DNA from: Acholoe squamosa
Taxonomy: Eukaryota > Annelida > Polychaeta > Phyllodocida > Polynoidae
DNA: 64,000 nt
Direction of reading: 5' to 3'
Assembly (NCBI GenBank): GCA_949317995.1
Contig: OX439036.1
Location: forward strand, 9,838,356 to 9,902,355
The notes beneath the pieces are model-generated. The model ran no database searches and was not told the origin of the DNA. It worked only from the letters and a program-made list of their open reading frames with translations. Numbering within the stretch: the first letter of the stretch is position 1; each line of letters begins with the position of its first letter. The translations under genes and the position numbers were made by a program. Positions 1-64,000 of the stretch are shown piece by piece.

Positions 1-2
1 CT

Positions 3-413
3 AGTGAAGTTGTCGTGAAAGACGACAACAACATCACTCTTCCTGATAAAAGTTCAGCCAAAGTTGTCAATGTCACTGAGCCTTTTTCTGATTCTATACA
101 ACAGGCTAACAAGAGAGACTACCTTCAACGTTTAATTCTGTCTCGCTTGCCTGTTTCTGTCGTCTTCCCTCAAAAGAAAGACACAGAGACAGGATCACTT
201 CTCTTGAAGCTGATGACAAAAGTTCCTACAAAAACAAGAACAAAAATATGTAAAAAAATCACTTGTGAAACATGCACTGACGAGCTGTTCTTTGGAGGGG
301 GAGTGTACTTCACTGCACAGAAAAAGAGCATGATGTCATGCCGTTATTGCTTGAAACTTTTTGGCTCCCCTCTCCTTTTGATTCAGCATATTTCGTCAAC
401 ACATTTGGATTAA
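3..413 (+). CDS. C-terminal part of a zinc-finger protein (5' end off the window)
   Basis: The frame is open to the left edge, so only the C-terminal ~136 residues are visible and no start can be assigned. A GTG at 15 is unlikely to be the start in a eukaryotic or viral gene. The last 25 residues contain a C2H2 finger (CRYC, 12 residues, H, 4 residues, H), preceded by another cysteine pair (CETC). I do not recognise the family. Base composition is less AT-rich than in the genes that follow, so it may be a viral accessory gene of different origin or a flanking gene. The next two genes also end in cysteine-rich domains. Confidence 0.45.
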   Translation, partial: SEVVVKDDNNITLPDKSSAKVVNVTEPFSDSIQQANKRDYLQRLILSRLPVSVVFPQKKDTETGSLLLKLMTKVPTKTRTKICKKITCETCTDELFFGGGVYFTAQKKSMMSCRYCLKLFGSPLLLIQHISSTHLD

Positions 414-591
414 ATAATTCACAAGAAATAAAACATAAGCTTCAAGAAAAGTTACTTTTATGTTTATATGATGTTATATTTAAACATGTGTGCAGCCTAT
501 ATCATAAACATGTAGTATGAAAATGTCATACAAGAATTTCAATGTTTGTTTTATATTTTAAAATAATCCGTCTTGTTTTTATAGGTTCAAG

Positions 592-1438
592 ATGGAAAAG
601 CAACTCTACTTGAACTTTTTTTTACTTTCATTGAGAAGTTTATACTTTAAAAACTATTTCAATTTTTATCGTGAACCTTTGATGGAAAAATTAAACATTG
701 AAATACCTGCACATTCATTATTATCTGTATCGAAATGTTTTTTATACATTTCCTTCTTAAATATTTCATCAAAAAAAAGCTTGTTATGAACGTTTTAATG
801 AAATCAAAAACATAGAGTCCTTAGCATTTTTTGCTTCTTTTTTTCAGTCAGATTTTTTGTTTAATTATATATATCAAAGGACTACGAAAAAAATCAAAGA
901 AATAGGGAAAGCATTGAAAGTTTATGTTTATTGCGGAACTATGTTTCATGTAAGCAGTAGAAAATTATTTTGGTTTGCTTCAGATCTTCTAAAAGTTAAT
1001 CGTTCTGACATATTAGACGATTTGCTTTGTACAAAACACAGCATATCTGCTTATTGTGATTATCTTTGTTATTCGGATAATGAACTACAAAATAAAATAA
1101 CTGATATGTTACAAGATTTAGACCTTAATGCAGAAATTGTTAAGTATCGCTGCGGAGGGTGTGGGAAATATCATACTTTTGATAAAAATAAAAAAATTAG
1201 AACATTAAAAGTAACATATATGCTGTGTTGTGCTTGTCCAGTTAATTATAAATGTTACAGTAGTTTTAAGTTTGCTTCATACAGTACTCATTATCGGAAA
1301 GGTATAGCATGTTATGATTGTTGCATGAAATGGAAAAAAGCAAAGCCAATATGTAGTCCTGAATTTTGTTCATGGCTAAGAAAAAAATTCAGAAGCTTAA
1401 GAAAAAAAACTATAAAAAATGCATTACATTATTATTAA
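592..1438 (+). pseudogene. RING-like cysteine-rich protein, copy 1, split by a shift at an A8 run
   Basis: The first part (ATG at 592, 65 codons) runs into a stop just after an A8 run at 771-778. From that run the +1 frame stays open to 1438 and continues the homology, so one gene is split in two frames. The N-terminal half is hydrophobic and helical. The C-terminal half is cysteine-rich: CGGC, then CCACPVNYKC, then CYDCC, with spacing like a RING or treble-clef zinc domain. It is a paralogue of the next gene: both share an FF..FFQS segment in the helical part and a VTY..CC...V..KC plus CxxC...KW...KPI pattern in the zinc part. Function unknown. The A-run may be a sequencing error, decay or a slippage site. 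Confidence 0.5.
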
Positions 1439-1780
1439 AGTTTAAGAAATATAAGCATGTAAAAAAACTACTGTGTGATAACTTCTAACAGGTATCCTTT
1501 ATCACATAAGAGTATATAACCTGTAAGTTCGGTGTTTAGTTAGGCACTGTGACATTTCAGGTTAAGAACCTTAAAACAGAACATTCTGTACCATATTTAT
1601 CAAACAAGTTTTGATATATAAAGTCTATTGAAGATAATATGCCTTTACCATATTTGTTGTTGGATAAGGGTTGAAATAAAGAGGATTTATTGTAAGTTAT
1701 TGAGTAGATATAAAGTGTCAAGTTTTGAGAAGAGATTTCACAGTAAGTTATATCAGAAAAAAAAATTGCTGATATGAAAG
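1439..1780. other. Intergenic, no gene seen
   Basis: AT-rich spacer between the two RING-like paralogues. Minus-strand open frames here lack an ATG start and recognisable features. No TGAGATAAA-type motif is seen upstream of the gene at 1781. Confidence 0.4.
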
Positions 1781-2635
1781 ATGACAATTAAAGTTAATGT
1801 TGGTTTGCTTTTAAGTCGTGTTTATTACTTAGAAGCTATGTTGACTTTCACTGGTGGTAAAATAGATGATTTAATAGATGTCAGTTTCCCTGTTCAGAAT
1901 TATATGAGTGTAACAGAAGCTAAACATATATTTACAGCGCTTTCTTTGATTCAGCCATTTTCATCTTTAAAAGAAATAAGAGTAGAAGCTTTATGCTTTT
2001 TCTCTGATTTCTTTCAGTCTTCATATCTTTTAGAAGAAATAATGAAGATTGTTTTATCTGATGTCATGTTATTGCCTAGAATTATTAAAATGTGCTGTAT
2101 TTTTTTAAAATATACAGATTTTTATTATAGAATAAAGGATTTTTCATGTTTTATTTTAGAAATTTCATATTTTGAAGATGTAATAGAATTGATGAAACCT
2201 GCTCACAAAAAACATTACTTGAATGTTAATCCTAATGATTATGTTTTAAGTCCTTTAAAGAAAAAAATAAGAGATCAAATAAGAAAAAAAGAACATAAAA
2301 TGTCTATTCTTTATATGTTTTGTAAACTTTGTTCTTCAGAGCTGATAATTTCTTCTAACAGCACAAATGTTACTTACATTCATTGTTGTATGCAACCTGT
2401 TCATATAAAATGTTTAGAATTTTTCTTTATGAAAACGAATCATAAAATAAAAAAAGTGTAAATATTGTGATGTTAAATGGTTTGAAAAGAAGCCAATATA
2501 TAGGTATGAAAAAGATATATTATTATGGTTATCAAAAAAATCAGAATCATGCTCTTCTTTGAAGAAAGACAAGTTACCTAAAATGGCTTTACTTGAAAAT
2601 AAAAATGTTGAAAAATATAACAGTGTTATGTTATG
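1781..2635 (+). pseudogene. RING-like cysteine-rich protein, copy 2, split by a shift at an A7 run
   Basis: The ATG at 1781 opens 226 codons ending at 2461, directly after an A7 run (2449-2455). The +1 frame from that run stays open to about 2635. It supplies the final CxxC pair (CKYC) and the KW..KKPI segment that the copy 1 paralogue also has. With both parts the C-terminus shows CKLC, CC...H..C and CKYC, a RING-like ligand order; without the second part the domain lacks its last pair. The N-terminal ~170 residues are mostly helical. Viral RING proteins are often ubiquitin ligases, but that role is inference only. Confidence 0.5.
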
Positions 2636-2691
2636 ATGTTATATAATGTTTTCAATTATGAAATTAATAAATATTTTTTAAGTTTAATTTC

Positions 2692-2702
2692 TTTGAGATA
2701 AT
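2692..2702 (+). promoter_or_regulatory. TGAGATAA-type motif upstream of the penton-like gene
   Basis: TTTGAGATAAT lies about 36 bases before the ATG at 2738. The same core recurs before several other virus genes. A promoter role is inferred from this recurrence. Confidence 0.45.
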
Positions 2703-2737
2703 CAAAAAAAGTATATATCATATAAGTAAAAAAAGAA

Positions 2738-3667
2738 ATGTCAATTTCCTCTCCTTTTTACATGAATTTACCTTCTAATACTATTCACCCTTCTAGGGAA
2801 AACAAAACAAGTTCTTATTATGTAAATTTACCTTCAACTATTACATTGAAAGGGGAATGGGAGGTTGGAGTGGTGGAAGTTAATATACCTATTTCTTGGT
2901 ATAATTTTCCTGAAAGACCAGAACGAAATAGAACTATAATAGTGGAAAGAAATTTTTTTAAATTTAAAAAAAATGTGTTCATAGCAAATTCTGCAAGTGA
3001 TGTTACCTTGGAGAAAAGGTTCATAGTAGAAAGAATTCCTTATGGAAATTATAATTCTATTCATAACCTTATTGGAACTATAAATTCTGTTTTAGAAAAA
3101 ATTGATATTTATCCTGATGATGTTTTCTTTAAAAAAGAGCGAAAACCTTTTATGAAAATAGAACCACAAAATTTAAAACCTATTCTTAAAGTAGGAAAAG
3201 GAGACGTAGTAACTTTTTCTTCTGATTTGTCTTCTTTGTTAAGATTAGATTTACATGAAAAAGCTGAGAAAAAAGAAGGAAACACTGTGTCTTTCATAGG
3301 ACGTCCTTTAGAAAATTTTGAAGAATATAAAAAAATAGCATCAAATTTAGGACCAAATGAATATGAAAATTTCATAGCGGGTGGGGTTCCTAATTTGCAT
3401 TACATAGCATCTAATATTTATATTTATAGCAACATAGTTTGTAATAAAGTAGTAGGAAACAAACAATTTCCACTTTTAAGAACAATAAGATGCACAGGAA
3501 GCTTTGGTGATGACATAACAGAAGTTTTTGTTACTCCATATTATAAAAAACTTAAAAGAAATGAAATACAAGAAATTCAAATAACTGTCTGTGATGACTT
3601 AGGAGATCTTGTTAAATTTGAATACGGAACAGTGTTTTTGGTTTTACATTTCAGACCGCTAGTCTAA
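2738..3667 (+). CDS. Penton-like / minor capsid protein of adintovirus-Polinton type
   Basis: 309 residues. The N-terminus matches a pattern common in metazoan Polinton/adintovirus proteins: FYMNLPSNT, a second LPS.I.L, then GEWEVGVVEVNIP and SWYNF. This protein accompanies the capsid genes in such elements and is a candidate for the penton or another single-jelly-roll vertex protein; the exact structural assignment is inference. The start is an ATG in an A-rich leader with a TGAGATAAT motif upstream. The stop (TAA, 3665-3667) overlaps the ATG of the polymerase frame at 3667, indicating tight packing. The frame is intact. Confidence 0.6.
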   Translation: MSISSPFYMNLPSNTIHPSRENKTSSYYVNLPSTITLKGEWEVGVVEVNIPISWYNFPERPERNRTIIVERNFFKFKKNVFIANSASDVTLEKRFIVERIPYGNYNSIHNLIGTINSVLEKIDIYPDDVFFKKERKPFMKIEPQNLKPILKVGKGDVVTFSSDLSSLLRLDLHEKAEKKEGNTVSFIGRPLENFEEYKKIASNLGPNEYENFIAGGVPNLHYIASNIYIYSNIVCNKVVGNKQFPLLRTIRCTGSFGDDITEVFVTPYYKKLKRNEIQEIQITVCDDLGDLVKFEYGTVFLVLHFRPLV

Positions 3668-4120
3668 TGATTTATCGTCGTAGAGCATTAAAAAATCTTA
3701 TCACAGAATATGATATCATTCCTAATTCTTTAAAATAATATCCTGATTTATTTCTGTTCAAAAATTTAAAAAAAGTGAAGAAAAAAATATTAAAAGTAAA
3801 GAAAGAAGAAGGTGGAGTTAAATTTCAGATAGGACTTTGCGTTATTTTAGGAAAATATAACTTAGAAACTAATGAATATTTTCAAATAGAACCATGGTTT
3901 TTAAGTCCAGTTCAATTTGGGTTTGATTCTTTGAATTTAGAAAAATTATTAGGTCTAGTTTTTCTATTATATTAGGATTTTTTGATTCTTTCCTTCACAT
4001 GGGATCAGGATGGTTTCTTAAAAAAATCAAAGTTCTTAGAATTTCAATTTTTAAATATAACCCTTTAGGAGGAAAAGAAAGACAAAAGACTAAAGACTTA
4101 ATAGACAAAAAAAATCAATT
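3667..4120 (+). pseudogene. polB: DNA polymerase B, N-terminal region, broken into three frames
   Basis: The polymerase appears to begin at the ATG at 3667. The frame meets a TAA at 3733-3735 and then stays open to 3975. Homology then moves to a second frame (GSGWFLKKIK, KYNPLGG) from about 3950 to 4120, and to a third from 4094, with an A8 run at 4107-4114 at the last switch. These segments resemble the N-terminal, pre-exonuclease part of Polinton/adintovirus PolB (GSG..L.KI and KYNP motifs). The stop plus two shifts mean no full-length enzyme can be read as given; decay and homopolymer sequencing error are both possible. Confidence 0.6.
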
Positions 4121-6550
4121 TTAAATATAAAAGGAACTGGTAATAAATGCTTTCTTTATTCTGTTTTAGCTGGTCTACATAAAGTAACAAATAATTCAAA
4201 TTTAGCAAAATCTTATGATATTTTTTTAAATGAATTGAATCTTTCTTTCATTACTTTTCCTGTGAAATTAAATGAAATATCACAATTTGAAAAAAAGAAC
4301 AATCAAACAATAAATGTATTTGGTATGTTAGAAACAGAGCAAAAGATTATTCAACCTTTCCCTATGTATATTTCTACTAATTCGACTACTGTTTCTGAAG
4401 GAAGACATGTTGATTTATTATTATATGATGATCACTACTATTTGATTAGGAATTTACATAAGTTTATAAGACCTTTTTTTTGGAAAAAAACTAGATATTT
4501 TTGTTACAAATGCTTGATATCTTTTTGCTCAGAAAAAAAATATAAGTCCCACATAACTCAGAATTGTAATAAAAATCCTTACGTAGGACAAGGATACTAT
4601 ATGCCACCTATAGGTTCACATCTTAATTTTTCAGATTTCAAAAATAAAGTAAAAAGTCCTTTTATCATTTATGCAGATTTTGAATGTTATAATTATAAAA
4701 TGAAAGAACCAATTTATAAAGGTAAATCTTTATGTGAACGCGAACATAAATTAAATGCTTTCGGTGCTATAATGGTGTCAAAATATAAAGAATACAATCA
4801 AGATCCATTCATATATGTAGGAAAAAATGTCATATCAAATTTTGTCTCTTATTTATATCAAAAAAGAGCTGAAATATCTTATATTTTACACCATAAAAGA
4901 GAACCTATGAAATTAACTCCTCAGGATATTTCTCATATAGCTAAGCAGAGAAAATGTTACGTTTGTGGGGTTTCATTGACTCGTAAAGGTATACGTAAAG
5001 TTTTAGATCATTCTCATATAGGGCGAGAAGGTAAAGGGAGAGACATAAATTATGCTTGTAACAGATGTAATCTTACTTATACGTCTTTAAGGATGGATAA
5101 ATTAAAAATACCTATTGTTATTCATAATAGCATGAACTATGACACTCATTTTCCTATTCAAAAATTATATAAATATGTGGACGAGAAAAATATATCTGTT
5201 ATAGCAAAATCGTCAGAAAAATTTTTGACTTTAAGTTTAGAAAATTTTCGTTTCATAGATTCTTTTCAATTTCTTCCTACTTCTTTAGCTAAATTAGCAA
5301 ATCTTATGAATGAAAAAGGAACTGATGACTTCTATGAAACAAAGCATTTAAAAGATAAAAAATTATTACCATATGTTATCCGTAAAGGAGTTATGTGTTA
5401 TGATTATATAAATTCATGGAGTGTTTTGAAAGAAAAAAAATTGCCTGCAAGAAAATATTTTTATTCTTCTTTAACAAAAGAAAACATTTCTAACGAAGAT
5501 TACCAGCATGCTCTTTTTATGTTCAAAGCTTTCAAATGCAAGAACCTAAAAGATTATTTGAAAGAATATTTAAAAATAGATGTTTTGCTTTTATGTGACA
5601 TTTTCGAATCTTTCAGAGAAAAGGCTTTAGATTATTATGGATTAGATCCATCACATTTTCTTACTTCACCAAGCTTAAGTTATCAAGCCATGTTGAAATA
5701 TACTGGGGTTAAATTAGATTTATTTTCGGACATAGAAATGTACAATTTCATAGAAACAGGTGTAAGAGGAGGGATAACTAATGTTTCGCACAGGTATGCC
5801 ATAGCAGAAGAACCTGATGAACATATTTTTTATATTGATTGCAATAATTTATATGGAAAATGTTTAGCAGATTTTTTACCTATTTCTGATTTCAAATGGT
5901 TAGAAAAAAAAGAAATAAATAAATTAGAAATATGTAACATTCCAGACGATAATGAAACAGGCTATATTATGGAAGTAACTCTATCTTATCCTGCAAACCT
6001 TCATGATAGACATAATTCTTTTCCTTTAGCACCAGAAAAATTAGAAATAAAAAAGGAAGATTTATCCACTTATGCTGAACAAGTACTCAAAGACATAGGA
6101 ATTTCATATAAAAAAGGAGGAAAAAAATTAATATGTAATTTAAATCAAAAGGAAAATTATGTTATACATCACCGTAACTTAAAGCTATATCTAAACCTAG
6201 GAATGAAAATTAAAAAAATACATAGAGTTCTTTCATTTAAACAAAAAGATTGGATGAAACCATACATCGATTTTAATACAACAAAAAGAACCTTAGCTAC
6301 TTCTTCTTTTGACAAAGAATTTTTTAAACTTTTAATTAACAGCACTTTTGGGAAAACGTTAGAAAATGTTAAGAAAAGATCAACTATGAAATTAACTTCT
6401 AATCCTTTAGTAAGTGAAAAACTTATAAGAAAACCAAATTTTAAATCACTACATATCTTTCAAAAAGACTTCGTAGGTATACAATATAACAAAGAACGAA
6501 TTCTTTTAAATAAACCTATATACATAGGATTTACAGTATTAGAACTATGA
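4094..6550 (+). CDS. polB: Protein-primed DNA polymerase B, main open segment (exonuclease and most of the polymerase domain)
   Basis: This is the largest intact piece (frame open from 4094; no ATG start is implied). Numbered from codon 4235, it shows a zinc-finger-like CYKC...H...C (90-111), Exo I ADFE (147-150), a CYVC...DH.H...CNRC zinc module (241-278), Exo II HNSMNYD (297-303), Exo III YLKID (445-449), motif A DCNNLYG (535-541) and motif B NSTFGKT (702-708). The CNNLYG and NSTFGKT forms are typical of Polinton/adintovirus protein-primed polymerases. It ends at a TGA (6548-6550) just before motif C, which remains in the same frame downstream, so a single nonsense change removes the catalytic YTDTDS. 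Confidence 0.9.
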   Translation, partial: RLNRQKKSILNIKGTGNKCFLYSVLAGLHKVTNNSNLAKSYDIFLNELNLSFITFPVKLNEISQFEKKNNQTINVFGMLETEQKIIQPFPMYISTNSTTVSEGRHVDLLLYDDHYYLIRNLHKFIRPFFWKKTRYFCYKCLISFCSEKKYKSHITQNCNKNPYVGQGYYMPPIGSHLNFSDFKNKVKSPFIIYADFECYNYKMKEPIYKGKSLCEREHKLNAFGAIMVSKYKEYNQDPFIYVGKNVISNFVSYLYQKRAEISYILHHKREPMKLTPQDISHIAKQRKCYVCGVSLTRKGIRKVLDHSHIGREGKGRDINYACNRCNLTYTSLRMDKLKIPIVIHNSMNYDTHFPIQKLYKYVDEKNISVIAKSSEKFLTLSLENFRFIDSFQFLPTSLAKLANLMNEKGTDDFYETKHLKDKKLLPYVIRKGVMCYDYINSWSVLKEKKLPARKYFYSSLTKENISNEDYQHALFMFKAFKCKNLKDYLKEYLKIDVLLLCDIFESFREKALDYYGLDPSHFLTSPSLSYQAMLKYTGVKLDLFSDIEMYNFIETGVRGGITNVSHRYAIAEEPDEHIFYIDCNNLYGKCLADFLPISDFKWLEKKEINKLEICNIPDDNETGYIMEVTLSYPANLHDRHNSFPLAPEKLEIKKEDLSTYAEQVLKDIGISYKKGGKKLICNLNQKENYVIHHRNLKLYLNLGMKIKKIHRVLSFKQKDWMKPYIDFNTTKRTLATSSFDKEFFKLLINSTFGKTLENVKKRSTMKLTSNPLVSEKLIRKPNFKSLHIFQKDFVGIQYNKERILLNKPIYIGFTVLEL

Positions 6551-7143
6551 AAATTATGGATGTTTAATTTTCATTATAATATCATGTTACCTGCTTTTTC
6601 AGAAAGCATTATTCACTTGTTATACACAGATACAGACTCATTCATTTATTATATTAAAGATGAACATTTCTAAAAAAGATAAAAAATATTGAAAATTATT
6701 TTGATTTTTCTAATCTTAAAGAAAGTCATCCTTTATTTTTCTCTAAAAATATGAAAGTTTTAGGAAAATTCAAAGATGAAACAGGAGGGAAAAAAATAAA
6801 AGAATTTATAGCATTAAGACCTAAAATGTATTCTATTCTTTATGAAACTGGAGAAGAAGAGAAAAAAGTGAAAGGCATAAAAAAAAGTTGTATACAAGAA
6901 ATAAAACATAGTAACTTTAAAAAAGTCTTATTTAAAAATAAAATAAGAGAAGATCAATTCTGTAATATAGTAAGTCTTAAACATAAAGTGTATACCATTT
7001 CCCTACATAAGATTTCTCTTTCTCCTTTTGAAGATAAAAGATATTTATGTGATAGCTGGATAAAATCTCTTGCTTATGGACACTATAGTATACCTAAAAG
7101 AAAGAAAAAAAGAAAAAAAACGAAATACCTTTTCCAGAAATAA
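6551..7143 (+). pseudogene. polB: DNA polymerase B, C-terminal region with motif C, cut off by stop and shift
   Basis: Directly after the TGA the same frame continues and encodes motif C, YTDTDSFIY, at 6623-6649, the catalytic aspartate pair of family B polymerases. It stops at about 6673. After short A-runs (6665-6686) the homology resumes in another frame and stays open to 7143, including a VLGKFKDET.GK segment and LRPKMYS, both typical of the C-terminal region of Polinton PolB. The tail is lysine-rich. The polymerase gene therefore carries at least two nonsense codons and three shifts between 3667 and 7143. Confidence 0.75.
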
Positions 7144-7160
7144 AAAAGAAAAAAAGATCA

Positions 7161-7168
7161 TGAGATAG
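7161..7168 (+). promoter_or_regulatory. TGAGATAG motif upstream of the PC4-like gene
   Basis: TGAGATAG lies about 63 bases before the ATG at 7231, a variant of the motif found before other virus genes. Confidence 0.3.
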
Positions 7169-7230
7169 CTTGAAAAAACTTTCACCTTATTAACATTAGA
7201 AAGAAAGCCTAAGGCATAATAAAAGAAAAA

Positions 7231-7546
7231 ATGAACAAATCAGGAAAATACCCTACTTTGGCTTTTGGTCGGAGGAAAAGAATAGATATAAATAAATTTA
7301 AAGGAAATATAAATTTACATTTTCATGACTTGACTAAAGATAAAAGTATATCTCTTCAAAAAGAAGAGTTTGACCTTCTTCTTCGAATGAAAAATAAAAT
7401 ATATAAAAAAATTGAAAAAGTTAAGAAATTGAAGAAAGAAAACAAGCAAGAAAAAATAAAAAAAAAAGAAAGAAAAAGAACAAAATTTAAGTAGTGATAG
7501 CAACAGTGAAAGTGAAATGGAATTAAGTGAAAATGATAGCAGTGAA
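7231..7546 (+). CDS. PC4/p15-like ssDNA-binding protein, with acidic tail in a second frame
   Basis: The first 87 codons (7231-7494) contain INKFKGNINLHFHDL followed by KSISLQKEEFDLLL. This resembles the beta-ridge and helix of the transcriptional coactivator PC4/p15 family (FKG...I.IR, then GISL...W..L). The segment after it is a lysine-rich coiled stretch. The frame ends at 7494, but the +1 frame across A-runs near 7461-7467 runs on into a Ser/Asp/Glu-rich tail to about 7546 before a TAA, so the coding end may be a shifted acidic tail. PC4-like proteins bind single-stranded DNA; a role in viral transcription or replication is inference. It lies just after the polymerase. Confidence 0.45.
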
Positions 7547-7641
7547 TAATATTATGAAAATATTAATGAGATAAATGAATGACTTACCTTATTACCTTTA
7601 AAATAATATTATAAAAATATTATTGAGATAAATGAATAACT
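7547..7641 (+). repeat. Imperfect ~41-base direct repeat in the intergenic spacer
   Basis: Two copies (about 7547-7587 and 7601-7641) share the pattern ATAATATTAT, AAATATT, GAGATAAATGAAT, ACTTA. Each carries a TGAGATAAA core (7567-7575 and 7624-7632), so the putative promoter motif for the next gene is duplicated. Confidence 0.6.
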
Positions 7642-7690
7642 TAGCTAATTAGCTTTATATATTTTCGTTTTCAATTTTTTATGATAAAAA

Positions 7691-8416
7691 ATGGTTTCTA
7701 AATGTGAATTTTGTGGTAAAAATGCTGATTTAGTAAAAAATAAAAAATATTGTTTAAAATGTGCAGAGTCAATGGTACAAGAATGTATAAGGTGTCATAG
7801 ACCTTTTCAATCTTATCATTTTTTTACGTCTGATGAAAATCACCTGAGATGTAATGCCTGTTACAATAAATACATGAAAGAAAAGCTAAGAAGCAAAGCT
7901 AAATCCGCACAAAATTTCAGTATAAAAGTCATGGAAGATTTGAGCGAAAATGAAGACTCGAACAGCATGTCTTCAGAAGAAGAAAAAAATGACTCCACCA
8001 AAAATATTGAATCAAACATTGTTCGTCCTATCAAGAAAGAAGAAAACTTGAAAAGAAGAAAAGAAGAGAGTGATGATAATGTAAGTCATAACGAAAATGA
8101 ATATGAAGAAAAAAAAGTAAAAATACAAGTCAAGAAAAAGAAAAAGATGAATAAGACTTCTAGCAGGGTGGAAAATAATACAAGTGATGATGACTTAAGT
8201 CAAGATGAAAATGAAAAAGCAGGAAGAAAGGAAAAGGTGCAGGTTAAAAGAAAGAGAAATGTGAACAAGCAGCAATCTAATACCTCACGAAATAAAACTA
8301 AAATTAATTCTAGTTCAAGGAAAACAAAAACAGGAAACAAAAGTCTGATATTTAATGTAGATGGAAACATGAAACCAAGTGGCTTCATCCCAATTTACAT
8401 GCCTGTTAATCAGTAA
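7691..8416 (+). CDS. Zinc-ribbon protein with acidic/basic low-complexity tail
   Basis: 241 residues, ATG at 7691 in an AAAAAATGG context. The first 58 residues carry four cysteine pairs (CEFC, CLKC, CIRC, CNAC), giving two zinc-ribbon-like units; the CIRCHRPF segment resembles a motif seen in other Polinton/adintovirus proteins. The remainder is disordered: alternating acidic Ser/Glu/Asp blocks and lysine-rich blocks resembling nuclear localisation signals, ending in GFIPIYMPVNQ. It probably acts in the nucleus on nucleic acid or transcription, but this is inference. Two TGAGATAAA motifs lie upstream and an AATAAA-type polyadenylation signal follows at about 8436. Confidence 0.6.
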   Translation: MVSKCEFCGKNADLVKNKKYCLKCAESMVQECIRCHRPFQSYHFFTSDENHLRCNACYNKYMKEKLRSKAKSAQNFSIKVMEDLSENEDSNSMSSEEEKNDSTKNIESNIVRPIKKEENLKRRKEESDDNVSHNENEYEEKKVKIQVKKKKKMNKTSSRVENNTSDDDLSQDENEKAGRKEKVQVKRKRNVNKQQSNTSRNKTKINSSSRKTKTGNKSLIFNVDGNMKPSGFIPIYMPVNQ

Positions 8417-8643
8417 ACATTTTTTTATTGGATGAATAAAATTAAAAAAATTTCATGGATAACCGTGAAATCTGACAGTATAATATATCGACACACTTTC
8501 TATTACATTGAGATGGTTTAAAATCACGTGATTATATGTATCGTTCTATTCATGTATAAAAATTATTTGATATATTAGAACGAAACCATGCATATCGGAT
8601 TTCCGTCTCTGTAATGTAATACAGGAAATATGTGTCAAAAAAT
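8417..8643 (+). promoter_or_regulatory. Intergenic region before the integrase gene
   Basis: It contains an AATAAA just after the zinc-ribbon gene, a TATAAAAA-like sequence near 8555 and a TCGTTCTA...TAGAACGA inverted repeat around it. No TGAGATAAA motif is seen, which sets this gene apart from the structural genes. A promoter function is inferred from position. Confidence 0.35.
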
Positions 8644-9615
8644 ATGAACCAACAAACTAAAAACAAAGAAAATATTTTAAAAGAAATATTTTTCAATCCG
8701 TCTGATCCTGCCTCTTTCAGTTCTGCAAATAAATTATATGAAAGTGCAAAGAAAAAAAATAAAAATATAACTCATACGGATGTATCAGCTTTTCTTCATA
8801 ACACTAGAACCTATACTTCTCACAAAAAAATAAAACATAGGTTTTTACGAAGAAAAACTATAGTGAAAGGTATAAATGATCAATGGCAAATAGATTTAAT
8901 TAGTATATTTAATTTAAAAAATGAAAATGATGATATCAAATATTTACTTGCTTGTATAGATTGTTTTTCTCGTTATGCTTATATTTTTCCTTTAAGAAAC
9001 AAAACAGCTTCCGTCACTTTAGATGGCTTTAAAAATGTATTAATGAAAAGCAAAGTTAAGCCTAGAATTATACAATTTGATGACGGAAGTGAATTTAAAG
9101 GTGTATTCAGAAAATATTTAAAAGAAAATAACATTAAATTTTTCAGTACATCACAAGACACTAAAAGTGCAATAGTAGAAAGATTCAATCGTACTATACA
9201 AGATAAAATATATAAATATCTTACTTTCAAAAAGACTTTGAGATATATAGATGTACTTCAAAATTTAGTATATAGTTATAATCACAGTAAGCATAGAACT
9301 TTAGGTATAAGTCCTTCAGAAGTAACTAAAGCAAACGAAAAAGAAATATGGATAAAACAATACGGGAAATATTTATTCTCTAAAAAACATCATTTACCCT
9401 TTAAAGTTGGAGATAAAGTTAGAATTACTAAATATAAAACTACTTTCAGAAAAGGATATTCTTCTCATTGGAAAAAAGAAATTTTTCAAGTAGCTTATGT
9501 TCTTAGAACTTGGCCTGCAACATATGTATTAATTGATAAAAACAATGAAATATTAAGTGGTAATTTTTATAAAGAAGAACTAGTTAAAATTGAAGGAATT
9601 AAAAAAAAAAAAAAA
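8644..9615 (+). CDS. int: Retroviral-type DDE integrase, reading in frame into the ATPase
   Basis: The start is the ATG at 8644; an in-frame GTG lies four codons upstream. The N-terminus has the ..NPSDPASF.. segment typical of Polinton integrases. The rve core shows QIDLI (catalytic D84), FDDGSEF (D146) and IVERFNRT (E179). The C-terminal FKVGDKVRI...F.KGY...W segment resembles the SH3-like region of Polinton integrases. The enzyme would insert the viral genome into host DNA. The frame does not stop: it passes an A16 run (9601-9616) encoding five lysines and enters the packaging ATPase. In related elements these are usually separate genes. Confidence 0.9.
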
Positions 9616-10278
9616 ATGGAGCACCTAGAATTTCCTATTTTCAATGCATGTATTAGAATACCTTTTTCTATGATAGTAGCAGGTCCTAGTAACAGTGGTA
9701 AAACTACTTTTGTTCATAATTTAATAGAAAACAGTGATCGCATATTAGACAAAAACATAGATTATTTTATTTGGTGTTATGGTCAAACACCTCCTAAAAA
9801 ACCTTCTATAATGCAAGATAAAGACGTTATTTTCATTAAAGGTATTCCTTCTTCTTTTGATAAATACATAAAACCGAACTTAAATGGACTTATTATATTA
9901 GATGACTTAATGAAAGAAAGCAGTAATAATGCAGAAATAGGAAAATTATTTACTCAAACTTGTCATCATGAAGGTTTAAATGTGATATATATATCTCAAA
10001 ATTTTTTTTCTGAAGGGAAAGAAAGACAAACTGTGAACAGAAATGCTACTTACCTTGTTATATTTAATTCTCCTTTAGATCAAACAGTGCCTCAAATATT
10101 AGGAAGAAAATTATTACCAAAAAATCATAAAACTTTTATCAATATTTTTAATGAAGCAACTAGAAAACCACATTCTTATCTCTTAATAGACGGACATCAA
10201 AAAACTCCACAAGAATACAGATTAAGAGGAAATATTTTTGATGTAGGCCAAGATGTTTATATTCCAAATAAAACTTAA
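9616..10278 (+). CDS. A32-like (FtsK/HerA) genome-packaging ATPase
   Basis: 220 residues from the ATG at 9616, the last A of an A16 run. The context AAAATGG is favourable for initiation, so a separate product is plausible. Walker A is GPSNSGKTT (23-31) and Walker B is LIILDDLM (92-99). A downstream YISQNFF segment resembles the sensor region of viral packaging ATPases. The protein would drive DNA into the capsid. Because the integrase frame reads directly into it, the product could be a fusion, two proteins by reinitiation, or two proteins separated by slippage on the A-run. Confidence 0.9.
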   Translation: MEHLEFPIFNACIRIPFSMIVAGPSNSGKTTFVHNLIENSDRILDKNIDYFIWCYGQTPPKKPSIMQDKDVIFIKGIPSSFDKYIKPNLNGLIILDDLMKESSNNAEIGKLFTQTCHHEGLNVIYISQNFFSEGKERQTVNRNATYLVIFNSPLDQTVPQILGRKLLPKNHKTFINIFNEATRKPHSYLLIDGHQKTPQEYRLRGNIFDVGQDVYIPNKT

Positions 10279-10290
10279 AAAAATGTACGT

Positions 10291-10298
10291 GTGATAAA
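10291..10298 (+). promoter_or_regulatory. GTGATAAA motif upstream of the pX-like gene
   Basis: GTGATAAA lies about 58 bases before the ATG at 10356, at a spacing like that of the other motif copies. Confidence 0.3.
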
Positions 10299-10355
10299 TG
10301 AAATAAAGAATGATATAAAAGACAAAAAATAGTTTTGTTTATTACGTTTTAAAAA

Positions 10356-10787
10356 ATGCCTAAGAAAAGGAAATCTTTGTTATTAAAAAAAAGACCTATA
10401 TTAAAAAGGAAAGGGAAAAAAAGAATTTTAAAGAAAAAGACTAAAAGAAACAAAAGGCCTAATTTATCTAGGCAATTAGCTTTCCTTACGGTCTTAAGTA
10501 ACACTAAAAATAAAAAAAGAAGAAATCTTCTGATAGAATATGCAGGAAAAGAAGACATAGATGCTATATGTCAGTGCATTTATAACGTACTGAAAGGAAT
10601 TATTAAATTAAGTCCTTTTTCTTATGCTAAACTTAAAAAGCATAAAAAAATTTTAAGATTTTTAGTAAATAGACGTGTGAATAACAAAAAAAGGAAAGCA
10701 GTATTGAAACAAAAAGGTGGTTTTTTGTCTATGCTTATTCCTTTAGCCGTAACTTTACTAGGAGGTTTAGCAGGAAGTAGACAATAA
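10356..10787 (+). CDS. Basic pX-like virion core protein
   Basis: 143 residues, very lysine/arginine-rich at both ends. It has the pattern typical of a small Polinton/adintovirus protein: LIEYAGKEDIDAICQCIYN followed by LKG, then a lysine-rich stretch and a C-terminal LKQKGGFLSMLIPLA hydrophobic tail. Such proteins have been compared with the adenovirus core protein pX; the DNA-condensing role is inferred from charge and family. The TAA is followed one base later by the ATG of the next gene, so the two are probably co-expressed. Confidence 0.6.
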   Translation: MPKKRKSLLLKKRPILKRKGKKRILKKKTKRNKRPNLSRQLAFLTVLSNTKNKKRRNLLIEYAGKEDIDAICQCIYNVLKGIIKLSPFSYAKLKKHKKILRFLVNRRVNNKKRKAVLKQKGGFLSMLIPLAVTLLGGLAGSRQ

Positions 10788-10788
10788 T

Positions 10789-11829
10789 ATGACTGATTCT
10801 TTCAAAAAAAGTATTGTCATTCCTTTAGTTACATATAAAAAACTTAGAGCTATAGAAGAAATTAAGACGAAAGAAACTAAAAATGAAAAAAATCCTATTC
10901 TTGAAAGACAAAAAGAAATATTAGCAGAAAAAATGTATAACATTCAACCATATAAAGTTTTAAGTACTAATCAAGATATATCTAAACAAAATCCTACTTT
11001 TTTTTCTTATTTTCAAGAAAATCAATCTGAAAAATCTTTTCATACAGGTATATCTATAGAAGAAATATTATCACATATAAGACAAGCACAAATACCTTAC
11101 ATAAAAGAAATTTTAAAAAAAATGTTAGCTTTACAATTTTTTCGGAATGATCAGGGTGAAATAATAATGAACGGAAAACTGCTAAAAAATTCTAATGTGA
11201 TAGACATAATGAAATTTTTTTCTAATACTAGCATAAAAAAAGAACCTCTTGGCATTAATGAACTTTGGTATAATTTATCTCCACATATACCTAAATCTTG
11301 GTTTCTCAATAAACCAGGAAAAAGCAAGCAGGATGCTGACGCTTATAAAATAAAAAAATATCCTCTAGAAGATCAAAATATAGACATTATAAAAAAACGA
11401 CAACGACAAATACATAAAAAAATTGAAAAAGGAAAGATAGAATCCATAGAAGCAACAGATGATGAATATTCAGAAAATGATTACGATGATCCAATTGAAA
11501 AATCATTATTTAAAGATTCTGACAGCGTGGACGAGGATAATTTAAATTATCCTCCAGAATATGGTAAACAAAAATTATTTATTCCTTCAGGAGAAGAAAA
11601 AACCTTCACAGAATCTGAAGAAAATAAAAAAGATGAAGCAAGTGGAGGAATAGGAGAAGAAATAAAAATTAAGAAAATAAAACCAACTTCTTTTGAACAA
11701 AAATTCGATGAAGAAAGTGAAATAGAACCTATGTCCTCTACCCCTCCTTCTGAAGATATTTTTGGAGGAATAAAAAAGAAAAAAAGTTCGTCTAAAGCAT
11801 CACCACGTAAAACACGATATGGGAGATAA
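10789..11829 (+). CDS. Conserved Polinton/adintovirus virion-associated protein, function unknown
   Basis: 346 residues. A helical domain at about residues 85-180 (ISIEEILSHIRQAQIP, then ILKKMLAL, GKLLKNSNVIDIM and P.GINELWYNL) resembles a conserved Polinton protein of unknown function usually encoded beside the capsid genes. The C-terminal half is acidic and low-complexity, ending in a basic SPRKTRYGR tail. The start follows the previous stop by one base. A structural or scaffold role is inferred from position between the core and capsid genes. The frame is intact. Confidence 0.5.
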   Translation: MTDSFKKSIVIPLVTYKKLRAIEEIKTKETKNEKNPILERQKEILAEKMYNIQPYKVLSTNQDISKQNPTFFSYFQENQSEKSFHTGISIEEILSHIRQAQIPYIKEILKKMLALQFFRNDQGEIIMNGKLLKNSNVIDIMKFFSNTSIKKEPLGINELWYNLSPHIPKSWFLNKPGKSKQDADAYKIKKYPLEDQNIDIIKKRQRQIHKKIEKGKIESIEATDDEYSENDYDDPIEKSLFKDSDSVDEDNLNYPPEYGKQKLFIPSGEEKTFTESEENKKDEASGGIGEEIKIKKIKPTSFEQKFDEESEIEPMSSTPPSEDIFGGIKKKKSSSKASPRKTRYGR

Positions 11830-11906
11830 AAAAAAACCAACCCTAAATATTATGGGAAAGATTGGGACACGAAATGGAAAAAATAGTAATAAATAAAGAA
11901 AAAGCA

Positions 11907-11917
11907 TTTGAGATAAA
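11907..11917 (+). promoter_or_regulatory. TTTGAGATAAA motif upstream of the pVI-like gene
   Basis: TTTGAGATAAA lies about 31 bases before the ATG at 11948, one of the best matches to the recurring motif. Confidence 0.45.
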
Positions 11918-11947
11918 GAAGAAAAAATCCTAGGAAAATAAATAAAA

Positions 11948-12394
11948 ATGTATTCGAATTGTGCTCATAAAAAATTTCTTTACAGGCAATTTTTACGAGA
12001 AAATAAAAATCCATTATTTTACAATCAATATGGAAGTGGATATAATACACTAACTCCTTTCATAGGAAGCAGAAATCAAAGAGGATATGGTATAGGTGGC
12101 ATACTAAAAGGTTTATTTAAAACAGTCGTACCTCTCATTACTCCTGCGGTGAAAAGTGCAGGTAAAGCAATAGGAAAACGAGCTCTTAAAGGAGGAATAA
12201 AAATTGCAAAAAATGTTTTAAAAGGTGAAAATATAAAAAAGGCTATAAAAAGAGAAGCTGAAGAAAGTTTGTCTGATTTAGGTTCTCAAGTTATTTCAAA
12301 CTTTTCAAATCAAAAGAAATTATCTCCTCAGCCAAAAATTATAAAAAAGAGAAACAGAAAAAAGAAAGGAAGGCATGGTGATATTTTCGGATAG
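11948..12394 (+). CDS. pVI-like membrane-active minor virion protein
   Basis: 148 residues. After a Tyr/Asn-rich N-terminus comes a glycine-rich amphipathic stretch, GYGIGGILKGLFKTVVPLI, then AVKSAGKAIGKRALKGG, and a basic tail ending in GDIFG. Proteins of this type are standard in Polintons and adintoviruses and are compared with adenovirus protein VI, which is cleaved by the viral protease and disrupts membranes. Here that function is inference from composition and context. It sits directly upstream of the major capsid protein. Confidence 0.55.
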   Translation: MYSNCAHKKFLYRQFLRENKNPLFYNQYGSGYNTLTPFIGSRNQRGYGIGGILKGLFKTVVPLITPAVKSAGKAIGKRALKGGIKIAKNVLKGENIKKAIKREAEESLSDLGSQVISNFSNQKKLSPQPKIIKKRNRKKKGRHGDIFG

Positions 12395-12404
12395 AATAAA
12401 TAGC

Positions 12405-12414
12405 TTGAGATAAA
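12405..12414 (+). promoter_or_regulatory. TTGAGATAAA motif upstream of the major capsid gene
   Basis: TTGAGATAAA lies about 62 bases before the capsid ATG at 12477. Confidence 0.45.
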
Positions 12415-12476
12415 CCGATAACTTGATCTTTTTATATTATCTAAGTAAAAATAAGAAGATACACCTGAACAAAAAT

Positions 12477-13844
12477 ATGTCTTTTTTAAATGAAAATTTA
12501 CATCATTGTATAAGCTCGGAATTGGATTATAAATATATACCTCCTACTGATACTACAAGAATAAAAACATACTATGAAAAAATAGATCCTACAGCTTCAC
12601 CAAACAGCAACACTGTTCAATTTACATTAAAATCTAACAAAAAAGATTATGTTTCTTTACATAACAGTTACCTTTACATAAAAGCAAAAATATTGAAAGC
12701 AGATAAAACAGCACCTGACGCTCCAGCTAACGATGGAACTATAAATGATAATGCTAAAGTTTTTCCTGTTAATTATTTTGGTGCTACTATGTTTAAGAAT
12801 GTAAAAGTATTCGTAGGAGGAATAAGAATATCAGACAGCAATGATTTATATGGTTACAAATCAATAATAGAATTTACTTTAAATTATGATCCTCTTACAG
12901 CTAAATGTTTAGGACCATTAAGTTTTTACATAAAAGACAATAAAGATTTCAATGAAGTTAACACTTTAACAGGTACAGCTCACAATGCAGGAGCTAAAAA
13001 AAGATATGAAAAAACAAAAAACGGAACATTGTTTGAAGTGCATGTAAGAATACATGACAGTCTTTTTTCACAGTCTAAATTATTACCTGGGGACTTGCCT
13101 CTTTCTATTGAATTAGATAGAGCAGATGAAACTTTTTGTTTAATGTCAAAAGTAGAAGCTCAAAAATATATTATAGATGTACAAGAAATAAAATTGTACG
13201 TGAAAAGAGTTAGATTAACAGATGATTTTCATCAAGAATTAGAAGAAGCAAGAGCTACTAATTTACCTATATGGGATATTCCTATCCATAAAATAGACAT
13301 GAAATATGTCACTTTCGGTCCTCAAAAAGCTATTCTTCAAGCTTCACATGTTGTGAATAACACACCTTTACCTAAAAGAGTCATAATTGGTCTCGTGCAT
13401 TTAGATGGCTTCACAGGCACTCATAATCGTAATCCATTTAAATTTGAAAACTTTAAAGTTAAAGAAATAGAACTTAAAGTAAACGATGGAGGAACTCCTT
13501 TTTATCATTATGAATTAGATTTTCCAAATAATATGTATAACATGGCTTATCTTGCTCTCTTTAAATCTACAGGAGATATATTCAGAAATGAAGCACAAAA
13601 TGTAACCATAGACGAATTTAAAGAGGGAACAACACTATTTTGCTTTGATATTTCTAAAGACGGAGCAACATCAGAAACTTTTGAATTAACTGAAACTGGT
13701 ACTTTAGGTTTTGTAGTAAAATTAGAAGAAGAATTAGATCATGGAGTAGCGGCCATTGTATATTTAGAATATGATGAGATCATGAGATTAGACTCAAGTA
13801 ATATGCTAAAATTTAAGTCTGAATTAACTAACCTAACAAAATGA
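12477..13844 (+). CDS. Major capsid protein, double-jelly-roll (hexon-like)
   Basis: 455 residues from the ATG at 12477 (AACAAAAATATG context); the frame is open further upstream but has no earlier ATG. It resembles Polinton/adintovirus capsid proteins: an N-terminal PPTDTTRIKTYYEKIDP region, IQ/VQFTL..N..DYVSLHNSYL strand motifs, a central KVFVGGIRISDSNDLYGYK segment and a C-terminal AAIVYLEYDEIM strand. The fold assignment rests on family resemblance and gene order. The stop overlaps the protease ATG (ATGA, 13841-13844). The frame is intact, in contrast to the polymerase. Confidence 0.8.
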   Translation: MSFLNENLHHCISSELDYKYIPPTDTTRIKTYYEKIDPTASPNSNTVQFTLKSNKKDYVSLHNSYLYIKAKILKADKTAPDAPANDGTINDNAKVFPVNYFGATMFKNVKVFVGGIRISDSNDLYGYKSIIEFTLNYDPLTAKCLGPLSFYIKDNKDFNEVNTLTGTAHNAGAKKRYEKTKNGTLFEVHVRIHDSLFSQSKLLPGDLPLSIELDRADETFCLMSKVEAQKYIIDVQEIKLYVKRVRLTDDFHQELEEARATNLPIWDIPIHKIDMKYVTFGPQKAILQASHVVNNTPLPKRVIIGLVHLDGFTGTHNRNPFKFENFKVKEIELKVNDGGTPFYHYELDFPNNMYNMAYLALFKSTGDIFRNEAQNVTIDEFKEGTTLFCFDISKDGATSETFELTETGTLGFVVKLEEELDHGVAAIVYLEYDEIMRLDSSNMLKFKSELTNLTK

Positions 13845-14389
13845 ATGGAAAAGAAATAAATTTTTATCTAAATCTCATAAAAGAAGAAAAAAAAGGAGAA
13901 TATGGAGTGTTTTCAGCAGATACCATACCTGAAGTGACGTATTACCCTACTAGTTACATAGTTAACACTGACAACAGTGATTCTCCTGGTGAGCATTGGG
14001 TAGCTTTATATTATGAAAAACCTAATAAATTAGCTGAATATTTTGATTCATATGGATTTCTACCTCTTCGTGAAAGTTTTCTTAAAGCATTACCTGAAAA
14101 ATATAAATATTCAACTCATGCTATACAAGGTTTATTTTCTACAACTTGTGGACAATATTGTTTATATTATCTTGAGAAAAGAGCTAACAACATGTCCATG
14201 CAAGATATAATATCTAGTTTCACGACTGATACAGACTGGAACGATAATAAAATAATAAATCATTTCAAAAAGAAAAAAATACCTGTGATAAAAGAAGCTC
14301 ATTTCCCATATCAAATTTGTCAAAGCTGCTTACCTAAAAACGATTTCTTAAATAACAATTACACTTTAAAATCCAAAAAATTGAAATGA
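13841..14389 (+). CDS. Adenain-like (C48/C5-type) cysteine protease
   Basis: 182 residues. The catalytic residues of adenovirus-type proteases are visible: His52 in GEHWVALYY, Asp69 in YFDSYG, Gln96 and Cys103 in QGLFSTTCGQYC. The Gln-to-Cys spacing of seven equals that in adenain. Such enzymes mature virion proteins and are standard in Polintons and adintoviruses. The gene overlaps the capsid gene by four bases at its start and the next gene by four bases at its end (ATGA), consistent with one polycistronic late unit. Confidence 0.9.
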   Translation: MNGKEINFYLNLIKEEKKGEYGVFSADTIPEVTYYPTSYIVNTDNSDSPGEHWVALYYEKPNKLAEYFDSYGFLPLRESFLKALPEKYKYSTHAIQGLFSTTCGQYCLYYLEKRANNMSMQDIISSFTTDTDWNDNKIINHFKKKKIPVIKEAHFPYQICQSCLPKNDFLNNNYTLKSKKLK

Positions 14390-14838
14390 CGGAATCAAAC
14401 CTTTTAAGTAAAATCAATAATGCAACTAAAAAGAAACTACTAGCTATACAAGCAAGTAGTATTTTAGTTATGTTTGTCTTAGCTATAACAGGTATCATAT
14501 ATAATGAAACACAAAAAAAATATTCTTCTCCTTTACAAAAAGGAGATGAAATATTCCTATGTTGTACAGAAACTGGCAACATTTTTCGAAATGGAGAAAA
14601 AACACAAAGTTTTTTAACTTGTTACATAACAAACATAAATGAGAGAAAAAGCTGGTCCTATCCTTACTTAGGACAGTCTGTTTCAAATAATTCTCAAACA
14701 AACCAAAGCTCAAGAGTAAATCAGTTTACTGATATAATAACCATAAATTCCTCTCTTAAAAATAGATATGTTGTAATACATATGCCTAAACAAAGAAAAA
14801 TCACTGAGATAAATACCACATCTCCAACTTACAACTGA
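14386..14838 (+). CDS. Small single-pass membrane protein, unknown
   Basis: 150 residues, overlapping the protease stop by ATGA. A short polar N-terminus is followed by one hydrophobic segment (about 23-43) and then a mostly polar domain with a cysteine pair (CC at 64-65), a third cysteine and several N-glycosylation-type NxS/T sites. I do not recognise the family. Its position directly after the protease suggests a virion membrane or entry-related component, but this is only inference from context. Confidence 0.5.
   Translation: MTESNLLSKINNATKKKLLAIQASSILVMFVLAITGIIYNETQKKYSSPLQKGDEIFLCCTETGNIFRNGEKTQSFLTCYITNINERKSWSYPYLGQSVSNNSQTNQSSRVNQFTDIITINSSLKNRYVVIHMPKQRKITEINTTSPTYN
14804..14814 (+). 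promoter_or_regulatory. CTGAGATAAAT motif upstream of the coiled-coil gene
   Basis: CTGAGATAAAT lies about 73 bases before the ATG at 14887, inside the end of the previous gene. Confidence 0.3.
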
Positions 14839-14886
14839 TTAAAAAATATCACGCTGATCCTATAAACAATAACTTATATTTTAAAT

Positions 14887-15310
14887 ATGGATTATTTAAA
14901 GATTCAATTAAACTATGAAAAAGAACGTAATGAAATCCTAGAAAAAATTTGTCACCATCAACACTCATACATTTGCTCGTTAGAAAAAGAGAAAACTGAA
15001 TATCAAAACAAAATAAAAGAAGAAGAAGAAAAAAAATTCTTCTCTCTCTTATAAAATAAAAGAGACAGAAAAAGAAGTCATGAGTATGTTAGCACATAGA
15101 AAAGCCTATGGCATAGCTAAAATGGAGAGAGAATACAGGAAAAGAAAAGGTCCGATTTACATAAAGACTATAGTATCAGACAGTAATGATAAGGATGAAG
15201 AAGCTGCTGAAGATATAGATATAGTAGATCTCCCTCGTGAGAGTTTATTAAACATATATAGAAGTATACCTGATGAAGTGTTTTATGAAGAAAAACATGA
15301 ATGTGATTAG
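14887..15310 (+). pseudogene. Coiled-coil / acidic protein, probably split at an A8 run
   Basis: A short frame (14887-15054, 55 codons) starts at an ATG and encodes a charged helix ending in a run of glutamates and lysines. Across the A8 run at 15029-15036 the +1 frame is open and joins the 76-codon frame with ATGs at 15080 and 15086, ending at 15310. The second part has a basic segment (KMEREYRKRKGP) and an acidic one (SDSNDKDEEAAEDIDI). Reading both as one gene fits the pattern of +1 shifts at A-runs elsewhere in this virus, but two separate small genes are possible. Family unknown. Confidence 0.4.
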
Positions 15311-15340
15311 GTATACTTAATCACTGCTATATAATTCAAA

Positions 15341-15983
15341 ATGAGTTTTCAAACATACAGCATAAGAAATCTTTTAAAAAATAAGAACATCAGTGACGAA
15401 ATAGCAATCAAATATGTTAATGCTAAAAAAGAAAAAAATTATATGCAATTCTGCTTTCTTAAACATACTCCTTGAACACTATAAACAAGTATTCAAGCAT
15501 AGGCAAATAATATCTGCAGCCTTTTTCGTTATAGGAGAAACAGTTTTTAATTATGCAGAAAAGATATGTCTTATAAAACGATTAAATATGCATGATTTAT
15601 CAAAATTATCAGTTAAAGAAGCTATAGGTTATACCTTAAAATTCTTTTCTACTGAAGGTCTTAAAGATGAAAAAGACAAAAAAATTTGGGAAAATGCATT
15701 AGATCATCATTATAAAAATAATGATCATCACCCTGAATACTATTCAGGTAAAAACATGGAAAAATATGCTTTAATTGAAAGTGTATTTGATATGATAGCC
15801 TGTCATATAGAAAAAGATTTGAAAATTAAAAATATAACTGTGAATGATATTTTAAACGGAGAAATTACCTTTCATGAAATGTTAAACATTAATCCAAATT
15901 TCTTTAGTAGATACACTATCGAAGACAGAGAAAAAGTAAATTTTTATCTTGCTTCGTGGAAAAGTATTCTAAGTCAGCAATAA
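15341..15983 (+). pseudogene. HD-like DUF5662-type protein, start and body in different frames
   Basis: The natural ATG at 15341 opens about 30 codons before A-runs (15425-15430, 15432-15438). The homology then continues in the +1 frame, open from the ATG at 15414 to 15983 (189 codons). The body carries HDLSKLS.KE, then W..ALDHHYKNNDHHPEYY, a histidine/aspartate pattern that resembles the DUF5662 family of HD-type proteins known from phages and large viruses. This suggests a metal-dependent phosphohydrolase-like fold; activity is not shown. Either the ATG at 15414 gives the real product or the gene is shifted. Confidence 0.5.
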
Positions 15984-15986
15984 AAA

Positions 15987-16241
15987 ATGCTTAAAATAAA
16001 AAAATATATTATTACAAATTCTGTAAATAAAAAAACAAAAACACAAATCACAAACATTAAATATACAAGTTTTACGATATCTTTACTGGCTATATATTTG
16101 TTTTTTACTTACTGTATCATATATGAACTTATGCATATTGTAATATTATGTCCTTTTTTATATATCATATATAACCTTATACATATTATATTATTTCTGT
16201 TTTTGCATCATAGTATACTTGTTTCCGATACTACTTTGTGA
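15987..16241 (+). CDS. Small two-helix membrane protein, unknown
   Basis: 84 residues from an ATG in an AAAAAATG context, four bases after the previous stop. A basic polar N-terminus is followed by two long hydrophobic stretches rich in Ile, Leu, Phe and Tyr (about 30-50 and 52-75). No family is recognised. The 3' end runs into the first unit of a 38-base tandem repeat. The composition follows from AT-richness, so a chance ORF cannot be excluded. Confidence 0.35.
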   Translation: MLKIKKYIITNSVNKKTKTQITNIKYTSFTISLLAIYLFFTYCIIYELMHIVILCPFLYIIYNLIHIILFLFLHHSILVSDTTL

Positions 16242-16296
16242 TACAGCTAACATAACCAGTTTCCGATACTACTTTGTGATACAGCTAACATAACCA
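16221..16296 (+). repeat. Perfect 38-base tandem duplication
   Basis: Two identical 38-base units (16221-16258 and 16259-16296) beginning GTTTCCGATACTACTTTGTG lie between the small membrane protein and the death-domain gene. They contain the stop codon region of the upstream gene. Confidence 0.85.
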
Positions 16297-16332
16297 ATCT
16301 TAACTTTACATCTGATTACATATAACTTCAAA

Positions 16333-16953
16333 ATGCCTTTGCCATCCTATTATTTCAATCAAGACTTAGGTTATTCTGATCAAGTCTTACAACAAATATC
16401 TGTACTGTTAGGTACAGACTGGATGAAACTAGGTATTTATCTAGGCATACCTGATCACCGTTTAGAAAATATTTTTAAGTCTAAAAAACCATGCGAAATG
16501 GCATTAGAAATGTTAAAAAAATGGTGGAGAAATGTTCCTCCATACAAGAGATGGGAGGAACTAGAAACAAGTTTTCTAGAAACTAGCAGAAGAGACTTAA
16601 TAGAATTCACTCAAAAATATTTTGGCGAAAAATTATTGGAAAATTACCATACTGATTCCACTGCTATATATCTTTTCTTGAGCAAATTGAGCGAAAAAAT
16701 ACCATCAGACTGGAAATATATCGCTATTTATTTAAATATATCATATAAAGATATAAAAAATATTTCTTATGAACCTGAACGTGACTTAACTCAATATGCC
16801 TTCCAAGTGCTAAAAATGTGGCAAACATCTAAATACAGTGCAACTCACCATCTCATAAAAGCTCTGTCTGACATGAACAGAAAAGATGGTTTGAAAATTA
16901 TCTTCGATGAATTCGATAAAAGAACAGGAAGTGAGCAAGCAGGCTTTAATTAA
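16333..16953 (+). CDS. Tandem death-domain protein
   Basis: 206 residues from an ATG in a CAAAATG context. Two repeats of a six-helix death-domain pattern are visible at about residues 17-92 and 112-195. Each has DWMKLGIYLGI or DWKYIAIYLNI (helix 2), a short helix with ..I..I, then ALEMLKKWW or AFQVLKMWQ (helix 4), and a final L...R.D helix. The two copies share W30/W127 and the ML..W motif. Death domains mediate homotypic contacts in apoptosis and Toll/NF-kB-type signalling. A virus-encoded protein with nothing else attached suggests interference with such host complexes, which is inference. It lies upstream of the GATAA repeat region. Confidence 0.7.
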   Translation: MPLPSYYFNQDLGYSDQVLQQISVLLGTDWMKLGIYLGIPDHRLENIFKSKKPCEMALEMLKKWWRNVPPYKRWEELETSFLETSRRDLIEFTQKYFGEKLLENYHTDSTAIYLFLSKLSEKIPSDWKYIAIYLNISYKDIKNISYEPERDLTQYAFQVLKMWQTSKYSATHHLIKALSDMNRKDGLKIIFDEFDKRTGSEQAGFN

Positions 16954-16959
16954 AATGTT

Positions 16960-17753
16960 AAATATCTTTGTGATAAGCTTTAATAACTACAATACAGTTA
17001 GTCATAACAATTTATTAGTTATAATATATTATCATGTTATCTGATTATAAGATTGCTTTAAATATCTTGTGATAAGCTTAAATAACTAAATATTATAATA
17101 AATAATACAGCAACAATAGTAACAACTGTCATAGTTATAATTTTTTATCATATTGTCATCTAATCATAAGATTGCTTAAAATATCTTTATGATAACCTTA
17201 GATAACTGTATATCATAACTAGTGATATAACAGTTGTAACAACTTACTATTATCATAATATAATATTGTTAACTGTTTATAACTGTTTTTAATATAGTTG
17301 TGATAAGCTGAGATTGTAATAACTTGATATAGTTATAATTTTTTATCACATTGTCATCTAATCATAAGATTGCTTATGATGATCTTAAATAACTATATAT
17401 CATAACTAGTGATATAACAATTGTAACAACTTACTATCATCATAACATAATATTGTTATCTGTTTATAACTGCTTTTAATATAGTTGTGATAAGCTAAGA
17501 ACTAAATAACTATATATCATATAACAAGTAGTATAGCAATAATCATAAGTACTTAGTATTATACATACTATAGTTATAACATTATATTATATTATCGCTT
17601 TAAATATCGCTGAAATAAGCTTAGATAACTATATCATAACAAGTCATTAAGCAAGTCATAAGTACTTAGTATAGTTATAACTTCATATTATTACTGATAT
17701 TAGTTATAACTTCATATTATTACTGATATCTTTATATATCAATATCAACAAAA
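16960..17753. repeat. Degenerate repeat region with recurring TGATAAG...ATAACTA units
   Basis: About 0.8 kb without a gene. It consists of related blocks of roughly 90-125 bases, each starting near a (G)TGATAAGCTTA-like core (about 16971, 17070, 17189, 17300, 17486, 17610) followed by ATAACTA, TATATCATAACTAGTGATAT and GTTATAA words. A perfect 29-base tandem duplication closes the region (17672-17700 and 17701-17729). It could be an enhancer or origin similar in concept to baculovirus homologous regions, or an expanded promoter. No coding potential is seen. Confidence 0.6.
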
Positions 17754-18434
17754 ATGGCATATTCACACGAGTCTTATTATGTAACACTTACGGATAACAG
17801 AAATACAGCATTAATAACACCATGCAAAACTCCTGTTACCACGCCTGATATAAATCCTATAAGTAAACCTGTGATATATTATATAAAAAATACAGAAAGA
17901 GCGATTGAACCAAAAAGATCAACTAAAGAATCTGCAGGATTTGATTTATACAGTGCTTATGATTATATTATTCCTGCTAAAGAAAGAATGTTGGTGAAAA
18001 CTGATTTAACGCTTGCTATACCTCCAGGATGCTATGGTCGCATAGCACCTAAATCAGGTCTTGCAGTTCATCATTTTATTGATGTTGGTGCAGGAGTAAT
18101 AGATGGAGACTATAGAGGCACTGTTGCCGTCCTACTGTTCAATTTTGGTAATAAAAACTTTGAAATAAAACATGGAGATCAAATAGCTCAAATCATCATA
18201 GAAAGAATTTGCATCCCTCACCTTGAAGAAGTGTCTGTTCTTAATGTAACTGAAAGAAACAAAAGAGGATTCGGATCAGGGAAAGAAAAAACAACTAATG
18301 AAACTGAAGAAAAACCAGTTGAAAAAATGGATGAAGAACCATCAAGAGAAAACCCTGTCAATGAAGAGGCTGCAGATGAAGAACAATTCTTTGATGCAGT
18401 TGAAGAACAAGCCTATGAAGAAAAATCAAATTAA
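17754..18434 (+). CDS. dut: dUTPase (trimeric dUTP diphosphatase) with acidic C-terminal extension
   Basis: 226 residues from an ATG in a CAAAAATGG context. All five dUTPase motifs are present: AGFDLYSA (61-68), APKSGLAV (98-105), GAGVIDGDYRG (112-122), GDQIAQIII (141-149) and RGFGSGK (171-177); motif V has GSGK where GSTG is usual. The enzyme converts dUTP to dUMP and limits uracil in viral DNA. An N-terminal ~40-residue extension and a ~50-residue acidic tail are not part of the core. Just after the stop a repeat of the DAV.EQAY.EK tail segment occurs in another frame (18458-18525), suggesting a tail duplication cut off by the TAA at 18432. Confidence 0.9.
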   Translation: MAYSHESYYVTLTDNRNTALITPCKTPVTTPDINPISKPVIYYIKNTERAIEPKRSTKESAGFDLYSAYDYIIPAKERMLVKTDLTLAIPPGCYGRIAPKSGLAVHHFIDVGAGVIDGDYRGTVAVLLFNFGNKNFEIKHGDQIAQIIIERICIPHLEEVSVLNVTERNKRGFGSGKEKTTNETEEKPVEKMDEEPSRENPVNEEAADEEQFFDAVEEQAYEEKSN

Positions 18435-18712
18435 GAATCAGCAAAAGAAAAAACGAGTCGATGCAGTTAAAGAACAAGCCTATGATGAAAAAGCATTAAA
18501 AATAAAAAAAATCAACATCATATAAACCATTAATAAAATCAATGAAATGCCCTCCATCTCTCGATGTGAAATTATCCCTAATAAAAAAATTAAATAAAAT
18601 CGAGTTATGTTTTTTATGCATACAATATAACAAACAAAATATCCTTGGGATAAACTAAAAAATCACACAATCTCTATGATAAACTAAAAAATCATACAAC
18701 CAAAAAAACATA
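18435..18712. other. Duplicated dUTPase tail remnant and promoter-like region
   Basis: The first ~90 bases repeat the dUTPase tail coding segment (about 18390-18425 against 18458-18493). Upstream of the next gene are two GATAAACTAAAAAATCA copies (about 18649-18665 and 18678-18694). Confidence 0.45.
18645..18694 (+). promoter_or_regulatory. Duplicated GGGATAAAC / ATGATAAAC motif upstream of 18713
   Basis: TTGGGATAAAC and TATGATAAAC, both followed by TAAAAAATCA, lie about 65 and 35 bases before the ATG at 18713. They are variants of the motif seen upstream of structural genes. Confidence 0.35.
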
Positions 18713-19213
18713 ATGGACAACAAAGCAAAAGTAGATGAATGCTTGCTTTATATTTTACAAGATTCTGAATACAATGATCATTCACCTCGAAATAATATTT
18801 TTTCACTTTTAAATGAAGTAATAAAATACTTAAAAAAATTAATCAATGTCATGTATTACACAGATCACTTTGGAGTTAAATGGCAAACCCGAGATAATTC
18901 AAGATACAGCAAGATTTCAATAATATTCCATGGAAATAGTCATATCAATGAAACTACTACAGTACTTAAGTCTAAAGAATATAAAAATTTTATCCAGTCA
19001 TTGAAATCTGCGAATATACTATTTTTAGATCAAACAATCACTTTCAGAAGTCAATTTCAAAGTATACTAGAACACATATGTAACTCATTCTCTGCCACTC
19101 TGTTCATAAATGATGACTTAATTCTTTATTTTCCCGGCTGGAGACATATAAATGAATCAATACCAGCAGAAATTTATGATTTAGATCGTCTTTGGTATCC
19201 ACTCTCTGTGTAA
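18713..19213 (+). CDS. Unrecognised viral protein
   Basis: 166 residues, ATG in an AAACATAATGG context. No family is recognised. The N-terminal ~50 residues are helical with a leucine/isoleucine pattern. The rest looks alpha/beta, with IIFHG, ILFLDQTITF and LILYFPGW segments. Three cysteines are scattered rather than paired. It sits between the two dUTPase-type genes in what appears to be an accessory cluster. Confidence 0.5.
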   Translation: MDNKAKVDECLLYILQDSEYNDHSPRNNIFSLLNEVIKYLKKLINVMYYTDHFGVKWQTRDNSRYSKISIIFHGNSHINETTTVLKSKEYKNFIQSLKSANILFLDQTITFRSQFQSILEHICNSFSATLFINDDLILYFPGWRHINESIPAEIYDLDRLWYPLSV

Positions 19214-19312
19214 CACGGTTGCTAAGGTATGCGCTACAAATCGAGTAAACACTCGTTACTAAGTGTAGCTATGACAACATAACGTAGCAACATAATTCAT
19301 TGCGTCAAAAAA
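19214..19312. promoter_or_regulatory. Less AT-rich intergenic segment with short imperfect repeats
   Basis: It contains GTTGCTAAG...GCGCTAC and GTTACTAAGTGTAGCTA, which resemble each other, and inverted GAGTAAACACTC. It probably holds the promoter for the next gene, judged by position only. Confidence 0.3.
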
Positions 19313-19852
19313 ATGGCTGACAACGAAACTATAATGAATAACATTGAATCATCAACCTCAGAAGATGAAACAAGTTCAGAAGAAAGTCATCATCGGTATG
19401 AAACCAATTTCACAGTGCGAGCACATAGTTACACGGATCAAGGTGAAGTGAAAACGTGTTTGCGAGAATGTTATAACATTTCCTACAATCTCGATTTAGT
19501 TGTTATGTACGATGACGTGCCGCACGAAGACAACACACTCGTATACTTGGATGTAAAAGAAGAACAAAAGATCGAAATTTTCGAAGAAGAATGGACAGAA
19601 CTCTCATCTAAAATGGATCAAATAAAACATCTGTTTAGTTCGAACGTTAACATGAACTCTAAAATTGAAATAGAAGGTTTCACTGTCACCAAATTAAACT
19701 GGGATACGTTACTGTTCGCATCAAAGAACATTGAAAGCCACTTCATGTTAAAACCAAATCAGTTAGATAAACTGAATACTGCGATGGAAGACATTCAAGA
19801 CAAAGAACTTTTTGACTATCTTGATATACTGTACATTTTAGAAGAAGAATAA
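19313..19852 (+). CDS. Unrecognised acidic protein with different base composition
   Basis: 179 residues, ATG in an AAAAAAATGG context. The N-terminal ~27 residues are Ser/Glu/Asp-rich. The remainder is a compact mixed domain with no recognised motif, including SYNLDLVVMYDDVP and FTVTKLNWDTLLFASKNI. Its DNA is clearly less AT-rich than the flanking viral genes (more C and G at third positions), which suggests a separate and perhaps recent origin. The C-terminus is acidic (LYILEEE). Confidence 0.5.
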   Translation: MADNETIMNNIESSTSEDETSSEESHHRYETNFTVRAHSYTDQGEVKTCLRECYNISYNLDLVVMYDDVPHEDNTLVYLDVKEEQKIEIFEEEWTELSSKMDQIKHLFSSNVNMNSKIEIEGFTVTKLNWDTLLFASKNIESHFMLKPNQLDKLNTAMEDIQDKELFDYLDILYILEEE

Positions 19853-19962
19853 GAAAAACAGAATCCTAAAGGTAAAACACACTTCTTAATGTCTCTGAAT
19901 GATATAAATGTCTCTGTGAATGCACACTTCTTAATAGTCTTAAAGTACAGTCAATAAAAAAA

Positions 19963-20433
19963 ATGGGAAACAAACCTGTTTTAGGATATACTAGATATGA
20001 TTCCAATACATTTCCTCTAAGCAAAGAAAAAACTAACGCTGTAGGATTTAATTTATATAGTGCTTTCAGTTATATAATTCCAGCCAAAGAAAAATGTTTA
20101 ATTGAAACAGGCATCAAAGTTGCTGTCCCTACTGGGTATTATGCACGTATAGCACCATTAAGTGGGCATAGGTTTAAGTATACAAATGTTAAGGCAGGAA
20201 TCATAGACAATGATTACAGAGGACAAATTCATATCCTTTTTTTAAATTTTGGTGAAAAAGAATATAAAATAAATTGTGGAGATCCGATTGCACAACTTGT
20301 GTTGGAAAAAATATATAATATTACATTAAAAGAATCTAACAAACTCAAAGATACTCCTTATTCGAAAATATGTTTCCAATTAAGACACAGCAAAATATAT
20401 GAACAATGGCGTAAAGAAACACATATGTCCTAA
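19963..20433 (+). CDS. dUTPase-like paralogue with degraded catalytic motifs
   Basis: 156 residues, ATG in an AATAAAAAAAATGGG context. The fold is clearly dUTPase: VGFNLYSA (motif I, Asp replaced by Asn), APLSGHRF (motif II, basic residue replaced by Leu), KAGIIDNDYRG (motif III, Asp kept) and GDPIAQLVLE (motif IV). Motif V, the glycine-rich C-terminal lid, is absent and replaced by an unrelated basic tail. It is therefore probably not an active dUTPase. dUTPase-derived proteins without activity are known in other viruses as host-interaction proteins; that role here is inference. Two CACACTTCTTAAT repeats lie upstream. Confidence 0.75.
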   Translation: MGNKPVLGYTRYDSNTFPLSKEKTNAVGFNLYSAFSYIIPAKEKCLIETGIKVAVPTGYYARIAPLSGHRFKYTNVKAGIIDNDYRGQIHILFLNFGEKEYKINCGDPIAQLVLEKIYNITLKESNKLKDTPYSKICFQLRHSKIYEQWRKETHMS

Positions 20434-21230
20434 TGATATGATTTTATAATAATACTTAACTCTATTCTATTACATTATTATAATAAAATGTATTATATCC
20501 AAACAACTTGTTTCACTTCATTTTTATTTTCACTTATAGACAGCATAATACTTCAATCAAAGTGTCAAATGATCTGTACATCACATATTTTATTTATCAT
20601 CGTAATACAAGAATTGCTTTAAATCCAATGAAAATGAAAATCTATCGTTTCAATTGTAAACTAACGCTGTAAATTCCTCTAATAACTCAGCAAATGTTCT
20701 TTGCTGATATCAATGAAACATAACAAAAAAATAAAGGAGAAAAAACTCTGTCCCTAAATCACTCAAACTGTTGAAAAAAATCTATATCCTCTTAAACTGA
20801 ATGTCTATTTGTTCATAGACTTAAAGGTGTAACACCACATTTATGATTTCACTGCTGAGGTGGAGTATATAAGGAACGCAATGTCTGGGGTTAATTGAAG
20901 AGGTCTAGCCCTCGTGTCACGAACCTCCACACCTGTAGCTCCAGGTACTAGCTTCAGTGTGAACAAAATCACGACTATTCGTGCGAGCTTGTTAACTTAG
21001 AACGGCTGATGCTCCCATTGTTGGTTGATGCGTGTATGCTCCCATCAGTTGGTTGAAGCACCATACATAATAGTCCTCCTGTTTCAGTAACGTCATTCCT
21101 TAGAGAGCTGATCTGAAATTGAATGTATCTCTCAATCCTCCTCCTTCAATCCTCCTTCAATCCTCCTTTACTATTTCCAAAATAATCCTATTATCCAAAA
21201 TAATAGGTATTTTCTGGATATTCAAAAAAT
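20434..21230. other. Non-coding right flank of the virus; composition boundary
   Basis: AT-rich to about 20.83 kb, then distinctly less so. A TATATAAGG at about 20875 looks like a core promoter TATA box. A TCCTCCTTCAA microrepeat lies near 21140-21170. No gene is seen. The virus end or a host promoter may lie here. Confidence 0.35.
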
Positions 21231-21277
21231 ATAGGTCTTCTTTGGATATTTTTTAGAAATATCCAAAGAAGACCTAT
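21231..21277. repeat. Perfect 21-bp inverted repeat (hairpin) with 5-base loop
   Basis: Arms 21231-21251 and 21257-21277 are perfectly complementary (left arm begins ATAGGTCTTCTTTGGATA). A related but imperfect word occurs just upstream (about 21202-21222). It could be a transposon-like foldback or part of the virus terminus. Confidence 0.8.
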
Positions 21278-22160
21278 ATATATACTACTTGCCCAACCCT
21301 GGTTTCAAATATTACGTAAAATCATCATAAATCCAAAACACATAGGAGTAGAACACTTACTTATACCCATATTATATTTACTGGGTGTGTGCATTACCTG
21401 TGTATTAACATTTGTATTACTGATACATAAATACTGACTAAGCTGAATAAACCAGTGATAACTGAAATACATAATAAGAGCTTGATATTCTTACTCACTA
21501 TAGCCACTAGTCATATGATATTTCTCATATGACAACTTGATCATACACATAATCTAGTATGACAAAGTGGAGGAGAACATCCTGCTAAGATCCCAAATTA
21601 CACAAGCTCTTATCAGTCAAGCTGGCAGAACAACACACAAAAACTTTACATAGTCAGGGACCTGCTGAAGAGGTCTCCCTACCCTCTAGAACCAGGAGAC
21701 CCACTGGGGGCAACAGCAGCAGATAGCAGACCTCATGAAACCGGTATCAGCTCAACCTTCACAGCCCCCCACACCCACCACAACACCTATCGTCACACCA
21801 CCTGCCTCTGGATCCAAATAGAAACTACAAGAATGGCTCCCACAACAACCAGGGTTCCAACAACTCTGGTCACTACAGCAACTCTGTCAACATAACCAGG
21901 GTTCCAACTCACATCAGCACTACAAACCAAACACAAGAGGTTACCATAGAACCAGCAGAGTAACCCCCCACGTACCACCTTCTGGTGGCCAACATCACAG
22001 CCACCCCACAGAACCAGGAAAACTAGGATGTCACAGTGCTGATGGGCCAGTGCACTGTGACACCCCAAACACAAACAATCACTCAGGATTAAGAAACATT
22101 CAACCAGAGACAATTGCTAGTGCCAATCTACCATCTAACAGACAGAGACGTCCATCAGTG
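21278..22160. other. Host-like DNA, degenerate gene remnant possible
   Basis: From about 21560 to 22150 the sequence is C/A-rich with broken coding-like stretches (Asn/Gln/Ser/Thr- and Pro-rich), perhaps a decayed retroelement gag. No domain can be recognised. Confidence 0.25.
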
Positions 22161-22189
22161 ATACACATTACCCCACCAGACTAGTAGTA

Positions 22190-22880
22190 TAGTATGTATC
22201 GGAACGGGACTATAGCTAATCTAAGGATATTATTCACTGGGCATGCAGCCAATCAGAGGCCTCCATTTGGTCATGTGACCTGTGACGTCACTGGACCCCC
22301 AAGGTGCATGCCCATATATGGTCATGTGACCTTGACTTGACATCATTTGCATAATAGGCCATGCCTCCATTTGGTCACATGACCTGTGACGTCACTGGAA
22401 CCCCCGTGGTGCATACCCATATATGGTCATGTGACCTCGACCTTGACTTAATAAGGGGTGTGCATACCCATATATGGTCATGTGACCTTGAGCTCGACCT
22501 AATTAGAGGATTACCCCGGTCACATGACCACTCATTTTGCATAATAGACCACACCCCCTTGACCTATGTAGGGGAACAGGACTATAGCTAACTAGAGGAT
22601 GCAGCCAATCAGAGTCCTCCATTTGGTCACATGACCTGTGGTTACATGCCCATATATGGTCATGTGACCTTGAGCTTGACCTAATTATTGGTGTGCATGC
22701 CCATATATGGTCATGTGCTCCATTTGGTCACGTGACCTGGTTGTGAGTTCCTTATTTGGAAAATAGGCCACACCCCCTTTTGTCACATGACCTACATCCC
22801 GCGCATGGTGAGCTCCTTATTTGGAAAATAGTTCACACCCTCTTAGCCAATTAGAGGGCTTCATTTGTGACCCGATTATG
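22190..22880. repeat. Array of palindromic GGTCAYRTGACC words with CRE-like TGACGTCA
   Basis: Many copies of GGTCACGTGACC, GGTCATGTGACC and GGTCACATGACC are spread over ~0.7 kb, often as CCCATATATGGTCATGTGAC or CATTTGGTCAC. Two perfect TGACGTCA palindromes occur (about 22283 and 22389). A GGAACGGGACTATAGCTAA-type word recurs at 22200 and 22572 and again at 23570. This is a dispersed composite repeat. Confidence 0.75.
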
Positions 22881-22992
22881 TAAATGGGTGTTTGTTAACC
22901 ACGTAACCTTTTTTGCATGTAAACAACACATGCTTTAACTACATGTTTTTTTTTTGGGGTAAAAAAAAAGAAAAAAAAAAGGAAAAACCCTT

Positions 22993-23017
22993 GGGGCGGG
23001 GAGGGGAGGGGGGGCTT
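22993..23017 (+). other. Strong G-quadruplex motif
   Basis: Four G-tracts of four or more bases with single-base spacers (G4 C G4 A G4 A G7), beside A/T-rich homopolymers. Confidence 0.7.
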
Positions 23018-23559
23018 ATTCATTCATATATTGTGTTCGCAGCAAGCATTCACACATTGTGTGTGCAGCATGCTAAGGGGAGATAAAATAAATGCTACTT
23101 TTCCTTCAAGTGTTAGCTGTGAAAAACGTGTCAAAATCTGAGTGTAAGGTGAGAATGCAAAGTATGAAGGGTATATATGTCTGTCGCTCTGGTCTAAAGG
23201 ACACAACTTTTTTTTTTGCGTCTTGTACACTTCATCATCAACAATGTATCCTAGGATGCCTGTTTGCGAGGTTAAAGCTTTTCCAACGGATTTTGCTTCT
23301 TTTCAGTAAGTATTTGCCTTGTTTACCAGTATTTATAACCATATTTTATTACCTTGAACCCATAGAGGAAATGTGACATGTGTGGTAAGGTAATTTTCTA
23401 TTAGTTAGAGTTATGAGATATTATGAATGTTTAATAATGACAAAAATAATTTGTATCATTACATTTTTTTTTCAAAATATTCATGTTTTTTTCATTAATA
23501 AAGGTCGAGGGGTAAAAATATATCCAAAAAGGCGGATACAATGCATCTGAGTAGTATAG

Positions 23560-23700
23560 TATGTATTGGAACGGGACTATAGTTAAGTACTGTTTATTAC
23601 TCACTTGACATGCAGCCAATCAGAGGCCTCCATTTGGTCACGTGACCCATTGCCATGGCAACGTGACCTACTGAGGGGGTCACGTGACCACCTCTCAGCC
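23560..23700. repeat. Second copy of the palindromic composite repeat
   Basis: It repeats the GGAACGGGACTATAG word, the CAATCAGAGGCCTCCATTTG word and GGTCACGTGACC palindromes of the 22.2-22.9 kb array. Confidence 0.6.
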
Positions 23701-23933
23701 AACTCATATGGAAGGATGGGGTGCACCTTATTGTTAGTATATTAAATTAGATTACTTTTAAACCGGTCTAAATCAAAACAGAATTCCCTCAGGTCAGGAG
23801 TGTGCCAGATACACATGTCATTATGATAGACCACATTCACACAAGCTCAGCTATCTTCAGTGATAATAGTATTTTTTACTACTAGAGATTGGTACTTACA
23901 CACTGTGGAATTTCATTTCAGCCCAAATCTTAC

Positions 23934-24309
23934 CTGCAGAAGTCTGATTCAGGGTGTATTCTGCTGCACACATTTTCAGCCATGTTTCTTCTGACATGGG
24001 AGTGACAAAGTTGATGAATACAAGGAGGCAATTGAGGCCCCCAATTATGTCAGCAATGGCTAAAGCTGCTATGAGGTAGTTGGTGCAGGATCTCAGGTAC
24101 TCATAATGACCAATAGCCATCACAGTTAAAGAGATGAGAGCCAATACTCCAATGGAAAGCCGAACAGTTAGGTTGATAAAATTGAAATTCTTGAATAGTA
24201 GGTAGTTAGAACCTGATGCATTTGCAGGGCCAGAGAAATTTGAGCGAACTGCGGTTGGATCCTCAATAGAGTGAATTATTTGGGTGAAATTGTCATTTTC
24301 TGCTGCCAT
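23934..24309 (-). CDS. First coding exon of a rhodopsin-like (class A) GPCR
   Basis: The minus-strand ATG at 24309 opens an extracellular N-terminus with several N-glycosylation sites (NFT, NFS, NAS, NLT). TM1 (about residues 50-68) and TM2 (NYLIAALAIADIIGGL, with the class A LA.AD motif) follow, then the start of the loop after TM2 with a WLKMC that fits the TM3 cysteine. The exon ends in CAG/GTAAGA, a good splice donor at 23934/23933. No later exons are seen in the window, so this is a fragment or a gene with distant exons. Ligand cannot be assigned. Confidence 0.6.
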
Positions 24310-24864
24310 ATTGAGTAAGTCTATGGTTCAGTCTATGGTGTCACGTGCTTAAGATCCACAGTGTTCCATGTCAGAGAATCATCCCATTTTTATATGTTTT
24401 CATTTATTTATCCAATTGATGATTGGTTCCAATGCATATGTAGCATTATTGTATCCAATGGACTTTTGAAGTTGAAACTTTGCAAATTAAAACCTGACAT
24501 AAACATTTTGTAAGGAGGGTAATCTTCGTAATATATGAAAGCAGTGTCTCTCTGACCCCTTCACTCCTCATCTCACTATATCTGCATTACATATTAGCCT
24601 AAAATGGAATTCTGTAAATGAACGGCATGTGATGATTCAACAAACCTTATTATGCAGAAATTAGTAATTGATGGCCGAGACTTCACTTCTAAAGCTCATC
24701 TAATGCATGTCATCTTGTAAAAACTGAGAAAACTTTTTGGTCAGGTTTAGTTGTAAACTACTTTACAACTAAATTGGCTATTTCCCAGCATTGAATGAAA
24801 ACCTCGTGGATCTTATTACAACATACAGTCTTTTAGTTTTACAGTAATTAGTTGTGCATATTTC

Positions 24865-25002
24865 TAAAGCGCTGGTTCCACATACCTAAATCGGTCAGAT
24901 TAGCACTAATCCGACCGATTTTTTTCTATACTTTTGATATATTATAAATCGTCGGATTAGGGCTATTCCGAACAATTGTATAGCTGTGGAACCAACGCTT
25001 TA
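24865..25002. mobile_element. MITE-like element with ~18-bp terminal inverted repeats
   Basis: The left end TAAAGCGCTGGTTCCACA and the reverse complement of the right end, TAAAGCGTTGGTTCCACA, match at 17 of 18 bases. Inside is a further imperfect palindrome (AAATCGGTCAGATTAG and its partner). It abuts the decayed GPCR exon at 25003. Confidence 0.7.
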
Positions 25003-25235
25003 ATGGCACAGCAAAAAGGTGCAGAATCTCAGATACTCATAACGACCAATGGCCACCACTGTTAGAAGGTTAGAGATGAGTGCCAACTCCCATGGAAAGC
25101 CAAACACTGATGTTGATGGAATTGAAATTCTTGAATAATGGATAGTCAGAATCTGTTCCATTTGCAGGATTAGAGAAAGAACTGTGATTGGATCCTCAGT
25201 AGATTTAAATAGTCTGGTGAAATCTTCTGGAGCCA
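25003..25235 (-). pseudogene. Decayed duplicate of the GPCR first exon
   Basis: On the minus strand from the ATG at 25235, MAPEDFTRLFKSTEDP parallels the start of the intact exon. Later segments (LFKNFN-type, then VVAIGRYEYLR) also match but in different frames, with an internal stop. The copy ends where the MITE begins, before TM2. It is a non-functional tandem duplicate. Confidence 0.65.
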
Positions 25236-26180
25236 TGTAAAGTAAATTTATAGCTTGGTATATGTTGTCAGGTGCTTGAGATGATTCATGTGAGAGAATC
25301 ATCCACTTATACCTGTTTTCATTTATATATATCCAGTTGATGATGATGGTCTCAAAGTGCAGATGTAGTTTTCAAGTTGATATTTTGCAAATTAAATCCG
25401 TTTATTTGAAGAGTAAGCATTTTCTCTTGGTAAAATATGAAGGCATTGAAATCCTACTGCAGATCTCTTCACCTCTTATCTAATTATTTGCCTTACAGAC
25501 AGTGTTCATTGGCACCAGTCTCACAATAAGTATTGACGGTTCTATAAGTACTAAAGAGACTCACAAAGGCACCCTTGTCAATCAATTACATAATAAGGAG
25601 CTTATCGAGATGGTTCTTTTTTTCAGACAGGGCCTTTCTTCATACTGCCACTTGGATAAAGCATCCAAGTGAATGTTTTTGTCACCCCATTCTATATATG
25701 GATTTTAACTTGATGGGATCCTCTGTGTTGAGCTTCCATAGGCTGACAGTGAATGTAAAATGAGCGAAGTTAAAATCAATGTCAAGGGAAGCAATGGCAA
25801 TAGACTCCAAAGGATTTTTGTCAACTTAGATTTCAGCTATGTATTGTGATGTCAATTATATTTGTATTAGTTTTCCCAAGGTGTCTATATCATGTCATGG
25901 TACATAAGGGGCATAGAACTTTTAATCATGAGGGAGATACACGAAACTGAGTTTATTTTATGTGAATAACTTCTTCCCGTAGAGATAGCATTGCGCTGTC
26001 GATCGCCACACCCCCAGTGGCGTAACGTGTGTCGATCCACCACAGCGGCAGATCCACCACTGCAGCCTCATTCTGGGTGCATGTAAACATTCGAAATGGC
26101 GGACCGCCGCTCGTACGGGGGACTACGGTAACGGGTTTTGCTAATTTTCAGTTAATTAGACACTCTAAAAACATAAAATA
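25236..26180. other. Intergenic, no gene seen
   Basis: Ordinary host-like DNA. The stretch 25980-26160 is GC-richer and ends in a region rich in GATCCACC words that continue into the foldback element. Confidence 0.3.
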
Positions 26181-26184
26181 AATA

Positions 26185-26288
26185 TAGAACTAAACTCCCC
26201 TGGTGTCCTCGGTGGCTGATCCACCCCTCGGGGGGGTCTCCCCTCGTGGTGGATCGGCCACCTCGTACACCACGGTCGTTTAGTTCTA
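26185..26288. repeat. Foldback element with imperfect ~50-base arms
   Basis: TAGAACTAAAC at the left and its complement GTTTAGTTCTA at the right (26278-26288) begin two long imperfect arms containing GGTGTCCTCGGTGGCTGATC and its diverged partner. Confidence 0.65.
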
Positions 26289-26394
26289 TCTATGTATGTA
26301 CATGTATTTCAAAACAGCATTACCTTCTAAACAAAATACCTATATAAGGCTCATTATTCAGAATATATATGTGTAAAATAACATGAAAGGCTCC

Positions 26395-26610
26395 ATTTGG
26401 TCATGTGACCCATTGCCATGGCAACGTGACCTACTTAGGGGTCACGTGACCACCTTTAACCCAATCAGAGGCCAGCATTCTGGTAACCATGGTAACATGA
26501 CCTACTTAGGGGGTCACGTGACCACCTCTCAACCAATGAGGGGCCAGCATTTTTGGTAACCTTGGTAACATGACCTAATTAGGGGATTAGTGGGTGGTCA
26601 CATGGGCAGG
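26395..26610. repeat. Tandem units with GGTCACGTGACC palindromes
   Basis: About 2.5 units of ~80 bases with CCATTGCCATGGCAACGTGAC or TGGTAACCATGGTAACATGAC followed by GGGGTCACGTGACCACC. It is the same family as the 22.2-22.9 kb array. Confidence 0.7.
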
Positions 26611-26636
26611 GTTTATTATGCAAATGAGATATAGTT

Positions 26637-27059
26637 GTGCGCATCATCTCTGAATCGACAGTGATGGTGGAAGATTGCTACAGTGGTAGGAAATGGACAA
26701 CCAATGTAGGAAAGCTCAGGCCCTGGAGGGGACGCGAAGCGGCAGAGAGGGAGTTCGGATACCACCCCCCGAGGCCAACTATAAGTAGGCCTAGTGTTGT
26801 GGTACCCGAGAAACGCCCTAGAGGTTGGCCTAGGAAGCATCCAGAGGCGAAGATAGCTTCTAAAAAGAAGACGACGGGTTGGAAATGGCCTAATCGTAAG
26901 AAATGGAAAAATGTCTTGCTGAGTGAAGGCATTACATATGGGAAGGGCCCCGCCGTGGCTACACAGGACCCAGAGAAGGCCGTATGTAAAGCCGGGAGAA
27001 ATAAAATGCTGACCCAAGGCGTCAGACGCAGTCCTCGGTTGAGGTCCGCCGTTACCTAA
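26637..27059 (+). pseudogene. Probable C-terminal tail of a retroelement Pol
   Basis: The frame encodes VMVEDCYSGRKWTTNVGKLR, a pattern like the region after the GPY/F domain of Ty3/Gypsy integrases. It is followed by a basic tail with an AT-hook-like RPRGWPRKHPE and a further basic RRSPRLR end. There is no catalytic core in front, so this is a truncated remnant. A VLLSEGIT word in it recurs in a broken frame near 28.1 kb. Confidence 0.35.
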
Positions 27060-27533
27060 CTCAGTACACAACGAACTACTGTGTGTAATCCGCCATAGTC
27101 GAATAACATCTGTATCACTGCTGGGGCGTCGAACGTATGTTCCCTGGGTAGCCGTTTCCCACGAGCGGTGGTCGGATTAACCGGTACATCCGCTTTATAG
27201 CAATGTATATACCACCAAGCTCCAGATGATAGCACCCCGGTAGTAACACGCATCTCGTATACCGAGCTGAAGCTTAGTTTGATTCTAGTCCGCTAGATAA
27301 TGCCACGGGTGTGGCGGGAATGCGCGGAACTAGGTCACCGGATAGCTCGCAGCGGGATCTCGCGAGACGAGAGGTCAGATGCCATATTGGTTATAACTAG
27401 GGATTTCGCTCCAGTTGTTTTATGCCCTCCGGCAGCTTATAGCTGTCCTTTTTAGTTTTTTTGTTGGACGAATCCTTCGGGAGGAGTCCAAAGCTACTAC
27501 TGCCAATTTTATATTGGAAGATTGTCCGCCGTA
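27060..27533. other. Non-coding spacer inside the retroelement
   Basis: No reading frame or recognised site is seen. A T-rich stretch precedes the ATG at 27534. Confidence 0.25.
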
Positions 27534-28043
27534 ATGGCGCAAGGGACGATAAACGCTGTGCGTCAAACAGCCAACGTTGAGGCCCCAACGGTCGCGTCTC
27601 GGGTGGAGGAAACCATGGATTCCTCTATTGCTGACCTTGGACGAGAGTCAGAAGTGGAAGAAGCCGCAAACTGCCTTGCTGCCATGTCGACCAAAGTCAC
27701 TGACAGGGAGCAGATGCCTCCACCAAATCCGGGTCCAGTACCCCCAGCATCGGGTTCGGAAAATTCCCCCAACCCGCCGGGATCAGACGCAGATGTCATG
27801 GACATACCGTTGTGCCCTCCGGGGTACAAGACTGCTATCCGACGCCTCGCCCACGTAGATGAAGCTGAGAGAATAGTGTACAACAGGTGGGGGACGTACA
27901 TTCCCATGCATCCATCTATGTTTGGATGCGGCCCATTGGCGGAAGTGCCAGGTCAACCCGAGACTATCCCAGATGACTTCAAAGCACTCGTGCTCCGAAG
28001 AGCTGGCCGAAAGTATGCCAGTATCATGGCTCCGCAACTATAA
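27534..28043 (+). CDS. Retroelement-associated ORF, unrecognised
   Basis: 170 residues from an ATG in a CCGTAATGG context. The N-terminal ~90 residues are Ala/Glu- and Pro-rich and probably disordered. The C-terminal half has a compact segment (LCPPGYKTAIRRLAHVDEAE, then NRWGTYIPMHPSMFG). No domain is recognised; it may be a gag-like or accessory protein. Similar-composition fragments continue in other frames to 28405, so the gene may have been longer and is now broken. Confidence 0.35.
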   Translation: MAQGTINAVRQTANVEAPTVASRVEETMDSSIADLGRESEVEEAANCLAAMSTKVTDREQMPPPNPGPVPPASGSENSPNPPGSDADVMDIPLCPPGYKTAIRRLAHVDEAERIVYNRWGTYIPMHPSMFGCGPLAEVPGQPETIPDDFKALVLRRAGRKYASIMAPQL

Positions 28044-28044
28044 A

Positions 28045-28405
28045 CGGTTGGCAGGGGCCACGATGTTTGATGAGAGCTTGGCGCGAGCTGTTCTGCTGTC
28101 CGAAGGCATCACCCGGAGGGCAAGTCAGCTAAGGGAGTCGGAGTCTGATGGACACTGACTCTACCGTCACTCACTCGTCAGTGGAATCTGGACGGACCAA
28201 GAAATTGGTCCGTAAGCCTACACCGAAGGGGCCACTAACTGAGTCTGATCTCGAGGATGAGGACCTTCGGATTGCGATCGAGAGGTCTGAGAAAGAACAA
28301 GGCGCCAACATACCGGAGGCGGCTGGCGGCATCTCGGACGAGGATATATCTTGCCAGCAAGCTGCTGTGGAAGCCAAGCGCCGTGAGCTTGAGGCACAGC
28401 AGTAG
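28045..28405 (+). pseudogene. Broken continuation of the retroelement ORF
   Basis: Two overlapping frames are coding-like: one from about 28045 to 28158 (ARAVLLSEGITRRASQL) and one from 28148 to 28405 (acidic and charged, DLEDEDLRIAIERSEKE). Their composition matches the previous ORF, suggesting frameshifts in one original gene. Confidence 0.25.
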
Positions 28406-29010
28406 GAGCTAGCCGCCGGGCCCACCGCAAGCAGCAGGCTCAGCACCAGTCGAGTGCTGCTTCGGACACTGACACACCATTCAGCAGTAGGAGGAGCACC
28501 CGGGGTAAGGACAAGGAATCCAATAAGACGGATTCTAGCCCCGAGCCCAGCCACAGCCCACAAAAGGGAAGAAGAAGAACAAGAAGAAGGGAGCAAAAGG
28601 GTCTCCGGCAGTACCCGAGAAGGGGGACAAGGGTAAGCCGAAGGCCTCAGCCCCTTCATCCACCGCAGTCACAGTAACCACCTCGGTTACTGCAGCACCC
28701 ACTGTCACCACCAGCGGGTCGGCCGCCATCACCTCGGTTGTGGCTTCGACTGGTACCACTACTACCAGCCAAACCCAGCCTAGAGGAGCGGGCATCTACT
28801 CGAGCAGCGATTCGGGAAGCGAGTCCATGATGACGTGGGAAGACCACGGATGTCCCAAAGGACGAAAATCAGAAATGGATGTGGAAGAATGCAGCCTAGG
28901 GATTTAAAGAACGCGTCCCTCGCACCTTCTCGGATTGTGCTTATGACACAATCCACTACATCTGCCCGGGCACCGTTAACAAAGATGGTGACAGTGACAA
29001 TGAGGAGTGG

Positions 29011-30366
29011 ATGAAGTCCGGTCCTCACGACACCCCTGTTGGTAAATTTTACCTAATTTGGATTGACCAGCTCAAGTCCAAGTTGGGTGTGATTTACAAT
29101 TACGAGTCCAGGACCAAGGTTCAATGGTCTATGACTCAGTGGGGACCAAGCGGCAGCTGCCTTAGGTGCCCGTTTGAGTCGTGCCAGCTCTCAATCACTG
29201 GGGAGAAGATCTTCGATACAAAGCCTTGGTTCGCCAGGCATATTGTGGAGCACCATATACACCATAAGCCCTTGATGAGGTGTGTCCCAGGTGACTGCCC
29301 CAGCAAGCTGTGTGACGGCACGTTCATGACCAACCAGCGCCGGGACCTGGCTCTGCATTTGCAGAAAGCCCATGGTACTGGCCTGGAAAAGACACGCAAG
29401 CGTGCAGTAAAGTGCTTCAACAAGCTCCTGGCGAAGTGGGCTACGTTGACCCCCAGTGAGGTATGAGAGCAGGCGTTTGAACCCGAGTTCTGCACCTGGA
29501 AGAGTGGTAATGTTACCACTTACTTCGCGGTCAACCCCTCTAGTTCTAAGTTCGGAATGCCCACTGAGGTACATCTGAGAGTAAAGAAGTGGCGGGGTGA
29601 TGACAAACGAGAGAAAGGAAAGCAGGCTCGTTTGAGGGGAACCACCGGGGCGCAGGCCCCGGCCACTGCCACCCCCAAACGAACCCAAGCAGACCGATCC
29701 GTAAGCCCGGCTGGCAATAAGGATCAGTCCAGACCAGTCAACCCAGCTGATCGCCGCCAGTCGGGACAACAGGTCTCGGCTTTGGATATGCCTGGCAACC
29801 AGACCCATCTGCTGGTTAGCCAGGTCGTACCACCACCGCCTGGCTACACGGCACAGCACCCCCTGGGTGTAGATACCAGGAGTCAGGATGACTGGAGCAC
29901 CTTCTTCAGTTCCAAAACCGGCCACAGTGCTTGGTGGGCCGGAGAAGAGTCGTCCCAACAGCAGCGCCAAGCATACGAGGAGTACATGGCGAGGTTCCCT
30001 GCCATGGGACCTGCAGCACCCAAATCACAGGTCCTGACCCCCTCAGGTCGACCGAAAGCTCGGGGTAGAGGCTGTGGTGGATGCGAGTCCACCCGACCAG
30101 CCCCTGGCAGCGGCCGAGGACGGGGAGGTACCACAGTTGAGGGCTCTGTAGTCCCTAGCCCAGGCGCTCCGCCTGTTATTGTGCCGTCTCCGGCACCAGT
30201 ACCAGCTGCTACCTCATCTGGGGACTCTCGGGTCCCCACTATGGGTTTAGTGGCCAGTACCTTGGCAGGTCTTCAGGATCCGGATACTTTCGTCGACCAT
30301 CGAGACGAACGTACTTGCCAGATCCAGAACGACCTGATGGCAGAATGGCAGTCCCTACATCGCTAG
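29011..30366 (+). pseudogene. C2H2-finger protein of the retroelement, interrupted by one in-frame TGA
   Basis: A single frame runs from about 29011 to 30366 with one TGA at 29464-29466. The first part carries two finger-like units: CPFESC...HIVEHHIHH and CPSKLCDGTF...H....H. The second part is Pro/Gly/Arg/Gln-rich with RGRGCGGC and GSGRGRGG stretches. In position (after the Pol tail, before the polypurine tract) and in its paired fingers it parallels the finger-TatD protein of the minus-strand Gypsy element at 60-62 kb, but no nuclease domain is present. Function unknown. Confidence 0.4.
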
Positions 30367-30883
30367 CGGTCAATTAACTACTGGCGAGACATGACCGAAG
30401 CCACCTTCAATCTGGTCTTTGAGATCCAGAAGAGGGAAGAAGAAAAAATAAAAGCAGGAGATAAAGTGGGTCGAGGAGGCCTACAAATCCTGTAAAGAGA
30501 AGCAGAGGGAAGCCGAGAAGCTTAAAGAGTTCCACGCCACTGAGAACTTAAAGTACATTAATAGGTACAAGGAGGCGGACCTGAAGTTCTTCCTCTGCTT
30601 CGGCAAGCATCTGGATGACTGGGACGGCACCACGTCGTCTCTGGTCATCACTTCGGATGCTACTGCTGAGCCAGCGGGGGACACCCCATCTGAAGGTATG
30701 GGTGCTCTAAGCCTGCTTAGTGATACGAGCACCGATACCCTTAAGCCCCGCTGCGGGAAGTAGCAGCTCGGCTCCAGAACCTAACCCGGAGCCAGCTGAG
30801 AAGATGGACACTGGAGACGAGTCTGATGACTTGTAAGTGTCCATCTGCTGGTCCATCAGTACCCGAGGGTAAAGGCATACGAT

Positions 30884-31111
30884 ATGCCAGAGATTAATTT
30901 CTCGGAGGACTACCCGGATCCGACGGACTGGAATGATGAACTGCAGCTAAGATGGAGGCCACCCGAACCACTCATGGATTACCATACAAAAGGGGGCTCC
31001 ATCTTTCCATCCTCACCAGGGCACTACACACAGCAACGTGGCTTGCCACCACTCGTACGTCGACGAATGGAGCTGCAGAAACCAGTCATTCCAGGTTCGC
31101 CGGAAGTTTAG
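30884..31111 (+). CDS. Short retroelement ORF, unrecognised
   Basis: 75 codons from an ATG, acidic then Pro/Arg-rich. It is the last coding-like frame before the AT-rich spacer. Too short to assign, and it may be the end of a longer broken gene. Confidence 0.2.
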   Translation: MPEINFSEDYPDPTDWNDELQLRWRPPEPLMDYHTKGGSIFPSSPGHYTQQRGLPPLVRRRMELQKPVIPGSPEV

Positions 31112-31604
31112 TTTTATTGTAAGGGTGATCCTGCTAACCCGGTAGGACACCTCTTAAAGTCATATTCCTATGTACAGTATAATTTATTTTTTTTCATAAA
31201 CTATATTTTTATATAAACTAAACTCAAAAAAAAATATTTTTTTTTCGGGTTACCTTACCTCTCGGGTCAATACCATTCATATTGTATATAGTACGTTTGT
31301 ACCACACCATGTTATATCCTTAATAACATATCATTAATCACGTTTTAACTATAATAACTTTGTAACATTGTTACTTTTATATTCCACCATAGGTTGATGC
31401 TGCATAAGGCACCGCCTCCTATTTATGTTATTATTTAGTTACTTCGGGTTATATATGACGATGCCTATTATTATGTACATATTATTTATAATGCCCCATA
31501 ATGTCATATATACTCTGTATAACATTTTAATAATAGACTAACCTATGTATATACTGTTATATAACTTTAAAACAATAGGTAGTTGTAGCACCTACCCTAG
31601 GTAA
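31112..31604. other. AT-rich spacer before the polypurine tract
   Basis: Non-coding, with many TATTA/ATAAC words. Typical of sequence between the last ORF and the 3' LTR. Confidence 0.3.
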
Positions 31605-31920
31605 AGTCTAGGGGGGGTAGTGTAGGGGCTGGCATCGTTATATATATATTAGTGCGCTTCATCCGAGAGATGTGTTCGTGTGGTGCTCTTTCCTTCTATG
31701 GCAGCCAGGTGTTGCTTTGCGATACCCGTTTGGTACAAGAGAGGGCAGCACCACGCCTCACATCCAGCTCCTACTAAGGAGCTGGATGAACCGCAGAAGA
31801 GGACTGGACCTAGTCCAGTCCAGACATGTTATACCTTCTTAATTAAAGGCCTACCTGAGCGGTAGGAAGTTCTGGGGCTTTGCCCAACCCGAAATCCTCG
31901 TTTTGTGTCGGTGTCTCTAG
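31605..31920 (+). repeat. Polypurine tract and 3' LTR-like sequence (right end approximate)
   Basis: AGTCTAGGGGGGGTAG (31605-31620) is directly followed by TGTAGGGGCTGG, the usual polypurine tract/LTR arrangement. A TATATATATA stretch at about 31641 and an AATTAAAG signal at about 31842 fit promoter and polyadenylation elements. No matching 5' LTR is in the window, so the end is a guess. Confidence 0.45.
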
Positions 31921-31993
31921 TGTTAAGTGAGCCAAAGAGCCACCCAACATATAAGTCGAAACGAACCGTTACAATATTATTATATACACTTAC

Positions 31994-34462
31994 CACGGCA
32001 TACAGATATAAAACAAGGTTCATATCATGAATTGTCATCAGATGTGAAGCACCAAACCTCTCCTCCTCTCCATCTGGATTCCGGTAGTAATTATTGATGT
32101 CAGTCAGTGATGTCTCAGCTACAAAGTAACTGGCAATAAAGCTGTGAGTGTGTGGAGACTGACTGTCCCAACGTTGACACGTTTTGCCAGTATATGTTGT
32201 AAACAATGTACCTTTATAATCCTTCCCGTTCTTAGTATGGCGGCAAGATTGTGACACTGGAAGTAACAGCAGCTGAGATAGAGCTAACTGGATGCCTTAA
32301 AAGCCGACTGATTTACATGAGATAAACATAAGGTTCTATACACTGATGCTGTTTATATATATATTCAGTATGGACGACATCTTTTAGCATCACCTTTTGT
32401 AGGAGTTGGTCCCCCCAATATTGTCATTTTTGTCATATTTTTGTGTACTGTAACCTATCGGTCCTAGGGAAATGTAAATACTTTTACCAATGGAACCCCC
32501 CTTATCTGTTTCTTGGGGATAGGCATGGCCAAACCTTCAATACACTTTGTTCTGTCACTTACAGCAGTAGTAGGTGGTGTCTGACGTGGGATGACACGTG
32601 TCTCCTCCCTAGAATGACGTAGGATGACACGTGTCTGCTCCCTAGAATGACGTAGGATGACACGTGTCTCCTCCCTAGAATGACGTAGGATGACACGTGT
32701 CTCCTCCCTAGAATGACGTAGGATGACACGTGTCTCCTCCCTAGAATGGGTTACTGCTACATGGATCTGTAAAGTAACATAGACTTTTACAAAAATACTA
32801 TTAATACTGCAATAAAGCATATTGGATTTTCAAAATTCAAAACCAATGGCTAGCCTAAAGCAACTCTACTCAACGGAAGTGGGGAGGCCATTGAAGAAAA
32901 AAAATACCCCCCTCTGCTATAAGGTGCACAGGGGTCCATTCTTGTGTATATAATGCTCCTTATACACAGGTTTTAATGGTAGTCTCATACAATGTGGTTT
33001 GGTTTTGAAGGCAACATTAGATATCTTACTAAAGTATATGATTGACAAAAATATCATATGCACTGTGTACTTGATAATGGATTTTTTCTCAAGGAAAGAA
33101 GCCTGTACTTTAAATAGAACATGTGCAGCGGACTAATAAGAAATGCATGACCTTTTCAAAACACACCATTTGTTTGCCATTTGTTTTCCCTACAATGGGT
33201 ACTTAAGCAAGTTATATTAGATGCATAATAATATACAATGAGTTTTGCATGAGGTATAAACTTACCATTACATACAGATAAAACACAATGTTCCCATCGA
33301 ACGTCAACATCAGTCGTGTAGCACCAAACTCCATCCTCTAAATCTGGATTCTTGCAGTAATTATTTATGTCAGACAAAGATGTCTCATCTATGAAGTCAT
33401 TTGCATCATAGCTATGAGTGTGTGGACTGGCTGTCCCAGCGTTGACATATTTCACCATTGTAGAAAGTGTCCCTTTGTAGTCCACAGCATGCCTTGTGTG
33501 GTAACAAGTCTGGGAGACTTGGTTGGTGAGAGGAGAGAAGCTATGACGAGGTTGATAAAATGAGCAATTGCCCTGAGTTTTTGAGGAATCTATAAGCCAC
33601 AGTAGGGGTCTGAAATGTTCTCTGTTCCTTGCTTAGGTCCATATGTCAAATCCTGTATAATATCTTGAGTTTGGAAAGGTTTAGTTGGCCTTTGAACTTA
33701 CACGTAGAGTTTTACAGTAGATCTTATCATTTTACTCATCTGGTAATTTCTCTATCCTGCTTAAAAAGGGGAATCTTTATCTGCTCTTCATTGCACTTTC
33801 ACCTGTGCTGGAATGATTTATAAATAACAGAGAATAGTTGTAATGGACTAATCTGAAGCTATGTTACGGTAAAGATATTGGCTGCAGCTGGGGGCCAAAA
33901 TATGTCATTGTCAAGATAAAACCAAAAAAAAATTATTAATGCAACTTACAGCAGAGGCGGGATTCTGCAGAGAGGATGTGGCAGGTTTCTCCTGCACTGC
34001 ATGTACACATGGGTCAGCTGAAAAAAAGAAACATGGTAATGAAATAGCTAATTAAAATATCAATATACCTCATGAATACATTGTGTAAGGTGCATCCTAT
34101 GAAGCAAATCTTGGGCAAAATGTTGGTAATTTTAGTACCGTTCTACAGTATAAGGCACACCCTGAGCTAAGAAGGATTTTATAAGGTGTGTCAGGGCCCC
34201 ATCCTCAAGTGTAAGGTATGCTTTAATAATTATAGCAAGGTATCAAGTTATCAATATACAACATCCATAGATGGGTTGTCCCATACTCTTCATTGGTGTG
34301 CCATCCGTTATTTCTATAACAGACTGTCATTAGCATACACTATCACAGGTGTTCAAACTAACCTTTATATCCTTGAAAACAAAGTACCACTAACAAAGGT
34401 AGTAGATTCCATGGTGTCCCAAACTGATGGCTCAAGTTAATGATTATCATAACTAGGGCCAT
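31994..34462 (-). pseudogene. Kringle gene C, decayed and truncated
   Basis: Same exon plan as gene A. Signal-peptide exon 34462-34363 (100 bp, as in A). Four-cysteine linker exon 34017-33950, only 68 bp instead of 75, so frameshifted. Kringle exon about 33505-33268, with compensating indels that remove the CQRWD cysteine. A second linker exon expanded by a 33-base minisatellite (about 32570-32770) with in-frame stops. A second kringle exon 32250-31994 with a Cys-to-Tyr change (NYYRNPD) and a frameshift. The third kringle is absent; the LTR-like end of the plus-strand retroelement lies just beyond. It was a secreted kringle protein and is now non-functional. Confidence 0.75.
32588..32745 (-). 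repeat. 33-base minisatellite inside a kringle-linker exon
   Basis: Five near-identical 33-base units (GACACGTGTCTCCTCCCTAG...) differ by single bases (one has CTGCTCC). They derive from the middle of the DPCxSNPC linker exon. Each contains the palindrome ACACGTGT. Confidence 0.9.
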
Positions 34463-34528
34463 CACAGGTACAAATCCAAAAGCGACTTTAGATGAAAAAG
34501 TCTTAGCTTCAGTAAGCTGTGGTCACCT

Positions 34529-34941
34529 CATTTCACTGTGTATTAGTATCTTTGGCATAGAAGGACAGGATTTCTATCTCCTTAATCTACGAACACATCC
34601 TCGAGGAGAAATATTTGAATAATATGTATCATAGGGCCTGCCACACAAGACAAAACGTTGCAAACACATGGATCAATATGAGTGTGCCTATAGCCATCTT
34701 TATGGCCAAGTCTGTTTTCTTTCCTCATTTCACTGTTTTCACCCCATTTCACTGTGTATTAGTATCTTTGGCATAGAAGGACAGGATTTCTATCTCCTTA
34801 ATCTACGAACACATCCTCGAGGAGAAATATTTGAATAATATGTATCATAGGGCCTGCCACACAAGACAAAACGTTGCAAACACATGGATCAATATGATTG
34901 TGCCTATAGCCATCTTTATGGCCAAGTCTGTATTCTTTCCT
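34529..34941. repeat. ~216-base tandem duplication
   Basis: CATTTCACTGTGTATTAGTA starts at 34529 and again at 34745, and the two units match over most of their length to ...GGCCAAGTCTGT.TTCTTTCCT. Confidence 0.8.
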
Positions 34942-36725
34942 GGTCATCTCCAACCATGATATCCAACCAAAGATGCACTATTAACCATCGCATGGGTTTA
35001 TGGCTAATGTGTTAGCGAGATACAATCTCACAGTCCACTAATACTTGGTATATGTCCAAGCCTATTTGGTAGGGCTTGGCTGGTTGGCACCGGAAGTTAA
35101 CAATCTAGCACCGGATGGTCAATGCTGATCAATGATCTGTACACTGTAAAAAATGTTGTGGAAACAATGCAGAATCTTTGTCCCAAAGTTGCCAGTGATC
35201 CGTCGTTATTTTCACAGAGATTCCTTGTACCACTATACTGCAAAATACTACAAGGGTTCATTGCACTACCCGGTACAATTACGGTGGTTCACTGTTCAGT
35301 TTGATCAAGATCCATGGTAGATTCAACAGTCACTTTTTAGCGTGTACCCTTCAGGGGGCTGGCCAATTTAAAGGAGGACGAGAGGGAATTAATGATTAAG
35401 TCTCATTTACTACATAGAGGGGAAATTGCATAAACTTCAAACTATACCAGTATAATGATTAACCTTTCTGTATGTTATGTGAAAGGAATATTGGACTAGG
35501 TACCAGCAACATTGCATATGGAGATGGACTTAGTAATACTTATAAAATTATTATCAAGTTTCTAACTTTTATTGCATCTCAGTTGTGAGACATAGTGTGG
35601 GTGCCCTCTTTGAGGCTACTTGATATATAGTGGGAATGACTGATGATCCTCATCATGTGTTTCAGCATTACCGAAGGTGAAATACTATATGCCCACCTAA
35701 ACCACCGAGAGAAATGGATGCCTCCCTTGGGCCAGGTTGGATGTGAGGACTTGAGGCATCTATTAAATAAGTGAGGTGAGTGTAAGTAGACGACCATGTC
35801 TGCGGTGGTAATTGTATTTGGCGTAGTGAGTAGAGAACCTCGTCTTTAAGCTGACCTCACAGATTCTACATACCAGTCATGTCTATTCTAATATACATCT
35901 AGAATCTGTTAGTGTATATTTTATCAGTGTTTTCTAGGACGATAACAAGTTGATACCACATGGCTAGCCTCAGAGGAAGTTCATACAGGGTGTAACTATG
36001 GTGACCCTTTTGAATACCACCTCCCAGTGGGCACATAAAGTTGAATCAATGTTCAAATATTGTTGACCAACAAAGATCAACATTGATTCAACATTGAATC
36101 AACATTGATATATGTTGTGTGCCCACTGGGCTGATGGGGATTTTAGGGAAGGGGGAACTCTTCAAACATCCATATTAATGAGAAAAAACAAAATTAGATT
36201 TCAGATAGATGTTTAAGAGATCATTGAATCTAGTGAATGCCTTCTGAGTTTGGCAGGAATCAGCGTTCTTAGAATCTTTATAAGTTTTTCACTAAAAACC
36301 TAATTTTTCCAAAGTCTCACCTACTTATTGCAATTTTAGGAAAACGACTTACATTAGTAAGTTGTGGTATGTTTAGTCAAACAACACAAACATTGGTACA
36401 GCAGGAAACAGAAAATGACATCTGGAGAATGTTTTCTGGCTTTGACTATGACATCTGGAGAATGCAATGAGGACACATTGTGAAGACTGGCTGGTAGGTC
36501 TTAAACCACTTTATGACAGCACATATAACTATATGATGTCAGTAGAAGAAAACTTGGAAAAAGCCAGAAACATCCTTGCATGTGGGAGGTTTAATCCAAA
36601 TATGTTGGAACAAAATCTGTTTCGGTTTTATATGTATTTTATAAATTTGTGTGCATTCAAAGTAGAGGGAGATGTTTCACCAGCATTTCAGCCGGCACTG
36701 GTGGAATTCCCATGGGTGGAATAAC
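34942..36725. other. Intergenic between kringle gene C and a LINE fragment
   Basis: No gene recognised. A short imperfect inverted repeat around CAGTGGGCACA...TGTGCCCACTGGG (about 36022-36130) encloses ACATTGATTCAACATTGA words. Confidence 0.3.
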
Positions 36726-37444
36726 ACCTTAATGGTGTTAGTAAATGGTGTAAAGCCTTCAGATTAACAGTTAACACTGATAAAACCTATTTGCTATGGT
36801 GTGCCAGTGATGTGAATTACACACGAAACAATCTAGCAAATAAGAGTGTTAAATTAGATGGCCATTGTCTGAAGGTAGTTGAAGAGTTCAACTACTTGGG
36901 TGTAATAATTGATAGGGCACTAAGTTTTAAAAGTAACTTTATTAAGTACAGGAATAGCTTTCAACATAAAATGTATCAGTTAAGAAGAGTTAGGAAATTT
37001 ATTGATAATGACCTATGTATTCGATTATATAAACAGATGGTCCTACCTACACAAGAGCATGCTGGTTTTCTCCAAGAATGTGGCCCAAATGTTGGCCGGT
37101 TCCAACTAATGCAAAATCATTGTTTGAGATTGTGTTTGCGCATTTACCGTACCAGAGACATTTCAATACATGATCTACATGCAAGGACTAAATGTAAAAT
37201 ATTAAAGGCAAGACGGGACAAGAGCCTATTATCAATCATGTATGATGTTGCTTGTAATCCTGCCAATAGGCAAGTTCCAGTGAGAAATCTGCAAGGTAAT
37301 GCCAAAATATGTCTTATAATTTCTAGGCCAAGGTGTTTAACCTATGATAAATCACCCCTGTTAAGGGGATCTATACTATGGGACAAGCTCTCTGTCGATA
37401 CTCAAAATATTGCAAATAAGAAGGATTTCATGGCTAGGATATGA
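36726..37444 (+). pseudogene. LINE (non-LTR retrotransposon) reverse transcriptase C-terminal fragment
   Basis: The frame encodes W.K.F.LTVNTDKT, then VVEEFNYLGVIID, FKSNF and RLYKQMVLPTQEHAGF, the pattern of the RT thumb and C-terminal region of Jockey/CR1-type LINEs, with a C-terminal LLRGSILWDKLS segment. The catalytic YADD region is absent, so the copy is 5'-truncated. It is related to, but not identical with, the minus-strand copy at 58.7-59.5 kb. Confidence 0.7.
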
Positions 37445-37482
37445 ATCTGTCACTAGATAGATCATAATGTGCCGTGGGCTTA

Positions 37483-37513
37483 TTTGCGAGCTAATGACCA
37501 ATTAGCTCGCAAA
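37483..37513. repeat. Perfect 13-bp hairpin downstream of the LINE ORF
   Basis: TTTGCGAGCTAAT (37483-37495) and ATTAGCTCGCAAA (37501-37513) form a perfect stem with a 5-base loop. Confidence 0.75.
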
Positions 37514-37891
37514 TGTGTTGTACCACCTACTACCGTGGTGAGTGTCGCATTGTATAACATTAATTATAAACTGTTAGTAGCAAAAAGGTATATAAGTCTT
37601 TAAATTCTGTAAAGCCAGTAACCTGCCTTGATGTATCAACATACAACCTTATTGAGTGTCTTACATTTTTCTTGTTATTCTCTTTGTTGCCATGTTTTGG
37701 CTGACCTGAAAAGCGTACGTGTATGATTTTCGACAAATAAAACTTGTTAAACCTCAAACCTGTTCCCGGCCAATAAAACACCACTGGATGGGTACCCAGT
37801 ACTGACATATTTGCAGGATTACTGAAAGCTGATAACCTTTTACCACAGTGTCCATTGTCCCACATCAAGAACCTGAATATTAAGCTAATAG

Positions 37892-37999
37892 ATCATGGAT
37901 ATGGGGGCCCTAGGGCTGTATATGCTGTATATACCTGAGCCGCGAAGCGGCGAGGGTATATACAGCATATACAGCCCGTGGGGCCCCCATATCCATGAC
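37892..37999. mobile_element. Foldback element with flanking CTAATAG direct repeats
   Basis: Arms beginning TCATGGATATGGGGGCCC, then GGGCTGTATATGCTGTATAT, are mirrored at the right with few mismatches, around a GCCGCGAAGCGGCG loop that is itself palindromic. CTAATAG occurs at 37885-37891 and 38000-38006, as expected for a target-site duplication. Confidence 0.75.
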
Positions 38000-38084
38000 C
38001 TAATAGGTTTATACCACCATTTCCTCCATTTTGTATCAATTTCTTACCTGAGATCCAAAGAATATAGCCAGGAGAAGACAATTT

Positions 38085-38790
38085 GTAAAAGCAAGCGATA
38101 CCGCCCGGGTCACCGCTCTGCGCAAAGCCATTGTTTTTGTTCCTTGTCGGGAGAGGTACCGCTGTGTATACAGTCACTTTTCGTATGGAATCCAACCATG
38201 ACATGTTATAATATCAAAATCCCAAGAAGTATTCGATCCATAGACGAGGAATGCGTGCTAATTTTCTCCATTTTCTTCAATATAAATAAGAATCCATTGA
38301 TTTTCCAAAACGGTCCGAAATTTTCGGCGTCTTCCTCGTACGACGAGAGGATGACCTATATCCACATCCGGGCCACTGACACACTTTCGCCGAACAGGGA
38401 GGCGGGTGGGAATGGCAGACCGCGACTCGCTTACGATGGAAAAATCAATGGATTCTTATTTATTTCGAATATATCGGACATAATACGTATGGAGGGACCA
38501 TCTAGACTGTCTAAGGATATGTATGTTTTAATTTGAAAACTTGTCATGGTTGGATTCGATACGAAAAGTGAGTGTGAACACGGCGGTACCCCTCCCGGCA
38601 AGGAACCAAAACAATGGCTTCGCACAGAGCGAACCGGGCTGCGACTCGCATACGTTGGGAAAATCATTGGATTCTTATTTATATCGAAGAAAATGGAGAA
38701 AATTAGCACGCATTCCTCGTCTATGGATCGAAAACTTCTTGGGATTTTAATATTATAACATGACAAGCTTGGAATCAATACGAAAACTGA
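38085..38790. repeat. Large nested inverted repeat
   Basis: The stretch 38090-38300 recurs in inverted orientation in two pieces: its right half near 38655-38765 (GGATTCTTATTTATAT, CGCATTCCTCGTCTATGGAT) and its left half near 38545-38640 (TCATGGTTGGATTC, ACAATGGCTT). It is probably a non-autonomous foldback transposon. Confidence 0.65.
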
Positions 38791-38860
38791 ATGGAAACGT
38801 ACCACTAGGACCTAAGGTTAGAATTTATTTATTTTCGCATTGGATTTCATCACCGTTCAG

Positions 38861-38920
38861 TGTGGCGCTATGGCTAAGGTCTTCGCCTACCACCACTGCG
38901 GCCGGGGTTCAATCCTCATA
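38861..38920 (+). repeat. tRNA-derived SINE-like fragment
   Basis: An A-box-like TATGGCTAAGG and, about 40 bases later, a perfect B-box GGTTCAATCC. There is no acceptor-stem pairing, so it is not a functional tRNA. Confidence 0.4.
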
Positions 38921-39659
38921 CGAGTTGGGACGATTTTTCACATTGAAACAATGGCGAGACTAAATTTCTATGTCCGCCAGCGTCTCCAAAAATATTCTAA
39001 GTCCAGCTTGACCCGGAAAAAGTATATACCAAAAATTTCAAAAATGCACAAGGGTGGTATATGCAGAATAATGCACGGCTAAACTGCATATAAACCCACC
39101 GGAAGTCCCGAAATCGTGGTATAAACTTAGATGAGGTAGATGATACCTCCCTTCCTCATACAATATGAGAGCTATAAGATTAAGATGACAATCTCTCGTG
39201 TGAGCCATTTTAGACTGCTAAGTAACACATCATGTCTATATGAAGTCATTATCAGCAGTTGGAAGTACGAAGTGGCCTATAATTACCACAAGTACCTCAT
39301 TATTGAGCAGCTGACAATGGACGGCTGTTATATCCCTGCACACATTCACAGTGTTATAATAGCCAGCAGGCAGGACTTCAGTGTAGCATAACTACCTCCC
39401 CATAGGGAAATAAGTGTAGGGATACATGATTTATGGCCATTGAACCTCGGGGGAGGCTGAGTGCAAATGGCTGCAGTAGAGGGGAGCGTGTCATTGCCTT
39501 AGCGCAGGAAAGTTATAATTGCATTTTTCGAGTTTTGCAGGGGAGACAAGATATGTGTTACAATTAATAGCATTAAGTGGGCACAATCTTATTGCACTGG
39601 GGCCTGTAGGCACATATATCATAGGCAGAGCTTCACTACTTTCAAAGTACCCAGCAAAT

Positions 39660-40280
39660 TGTCGTTATCTGTCGCCATGATTGGTCATCAATGGTGACTC
39701 CTTTCTGAGTGATAACTCACTGCATCATCTTTCGCCACTGTGTGTCAGTCTCACATGGCATGGCAATTTATCACAACAGTCACCAACATGATCTCACTTA
39801 CTGCGTGAGTATGTGCCACCCCTTGTCATCCCTCACAAAGCATGGTGACTTATCACCACCATCGCCAACAAGGATCTAACTCACTGCGTGAGTATGTGCC
39901 ACTGCCTGTCAACTCTCACTCAGAATGGCGGCTTATCACAAGCATCGCCAACATGGATCTGACTCACTGTGATTATGTACCACTCCCGTGCCACTGGCAT
40001 CAACTCTCACACATAATGGCGACTTATCACTACCATTGCCAACATTGGTCTCACTCAATGCGTGAACTTGTGTCACTCCATGTCAATGCTCTCTAAGGAT
40101 TGCATCATCTGTCACTCACTCTCACTCAGAATGGCAACTTATCACCACCATTGCCAGCCTTTGTCTCACTCAATGCGTGAATTTGTGTCACTCCAAGTCA
40201 ATGCTCTCTGAGGATTGCATCATCTGTCACTCACTCTCACTCACAGTGGCAACTTATCACCACCATTGCCAAAGGTGTTG
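39660..40280. repeat. Minisatellite array 1 (unit about 115 bases)
   Basis: Units with TCACTCAATGCGTGAA, GTCAATGCTCTCT and GGCAACTTATCACCACCATT repeat imperfectly; the two best units start near 40051 and 40166. Confidence 0.7.
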
Positions 40281-40644
40281 AGACAGCACCACTGTTCCAC
40301 ATGTAGCCTATCTAGGAAGTGTGGGCATGAAGTATAAGTCCCATACGTATCAAATGTGCTTTGTTTCACACTGATTTCCATGTAATACTTCAGAGTTGAA
40401 TCAAACAAGATTATATAGAGAGAATATCAATTGAATTTAGATAGAGGTATCTCTAAAATGAAAGCAACTATCCATAAACACCTTTTCTCTGGTTACAGGA
40501 AAAATACATAGGGAAATATCAACATGAACACCTTGTCTGTGGTTAGAGGGAAGATACATATGGCAATACCTTCTCTGGCAAAACATACTTTGATCTGGCA
40601 GATGTGAGGCTGCATGATTACCAATGTCGATGATCATGAGCTTT

Positions 40645-41345
40645 TCATCTAACAAGGTGAGTGATCACCAGTGTCGCCATCACTGGTGAGTCTGAGTGAT
40701 CACCACTCTCGCCATCCATGCTGAACCTGCGCTATGACGTGGTGTGTGTTTCATCTAGCGAGGTGAGTGATCAACCGCCTTGCCATCCCTGGTGAGTGTG
40801 AGTCATCACGATCCTCGCCAACCGCGGTGAACATGCGCTATGGCATGGTGTGCATTTCATCTAGCGAGGTGAGTGATCACTCGTGTCGCCATCCCTGGTG
40901 AGTGTGGGTGATCAAGATCCTCACCATCTGTGGTGAACCTGTGCTATCACGAGGTACGCGTTTTATCTAGCGAGGTGACTGATCACAATCCTTGCCATCC
41001 GTGGTGAATGTGCATTATGACGTGGTGTGCGTCTCATCTAGCGAAGTGAGTGATCACTCATGTCACCATCCCTGGTGAGGATGAGTGATCACTCATGTCG
41101 CCATCCCTGGTGAGGATGAGTGATCACAATCCTCGCCATTCCTGGTGAACATGTGCTATGACGAGGTGCGTGTTTCATCTAGCGAGGTGAGTGATCACCC
41201 GCGTCGCCATCCCTGGTGAATCTGAGTGATCACCATCCTCGCCATCTGAGGTGAGGCCATGTGATCACCACCATTGCTATTCCTGGTGATCTTGTGCTAT
41301 AGCGACGTCGTGTTCCATCTAGCGACATGTGTGAGCCACTTCACA
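40645..41345. repeat. Minisatellite array 2 (unit about 106 bases) with GTGATCAC palindromes
   Basis: Six or so units start with TTTCATCTAGCGAGGTGAG (about 40646, 40750, 40856, 40961, 41032, 41173), with some shortened or lengthened. Each carries one or more GTGATCAC palindromes and CGCCATCCCTGGTGA words. Confidence 0.8.
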
Positions 41346-42835
41346 CAGGTTGACGAGGAGTCACAACAATTTGCTGGGTAGCTAAATAAGGGTCAATAGG
41401 TGTTAAACTCAACGAAACCTAAATTTGCCAAAATTCCAGTTACTACTTTCTTACACTAAGATGATGATGTGAGACAATGGAAGGGTACACATTATTTATT
41501 TGTTATTTGAACTTTTCCCATGCCATATGTACACATAACCTTTAGTTATCCCATTTTCAAGAACATGCTTTATCATATGAGGATATCATCTCCCAGCCCT
41601 ATGGACACACAATCAGTGCTGAAAGCATGCCGCATCACACCAGCAACACGTGCTTGGTGGCACCTGACGGAGAGTGATGACAGCTAGCATTCGAGTAGGT
41701 CATGTGGTCATGCCGTCACATGCAGTGATGGCAGCCTAATGGAAGTTGAGAGCCAGGGACCCTAAGTGATACTGTCCCTACGGTGTCCATCAATGACGGT
41801 CATTTTATTTTGTTAAATATATAAAATGGTCACGTGACTGTCATCACTCGCCTGAAGCATGGTTGTTCAGTGTTCATGGAGGACCATATCCATAGATCAT
41901 CACTTATAGAACAATACATGTTATTTGAAAATATTGTAGAGCTTTTCTCCAAGTAGGACAAGAAGACGTGACCACGTAAGTACAATAAAAGTGCAGATTT
42001 ATTGCCTAGCCACCTCCGCTGGCCACACCATCTAAGTCTTGTCTTTATTTCTTTAAAAGCCTTAATTGCATGATGATGGTATCTGACAATTCAGTCGAGG
42101 CCAATTCTTTGCACCCACTCGAAGCCATTATGAGGAACTGATCTACAGATGCATGTCTCCTACTAATATAGACATCCCATGTGCCAACATCCTCCGAAGG
42201 CTTTCACCGGCTATATATAGTTCATCATACTGTCAGTGTAAACTTGTATCGCTGGAGGACTATCACCATAGCCCCACTGTCATCCCAAAGGTCCAGTGCC
42301 ATAACTGCTACAATATAGAACTGGTAAGAGAATAGTAATGAGCCAAGGGTTATCATGAAGATGATCAAAGTGTAGGTTTTGAAAGCTCAAATCAAAGTAA
42401 GTTTGCTCAAATCAAATTAGGTTCTGTCAACAATAAACCACACCAATGTATAAATCAGAACCTGACCTTGGCAGAATGCCATTTCATACTAAACATATAC
42501 TCTATATAAGTAAAACCCTGTGTATAAGCCGCAGCCCCAGTTCAAAAGCAGAGTAGTCATGAATTGGTCTTTAAGCCTCTTCTTATAATAAAGGGTATTA
42601 CGGTGTTTGTAGTTTCTCAAATCAAGTTATCAGATTAAATGTAAGATGATACTCACCTGGTAGAAAAACACTTCACGTTTTGCTGTAGCAGCATCCAGGT
42701 AAGTCACTCATGCTTGTCACAGCTTCATTTTGCCAAACCCCTGTTGTTAAAAAAATGACCACTCCCTTAGGTAGGATTTCTTTTTAAAATTTAGATTATT
42801 CTTCCACTCCATAAAAACAAAATTGAAACTGTACC
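41346..42835. other. Intergenic, no gene recognised
   Basis: Host-like DNA. A splice-donor-like TACCAG/GTGAGT on the minus strand near 42660 resembles sites at 49.8 and 51.8 kb, so an unrecognised downstream exon is possible. Confidence 0.25.
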
Positions 42836-45260
42836 ATGAAGAATATCACAATGTAGGGGTGTGGTACAATACTGCCAGCTTCCACCATCCACATAACACC
42901 ACAGGTTTTTTTCTGCTGTGGATTGCGACAGTAGTTTGTTGCCTCAGCCAATGTTTCACCAGTGGAGTAATGTAGACCTGTGAAATCAGTCATCAGTATC
43001 AACATACTGTCTAAGTGGGATGGGAGCTGGTTTTTTGGTGACATACACTGATGATAGCTGATAATATGGGAACCATCTTGTCCCTAGAAGTGGATGTTAT
43101 CTAGGGACACGGTACCCATCATCACATGTCTTATCAGAGTTGTTTGCAACTTTAACAGAATTACAAAAAAATCAAAATAATTGCCTACGACCCTAAGATG
43201 GGATCCTAAGTGCAGCATTGAGTGCTTGATCTGCTACCTGTTGAGATAAGTGGCAAGCATGATTAGGGACATCTTTGTTATATATCGACAAATTTTTACC
43301 CTATATATAAAAAGGGGTTGCTTTGTCGCTGGTCCCCACCCCATTGAAATAGGCTTGAGTACTTGCCAGGAACAGATAAACCAAAACAGACTACCTAGAT
43401 TCATGTACTAAATCCAAAGTTAACTTGATTTGCGTTTTGTTGGCTTTGATGCTTACCATTATATTCGCATGCCTACTGCTAAAACCTTAATACCTCACAT
43501 ATAAGGCACACTCCATGTATAAGGCACACCCCAATTTTTGAGAAAGTGAGAGAGAGGGAGTAAAAAAAAGCTATAAGGCACATGTTGGGTTTGATTTTCA
43601 CCATTTTAAATTAGTATGGTTCTTTAGTATGATACATTCTCCTATATGGCACATTCCCAACTATTGTTGAAGCTAAAAACGCACTAGGGGGTTATCCTTG
43701 TGTATTATCCAATCACAATAGGAAAATAAATGCACCCCTGAAATGCTCTTTTATTCTGAAAAGATGTACATTAAATAAGTACCAAATTGATCAGCACGTC
43801 CTCCAAAAATTTAGGTGACATGATTTCATCTTCAATAAATCATAACATTTTTCAGTTTATCCTGTTGTAGGAAGATATCTTAGCAATACCTAAAATAAAC
43901 TTTATTGGTTTTTTTACAGACCTATGATGGAGTATTCATCTGAATGAGAGTCCCAGTGTGCACACTTCTGACCGTTCTCTCCTTCAGCCATGGTACCCAC
44001 ATAGTCCAGTGCTTTGTCCACATGGTAGCAATATTCTGACACTGTACAATAAAAGATATGACCTATGTTTTTATTTGCTTAACAGAAATAAAGCCAGTGT
44101 TTAATTGCTTGCTAAATTTTCAACAAATAATTTCAAGACTCTGAGACCCAAAGCACATGAACAGAATGACTTTTGGCATTTTTGAAAATTAACGGGTCCC
44201 TTATAATCAGCAGTATCTTATAACAATTATATATCTAGTTTGACTGCAAAAATACTATGTAGTTCAACTTACAGCAGTGATAGGTTGTGCCTGATGTAGG
44301 ATGACATGTTTCTGTTTCATGACAGGGGTTGCTGCTACATGGATCTGAATGATATTATTTACAGACTGTGGCTGTGTGGAGCATTGCTGTCCAAGTGTTG
44401 ACATGCCTTACCAGTATTTGTTGTAGACAAGGTACCTTTGTAGTCCTTCCCATCTTCAGTATGACGGCAGGATTCTGAGACTGGAAGCATTAGATGGTCA
44501 GGTAGAGGGAATTAGTGCTCTGATGTATGTTTTGTTTTGGATGCAAGTTTTAAAAAAAATCCAATCAATCACTGAGGAAATCTGCAGGATAAGATCAGTT
44601 TAATTCATTTAATGTAATTTGTTAATATTAGGGACTACTTGGGTTCACACAGGAACACCATACAAGGGAGAGTTATTGAAGTTATAATACTGCAGTTTGA
44701 CAATAAAGGTTAAAGTAATATATGTGTCATATTATGAGCATTTGAGACATCTTTGCCCAAACTGACTTTGCTCTGAAAGTAATAGTCCTTAGAATAGAAG
44801 GTTTGAAGAGTCACAGCCCATTCCCATTTTTCTAAAGCATACCATTTATGCTATAAACCTTTACTCCCATATGGTTTCAGCAGGCTATTGCATGATATGT
44901 TATGACTAGACAAATTAGTTCAGCCCGGTTCTAACGCTACTGAGCAGTTGCATGAAATGACTTTTTTTTACGGCAGGTGTATGGAGACCCAGCATCCAGC
45001 ACATGCACATGTAACTAGACTTGCCTTAAGGGATTCTCCCACTACAATTTATAGAGCTCAAGTTATGATTCAACTATGTTATAAAATAACCTCCTGGGGG
45101 TTATTTCCAAAATGAGTTTCATCAATGCAGCACCTTACCTAAAGTATCTTACTCTCTTTTGTGTTTGTTCCCAAAAAAGAAGGCAGCAAGAAACAGAAAG
45201 TGTAAACTGAGTCATCTTCGATAATAAATTGAATTCTGTTGGATTACTTTTCACTCTAAT

Positions 45261-46000
45261 CTGGAGGTTAATTCAAAAGGTCCTGAGATCGCAACCTCAG
45301 TGATCTTAGGAATTATTCTGCCTTATCCTATTAAGCGATCTTAAGATAGAATGCATTCACTTTTCCTAGCCAGCACTAAGGTCGCATCGATCTTAGCCTC
45401 AGCCCTCCTACACTATTCCAAGAAGTACTGACTGGGCACATGGGTAAGAGTCCCAAAATAAAGGAATAGCTGTGGAGTCACTCTCCTTCACAACAGTGTT
45501 TATACCATCGTTCCCCGTCCCCATATGGGCTAATAAAAGAGCACAAGGTGCAGTTGACCCTGTACAGTATTCAAGTGTTGTTGCCATGAATGTATGATTT
45601 ATGCTTGCCTATTAGAAGCATTGTGCCCTCCCCCCAGGACAAAGAGAGAGAAGGGAAGAATTACCTTACAGTACACTTAACGCATGAGTAGCCCTAAGGG
45701 CCCTCAAGGACACTCAGCAAATTTCCTCCCTCCCCTCTATATGTATGCAGCAGGCTATTCACTCTTTCGATCAGGAGTTTTCCCTGTAAGTGCTCTTGTA
45801 CTCAGGTGAAACCACTATGCAATTCTTTCACTAAGATCGCAGTGATCTTAGTGCTGGAAAAGGAATAGTGAAGTTATCCTAGGACTTGCTATTCCTGTCA
45901 GGCCTGCATTAGATAGGGTAGACCAGCCAGGTCTTATGATATGTGCCTACACTAAGATCGCTGGGGTTGGGATCCCAGGATGTTTTGAATTAAGCTCCAG
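45261..46000. mobile_element. Non-autonomous DNA element with ~48-base imperfect terminal inverted repeats
   Basis: The left end CTGGAGGTTAATTCAAAAGG and the reverse complement of the right end CTGGAGCTTAATTCAAAACA begin imperfect arms that continue through CTGAGATCGCAACCTCAG..GATCTTA. Further AAGATCG.AGTGATCTTAG palindromes lie inside. No transposase is visible. It sits in an intron of kringle gene B. Confidence 0.6.
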
Positions 46001-46529
46001 GTGATTTGTTAGGGTGACACAGAGCACAAACTTGGGCTATTTAGAACTTAGTCCGTCTTTTAGCATTCCATGTCCTCATGTAGCACAGTCAGTAATTTGT
46101 TGATAACAGTAATACAATGCCCTATACATACAGCAGTAGTAGGCGGTGTCTGACATTGGGTAACACGTGTCTCTTCGTTGACATGGATTACTGCTACATG
46201 GGTCTGTAAAGTAACATTGACTTTTTTTCAAAATTGTCTTTTGTTTATATACATGATGAAGTATTTCACTACAATCAAAAATGGGCAAAGCACTGTATAC
46301 TTGAGAGAAGCATGACTACTGCATGCTTCTTTTCATTTCTACACACTGAAAACCCTGCAGATCTTTAAACTCGTCAGATTGAGGACCTAGAGTCATCGGA
46401 AGAGGTACAGACAGGGGGCAGCACCTTACAGGGAGTGAAATCCCTTAGTCTATCTCTCCCCAGTATGGGTCTATGGCATTCTGTTGAAAATATGTAACAT
46501 ACTCACAAGGTGGCAGGTATGTGCCACTC

Positions 46530-46815
46530 ATGTTTGATGAACAGGCCTTCAGTCTTTAACTGAAGGTCTTCACCGCTGAGGACTTTAGGTGCTCAAGTTG
46601 ATGATACCTAAATCTACAGCTTTAGGTAGTCAGATTGAGGACCCAAGGTAGTCAGCACCAAGGTTGTCACTCTAACAACATTATGTAATCAGTTTGACTA
46701 CCTTGGGTGAGTGTGTTGACCTAAACCCATTAGGGTGACTACCCTGGGTGCTCAATCTGAGTACCTAAGGTTGTAGTTTTGGGTATCGTCAGTCTGACGA
46801 CCTTGGTGCTTTCAG
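46530..46815. repeat. Short interspersed words GGTAGTCAG / GGTGCTCA, degenerate
   Basis: TTTAGGT, GTAGTCAGATTGAGGAC and GTGCTCAA.TTGA words recur on both strands. Probably a decayed foldback element within an intron of gene B. Confidence 0.35.
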
Positions 46816-48679
46816 TGCAGATATGAAACCTATACAAAAAAGGATAATGTGGTACTATGAAAAGTGGAGAAACTATGAGGCTCAATATCAGCTTTTAGGC
46901 TGAATCTGAACAATTTTATGGTCACTTTAGCACTGCTCTATAGCATTACATCCACTTTAGCTGATTTTATAGGGTGCACCTGGGAAATAATCTTGCATAA
47001 TCCTTGCCTTATTTCTGTTTTATTAGCGTAACAAATTATTGGATGGACTTACCATTGCACACAGGTGGAGCACAATATTGCCAACATACATTCACATCAG
47101 TCGTGTAGCACCATACTTCAGTAGGATTCCGGCAGTAATGATGTATATCAAACAAGGATGTCTCATCCATAAAGTCACTCACATACAGACCATGAGAGTG
47201 GGGAGACCGTTTGTCCCAGCGTTGACATCTTTTGCCAGTGGCTGTTCTAGAGAGAGAGTCCCTTTGTAGTCCAACCCACCTCTTGTATGATAACATGTCG
47301 GGGAGACTGTGGTGGGTGGGGGGAGAAGCCAGGGTTAGGTTAATAAAGTGGACATTGAAGGCAAGCTTATAACTGGTACCTATTTGGTTAAGGGGGAATT
47401 CCACTAGGCTCCATTCTGACCAACTCACTCTGAAAACTACTGATATAGTTAATGTAAATCCCCCTTTACTCATGTAGTTATTTCTCTATCATAATGGAAC
47501 TTATGTCTTAAATGTCTTTATCTATAGCTCTGAAAAAAGAAGAAAAGCACACTTTTTTTCTTTGAACCATTATCTTTTAACTGTTCAAAATGTGTAACTT
47601 ACGACATAGGTGAGACTCTGCAGAAACCGGATGGCAAGTTTCTCCTGCACTGCATGGATTACTGACACAAGGGTCAGCTGAAAGAAGATAGTGTAGTATT
47701 TCTGACAATATAAAATCTAGCAGAAACAAGCTAGGCTATAATGAGAGCTGGGTTATGAACAGGAAATGTTTCTACCCATTCTCTATGTCATGAGTTATGC
47801 TTACTATATATGGTAAACAAGTATTATTCCATGTAAGCTGTATTATGTGTTTTTCAATCTTTTGAAAAGACGTAATGCTTTCAAAATTTTCCATATGCAG
47901 TACTTAGATTACCCTGGTTTAACAGGTGATATATCTTTAAAACTAACCTTTGTATCCATTATGACAAAGTACCACTAGCAGAAATACAATATTCCAGTGT
48001 GTCACCATTTGATGAACCATATTGTTGACTGCCATCACTGAACCCATAAAGATTGGTGGTACAATTTCATCAGAAGTTTTAAATGAAGATGTGCAAAATC
48101 AGTAATGCCTAAGATATCAGCTCTAGTGGCACACGGCCACCCCTCATTTGACAGTGTGAGAGTATAATTGGAATAGAAGGATGAACCTACTGGCCCCGCC
48201 TTTTTGTGTATTGACATTTGAATTGAATGCATCATTTGGCATGCAATACAACACACCACGTTATAAAGATAGATCAAACATATGGGTCAATACCTGTTGC
48301 AAGGCCATTCTTTATCTGCCCTGTTGCTGCATCTTCTCTATGATCCAGAGATGAATTGACAAGCATTATACAGTTTCACGGCTTATCGCTTAGGTCTATA
48401 CAATCTTATGGTCCACTTGCATTTGGTATCTGGCCAAGCCTCTTGGCTAGTACTTCCAGGACACTTCATCACCATTGACATTAACAGCTGGTTAATCAAT
48501 ATTATTGTCAGTTCTTAGACTAGGTCACATTGAACTAGTTACATTTTCCTTTTGTTTTTATATAGTGTTACAGTCGTTTATCATGTTTGTTGATAATAAT
48601 TTCAACCCTAGTAAGATTAAACTTTCTCTAACAGATTATAGAATATCCTCAACCTTGAGAATAGAAACTAAGGGATTTT

Positions 48680-49510
48680 TCATGTGCACTGTGTAAAAAG
48701 CTTGTGGTTATCTAAGTTGTTACAAATTAGAGCATCAGATTGCCATGTGGATGGAGATTTAAACCCCTGAAATATCCAATTATCCTGAGGAAGCTGTAGT
48801 ATTGCCAACCGGAATGCCCGGTCTGCCATTTTGAATGTTTTGATGTCCCGGTGAGTTCGGGCCTCCTTTTGGTCACTTACTGAAAGTTTTTGCCCTAGTC
48901 CCCGTACACCCTGCAGTAACTTGCCAGATACCAGTGGATATCTGTGTGGTATTGTGCTGGGGTCACAATAATCAAACGCCGCCATGAGGCCACTCCACAT
49001 GTGTTCACCTTGGGCAATATCCTTGTAAATATGTGTGTTCTGAGTGTGATTAGATGCCAATTCCAACTCCAATTCCTTTTGCTTCCCCAATTGTTGTATC
49101 TGCTTCTCCCTGGCTTTCTCTGGCTCAATCTGTGCCTGCAAATCCTTTACTTTCTGATCAAAGGCATCGTCCATATTCCTGGTCTGCACTGATGATTGTT
49201 GACCGGTGGTCCAGCCATCCTGCCCGGGTGCCCCAGCGTCCTGCATGGCCCCAGGGTGGTCATGGTTGGCCGACTCCATGGTAGCCAGTGGTCCCCCATG
49301 GCTTGCTTGCTCCTTTAGGGCCCCTAACTGCTGCTGTGGGTCCCATTTGGGGTTACGATGCTTGCACGCAGGACACAATCTGGAGTTTCCGTGGCACTGC
49401 TCCTCGCAAGAGGCACAAATGACTCCCATAATGAAGAGAAGAAAAAACAGAGTTCTTGTCCTGCACTGCTTGTCTGCCATGCTTGGCTGCTGCTTGCCGA
49501 ATGCTGTCAT
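48680..49510 (-). CDS. Unrecognised ORF with zinc-knot and coiled coil, duplicated nearby
   Basis: The minus-strand ATG at 49510 (a later in-frame ATG is at 49480) opens ~276 residues. A hydrophobic stretch (TLFFLLFIMGVI) is followed by a cysteine cluster (CASCEEQCHG..RLCPAC), a Gly/Gln/Ala-rich region, a charged coiled coil (QKVKDLQAQIE, then QLGKQKELELELA) and a helical C-terminal region. The pattern is like a retroelement gag-type protein, but no family is recognised. It lies between kringle genes A and B. A diverged copy occurs at 50.8-51.6 kb. Confidence 0.35.
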   Translation of the reverse strand: MTAFGKQQPSMADKQCRTRTLFFLLFIMGVICASCEEQCHGNSRLCPACKHRNPKWDPQQQLGALKEQASHGGPLATMESANHDHPGAMQDAGAPGQDGWTTGQQSSVQTRNMDDAFDQKVKDLQAQIEPEKAREKQIQQLGKQKELELELASNHTQNTHIYKDIAQGEHMWSGLMAAFDYCDPSTIPHRYPLVSGKLLQGVRGLGQKLSVSDQKEARTHRDIKTFKMADRAFRLAILQLPQDNWIFQGFKSPSTWQSDALICNNLDNHKLFTQCT

Positions 49511-49914
49511 CCCCACTGTTGGGGGAGAGTGTGAAGGAGAACTGTTCCATCTGTTCTACACTAGGCCAATAGATCACCACCGTGTGATCTATTTTGGACC
49601 ATTATATAAGGTATTTATTTGGACCATTATATGAGGTATTTACTTTCATATCATCAGTATAAGCAACATACAAGTTCATTGAAAATATAAAACAAAGATA
49701 ATTCACTTGTGGGATTTAAGTGCTCAAATCAAAGGAAGTTCTGATTATTTGTATTTCCTCCCACCAATTAAATTAATGGAATGTAATGTGATACTCACCA
49801 GGTAAAAGCACCTTCACTGTGTCAGTTAAGTGTTGTTGTTGCAGAATCCATGTAGGCCATCGAAACCTGGCACATTTTATCTGTGAACTATTCTAAGGCC
49901 ACTCCAGCAAGAAA
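48699..49914. repeat. Segmental duplication, copy 1
   Basis: It matches 50197-51932 at high identity, from CTTGTGGTTATCTAAGTTGT to GGCCACTCCAGCAAGAAAAG. Copy 2 has ~500 extra bases (about 50289-50787). Confidence 0.8.
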
Positions 49915-50196
49915 AGCCCGTGGAAATCTAGCTCATAATCCAAAAGCAGACATTAACAAACAACCCATCAGATCAGAGCTGATCATAGGCCAGGAATAAG
50001 ACATTCTGCTTTTAGATGTACATGTACAAGTTTTCTCTCATGTTCTGGTCACGTTCAGGTGCCAATCTTACGATAGATTCATCAGTTTCTGCTAAAACTT
50101 CCTTCCATACACTTGTCACACTTTAATCTAAGGATTTTTATGACTTCTTTTGCATCAAATTACATTGCTCTACATTCATAAAGTGTATCCAGTAAA

Positions 50197-51932
50197 AGGC
50201 TTGTGGTTATCTAAGTTGTTACAATTTAGGGCATCACATTGCCATGAGGATGTAGATTTAAACCCCTGAAATATCCAATTATCCTGAGAATATATTTCTC
50301 TGTTTAGTTTTAGCCTCAGGCCCTCTTCTGTGTACATCAGACATGGCAGGAGTGGTATATAGAATCTGTGTAAATGTGCTAGGTCAGCTTACAGACTAAC
50401 TAAAGGACCACATCTCTACTTACTACACCAAATACAATTACCAATGCAGACATGGCAGTCTACTCACGCTCATCTCAGTTATTTAATGGTTGCCTCAGAA
50501 CCAACCTGGCCCAAGGGAGTCATCCATTCCTCTATATGGACCAGGTGGGCATATAGCATTTCAGTGATGATGAAACACACAACAAGGAATGTTATCCGTC
50601 ATTCCTACCATCAAGTATCCTCAGCGACATTCACCCAAACCCTTTACTAATTTTTAATGGAACTTCAATCATGCATACAGTATCTGCTTTAACTTGGTTT
50701 GAAGAAAGAAAGGGAGTTCCTGTTATGAGCTGTTGAAGGCCTGTATGGGCCTGCGGATGGCCAATATCTCTTGAATCCATCAATGCAGAAGCTGTAGTAT
50801 TGCCAACCGGAATGCCCAGTCTGCCATTTTGAATGTTTTGATGTCCCGGTGAGTTCAGGCCTCCTTTTGGTCACTTACTGAAAGTCCCCGTACACCCTGC
50901 AGTAACTTGCCAGATACCAGTGGATATCTGTGTGGTATTGTGCTGGGGTCACAATAATCAAACGCCGCCATGAGGCCACTCCACACGTGTTCACCTTGGG
51001 CAATATTCTTGTAAATATGTGTGTTCTGAGTGCGATTAGATGCCAATTCCAACTCCAATTCCTTTTGCTTCCCCAATTGTTGTATCTGCTTCTACCTGGC
51101 TTTCTCTGTCTCAATCTGTGCCTGCAAATCCTGTACTTTCTGATCAAAGGCATCGTCCATATTCCTGGTCTGCACTGATGATTGTTGACCGGTGGTCCGG
51201 CCATCCTGCCCGGGTGCCCCAGCGTCCTGCATGGCCCCGGGGTGGTCATGGTTGGCCGACTCCATGGTAGCCAGTGGTCCCCCATGGCTTGCTTGCTCCT
51301 TTAGGGCCCCTAACTGCCACTGTGGGTCCCATTTGGGGTTAGGATGCTTGCACACAGGACACAATCCGGAGTTTCTGTGGTACTGCTCCTCGCAAGAGGC
51401 ACAAATGACTCCCATAATGAAGAGAAGAAAAAAACAGAGTTCTTGTCCTGCACTGCCTGTCTGCCATGCTTGGCTGCTGCTTGCTGAATGCTGCCATCCC
51501 CACTGTTGGGGGAGAGTGTGAAGGAGAACTGTTCCATTTGTTCTACACCAGGTGGTGGTAGTGCAGCATCTAGCATCAATAGGCCAATAGATCACCACCG
51601 TGTGATCTATTTTGGACCATTATATGAGGTATTTATTTGGACCATTATATGAAGTATTTACTTTCATATCATCAGTATAAGCAACATACAAGTTTATTGA
51701 AAATATAAAACAAAGATAATTCACTTGTGGGATTTAAGTGCCCAAATCAAAGGAGGTTTTGATTATTTGTATTTCCTCCCACCGATTAAATTAATGGAAT
51801 GTAATGTGATACTCACCAGGTAAAAGCACCTTCACTGTGTCAGCTAAGTGTTGTTGTTGCAGAATCCAAGTAGGCCATTGAAACCTGGCACATTTTACCT
51901 GTGAACTATTCTAAGGCCACTCCAGCAAGAAA
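50197..51932. repeat. Segmental duplication, copy 2, with ~500-base insertion
   Basis: Counterpart of 48699-49914. The insertion (about 50289-50787) interrupts the match after ATATCCAATTATCCTGA. Confidence 0.8.
50855..51598 (-). pseudogene. Broken copy of the zinc-knot/coiled-coil ORF
   Basis: The same protein as at 48680-49510 is spread over at least three frames, with a stop in place of a glutamic acid in the coiled coil (about 51094) and frame changes. The cysteine cluster and the Gly/Gln-rich region are still recognisable. Confidence 0.5.
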
Positions 51933-53040
51933 AGCACACATATAAAAGTACACTAAAAAATGATGATCAAGTTTGGTATCAAATTAAAGCTGAAGGCCTC
52001 AGCAATGCAGGTAGCTATTGAAGGTACACATTTAAAATGCTAATGATAACTCAACTTTAGAAAGCTATTTATTCTTACCTCTAGTCAGCCATGATGCATA
52101 GTCTTCGGGACCTATCCACTGCTTTTCCGAATTATATCCTCCCTCATCACTTTTTTTGTCTCTTGGTTTTTCGAGTGTCTCAATATTTTTTCAAATCTTT
52201 TATATACATGGCCCTGCTCTTATATACAGCTTTGTTTCAGCAGCATCCACACCACATCCACATGTGGGTGCTGATGGACAAATTGTATCGATGGGGAGCA
52301 GTTCAATAACAGTTTGACATATTTTTATAGTGCGAGACAAAATAATTATTTAATTATCTCAAAGTCAAGATTATGTAGGATTTTCTCTACATTTTACTTG
52401 TTCCTCGAATTTATCCTAGCATAGGCACCTAATTTATTTCAATGACTATAATAATTATCTCATTATCTAAAGCCAAAATTAGGTAGGGACTTTCTCTAAA
52501 TTTTACTCATTCCTCCAAATTATCCCAACATAAGCTCCTAATATGCTTATATGATTCATGAGTTGCTGCCATAAAAAATTGAAGAAGAGAAATACTAGGG
52601 TCGGCTCTGTTTTTTTTTCTAGGTAGTATCTAGTAAACTGAAGATATTCATTTGGCTTATCTTCTGCAATAGGGGTAAATCATTTGCCCTGTTTTCATAA
52701 TAAAATCATGTCCATCCCTTATTCAAGCCCAATCTTGGTCTAAGGTAATTATAATTATGACTTATAATGTATATGAAAGGCCTTCAAACCTCTGTTTATG
52801 ATGTGATAGTTCTGAATAAATTTGGTAATTCCTTGATTTTTATCCATTGTCCATTATCATAGCAACTGATTATGTTAAGGTTTATAAATTACCTCAAGTG
52901 CATGCTAGGCCTATAAATATAAATAATTGCCTGAAGAAGACAAATAAATGAAGAACACTCCCACAAAATATTTATGTCAAATTATCTCCAATAAAATTTT
53001 GAACTTGTTTGGTTTTCGATGGATATGGAATTATCTTAAA
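51933..53040. other. Downstream flank of kringle gene A, no gene recognised
   Basis: AT-rich host DNA. CTCTAAATTTTACT..TTCCTC.AATTATCC words form a ~110-base imperfect direct repeat (about 52380 and 52490). Confidence 0.3.
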
Positions 53041-56000
53041 TTATAAATTTAATATTTTACATTGGTCACAATGTAGGGGTGTGGTACAATACTGCCAACT
53101 TCCACCGTCCACATAACACCACAGGTTTTTTTTCTTCTCTGGGTTACGGCAGTAGTTTGCAGCCTCTGTCAGTGTTTCGCCCGTTGAGTAACTTAAACCT
53201 GCGAAATCAATATAATTTATGATCATCAGTTTATCTAGGATATAACTATGCATGGCAAAAGGATAACTTGTTTTACTGTAAATGTTGTCTTGAAAAACCA
53301 GTCCCGCACTAGACGATTAGGAAGGTCAATAACCCTAGTCATTAGAAATGTGCTTATTTGAGGTCTATTGTCATATCTTGATGTGCTAATATTGATATGA
53401 CTAAGAGGCAAGACCTTGAGTAAGTTGATAATGCAGTTGTATTTATTCCAGCATACTGTACAGAGTTTTAATGGATACTATTGTACGGGTAGGCGGCCTA
53501 TGCTGGTCTAAGGATATAGGTAGGATGCAGCAGGTAGGTAAGGTGGCAACCAGGGCAACCCCTATGATCGGTATGTGTAACTAAGGGGGGTGTGTGTACA
53601 TGTTTTTGCTACAGACCTGCAGCAGAGGCGCTGTATGAATAAAAGTCCCAGCGTAGACATGTCTGACCATTCTCTGTCACGGCCATGGTGCCCATGTAGT
53701 CGAGCGCTTTGTCCATGTGGTAGCAAGGGTCAGATACTGTACAGAAGAGAACAGCCTTTGTCATTTTTGCAAAATTGCAACAACAACAAAACAAAAAAGG
53801 TACAGTAGGTCTCTCACCATTAATTGTTTCTTTATTACAATTAGATATCTAGTTTGGATGCACATTTTGTACTCTATTATAAACTGTGACCAAAATATTG
53901 AGGCGGGAGATATAACCGAGCCGATCTTCTCGTTTGTATATATGTTGGATAATCGGACCTCCTTACTTGTAACAGCACATGCACAATATGTATTTCTGGC
54001 CGCTTTGAAACACAACAGGGATAGATAATACTGACATGTAAAGGTTTTTTTTTTTACCCGGAGACAGGTTATGCTTTTAATATAATTTCTGTGAACCTTA
54101 ATAAAATGCTTAAAGAATGATACAGTGTATTTCAACTTACAGCAGTGGTAGGTTGTGTCTGATGTAGGATGACATGTTTCTGTTTCACGACACGGGTTGC
54201 TGGTACAGGGGTCTGAATGATATCAGTAAATAGCTCAATTCAAACAAAAATATATTAATATCTATATGTGAGAGAGTCGTTTTTTATGACTGTGATAATG
54301 CTTGTAATGTGTGAGCAGCCACAAAATATAAATTTTTTGTCCCAGATTTACACAACATCACTGGTAATTCTTGAACAATCTATTATGGTAATTTGTTTAA
54401 AACAATTTTTTTGTAATCTGTTATATAAATGTTTCTTTTATGTTAATGCTATTCCTCAGAATATCTGGGTCCTGTCAGCCTTCATGGATGCAAGAATATT
54501 GATTTTCAAAACAGAATATTACTGTATGCACTTACCGTTGCATACAGATATAGCACAAGGTTCCCATCGTGAATTCCCATCAGTTGTATAGCACCAAACT
54601 CCTTCCCCTCCATCTGGATTCCGGCAGTAATTATTGATGTCAGTCAGTGATGTTTCAGCTACAAATTCAATCAGACTTTTGCCATGACTATGTGGAGACT
54701 GGCTGTCCCAGCGTTGACATTTCTTACCAGTATATGTTGTAGATAAAGTACCTTTGTAGTCCTTCCCATCTTCAGTGTGACGACAGGATTGTGACACTGG
54801 AAGCATCAGAGGGTCAAGTCAATTGGGTTGTCTACCAGATACAATCAAATGACCGAGCCGATTTATTTTTTAGATCTTAAAAATACTTTGGATGTGACAG
54901 TCCAATTAATCTTCAGGAATAAATCTGTTCATTTCAGTGGATAAAATCAAGTTCCTTCAATCTAATTACTCCAGATTGTCATGAGAGACTTGTAAACTCT
55001 GGACAGTCCTAACAACACATAACATACAATGGAGAGTTATTTAAGTTACAATATTGATGTTGTATGGTTGATAGAAATTTAACTTATGAGCCACTAGTTA
55101 TGGTGATTCTGTGTGGCCTACCTATGTGTCATATTTAGATAGTTTCAGTTATAGTCATTATAACAGTATATGGCCTTTTGATAGGATTTTAGGCTTTTTC
55201 AAATGTATAGTCGGATGACGGGGGTGGGGGGGGGGCGGGGGCAATAGCCAGTCTCAGGCACCTCAGGCATCTAATTCTCTGTGTTATTAGACTGTACTCT
55301 GTTTTCACAGGATTTTTTAGGTTTAACCTTAAAAGTTCAGGTCTTATCAATTCATGAAAGCATTAGACCACACCTACATGCCTTACTTTTCTGTCTTTCA
55401 TTTGTGTTGCTCAAAAGCAGTCATGAACCAAAACATCAGGAAAATGCTATCATAGACAATACAGTTCATTTGAAAAAAAAATGGTGCCTTTTCACAGGTG
55501 AGTGGAAGTTGAAGGGTGAAGCAGAGTGTAGCTGCCCAGTAAACACAACTTTGTATATGGATTTTGCAAGAGGTATATCTACGTAGAATTCTGGTTGCAA
55601 CTATGTATTTTTGCTTGGTATGTGGATATTCAAACATTAAGGTTTATCTATGTTCTTTATACGAAGATATAGGAAATACATATTTCTATATATTTTTACA
55701 TTTTCCTCCTACCAAAATGCTAATTAAAACGAGGGGAGGAAGAAAAGAAAATTGAAAAACTTTGGTAAAAATCTAACATGGTGAAGCCTTGAACCCTAGA
55801 CCTTCCACATCTAATGCCTGCTTCTTGCCACTGTGCTATAGATTCTAAAATAAAAAAAAAGATTTTTCTATGAGAAGTCCATCATGTCATTTTCATTAAC
55901 TTCTACCAAGAGCAAAGAGAATATCGGATGCTTTTGGATTTAGATAAATTGGCTACCTGTATAGCTCAGTAGGTAGAGCAAAGATTCTTAAATACAGGGG

Positions 56001-58174
56001 TCATGGGATCAATCCTAGCCCATACCTGTAAATGATTTTATAGGGAGCATTATGTAATCTTTTCTTTTCTTTTTTTTTTAAATTATTTTTAGTTAGCTTT
56101 TTTGTAGGAGAAAATCTTGATAATAACGTATCTCAGATGACTACATATCTAGAAGGTAGTTAAACCTTAATGTTTGAACGTCCATATACCTAGCAAAAAA
56201 AAAAAGCTAATTCAAAACAATTTGGAAGGAACCAAACCTAGTTATACCAAATCATGTACGCAGCATTTTGGTATGGTGTTTACTGGGTGCTTTAGCTGGA
56301 CACACATATTGCACCTTTTTAGTGTTTTGGCAATAGCCTCCTAGTGTATAAAATCCAGAAATGGCCTTGTTATATGATGGTCTATACGTACAGCAGTAAT
56401 ATGTGGTGTCTGCAGTAGGGTGACATGTGTCTACTCGCTCACATGGGCTACTGTTACATGGATCTACAAAGTAACATTGACTCATATATAAAATTATCTT
56501 TAATCAAGTGTTATAAAGAATAACAGTTTAAAGCAAGATCAGATATGCCACTACAGTAAATAATGTCATATGCACTGTATGAACCTGACAGCAGAAAACA
56601 CTCATTTCATGGATTATAATGCCCATATCTTGAATATAATATGTGGTAGAGAAAGGACCAACATAATATAATCTAAAGATTGGTTCTTGATTTGATTTTC
56701 AATTACTTGTATAAAGATATTTTTTATAAATCAGTTTGTCTACCACACCCAATTCTACCAATGAGTATTGTAATACCTCGCGTATAAGGCGCACCCCTCA
56801 TATAAGACACACCTAGTCTTTATGGGTGTGCTAGAAAAATTTAATTAGATTTAATTAAATGGAATAACTTTTGTTCTATTTAATGCATTTTCAAAATCTG
56901 AAAACCTAGGGGAAGCATTAACCAACATTTGAAGTTATGGGAGGAATTGGGAAGATTTTACCCTCAGAGTTTTCTTATCCTATGAGGTGCACGAGGAGCC
57001 TATTCTCATGTATAAACTGCGCTTTACACTAGGTATAACGGTACTATATGAAAACCTTTTGGCTGCATAATAACATGTTTCTTCATTGATAACGTATACA
57101 CTTACCATTACATACAGATAAAACACAATATTCCCATCGGACATTCTCATCAGTTGTGTAGCACCAAACTCCCTCCTCTCCATCTGGATTCCGGCAATAA
57201 TTATCAATGTCAGCCAGTGATTTCTCAGCTATGAAATGACTTGCAGTTTTTGAGTGAGAATGTGGAGACTGGCTGTCCCAGCGTTGACATGTTTTACCAG
57301 AGTATGTCGTAGAAAGGGTTCCTTTGTATTCCACTGCATGCCTTGTATGATGACAGGTCAGGGTGACTGGATGGGGGAGAGGAGAGAAGCCAAGATTCAG
57401 TTGATAAAGTGAGCAATTACCTTAAGTGTAGCTGAGAAATCTATAAGCCACAGGAGGGGCCTGAAACATTTTCTGTTCCTTGCGTAGGTCTATATATTCC
57501 AAATCCTGTGTAGATATATGTATAATAAGTCGCATCCTGAGTTCAGAAACCTTGTGTAAGTTAAATTAAGAGGAAGATATTAACTGCAGCTGGGGGCCGA
57601 AATATGTCCTTGTTAAGATACAACCAGAAAATATATTATGATTTTCCAAATGTTGATAATGTGTAACTTACGGCAGAGGTGAGACTCTGCAGAGACCGTA
57701 TGGCAAGTTTCTCCTGTACTGCATGGATTACTGGCACAAGGATCAGCTGGAAAAGAAATGGCCACTTAGAAATACCAATATATCTCATGTTTACATTGTG
57801 TAAAGTGCACGTTTCAAAGCAAATCTTGGGCAAAATGTTGGTAATTCTAGTTCTGTTCTAAAGTATAAGGCACACTCCAAGCCGAAAAGGATTCTATAAG
57901 GTGTTGCAGTGGCCCATCCTCAAGTATAAGGCATGACTTAGTAGAGCAAGATATCAAAGTATTAATTGAAAACTTCCAAAAGTGGGTGGTCCCATACTAT
58001 TCATCAGCGTGCCATCAGTAATATTTTTAAAACATACTGTCATTAGAATATGATATGTGAGTATTCAAACTAACCTTTATATCCTTGAACACAGAGTGCC
58101 ACCAACAGTGGGAGTAGATTCCATGATGTCCTAAACTCATGGTTCAAGTTAATGATTATCATAACTAAGGCCAT
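53041..58174 (-). CDS. Secreted three-kringle protein (kringle gene A), eight exons
   Basis: Exons read on the minus strand: 58174-58075 (signal peptide), 57746-57672, 57366-57106 (kringle 1), 56463-56392, 54796-54536 (kringle 2), 54212-54141, 53736-53617 and 53198-53041 (kringle 3 in two halves, stop TAA at 53043-53041). All junctions have AG/GT sites and phase 1. Lengths sum to 1119 bases, 372 residues plus stop. The signal peptide is LLPLLVALCVQGYK-like. Each kringle has six cysteines with NYCRNP(D/E) and (V/L)WCY. Four-cysteine DPC.S(N/S)PC linkers separate them. Kringles bind lysines, lipids or proteins; no protease domain follows. An extra Cys lies near the C-terminus. Confidence 0.8.
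55220..55241 (+). other. G-rich tract, potential G-quadruplex
   Basis: G5 T G10 C G5 within the intron of kringle gene A. Confidence 0.6.
55953..56029 (+). repeat. tRNA-derived (SINE-like) sequence
   Basis: TAGCTCAGTAGGTAGAGC is a good A-box and D-arm, and GGGATCAATCC a near-match B-box. The ends do not pair into an acceptor stem, and a T-rich tract follows. Probably the head of a SINE, not a working tRNA gene. Confidence 0.5.
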
Positions 58175-58669
58175 CACAGGTACAAATTCAATAGCGACTT
58201 TAGATGAAGAAGTGCAGCAGCACCAATGTCAAAGGTCTCATCTTTAGTAAGCTATGGTTATCTCATTTGACAGTGTATGAGTACTTTTGGCGTAGAAGGA
58301 TGGGAATTCTATGGACACATCCTCGAGTATAAATATTTGAATAATATGCATCATAGGGCCTGCCATACAAGATAAAATCTTGCATCAATTTCTTAAACAT
58401 ATAGATCTATATTTTGTGCCTATAGCCATCTTTATGGCTAGGTCTGTTTTGTTTAGTGATCATCTCCCTCCATAAAATCCCAAACACAGATGCATTATTA
58501 AATGTTGCATGGCCAAGCCTCTTTGGTTGCTTGGCAGGGAGGCACCAGAAGTTAATAATTTATGAAGTTTATGAAGTTTTAACACTGTTTATTGGCTAAA
58601 GAAAGCACTACATAGGTAGTTATTATAATCAGTAGCCAAATACAATATATCATATAGACAGAGTATAGT

Positions 58670-59515
58670 TCACAGTCTGCCCAATGTTGTTAAAATTTCT
58701 CCTTTTAAGCTCGATTTAAAACCATCTATATTAGGTTTTAATTGTATTTCTGCTGGTAGTATATCCCATATTTGGTTTCCACGATACAACAGACTATTTC
58801 TATAGATTTCCCTCTTTGGTCTACTCACTTTCAATTTTTTCTTATTATATCCTCTTAGTTCTCTGGTGGGAACCATAACATTCTCTACACATCGAGCATA
58901 TTTGTACATGTAACATGCTAAGGATTTTTTACGCCTGATACTAAGTGATTCCATCTTACATCTCATCAAAAGGTCTCCTATATGAACATCTTGGGCGTTC
59001 TTTATCTTCAAACATGCAGATTCCTGCACAAAGCTACAGTACTCTAGTATAGGTACAATCATTTGTTTGTATATCTTTAACGAGTTTCCGATATCAAGAT
59101 ATTTTACAATGTTTCGTAGTTGTTTCAACTTTGCAGTACCCATTCCATCTATTTTCTTACAATGTTGTTTAAAATTTAGGTCTTTATCTATTATTACACC
59201 CAGGTAATTGAATTTATCCACATTCGTTAGTACAGTACCTTGCATAGTAATATTACCTCAGCGTATATATTGTCTTATAGAACTACACCACAGAGTTTTT
59301 GTTTTCTTAACATTCACCGTAAGAACATTCAATCTACACCATTTCTCAATTTCGTTTACATCCCTCTGCATCAATGCGGTCATTATTACAGGGTCTTTTC
59401 CATTTATTACCAATGCCACATCATCAGCATATAGGAAACATTCACAATTTACTACTCTACTAGTAATATTATTGAGATATATTGTGAGGGTTTCACAGTG
59501 ATCCCTTAATATCAG
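58670..59515 (-). pseudogene. LINE reverse transcriptase fragment, 5'-truncated
   Basis: Reading the minus strand, LTIYLNNITSRVVNCE is followed by FLYADDVALVING, the RT catalytic YADD motif, then W...LNVLTVNVKKTK. After a frame break the intact part from about 59245 (KFNYLGVIIDKDLNFK, IYKQMIVPILEYCSF, LLYRGNQIWDILPAE) runs to a stop at 58670. This is the palm/thumb and C-terminal region of a Jockey/CR1-like LINE. A polyadenylation-type AATAAA follows near 58590. It lies between the Gypsy element and kringle gene A. Confidence 0.75.
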
Positions 59516-59524
59516 AGTATCTTA

Positions 59525-59917
59525 CCTTGAAGATGTGGGAGAGACAACTCCAGCACCTGTGTTGTGGTCTGCAGTCAGCTCTAAAAGTGCGGGAATCTCG
59601 CCTCCTAAGCCCGCGCGTCGGGCCCGGGATTCCCTGGGGCCGGGGAAACCCCCTGTTGCCTCGCGCGGCAGATGCGCGCGTCTCACACTCCTCTCCGTTC
59701 AGTTTTTAAAGGGCAGGGCACTGATTTGATAATATCCAGACTATGTACATGTTCGCCGGACCTTTCGGTCCAGCGCTACTGCTGATATATACAGGGTGCT
59801 GGTCTATGATCCCAGCTCTATGATCGTTTCCTACTTGTCTATATGCCTACAACCTATGGCGACGACGACTCCTAACTATGACGCCGACGACTACTAACTA
59901 TGTGTCTTCTCGGGGGT
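59525..59917 (-). other. GC-rich 3' region of the Gypsy element, possible LTR
   Basis: It lies directly downstream (minus strand) of the TatD-type ORF. It contains a TATATA box-like site, a GC-rich stretch rich in GCGCGC words and no coding potential. An LTR is expected here, but no clear polypurine tract or TG...CA ends are seen. Confidence 0.3.
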
Positions 59918-61834
59918 TTAGGATTGAGGCCCGAAGAACACCTCAGCGTTCCGTGCTGCAATCCTCAGAATGATGCTACGGGGCAGGCCCCGCAGCTCCC
60001 CTATACGTCTGGCAACCTCCAGGATTGACTCTGGGCAATGCTGTTTTGGATGGATTCCAGGGGGGCACAGGTATGGGCTGTCTGTATCCAGGAGCAGCTT
60101 GTCCAAGTTGATGTTTTGAACGACCTTCTCCAGCTCTGCGTGGTGGTTAGGGCGTAGTAGCAATGCAGAGATGCTGAAGGACACCTCCGGGAACGACTGT
60201 TCCCAGGCCTTCTGCTCTGCAAGGCCCCCATCAAAGCTGTGGAGTTGGATACGGTGATTCTTGGGTAGCACTTGTGTAAGGACCTGTCGGCACATCCTAC
60301 CAGCCCGTCCATCACCCCTGTCGCGTGTATGGATTACGACTGGCAGTCTCCTTTCTGCAGCTACCGAGGCTAGATTGGCCAGTGCCACCTCCTGGGCCAG
60401 GACCCGTCCATGGCCTTCGTTGTGGTAGAGGTCGATGCCGATCTCCCCCACTGCGACCGCGTCCTGGGTCGCCGCCTCACGGGTCCGGTTTAGCAGGTCC
60501 TCCAACTCCTCCAGCCGTTCTGGGACTATTGCTGGATGTAGGCCCACCACTCTTAGCACTCCCACCCCCGGGAGACTTTCCATGCGTCCCCAGTCACCCG
60601 GGTAGCATTGGACATCAACTACCGTAAGGGTAGAGAGGTTCCTCCGCCAGCCTTTGTCATAGACAGTGGACCTGGTCGAGTTTCTGGCCAGCTGGCGAAG
60701 GTGACAGTGGGCATCAAAGCCGGGTGGAAGGGTTGACCCCAGGCACCCAGCTGACCTATTTGATGTCTTGATTCTTTGACGGGTGTTCTGGTCACAAAGC
60801 GCCAAGAGGGGTGCCAGCACACGCCAGTGAAGCAGGCAACCTTCGCTTGATGAAGGATTCATGATCCTTTTCGCCGGAGCAGTGAGCCCCAGCGCCTGAT
60901 CATAATGCTGATCATAATGCGCCATGAGTGCTTCTTGGCAGGGTGACACCGAGATCTCTCCCAGTGTGTCCTTGTTCAGCAGGTGGTGTAGGTTGACTCT
61001 CTTAACACCCAGGGAATGCGACAGGTCTTCAAGCATTCCTGCGCACATCCCAACCCAACGGTCCAGCATCCTATCGTCGAATGGTCTTGCTCTTCGGCAC
61101 TGGCTCATATGCTCGGTCAAGCAGCTCGGTCTTGTGAACTGCTCCTGACAGCCCCAGCATGCTGTTTCTGGCTGGATGAAGAATGGCATGTGAGATTGTA
61201 CCACATGGCGATGGATGTGATTAGAACGACTGCACATGTCCGACACTGGGCATGTGCTGGTCTTCCGTCGCTTCTTTACCGCTGGCTGCGGAACGGTACC
61301 ACGCCTCTTGGGCTGGTTATCATTTGGGCTGGGACGACTCTCTATGGTAACCGTCCTAACTTCTTCCTCTTCCTCATGTTCTCTCTTCCTGTGGCCTGTG
61401 GCCAGTGTGACAGACCGCTGTCTGCTTTTCTCCACCGCAGCTCCATCCGGACCACTTGCGAAAGTGACCCGGATTCCCGTTGGTGTTGGGCCGGCTACTT
61501 CCCGGCCTTGATCTTTCTGTTGGACGATGGACACCAGAGGGGCCACCGTTGGTGTTAGGGTAGCGCCCTTCTGGTCATGTTGCTGCCGTGGTGGAACTTT
61601 ATCTTGCCCGGGTTCTGTTGACCTGGTCGAGTTCATCCAGGTTGGAAGTCCCGCCATCATTGGTCCCGCCATCATGGGTAGGGGAGACCCCCACTGTGGT
61701 AACGACCAGGGCGAGCCAAACAGAAGAGGTGCTTGGCCCATGCTGGCTGTTGCTGCTGATGGAAGGGGCATTGGGACCAGGATGAAACCATTTGGTGGCA
61801 TCTGGTTTGGCTGAGCAGGCTGGCTCTGATCCAT
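59918..61834 (-). CDS. Zinc-finger TatD-type metal-dependent nuclease carried by the Gypsy element
   Basis: 638 residues from the ATG at 61834; the frame is open ~45 bases upstream. Order: Pro/Met-rich disordered N-terminus; a bipartite basic NLS-like segment (about 174-191, KRRG...KKRRK); a Cys/His cluster CPVSDMC...H....H and a CWGC...H...C finger (about 195-246); a helical linker; then a TatD domain from about 370. All TatD-type metal ligands are visible: DAHCHL (H376, H378), GEIGID (E464), VIHTR (H502), QLHS (H532) and DTDSPYL (D585). TatD enzymes are Mg-dependent exo/endonucleases. A splice-acceptor-like TTCTCTTCACCATTGCAG lies at 61874-61857. The position after Pol is that of a retroviral env gene. 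Confidence 0.8.
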   Translation of the reverse strand: MDQSQPAQPNQMPPNGFILVPMPLPSAATASMGQAPLLFGSPWSLPQWGSPLPMMAGPMMAGLPTWMNSTRSTEPGQDKVPPRQQHDQKGATLTPTVAPLVSIVQQKDQGREVAGPTPTGIRVTFASGPDGAAVEKSRQRSVTLATGHRKREHEEEEEVRTVTIESRPSPNDNQPKRRGTVPQPAVKKRRKTSTCPVSDMCSRSNHIHRHVVQSHMPFFIQPETACWGCQEQFTRPSCLTEHMSQCRRARPFDDRMLDRWVGMCAGMLEDLSHSLGVKRVNLHHLLNKDTLGEISVSPCQEALMAHYDQHYDQALGLTAPAKRIMNPSSSEGCLLHWRVLAPLLALCDQNTRQRIKTSNRSAGCLGSTLPPGFDAHCHLRQLARNSTRSTVYDKGWRRNLSTLTVVDVQCYPGDWGRMESLPGVGVLRVVGLHPAIVPERLEELEDLLNRTREAATQDAVAVGEIGIDLYHNEGHGRVLAQEVALANLASVAAERRLPVVIHTRDRGDGRAGRMCRQVLTQVLPKNHRIQLHSFDGGLAEQKAWEQSFPEVSFSISALLLRPNHHAELEKVVQNINLDKLLLDTDSPYLCPPGIHPKQHCPESILEVARRIGELRGLPRSIILRIAARNAEVFFGPQS

Positions 61835-61856
61835 CTCTAGTAGGTGATGCTTCAAG

Positions 61857-61874
61857 CTGCAATGGTGAAGAGAA
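61857..61874 (-). promoter_or_regulatory. Splice-acceptor-like site before the TatD ORF
   Basis: TTCTCTTCACCATTGCAG (minus strand) has a pyrimidine-rich tract and CAG 23 bases before the ATG. It would allow expression from a spliced subgenomic mRNA, as for retroviral env. Inference. Confidence 0.4.
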
Positions 61875-61950
61875 GTCGAGGTCTATAACTTCATCTTACA
61901 TAATCTAGTGGGACTACTTGTGTACTACGTCTACTTATGGGTTGCTATTG

Positions 61951-64000
61951 TTAGTGGAGAATACGAGGAAGCTGAGAAAGGCGGCGAATCGTGTTTAAAA
62001 GTCTTGCGGGAAGGCGTATGGGTCTTCCTCTTCTCGACCTTCTTTCCACTAAGTCGCTGCCCGGCTCCACTGGGCTACTTTGATCATGATGTGTATTTTG
62101 TTTTCTTGTGGTGTTTCTTTTTAGGTCCACCCCGAGCCCTCTGGGCTGGTGCGCTGCAGTCTGAGGATTATCTTCTGTCGGGGATCCAGCAGGCTCATCA
62201 GGGGCTGCTAAAGGATTCCTAGCTAGAGGTTCAGGAGTCTGGTTGTCAGGGGCAGCTAAGGATGGATCTTTCTTCTGCCCCATGTCAGGGGGTCCAGTGC
62301 CCAGGGCCCTGCCATTGTCTGGGGCAGCCAGGGGTGTGTCTTCTCTCTGGCTACTGTTGGGGGGGCCGTACTCCGGGGCTGTGTCATTATCCGGGGCAGC
62401 TTCCTGTTGATTGTCTTCTGCAGTATGTCCCACTGGCTTGTTCGATGCGGCTGTGGGATCCCTTGCAGCTGGTCCTGCAGGCTGGTTGTTGGGGGCAGCT
62501 GGGTATGCATCTTCTCTCTGCCTTATGTCAGGGGGGCCATGCCCCTGGGTTAGGTCGTGCTCTTCCTCATCTGCGGATTCCTCCAGATGCAACAGCCGAT
62601 GTCTCATACGGCGTAGCCACATTGGAATTGCTCTGTCTCTGCAGATGCTTAGACGGTCATGGTGGATTACTTCCACCTTTTTCCTCCCTCGGATCTTCAG
62701 AAGCACCGGTGACAGGACTGCCTCAACTAGGTATGGGCCCTTCCACACCGGTTTGAGCTTGGGGCTCTCGCCCTTTTTGTTCGCTGTGTCCCTCTTGTAT
62801 ACTAGGTCACCTTGTTCGTACTTCACATGGGACAATTTTTGGTCATAAGTCTTTTTCTGGAGCTCCTGTTTTGCCTTGAGACCTTCACGCGCCATTTCAT
62901 GGACTTCCTCCATGGTTCGTCGTAGCTTTTGGACATACTCCGAGGCAGAGACAGGAATATTGTCGTTCCTGGCGGTGAGTCCGAAAACCACATCCTCTGG
63001 TTGCGTAACTTCCCGGCCCAGCATCATCATGTTGGGGCTATATCCAGTTTGCTTGTGGGGAACCGCTCGGAGGGCTCCAGCCAGGACAGACAGGTGTCTA
63101 TCCCATTGCCTTGCCTTTCCCTCGAGAAAGCAGCGCACCATCTGCAGGATTGTTCTATTGTACCGTTCCACCTGTCCATTGGATGCAGGCCTGTATGGTG
63201 TTGTTCTGGTTTTCTTTACCTTTAACAAGTCACACACGCTGCGTATGACATTGCCGTCAACATTGCGACCCTGATCGGTATGTAGTTGTTGTGGGCATCC
63301 CCAGCGCGCTACAAAGTCATCTACAAACTTATCTGCGATGATCTCGGCCTTCTGATCCGGGATGGCATAGCATTCCACCCACTTGGTGAATTGGTCAACA
63401 ATAACTAGGATACAGGTGTTCTTACTCTCTGATTCCGGTAGCGGCCCCAGTATGTCTAGGTGGACCCTTTCTAGCGGTGCACCAGCATGGTATTTCCCAA
63501 GGGGGCCACGTGCCTTCTGGCAGGGTTTCTTATTTCGGGTACAGGTGGCACATGACCGGACAAAGTCCCGGCAGTCGCTCTGCAGCTGGAACCAGATAAA
63601 TCCTTGTTTCAGACGTGCATATGTTTTGTCCTGCCCCAGATGACCAGCCGTGGCGTGGTCATGGCAGAACTCCAGTATTTCCTGTCTGTGCTCCTTCGGT
63701 GCTATCAGTAGGAATCTAGGCTTATTCAGCGTTTCCAACTTGTAGTGTAGCACCCCTTCTCTCATAACCAGCTGTGACCTGTGCACCCAGAAGTACTTTG
63801 TGGCTGGGCTGCTGATGGCAAGAGCAGCTTGCGACGGCTCGCATCCTGCCTCCATCCACCCTATGATGGGGCTAAGGTCATGGTCCTTCAGTTGTTTTTC
63901 CCTTAATTGTTCCTTAGAATACCCGCCTAGGCATGTATCCAGCATTGTCTGCTCATCTTCCGCATTTAGATCATCAACATCAAGCATTCTGATCACTGTC
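61951..64000 (-). CDS. pol: Ty3/Gypsy Pol, C-terminal half with integrase (5' end off the window)
   Basis: About 683 residues, open to the right edge. A zinc-binding HATAGHLGQ...CATC module (H2C2) is followed by the integrase core: D in HLDILGPLP, D in LHTDQG and E in GQVERYNRT, the DDE triad. A GPYLVEAVLSPVLLKI segment fits the GPY/F module. No chromodomain is evident. The C-terminal ~220 residues are Pro/Ala/Asp-rich with three imperfect ~40-residue repeats around GPP(D/N)...(R/K)(E/K)D...AAPDN, ending in an Arg-rich tail. The frame stops at 61951, about 100 bases before the TatD ORF on the same strand. Confidence 0.9.
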   Translation of the reverse strand, partial: TVIRMLDVDDLNAEDEQTMLDTCLGGYSKEQLREKQLKDHDLSPIIGWMEAGCEPSQAALAISSPATKYFWVHRSQLVMREGVLHYKLETLNKPRFLLIAPKEHRQEILEFCHDHATAGHLGQDKTYARLKQGFIWFQLQSDCRDFVRSCATCTRNKKPCQKARGPLGKYHAGAPLERVHLDILGPLPESESKNTCILVIVDQFTKWVECYAIPDQKAEIIADKFVDDFVARWGCPQQLHTDQGRNVDGNVIRSVCDLLKVKKTRTTPYRPASNGQVERYNRTILQMVRCFLEGKARQWDRHLSVLAGALRAVPHKQTGYSPNMMMLGREVTQPEDVVFGLTARNDNIPVSASEYVQKLRRTMEEVHEMAREGLKAKQELQKKTYDQKLSHVKYEQGDLVYKRDTANKKGESPKLKPVWKGPYLVEAVLSPVLLKIRGRKKVEVIHHDRLSICRDRAIPMWLRRMRHRLLHLEESADEEEHDLTQGHGPPDIRQREDAYPAAPNNQPAGPAARDPTAASNKPVGHTAEDNQQEAAPDNDTAPEYGPPNSSQREDTPLAAPDNGRALGTGPPDMGQKKDPSLAAPDNQTPEPLARNPLAAPDEPAGSPTEDNPQTAAHQPRGLGVDLKRNTTRKQNTHHDQSSPVEPGSDLVERRSRRGRPIRLPARLLNTIRRLSQLPRILH

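What the first reader, a model, noticed from the sequence alone, without database searches (positions are those of the whole stretch)
59918..64000. TatD-type nuclease occupying the env position of a Ty3/Gypsy retrotransposon
Seen: an intact Pol with DDE integrase is followed within ~120 bases, on the same strand, by an intact 638-codon ORF with NLS-like basic segment, zinc-finger-like motifs and a TatD domain keeping every expected metal ligand (HxH, E, H, H, D). A splice-acceptor-like site precedes it. Known: env-position third ORFs in LTR elements are usually envelope-derived. Inference: the element has captured a host nuclease and exports it to the nucleus, perhaps to process cDNA or RNA ends or to counter host defence.
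Basis: partly seen in the sequence, partly recalled or inferred. Interest (0 to 1): 0.88.

Follow-up and report, generated by a model that had tools for sequence, protein, structure and literature searches.

The report
Jumping gene carrying a TatD nuclease
A family of LTR jumping genes in this genome (likely an animal's) carries, as its own third gene, a TatD nuclease gene where some such elements have an envelope gene; it is predicted to make a nuclear enzyme that likely works on the element's own DNA or RNA intermediates, and few jumping genes are known to carry such an enzyme.

Summary
The TatD ORF lies inside the element, between pol and the 3' LTR (window 59483-59687, minus strand). The window copy is a 10,766-bp Ty3/Gypsy element with identical LTRs and a 4-bp target duplication. 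In the same genome 11 copies of the ORF are 99-100% identical (10 of 11 without a stop) and 11 more form a subfamily at 84-85% (6 of 11). All 14 near-identical pol copies found have TatD behind them. Between subfamilies the TatD domain is under purifying selection (dN/dS 0.15-0.17; integrase 0.23-0.28). A sister family (pol 64-65%, intact frames) shows no TatD, so a gain on this branch is simplest. Public proteins P0002 and P0003 share the architecture; P0003 and the second-best pol relative probably share a contig. Metal ligands and the TatD fold are kept. Splicing, nuclear entry, activity and substrate are untested; the source of the TatD gene is unresolved. Unexpectedly, a Helitron in the same genome also carries a TatD gene. 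New variant of a known kind (enzyme capture as ORF3 by LTR elements).

The parts
61951..63999 (-). 3' part of pol (integrase and C-terminal tail), open at the window edge; the full frame beyond the window is 1,623 codons
   Evidence: (Integrase_H2C2 E 1e-19, rve E 4.3e-12)
63187..63699 (-). integrase H2C2 zinc-binding and DDE (rve) domains
   Evidence: residues 101-271
61857..61871 (-). predicted 3' splice site TCTTCACCATTGCAG, 22 bases before the TatD ATG; its CCATTGCAG core is kept in 14 of 14 copies aligned from two subfamilies
   Evidence: splicing not tested
59918..61834 (-). ORF3: zinc-finger TatD protein, 638 codons from ATG (frame open from 61882)
61262..61309 (-). basic, NLS-like stretch (residues 192-207 of P0001)
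   Evidence: sequence; basic stretches also visible in P0002 and P0003; localisation predicted by eye only
61097..61252 (-). two zinc-finger-like motifs (C211/C217/H226/H231 and C242/C245/H258/C262)
   Evidence: Pfam zf-C2H2 below cut-off
59930..60718 (-). TatD nuclease domain with all six metal ligands
59688..59698 (-). polypurine tract ACGGAGAGGAG directly before the 3' LTR
   Evidence: same in 7 of 7 copies
59483..59687 (-). 3' LTR, 205 bp, TGTGAG...CTCACA; identical to the 5' LTR at C2:9908399-9908603 outside the window
59520..59528 (-). predicted 5' splice site AAG|GTAAGA inside the LTR (the copy in the 5' LTR would be the one used)
   Evidence: 8 of 8; 6 of 6 of the second subfamily; splicing not tested
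59479..59482 (-). target-site duplication ATAT (3' side) in a LINE copy

Best explanation
This is a Ty3/Gypsy LTR retrotransposon whose third gene, between pol and the 3' LTR, encodes a zinc-finger-like TatD protein that is predicted to be made from a spliced mRNA, to enter the nucleus, and likely to trim or clear single-stranded ends or RNA-DNA hybrids of the element's own replication and integration intermediates. Shown here: anatomy, mobility of the gene with the element (independent insertions with target duplications), purifying selection, kept metal ligands, a modelled TatD fold, and no TatD found in the nearest sister family. Inferred: an LTR donor is joined to the acceptor before the ATG, as for env in retroviruses; the basic stretch works as a nuclear signal; the fingers bind nucleic acid; the TatD domain is an active metal-dependent nuclease like its characterised relatives. 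Choice of the element's own intermediates as substrate is the weakest step.
For: Inside the element: LTR boundary exact in 8 of 8 aligned copies, flanks unrelated beyond it; 4-bp duplications identical in 6 of 7 LTR pairs checked, 3 of 4 bases in the seventh. Multi-copy. Pol-TatD linkage: 49 of 60 pol places with TatD within 6 kb, 14 of 14 near-identical ones. Selection. Fold: TatD part of the model mostly at block pLDDT 78-98, three blocks at 51-66; the 14 best PDB chains are described as TatD-family proteins or deoxyribonucleases. Second contig: P0003 (TatD, same architecture) and P0014 (second-best pol hit) both have longest contig 251,034. Splice-like signals kept in both subfamilies. Activities of relatives: E. 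coli TatD a 3'-5' exonuclease on ssDNA and RNA; human TATDN2 an RNA 3' exo- and endonuclease that resolves R-loops (introduction passages of PMC12709183).
Against: No transcript, protein or activity data. The acceptor is of middling strength (195 sites as good in 127,968 positions; two others in the element's 4.5 kb in the window score as high or higher). Finger and middle region are modelled poorly. One of 12 own copies read (L040) has Q for H548; the intact-frame copy L003 lacks the usual ATG; relative P0005 lacks the stretch that holds H548. Pol-TatD order on the P0003/P0014 contig was not read. Nothing tests the substrate; a role against host defence fits much of this too.
Confidence: 0.55

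Rival explanations
1. The TatD protein acts mainly on the host: it degrades host RNA or DNA (for example small-RNA precursors, R-loops at defence loci, or sensed cDNA) and so counters silencing of the element.
For: An extra Gypsy ORF in orchids is discussed in terms of host surveillance (abstract of PMC9289625); nuclear-signal-like stretch and finger motifs; a Helitron in the same genome carries TatD too, which a benefit independent of reverse transcription would explain.
Against: No host target is known to me; nothing here measures silencing.
Confidence: 0.25
2. The TatD protein is an AP endonuclease or repair factor that keeps the element's cDNA free of abasic damage (for example after cytidine deamination).
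For: Human TATDN1, TATDN3 and E. coli TatD have AP endonuclease activity (passage of PMC12709183).
Against: No link between this element and deaminase editing was tested.
Confidence: 0.12
3. The TatD fold is kept only as a nucleic-acid-binding scaffold without catalysis.
For: Fingers and middle region are as constrained as the TatD domain (dN/dS 0.13-0.15).
Against: All six metal ligands are kept in 11 of 12 own copies read and in P0002 and P0003.
Confidence: 0.06
4. A host TatD gene merely lies beside a Gypsy insertion.
For: None after the genome search.
Against: ORF inside the LTRs and moved with them to many chromosomes.
Confidence: 0.01

Closest known systems
Bdelloid rotifer LTR retrotransposons Juno and Vesta with a DEDDy exonuclease ORF3 (PMC5408684; abstract, found passages and section 3.3 seen)
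   Same: An enzymatic ORF3 in the env position of an LTR element, of a 3'-5' exonuclease type for RNA or ssDNA, missing from the earliest branches; the same ORF types are shared with an unrelated element class.
   Different: Nuclease superfamily (DEDDy, RNase D-like, versus metal-dependent TatD barrel); TatD has 0 occurrences in that main text; here the second element class is a Helitron, there Penelope-like elements.
Phalaenopsis Gypsy elements with an AlkB-type m6A demethylase ORF (PMC9289625; abstract and outline seen)
   Same: Ty3/Gypsy element with an extra enzymatic ORF acquired and kept.
   Different: Enzyme, host (orchid), element size (25 kbp versus 10.8 kbp).
TATDN1, TATDN2, TATDN3 and bacterial TatD nucleases
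   Same: TatD fold and metal ligands.
   Different: Carried by a retrotransposon, with two finger-like motifs and a middle region that, among the hits, only P0002 and P0003 share; outside the bacterial and the one partial host TatD in the tree.
Env-bearing Gypsy elements (errantiviruses; recalled)
   Same: Third ORF after pol, likely from a spliced message.
   Different: No envelope family matches; an enzyme instead.

Membership tests
Ty3/Gypsy LTR retrotransposon | gag then pol with order protease, RT, RNase H, integrase | tested here: met
   HHH_3, Retrotrans_gag, zf-CCHC; gag-asp_proteas, RVT_1, RT_RNaseH, then Integrase_H2C2 and rve downstream. Placement as Gypsy rather than another LTR group with this order rests on these Pfam families (recalled); no tree with reference elements was made
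Ty3/Gypsy LTR retrotransposon | two LTRs with TG...CA ends, PBS and polypurine tract, short target duplication | tested here: met
   7 LTR pairs; identical 4-bp duplications in 6 of 7; TTGGTGCCAGGAGTAC after the 5' LTR and ACGGAGAGGAG before the 3' LTR in 7 of 7 (that the former is the primer site is recalled; no tRNA was matched)
Env-bearing retroelement | ORF3 encodes an envelope protein | tested here: not met
   only TatD_DNase and a weak zf-C2H2 match; transmembrane segments not tested separately
Env-bearing retroelement | ORF3 from a spliced subgenomic RNA | not testable with these tools
   conserved donor- and acceptor-like sites only
TatD nuclease family | TatD domain above the curated cut-off and fold | tested here: met
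   129.9 bits, cut-off 27; model
TatD nuclease family | metal ligands HxH, E, H, H, D | tested here: met
TatD nuclease family | nuclease activity | not testable with these tools
   none
Derived from the host TATDN genes | TatD domain nests with a host TATDN gene | tested here: inconclusive
   Gypsy TatDs (5 rows) 100/100 on a branch of 1.91; only one host gene, partial, among 18 rows

The most novel reading that the evidence does not exclude
TatD nucleases are a travelling accessory module of eukaryotic mobile elements: captured by Gypsy retrotransposons and, separately, by rolling-circle Helitrons in the same genome, because a nuclease for single-stranded DNA and RNA-DNA hybrids serves both kinds of replication or shields both from the host.
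Probability: 0.4. Interest if true: 0.82.

Novelty: new variant of a known kind. Interest (0 to 1): 0.68.

Why it matters
LTR elements are usually said to need only gag and pol, with env where they are infectious. A kept, repeatedly copied nuclease gene points to a step of the life cycle, or a host barrier, that benefits from a TatD activity. The roles of TatD proteins in animals are poorly understood; an element that keeps one, and a Helitron in the same genome that also carries one, offer a comparison that can be tested with purified protein and RNA data. It also warns annotators: TatD genes counted in such genomes may be mobile-element genes.

Tried and rejected
Host neighbour: rejected. 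Copy without TatD as evidence against: the C11:39267134-39274567 LTR pair keeps pol to about residue 218 of the query and then only the last part of TatD, so it is a deletion copy. IMG/VR scans with the single protein and with the alignment found no relative. The first AlphaFold model, of the whole protein, was poor (mean pLDDT 34.5) and was not used; the second (residues 205-654, 12 rows) was used for the TatD domain only. Origin of the TatD by tree: unresolved; one clade of Gypsy and Helitron TatDs is neither supported nor rejected (p-AU 0.2). Counting how many Helitron copies carry TatD was tried eight times and never answered. L044-L046 (older copies) were fetched and not analysed. Paper searches with TatD plus retrotransposon and Gypsy, LTR retrotransposon (20), transposable element and domain (25), Helitron (87), retroelement (108) listed every hit, 1, 2, 24, 0 and 2 papers; none describes this by title and start of abstract, and only one of them was opened, for its TatD passage (giant squid, PMC6962438: TATDN2 named among predicted genes in the Hox cluster). 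Two wider searches listed 25 of 676 and 10 of 143 papers, none of the listed ones holding TatD. That covers this open-licence library only.
Full report
OBSERVATION. The two ORFs are as described, on the minus strand. Pol enters the window at 63999 and stops at 61951 (682 codons in the window) with Integrase_H2C2 and rve domains. A second ORF is open from 61882 to a stop at 59918, with an ATG at 61834 (638 codons). Its residues 389-651 match TatD_DNase (PF01026, E 1.4e-37); a zinc-finger match is weak (E 0.07). An open frame of this length has a chance of about 2e-11 at this base composition, and the other five frames carry 22-25 stops.

THE ORF IS INSIDE THE ELEMENT. The window lies at C2:9838356-9902355 of a 1.48-Gb, 63-contig genome. 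Aligning the DNA 3' of the TatD ORF from eight copies shows near-identity up to TGTGAG...CTCACA and unrelated sequence beyond. A search with this 205-bp stretch found 41 matches (40 of 122 candidates scored), among them an identical copy at C2:9908399-9908603 upstream of gag. The window element therefore spans C2:9897838-9908603, 10,766 bp, and the TatD ORF sits between pol and the 3' LTR. Of seven LTR pairs checked, six have identical 4-bp target duplications (ATAT, TTAC, CTTA, CTGC, TTTA, TTAT) and one differs at one of four bases; the paired LTRs differ at 0 sites in four pairs, at 1 site in two, and in length (202 and 204 bp) in one. Nearly identical LTRs mean recent insertions (inference). 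The window copy sits in a LINE-like sequence (ORF at 58670-59257; LINE by eye).

FULL ANATOMY. Upstream stretch L009 encodes gag (HHH_3, Retrotrans_gag, zf-CCHC) and pol (aspartyl protease, RVT_1, RNase H); the pol frame is 1,623 codons without a stop. Domain order RT-RNase H-integrase and these Pfam families are those of Ty3/Gypsy (recalled; no tree with reference elements was made).

COPIES. A search with the TatD ORF gave 77 matches (68 of 214 candidates scored; counts are lower bounds). Eleven cover 642-654 of 654 residues at 99-100% identity on eight contigs, 10 of 11 without a stop; eleven more cover 641-642 residues at 84-85%, 6 of 11 without a stop; the rest are shorter, more diverged or broken. 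I compared 26 of the 77 TatD places with all 41 LTR matches: 38 of 41 LTR matches lie beside one of them (under 1.5 kb downstream or 12 kb upstream), 15 of 26 TatD copies have an LTR match on both sides, and 12 of 26 have the LTR at exactly 234 bases. Two of the other three LTR matches belong to the C11 deletion copy, which keeps ATAC/ATAC duplications; the third (C7:37069137) has a TatD fragment about 4.2 kb downstream. All six 84-85% copies whose 3' side I fetched carry a 3' LTR match. With pol as query there were 90 matches (65 of 20,881 candidates scored); I took 60 rows, dropping further pieces of the same places, and 49 of 60 have a TatD match within 6 kb downstream on the same strand; for pol matches covering at least 604 of 682 residues at 98-100% it is 14 of 14. 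The 11 without are five copies of a sister family (64-65%), the C11 deletion copy, and five shorter pieces (two of these have a TatD fragment 7-9 kb downstream).

A SISTER FAMILY WITHOUT TatD. Of the five 64-65% copies, four have frames of 1,449 codons and one of 1,157. In one of them (L054) pol stops at 578, DNA shared with a second copy (L055) ends at 1096, and no plus-strand ORF of 80 codons or more lies between; no PF01026 match is listed near any of the five (all 123 candidates scored). In an integrase tree of 36 rows (32 of the 120 listed pol hits, the window, the second subfamily and two sister copies) the window, the second subfamily, P0013 and P0014 form a clade (99/94), with the sister family next (100/100). 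Whether P0013 (78% identical, 3,030-base contig) has a TatD is unknown. One gain on the branch above the sister is the simplest reading; loss in the sister is not excluded.

BEYOND THIS GENOME. The protein search found P0002 (623 aa, 9 member sequences) and P0003 (528 aa, 5 member sequences), 43% identical over 79-80% (7,997 candidates scored), with the same order: an acidic EEVRTVTI motif, basic stretch, two finger-like motifs, middle region, TatD. P0005 (290 aa, 1,211-base contig) is a nearer relative than any bacterial TatD listed but lacks the finger region and the stretch around H548. An independent pol search gave P0014 as second-best of 645 hits (120 listed; 55% over 90%); its longest contig has the same length, 251,034, as that of P0003. 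That the two lie on one contig is inferred from the equal length; their order could not be read.

SELECTION AND ACTIVE SITE. Between the window copy and five copies of the second subfamily (L038-L042; L043 of the six fetched, and L007 of the first subfamily, were not picked up by the script), dN/dS is 0.15-0.17 for the TatD domain, 0.13-0.15 for fingers plus middle and 0.40-0.44 for the N-terminal 188 residues. Integrase gives 0.23-0.28 and its C-terminal tail 0.25-0.39 in three comparisons. Synonymous divergence is lower in integrase (0.08-0.12) than in TatD (0.25-0.28), which suggests mosaic subfamilies (inference). The six ligands are kept in 11 of 12 copies read; L040 has Q for H548; all eight Cys/His of the fingers are kept in 12 of 12. 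A model of residues 205-654 has a TatD part mostly at block pLDDT 78-98 whose best PDB matches are TatD enzymes (6l25, 1yix, 1xwy, 1j6o, TATDN3 2y1h, TATDN1 2xio). The finger and middle part is modelled poorly.

EXPRESSION. The LTR holds AAG|GTAAGA, the best donor in the 4.5 kb of the element in the window and one of 14 as good in both strands of the whole window; an acceptor-like TCTTCACCATTGCAG lies 22 bases before the ATG, of middling strength (195 as good among 127,968 positions) (weights recalled). The donor is the same in 8 of 8 plus 6 of 6 copies and CCATTGCAG in 14 of 14. The same arrangement makes env mRNA in retroviruses (established knowledge). In LTR retrotransposons ORF3s are said to be typically expressed from spliced messages (PMC5408684, passage). 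No transcript was seen here.

MECHANISM. TatD relatives cut ssDNA and RNA from 3' ends, cut AP sites, or resolve R-loops (PMC12709183, introduction passages). A nuclear, finger-bearing TatD encoded by a retroelement most simply serves the element's own cDNA, RNA or integration intermediates; action on host defence or on damaged cDNA are the main rivals. None of these was tested.

A SECOND TatD-BEARING ELEMENT CLASS. PF01026 in this genome gave 113 matches. Apart from the Gypsy copies, 12 places hold a full or nearly full match in one frame of 294-308 codons (1 of 12 with a stop). At C8:27.36 Mb such an ORF (E 4.3e-45) follows PIF1 helicase (E 1.2e-35) and a weak OTU match, and upstream lies Helitron_like_N (E 8.9e-19): a Helitron. 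At C1:111.9 Mb the same order helicase-like, OTU-like, TatD is read from the ORFs by eye. I read the surroundings of only these two. Four such TatDs form a clade (100/99) apart from the Gypsy TatDs and group weakly (83/78) with exons of a host TatD gene.

NOVELTY. Enzymatic ORF3s in LTR elements are known (bdelloid DEDDy and GDSL, orchid AlkB). A TatD in one was not found in the library searched. I rate it a new variant of a known kind.

Noticed in passing
L047/L053 (C8:27357800-27369300), L049 (C1:111914500-111919500), and 10 further PF01026 places: A Helitron (Helitron_like_N, PIF1, weak OTU) carries a TatD ORF of about 300 codons behind the helicase; 12 such single-frame TatD ORFs are listed in the genome, surroundings read for two. 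No paper with both Helitron and TatD in the library.
   Followed up: partly
window 761-18434, + strand: A Polinton/Maverick-like element: rve integrase, A32-like ATPase match (E 2.4e-05), weak double-jelly-roll match (E 0.0085, below cut-off), dUTPase, and an 818-codon ORF that looks like a family B DNA polymerase by eye (Pfam gave only a weak Endonuclease_7 match).
   Followed up: partly
C7:84335801, C8:14341798, C8:27229186, C4:71640411, C10:74920857: Sister Gypsy family with long intact pol frames and no TatD found; a natural comparison.
   Followed up: partly
C11:39267134-39274567 (L037): Deletion copy in which pol and the end of TatD lie in one open frame of 1,009 codons, with good LTRs and target duplication ATAC; perhaps moved by other copies.
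   Followed up: partly
window 58570-59482, - strand: LINE-like reverse transcriptase fragment (by eye) in which the element is inserted (195-codon ORF at 58670-59257).
   Followed up: no
window 48680-51900: A nearly 2-kb stretch is repeated at about 96-98% identity (families D2, D3, D8, D12), including a minus-strand ORF of 291 codons.
   Followed up: no
window 42846-57752: Repeated blocks at about 10-kb spacing (D5, D6, D9, D11, D14) with Cys-rich exons that look kringle-like by eye.
   Followed up: no
L009/L029, 5' leader of the element: About 1.5 kb between the 5' LTR and the gag frame with internal repeats of about 85-88% identity; purpose unknown.
   Followed up: no
P0001 residues 173-180: EEVRTVTI motif in acidic surroundings is invariant in P0001, P0002 and P0003; it might be a protein-binding motif.
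   Followed up: no
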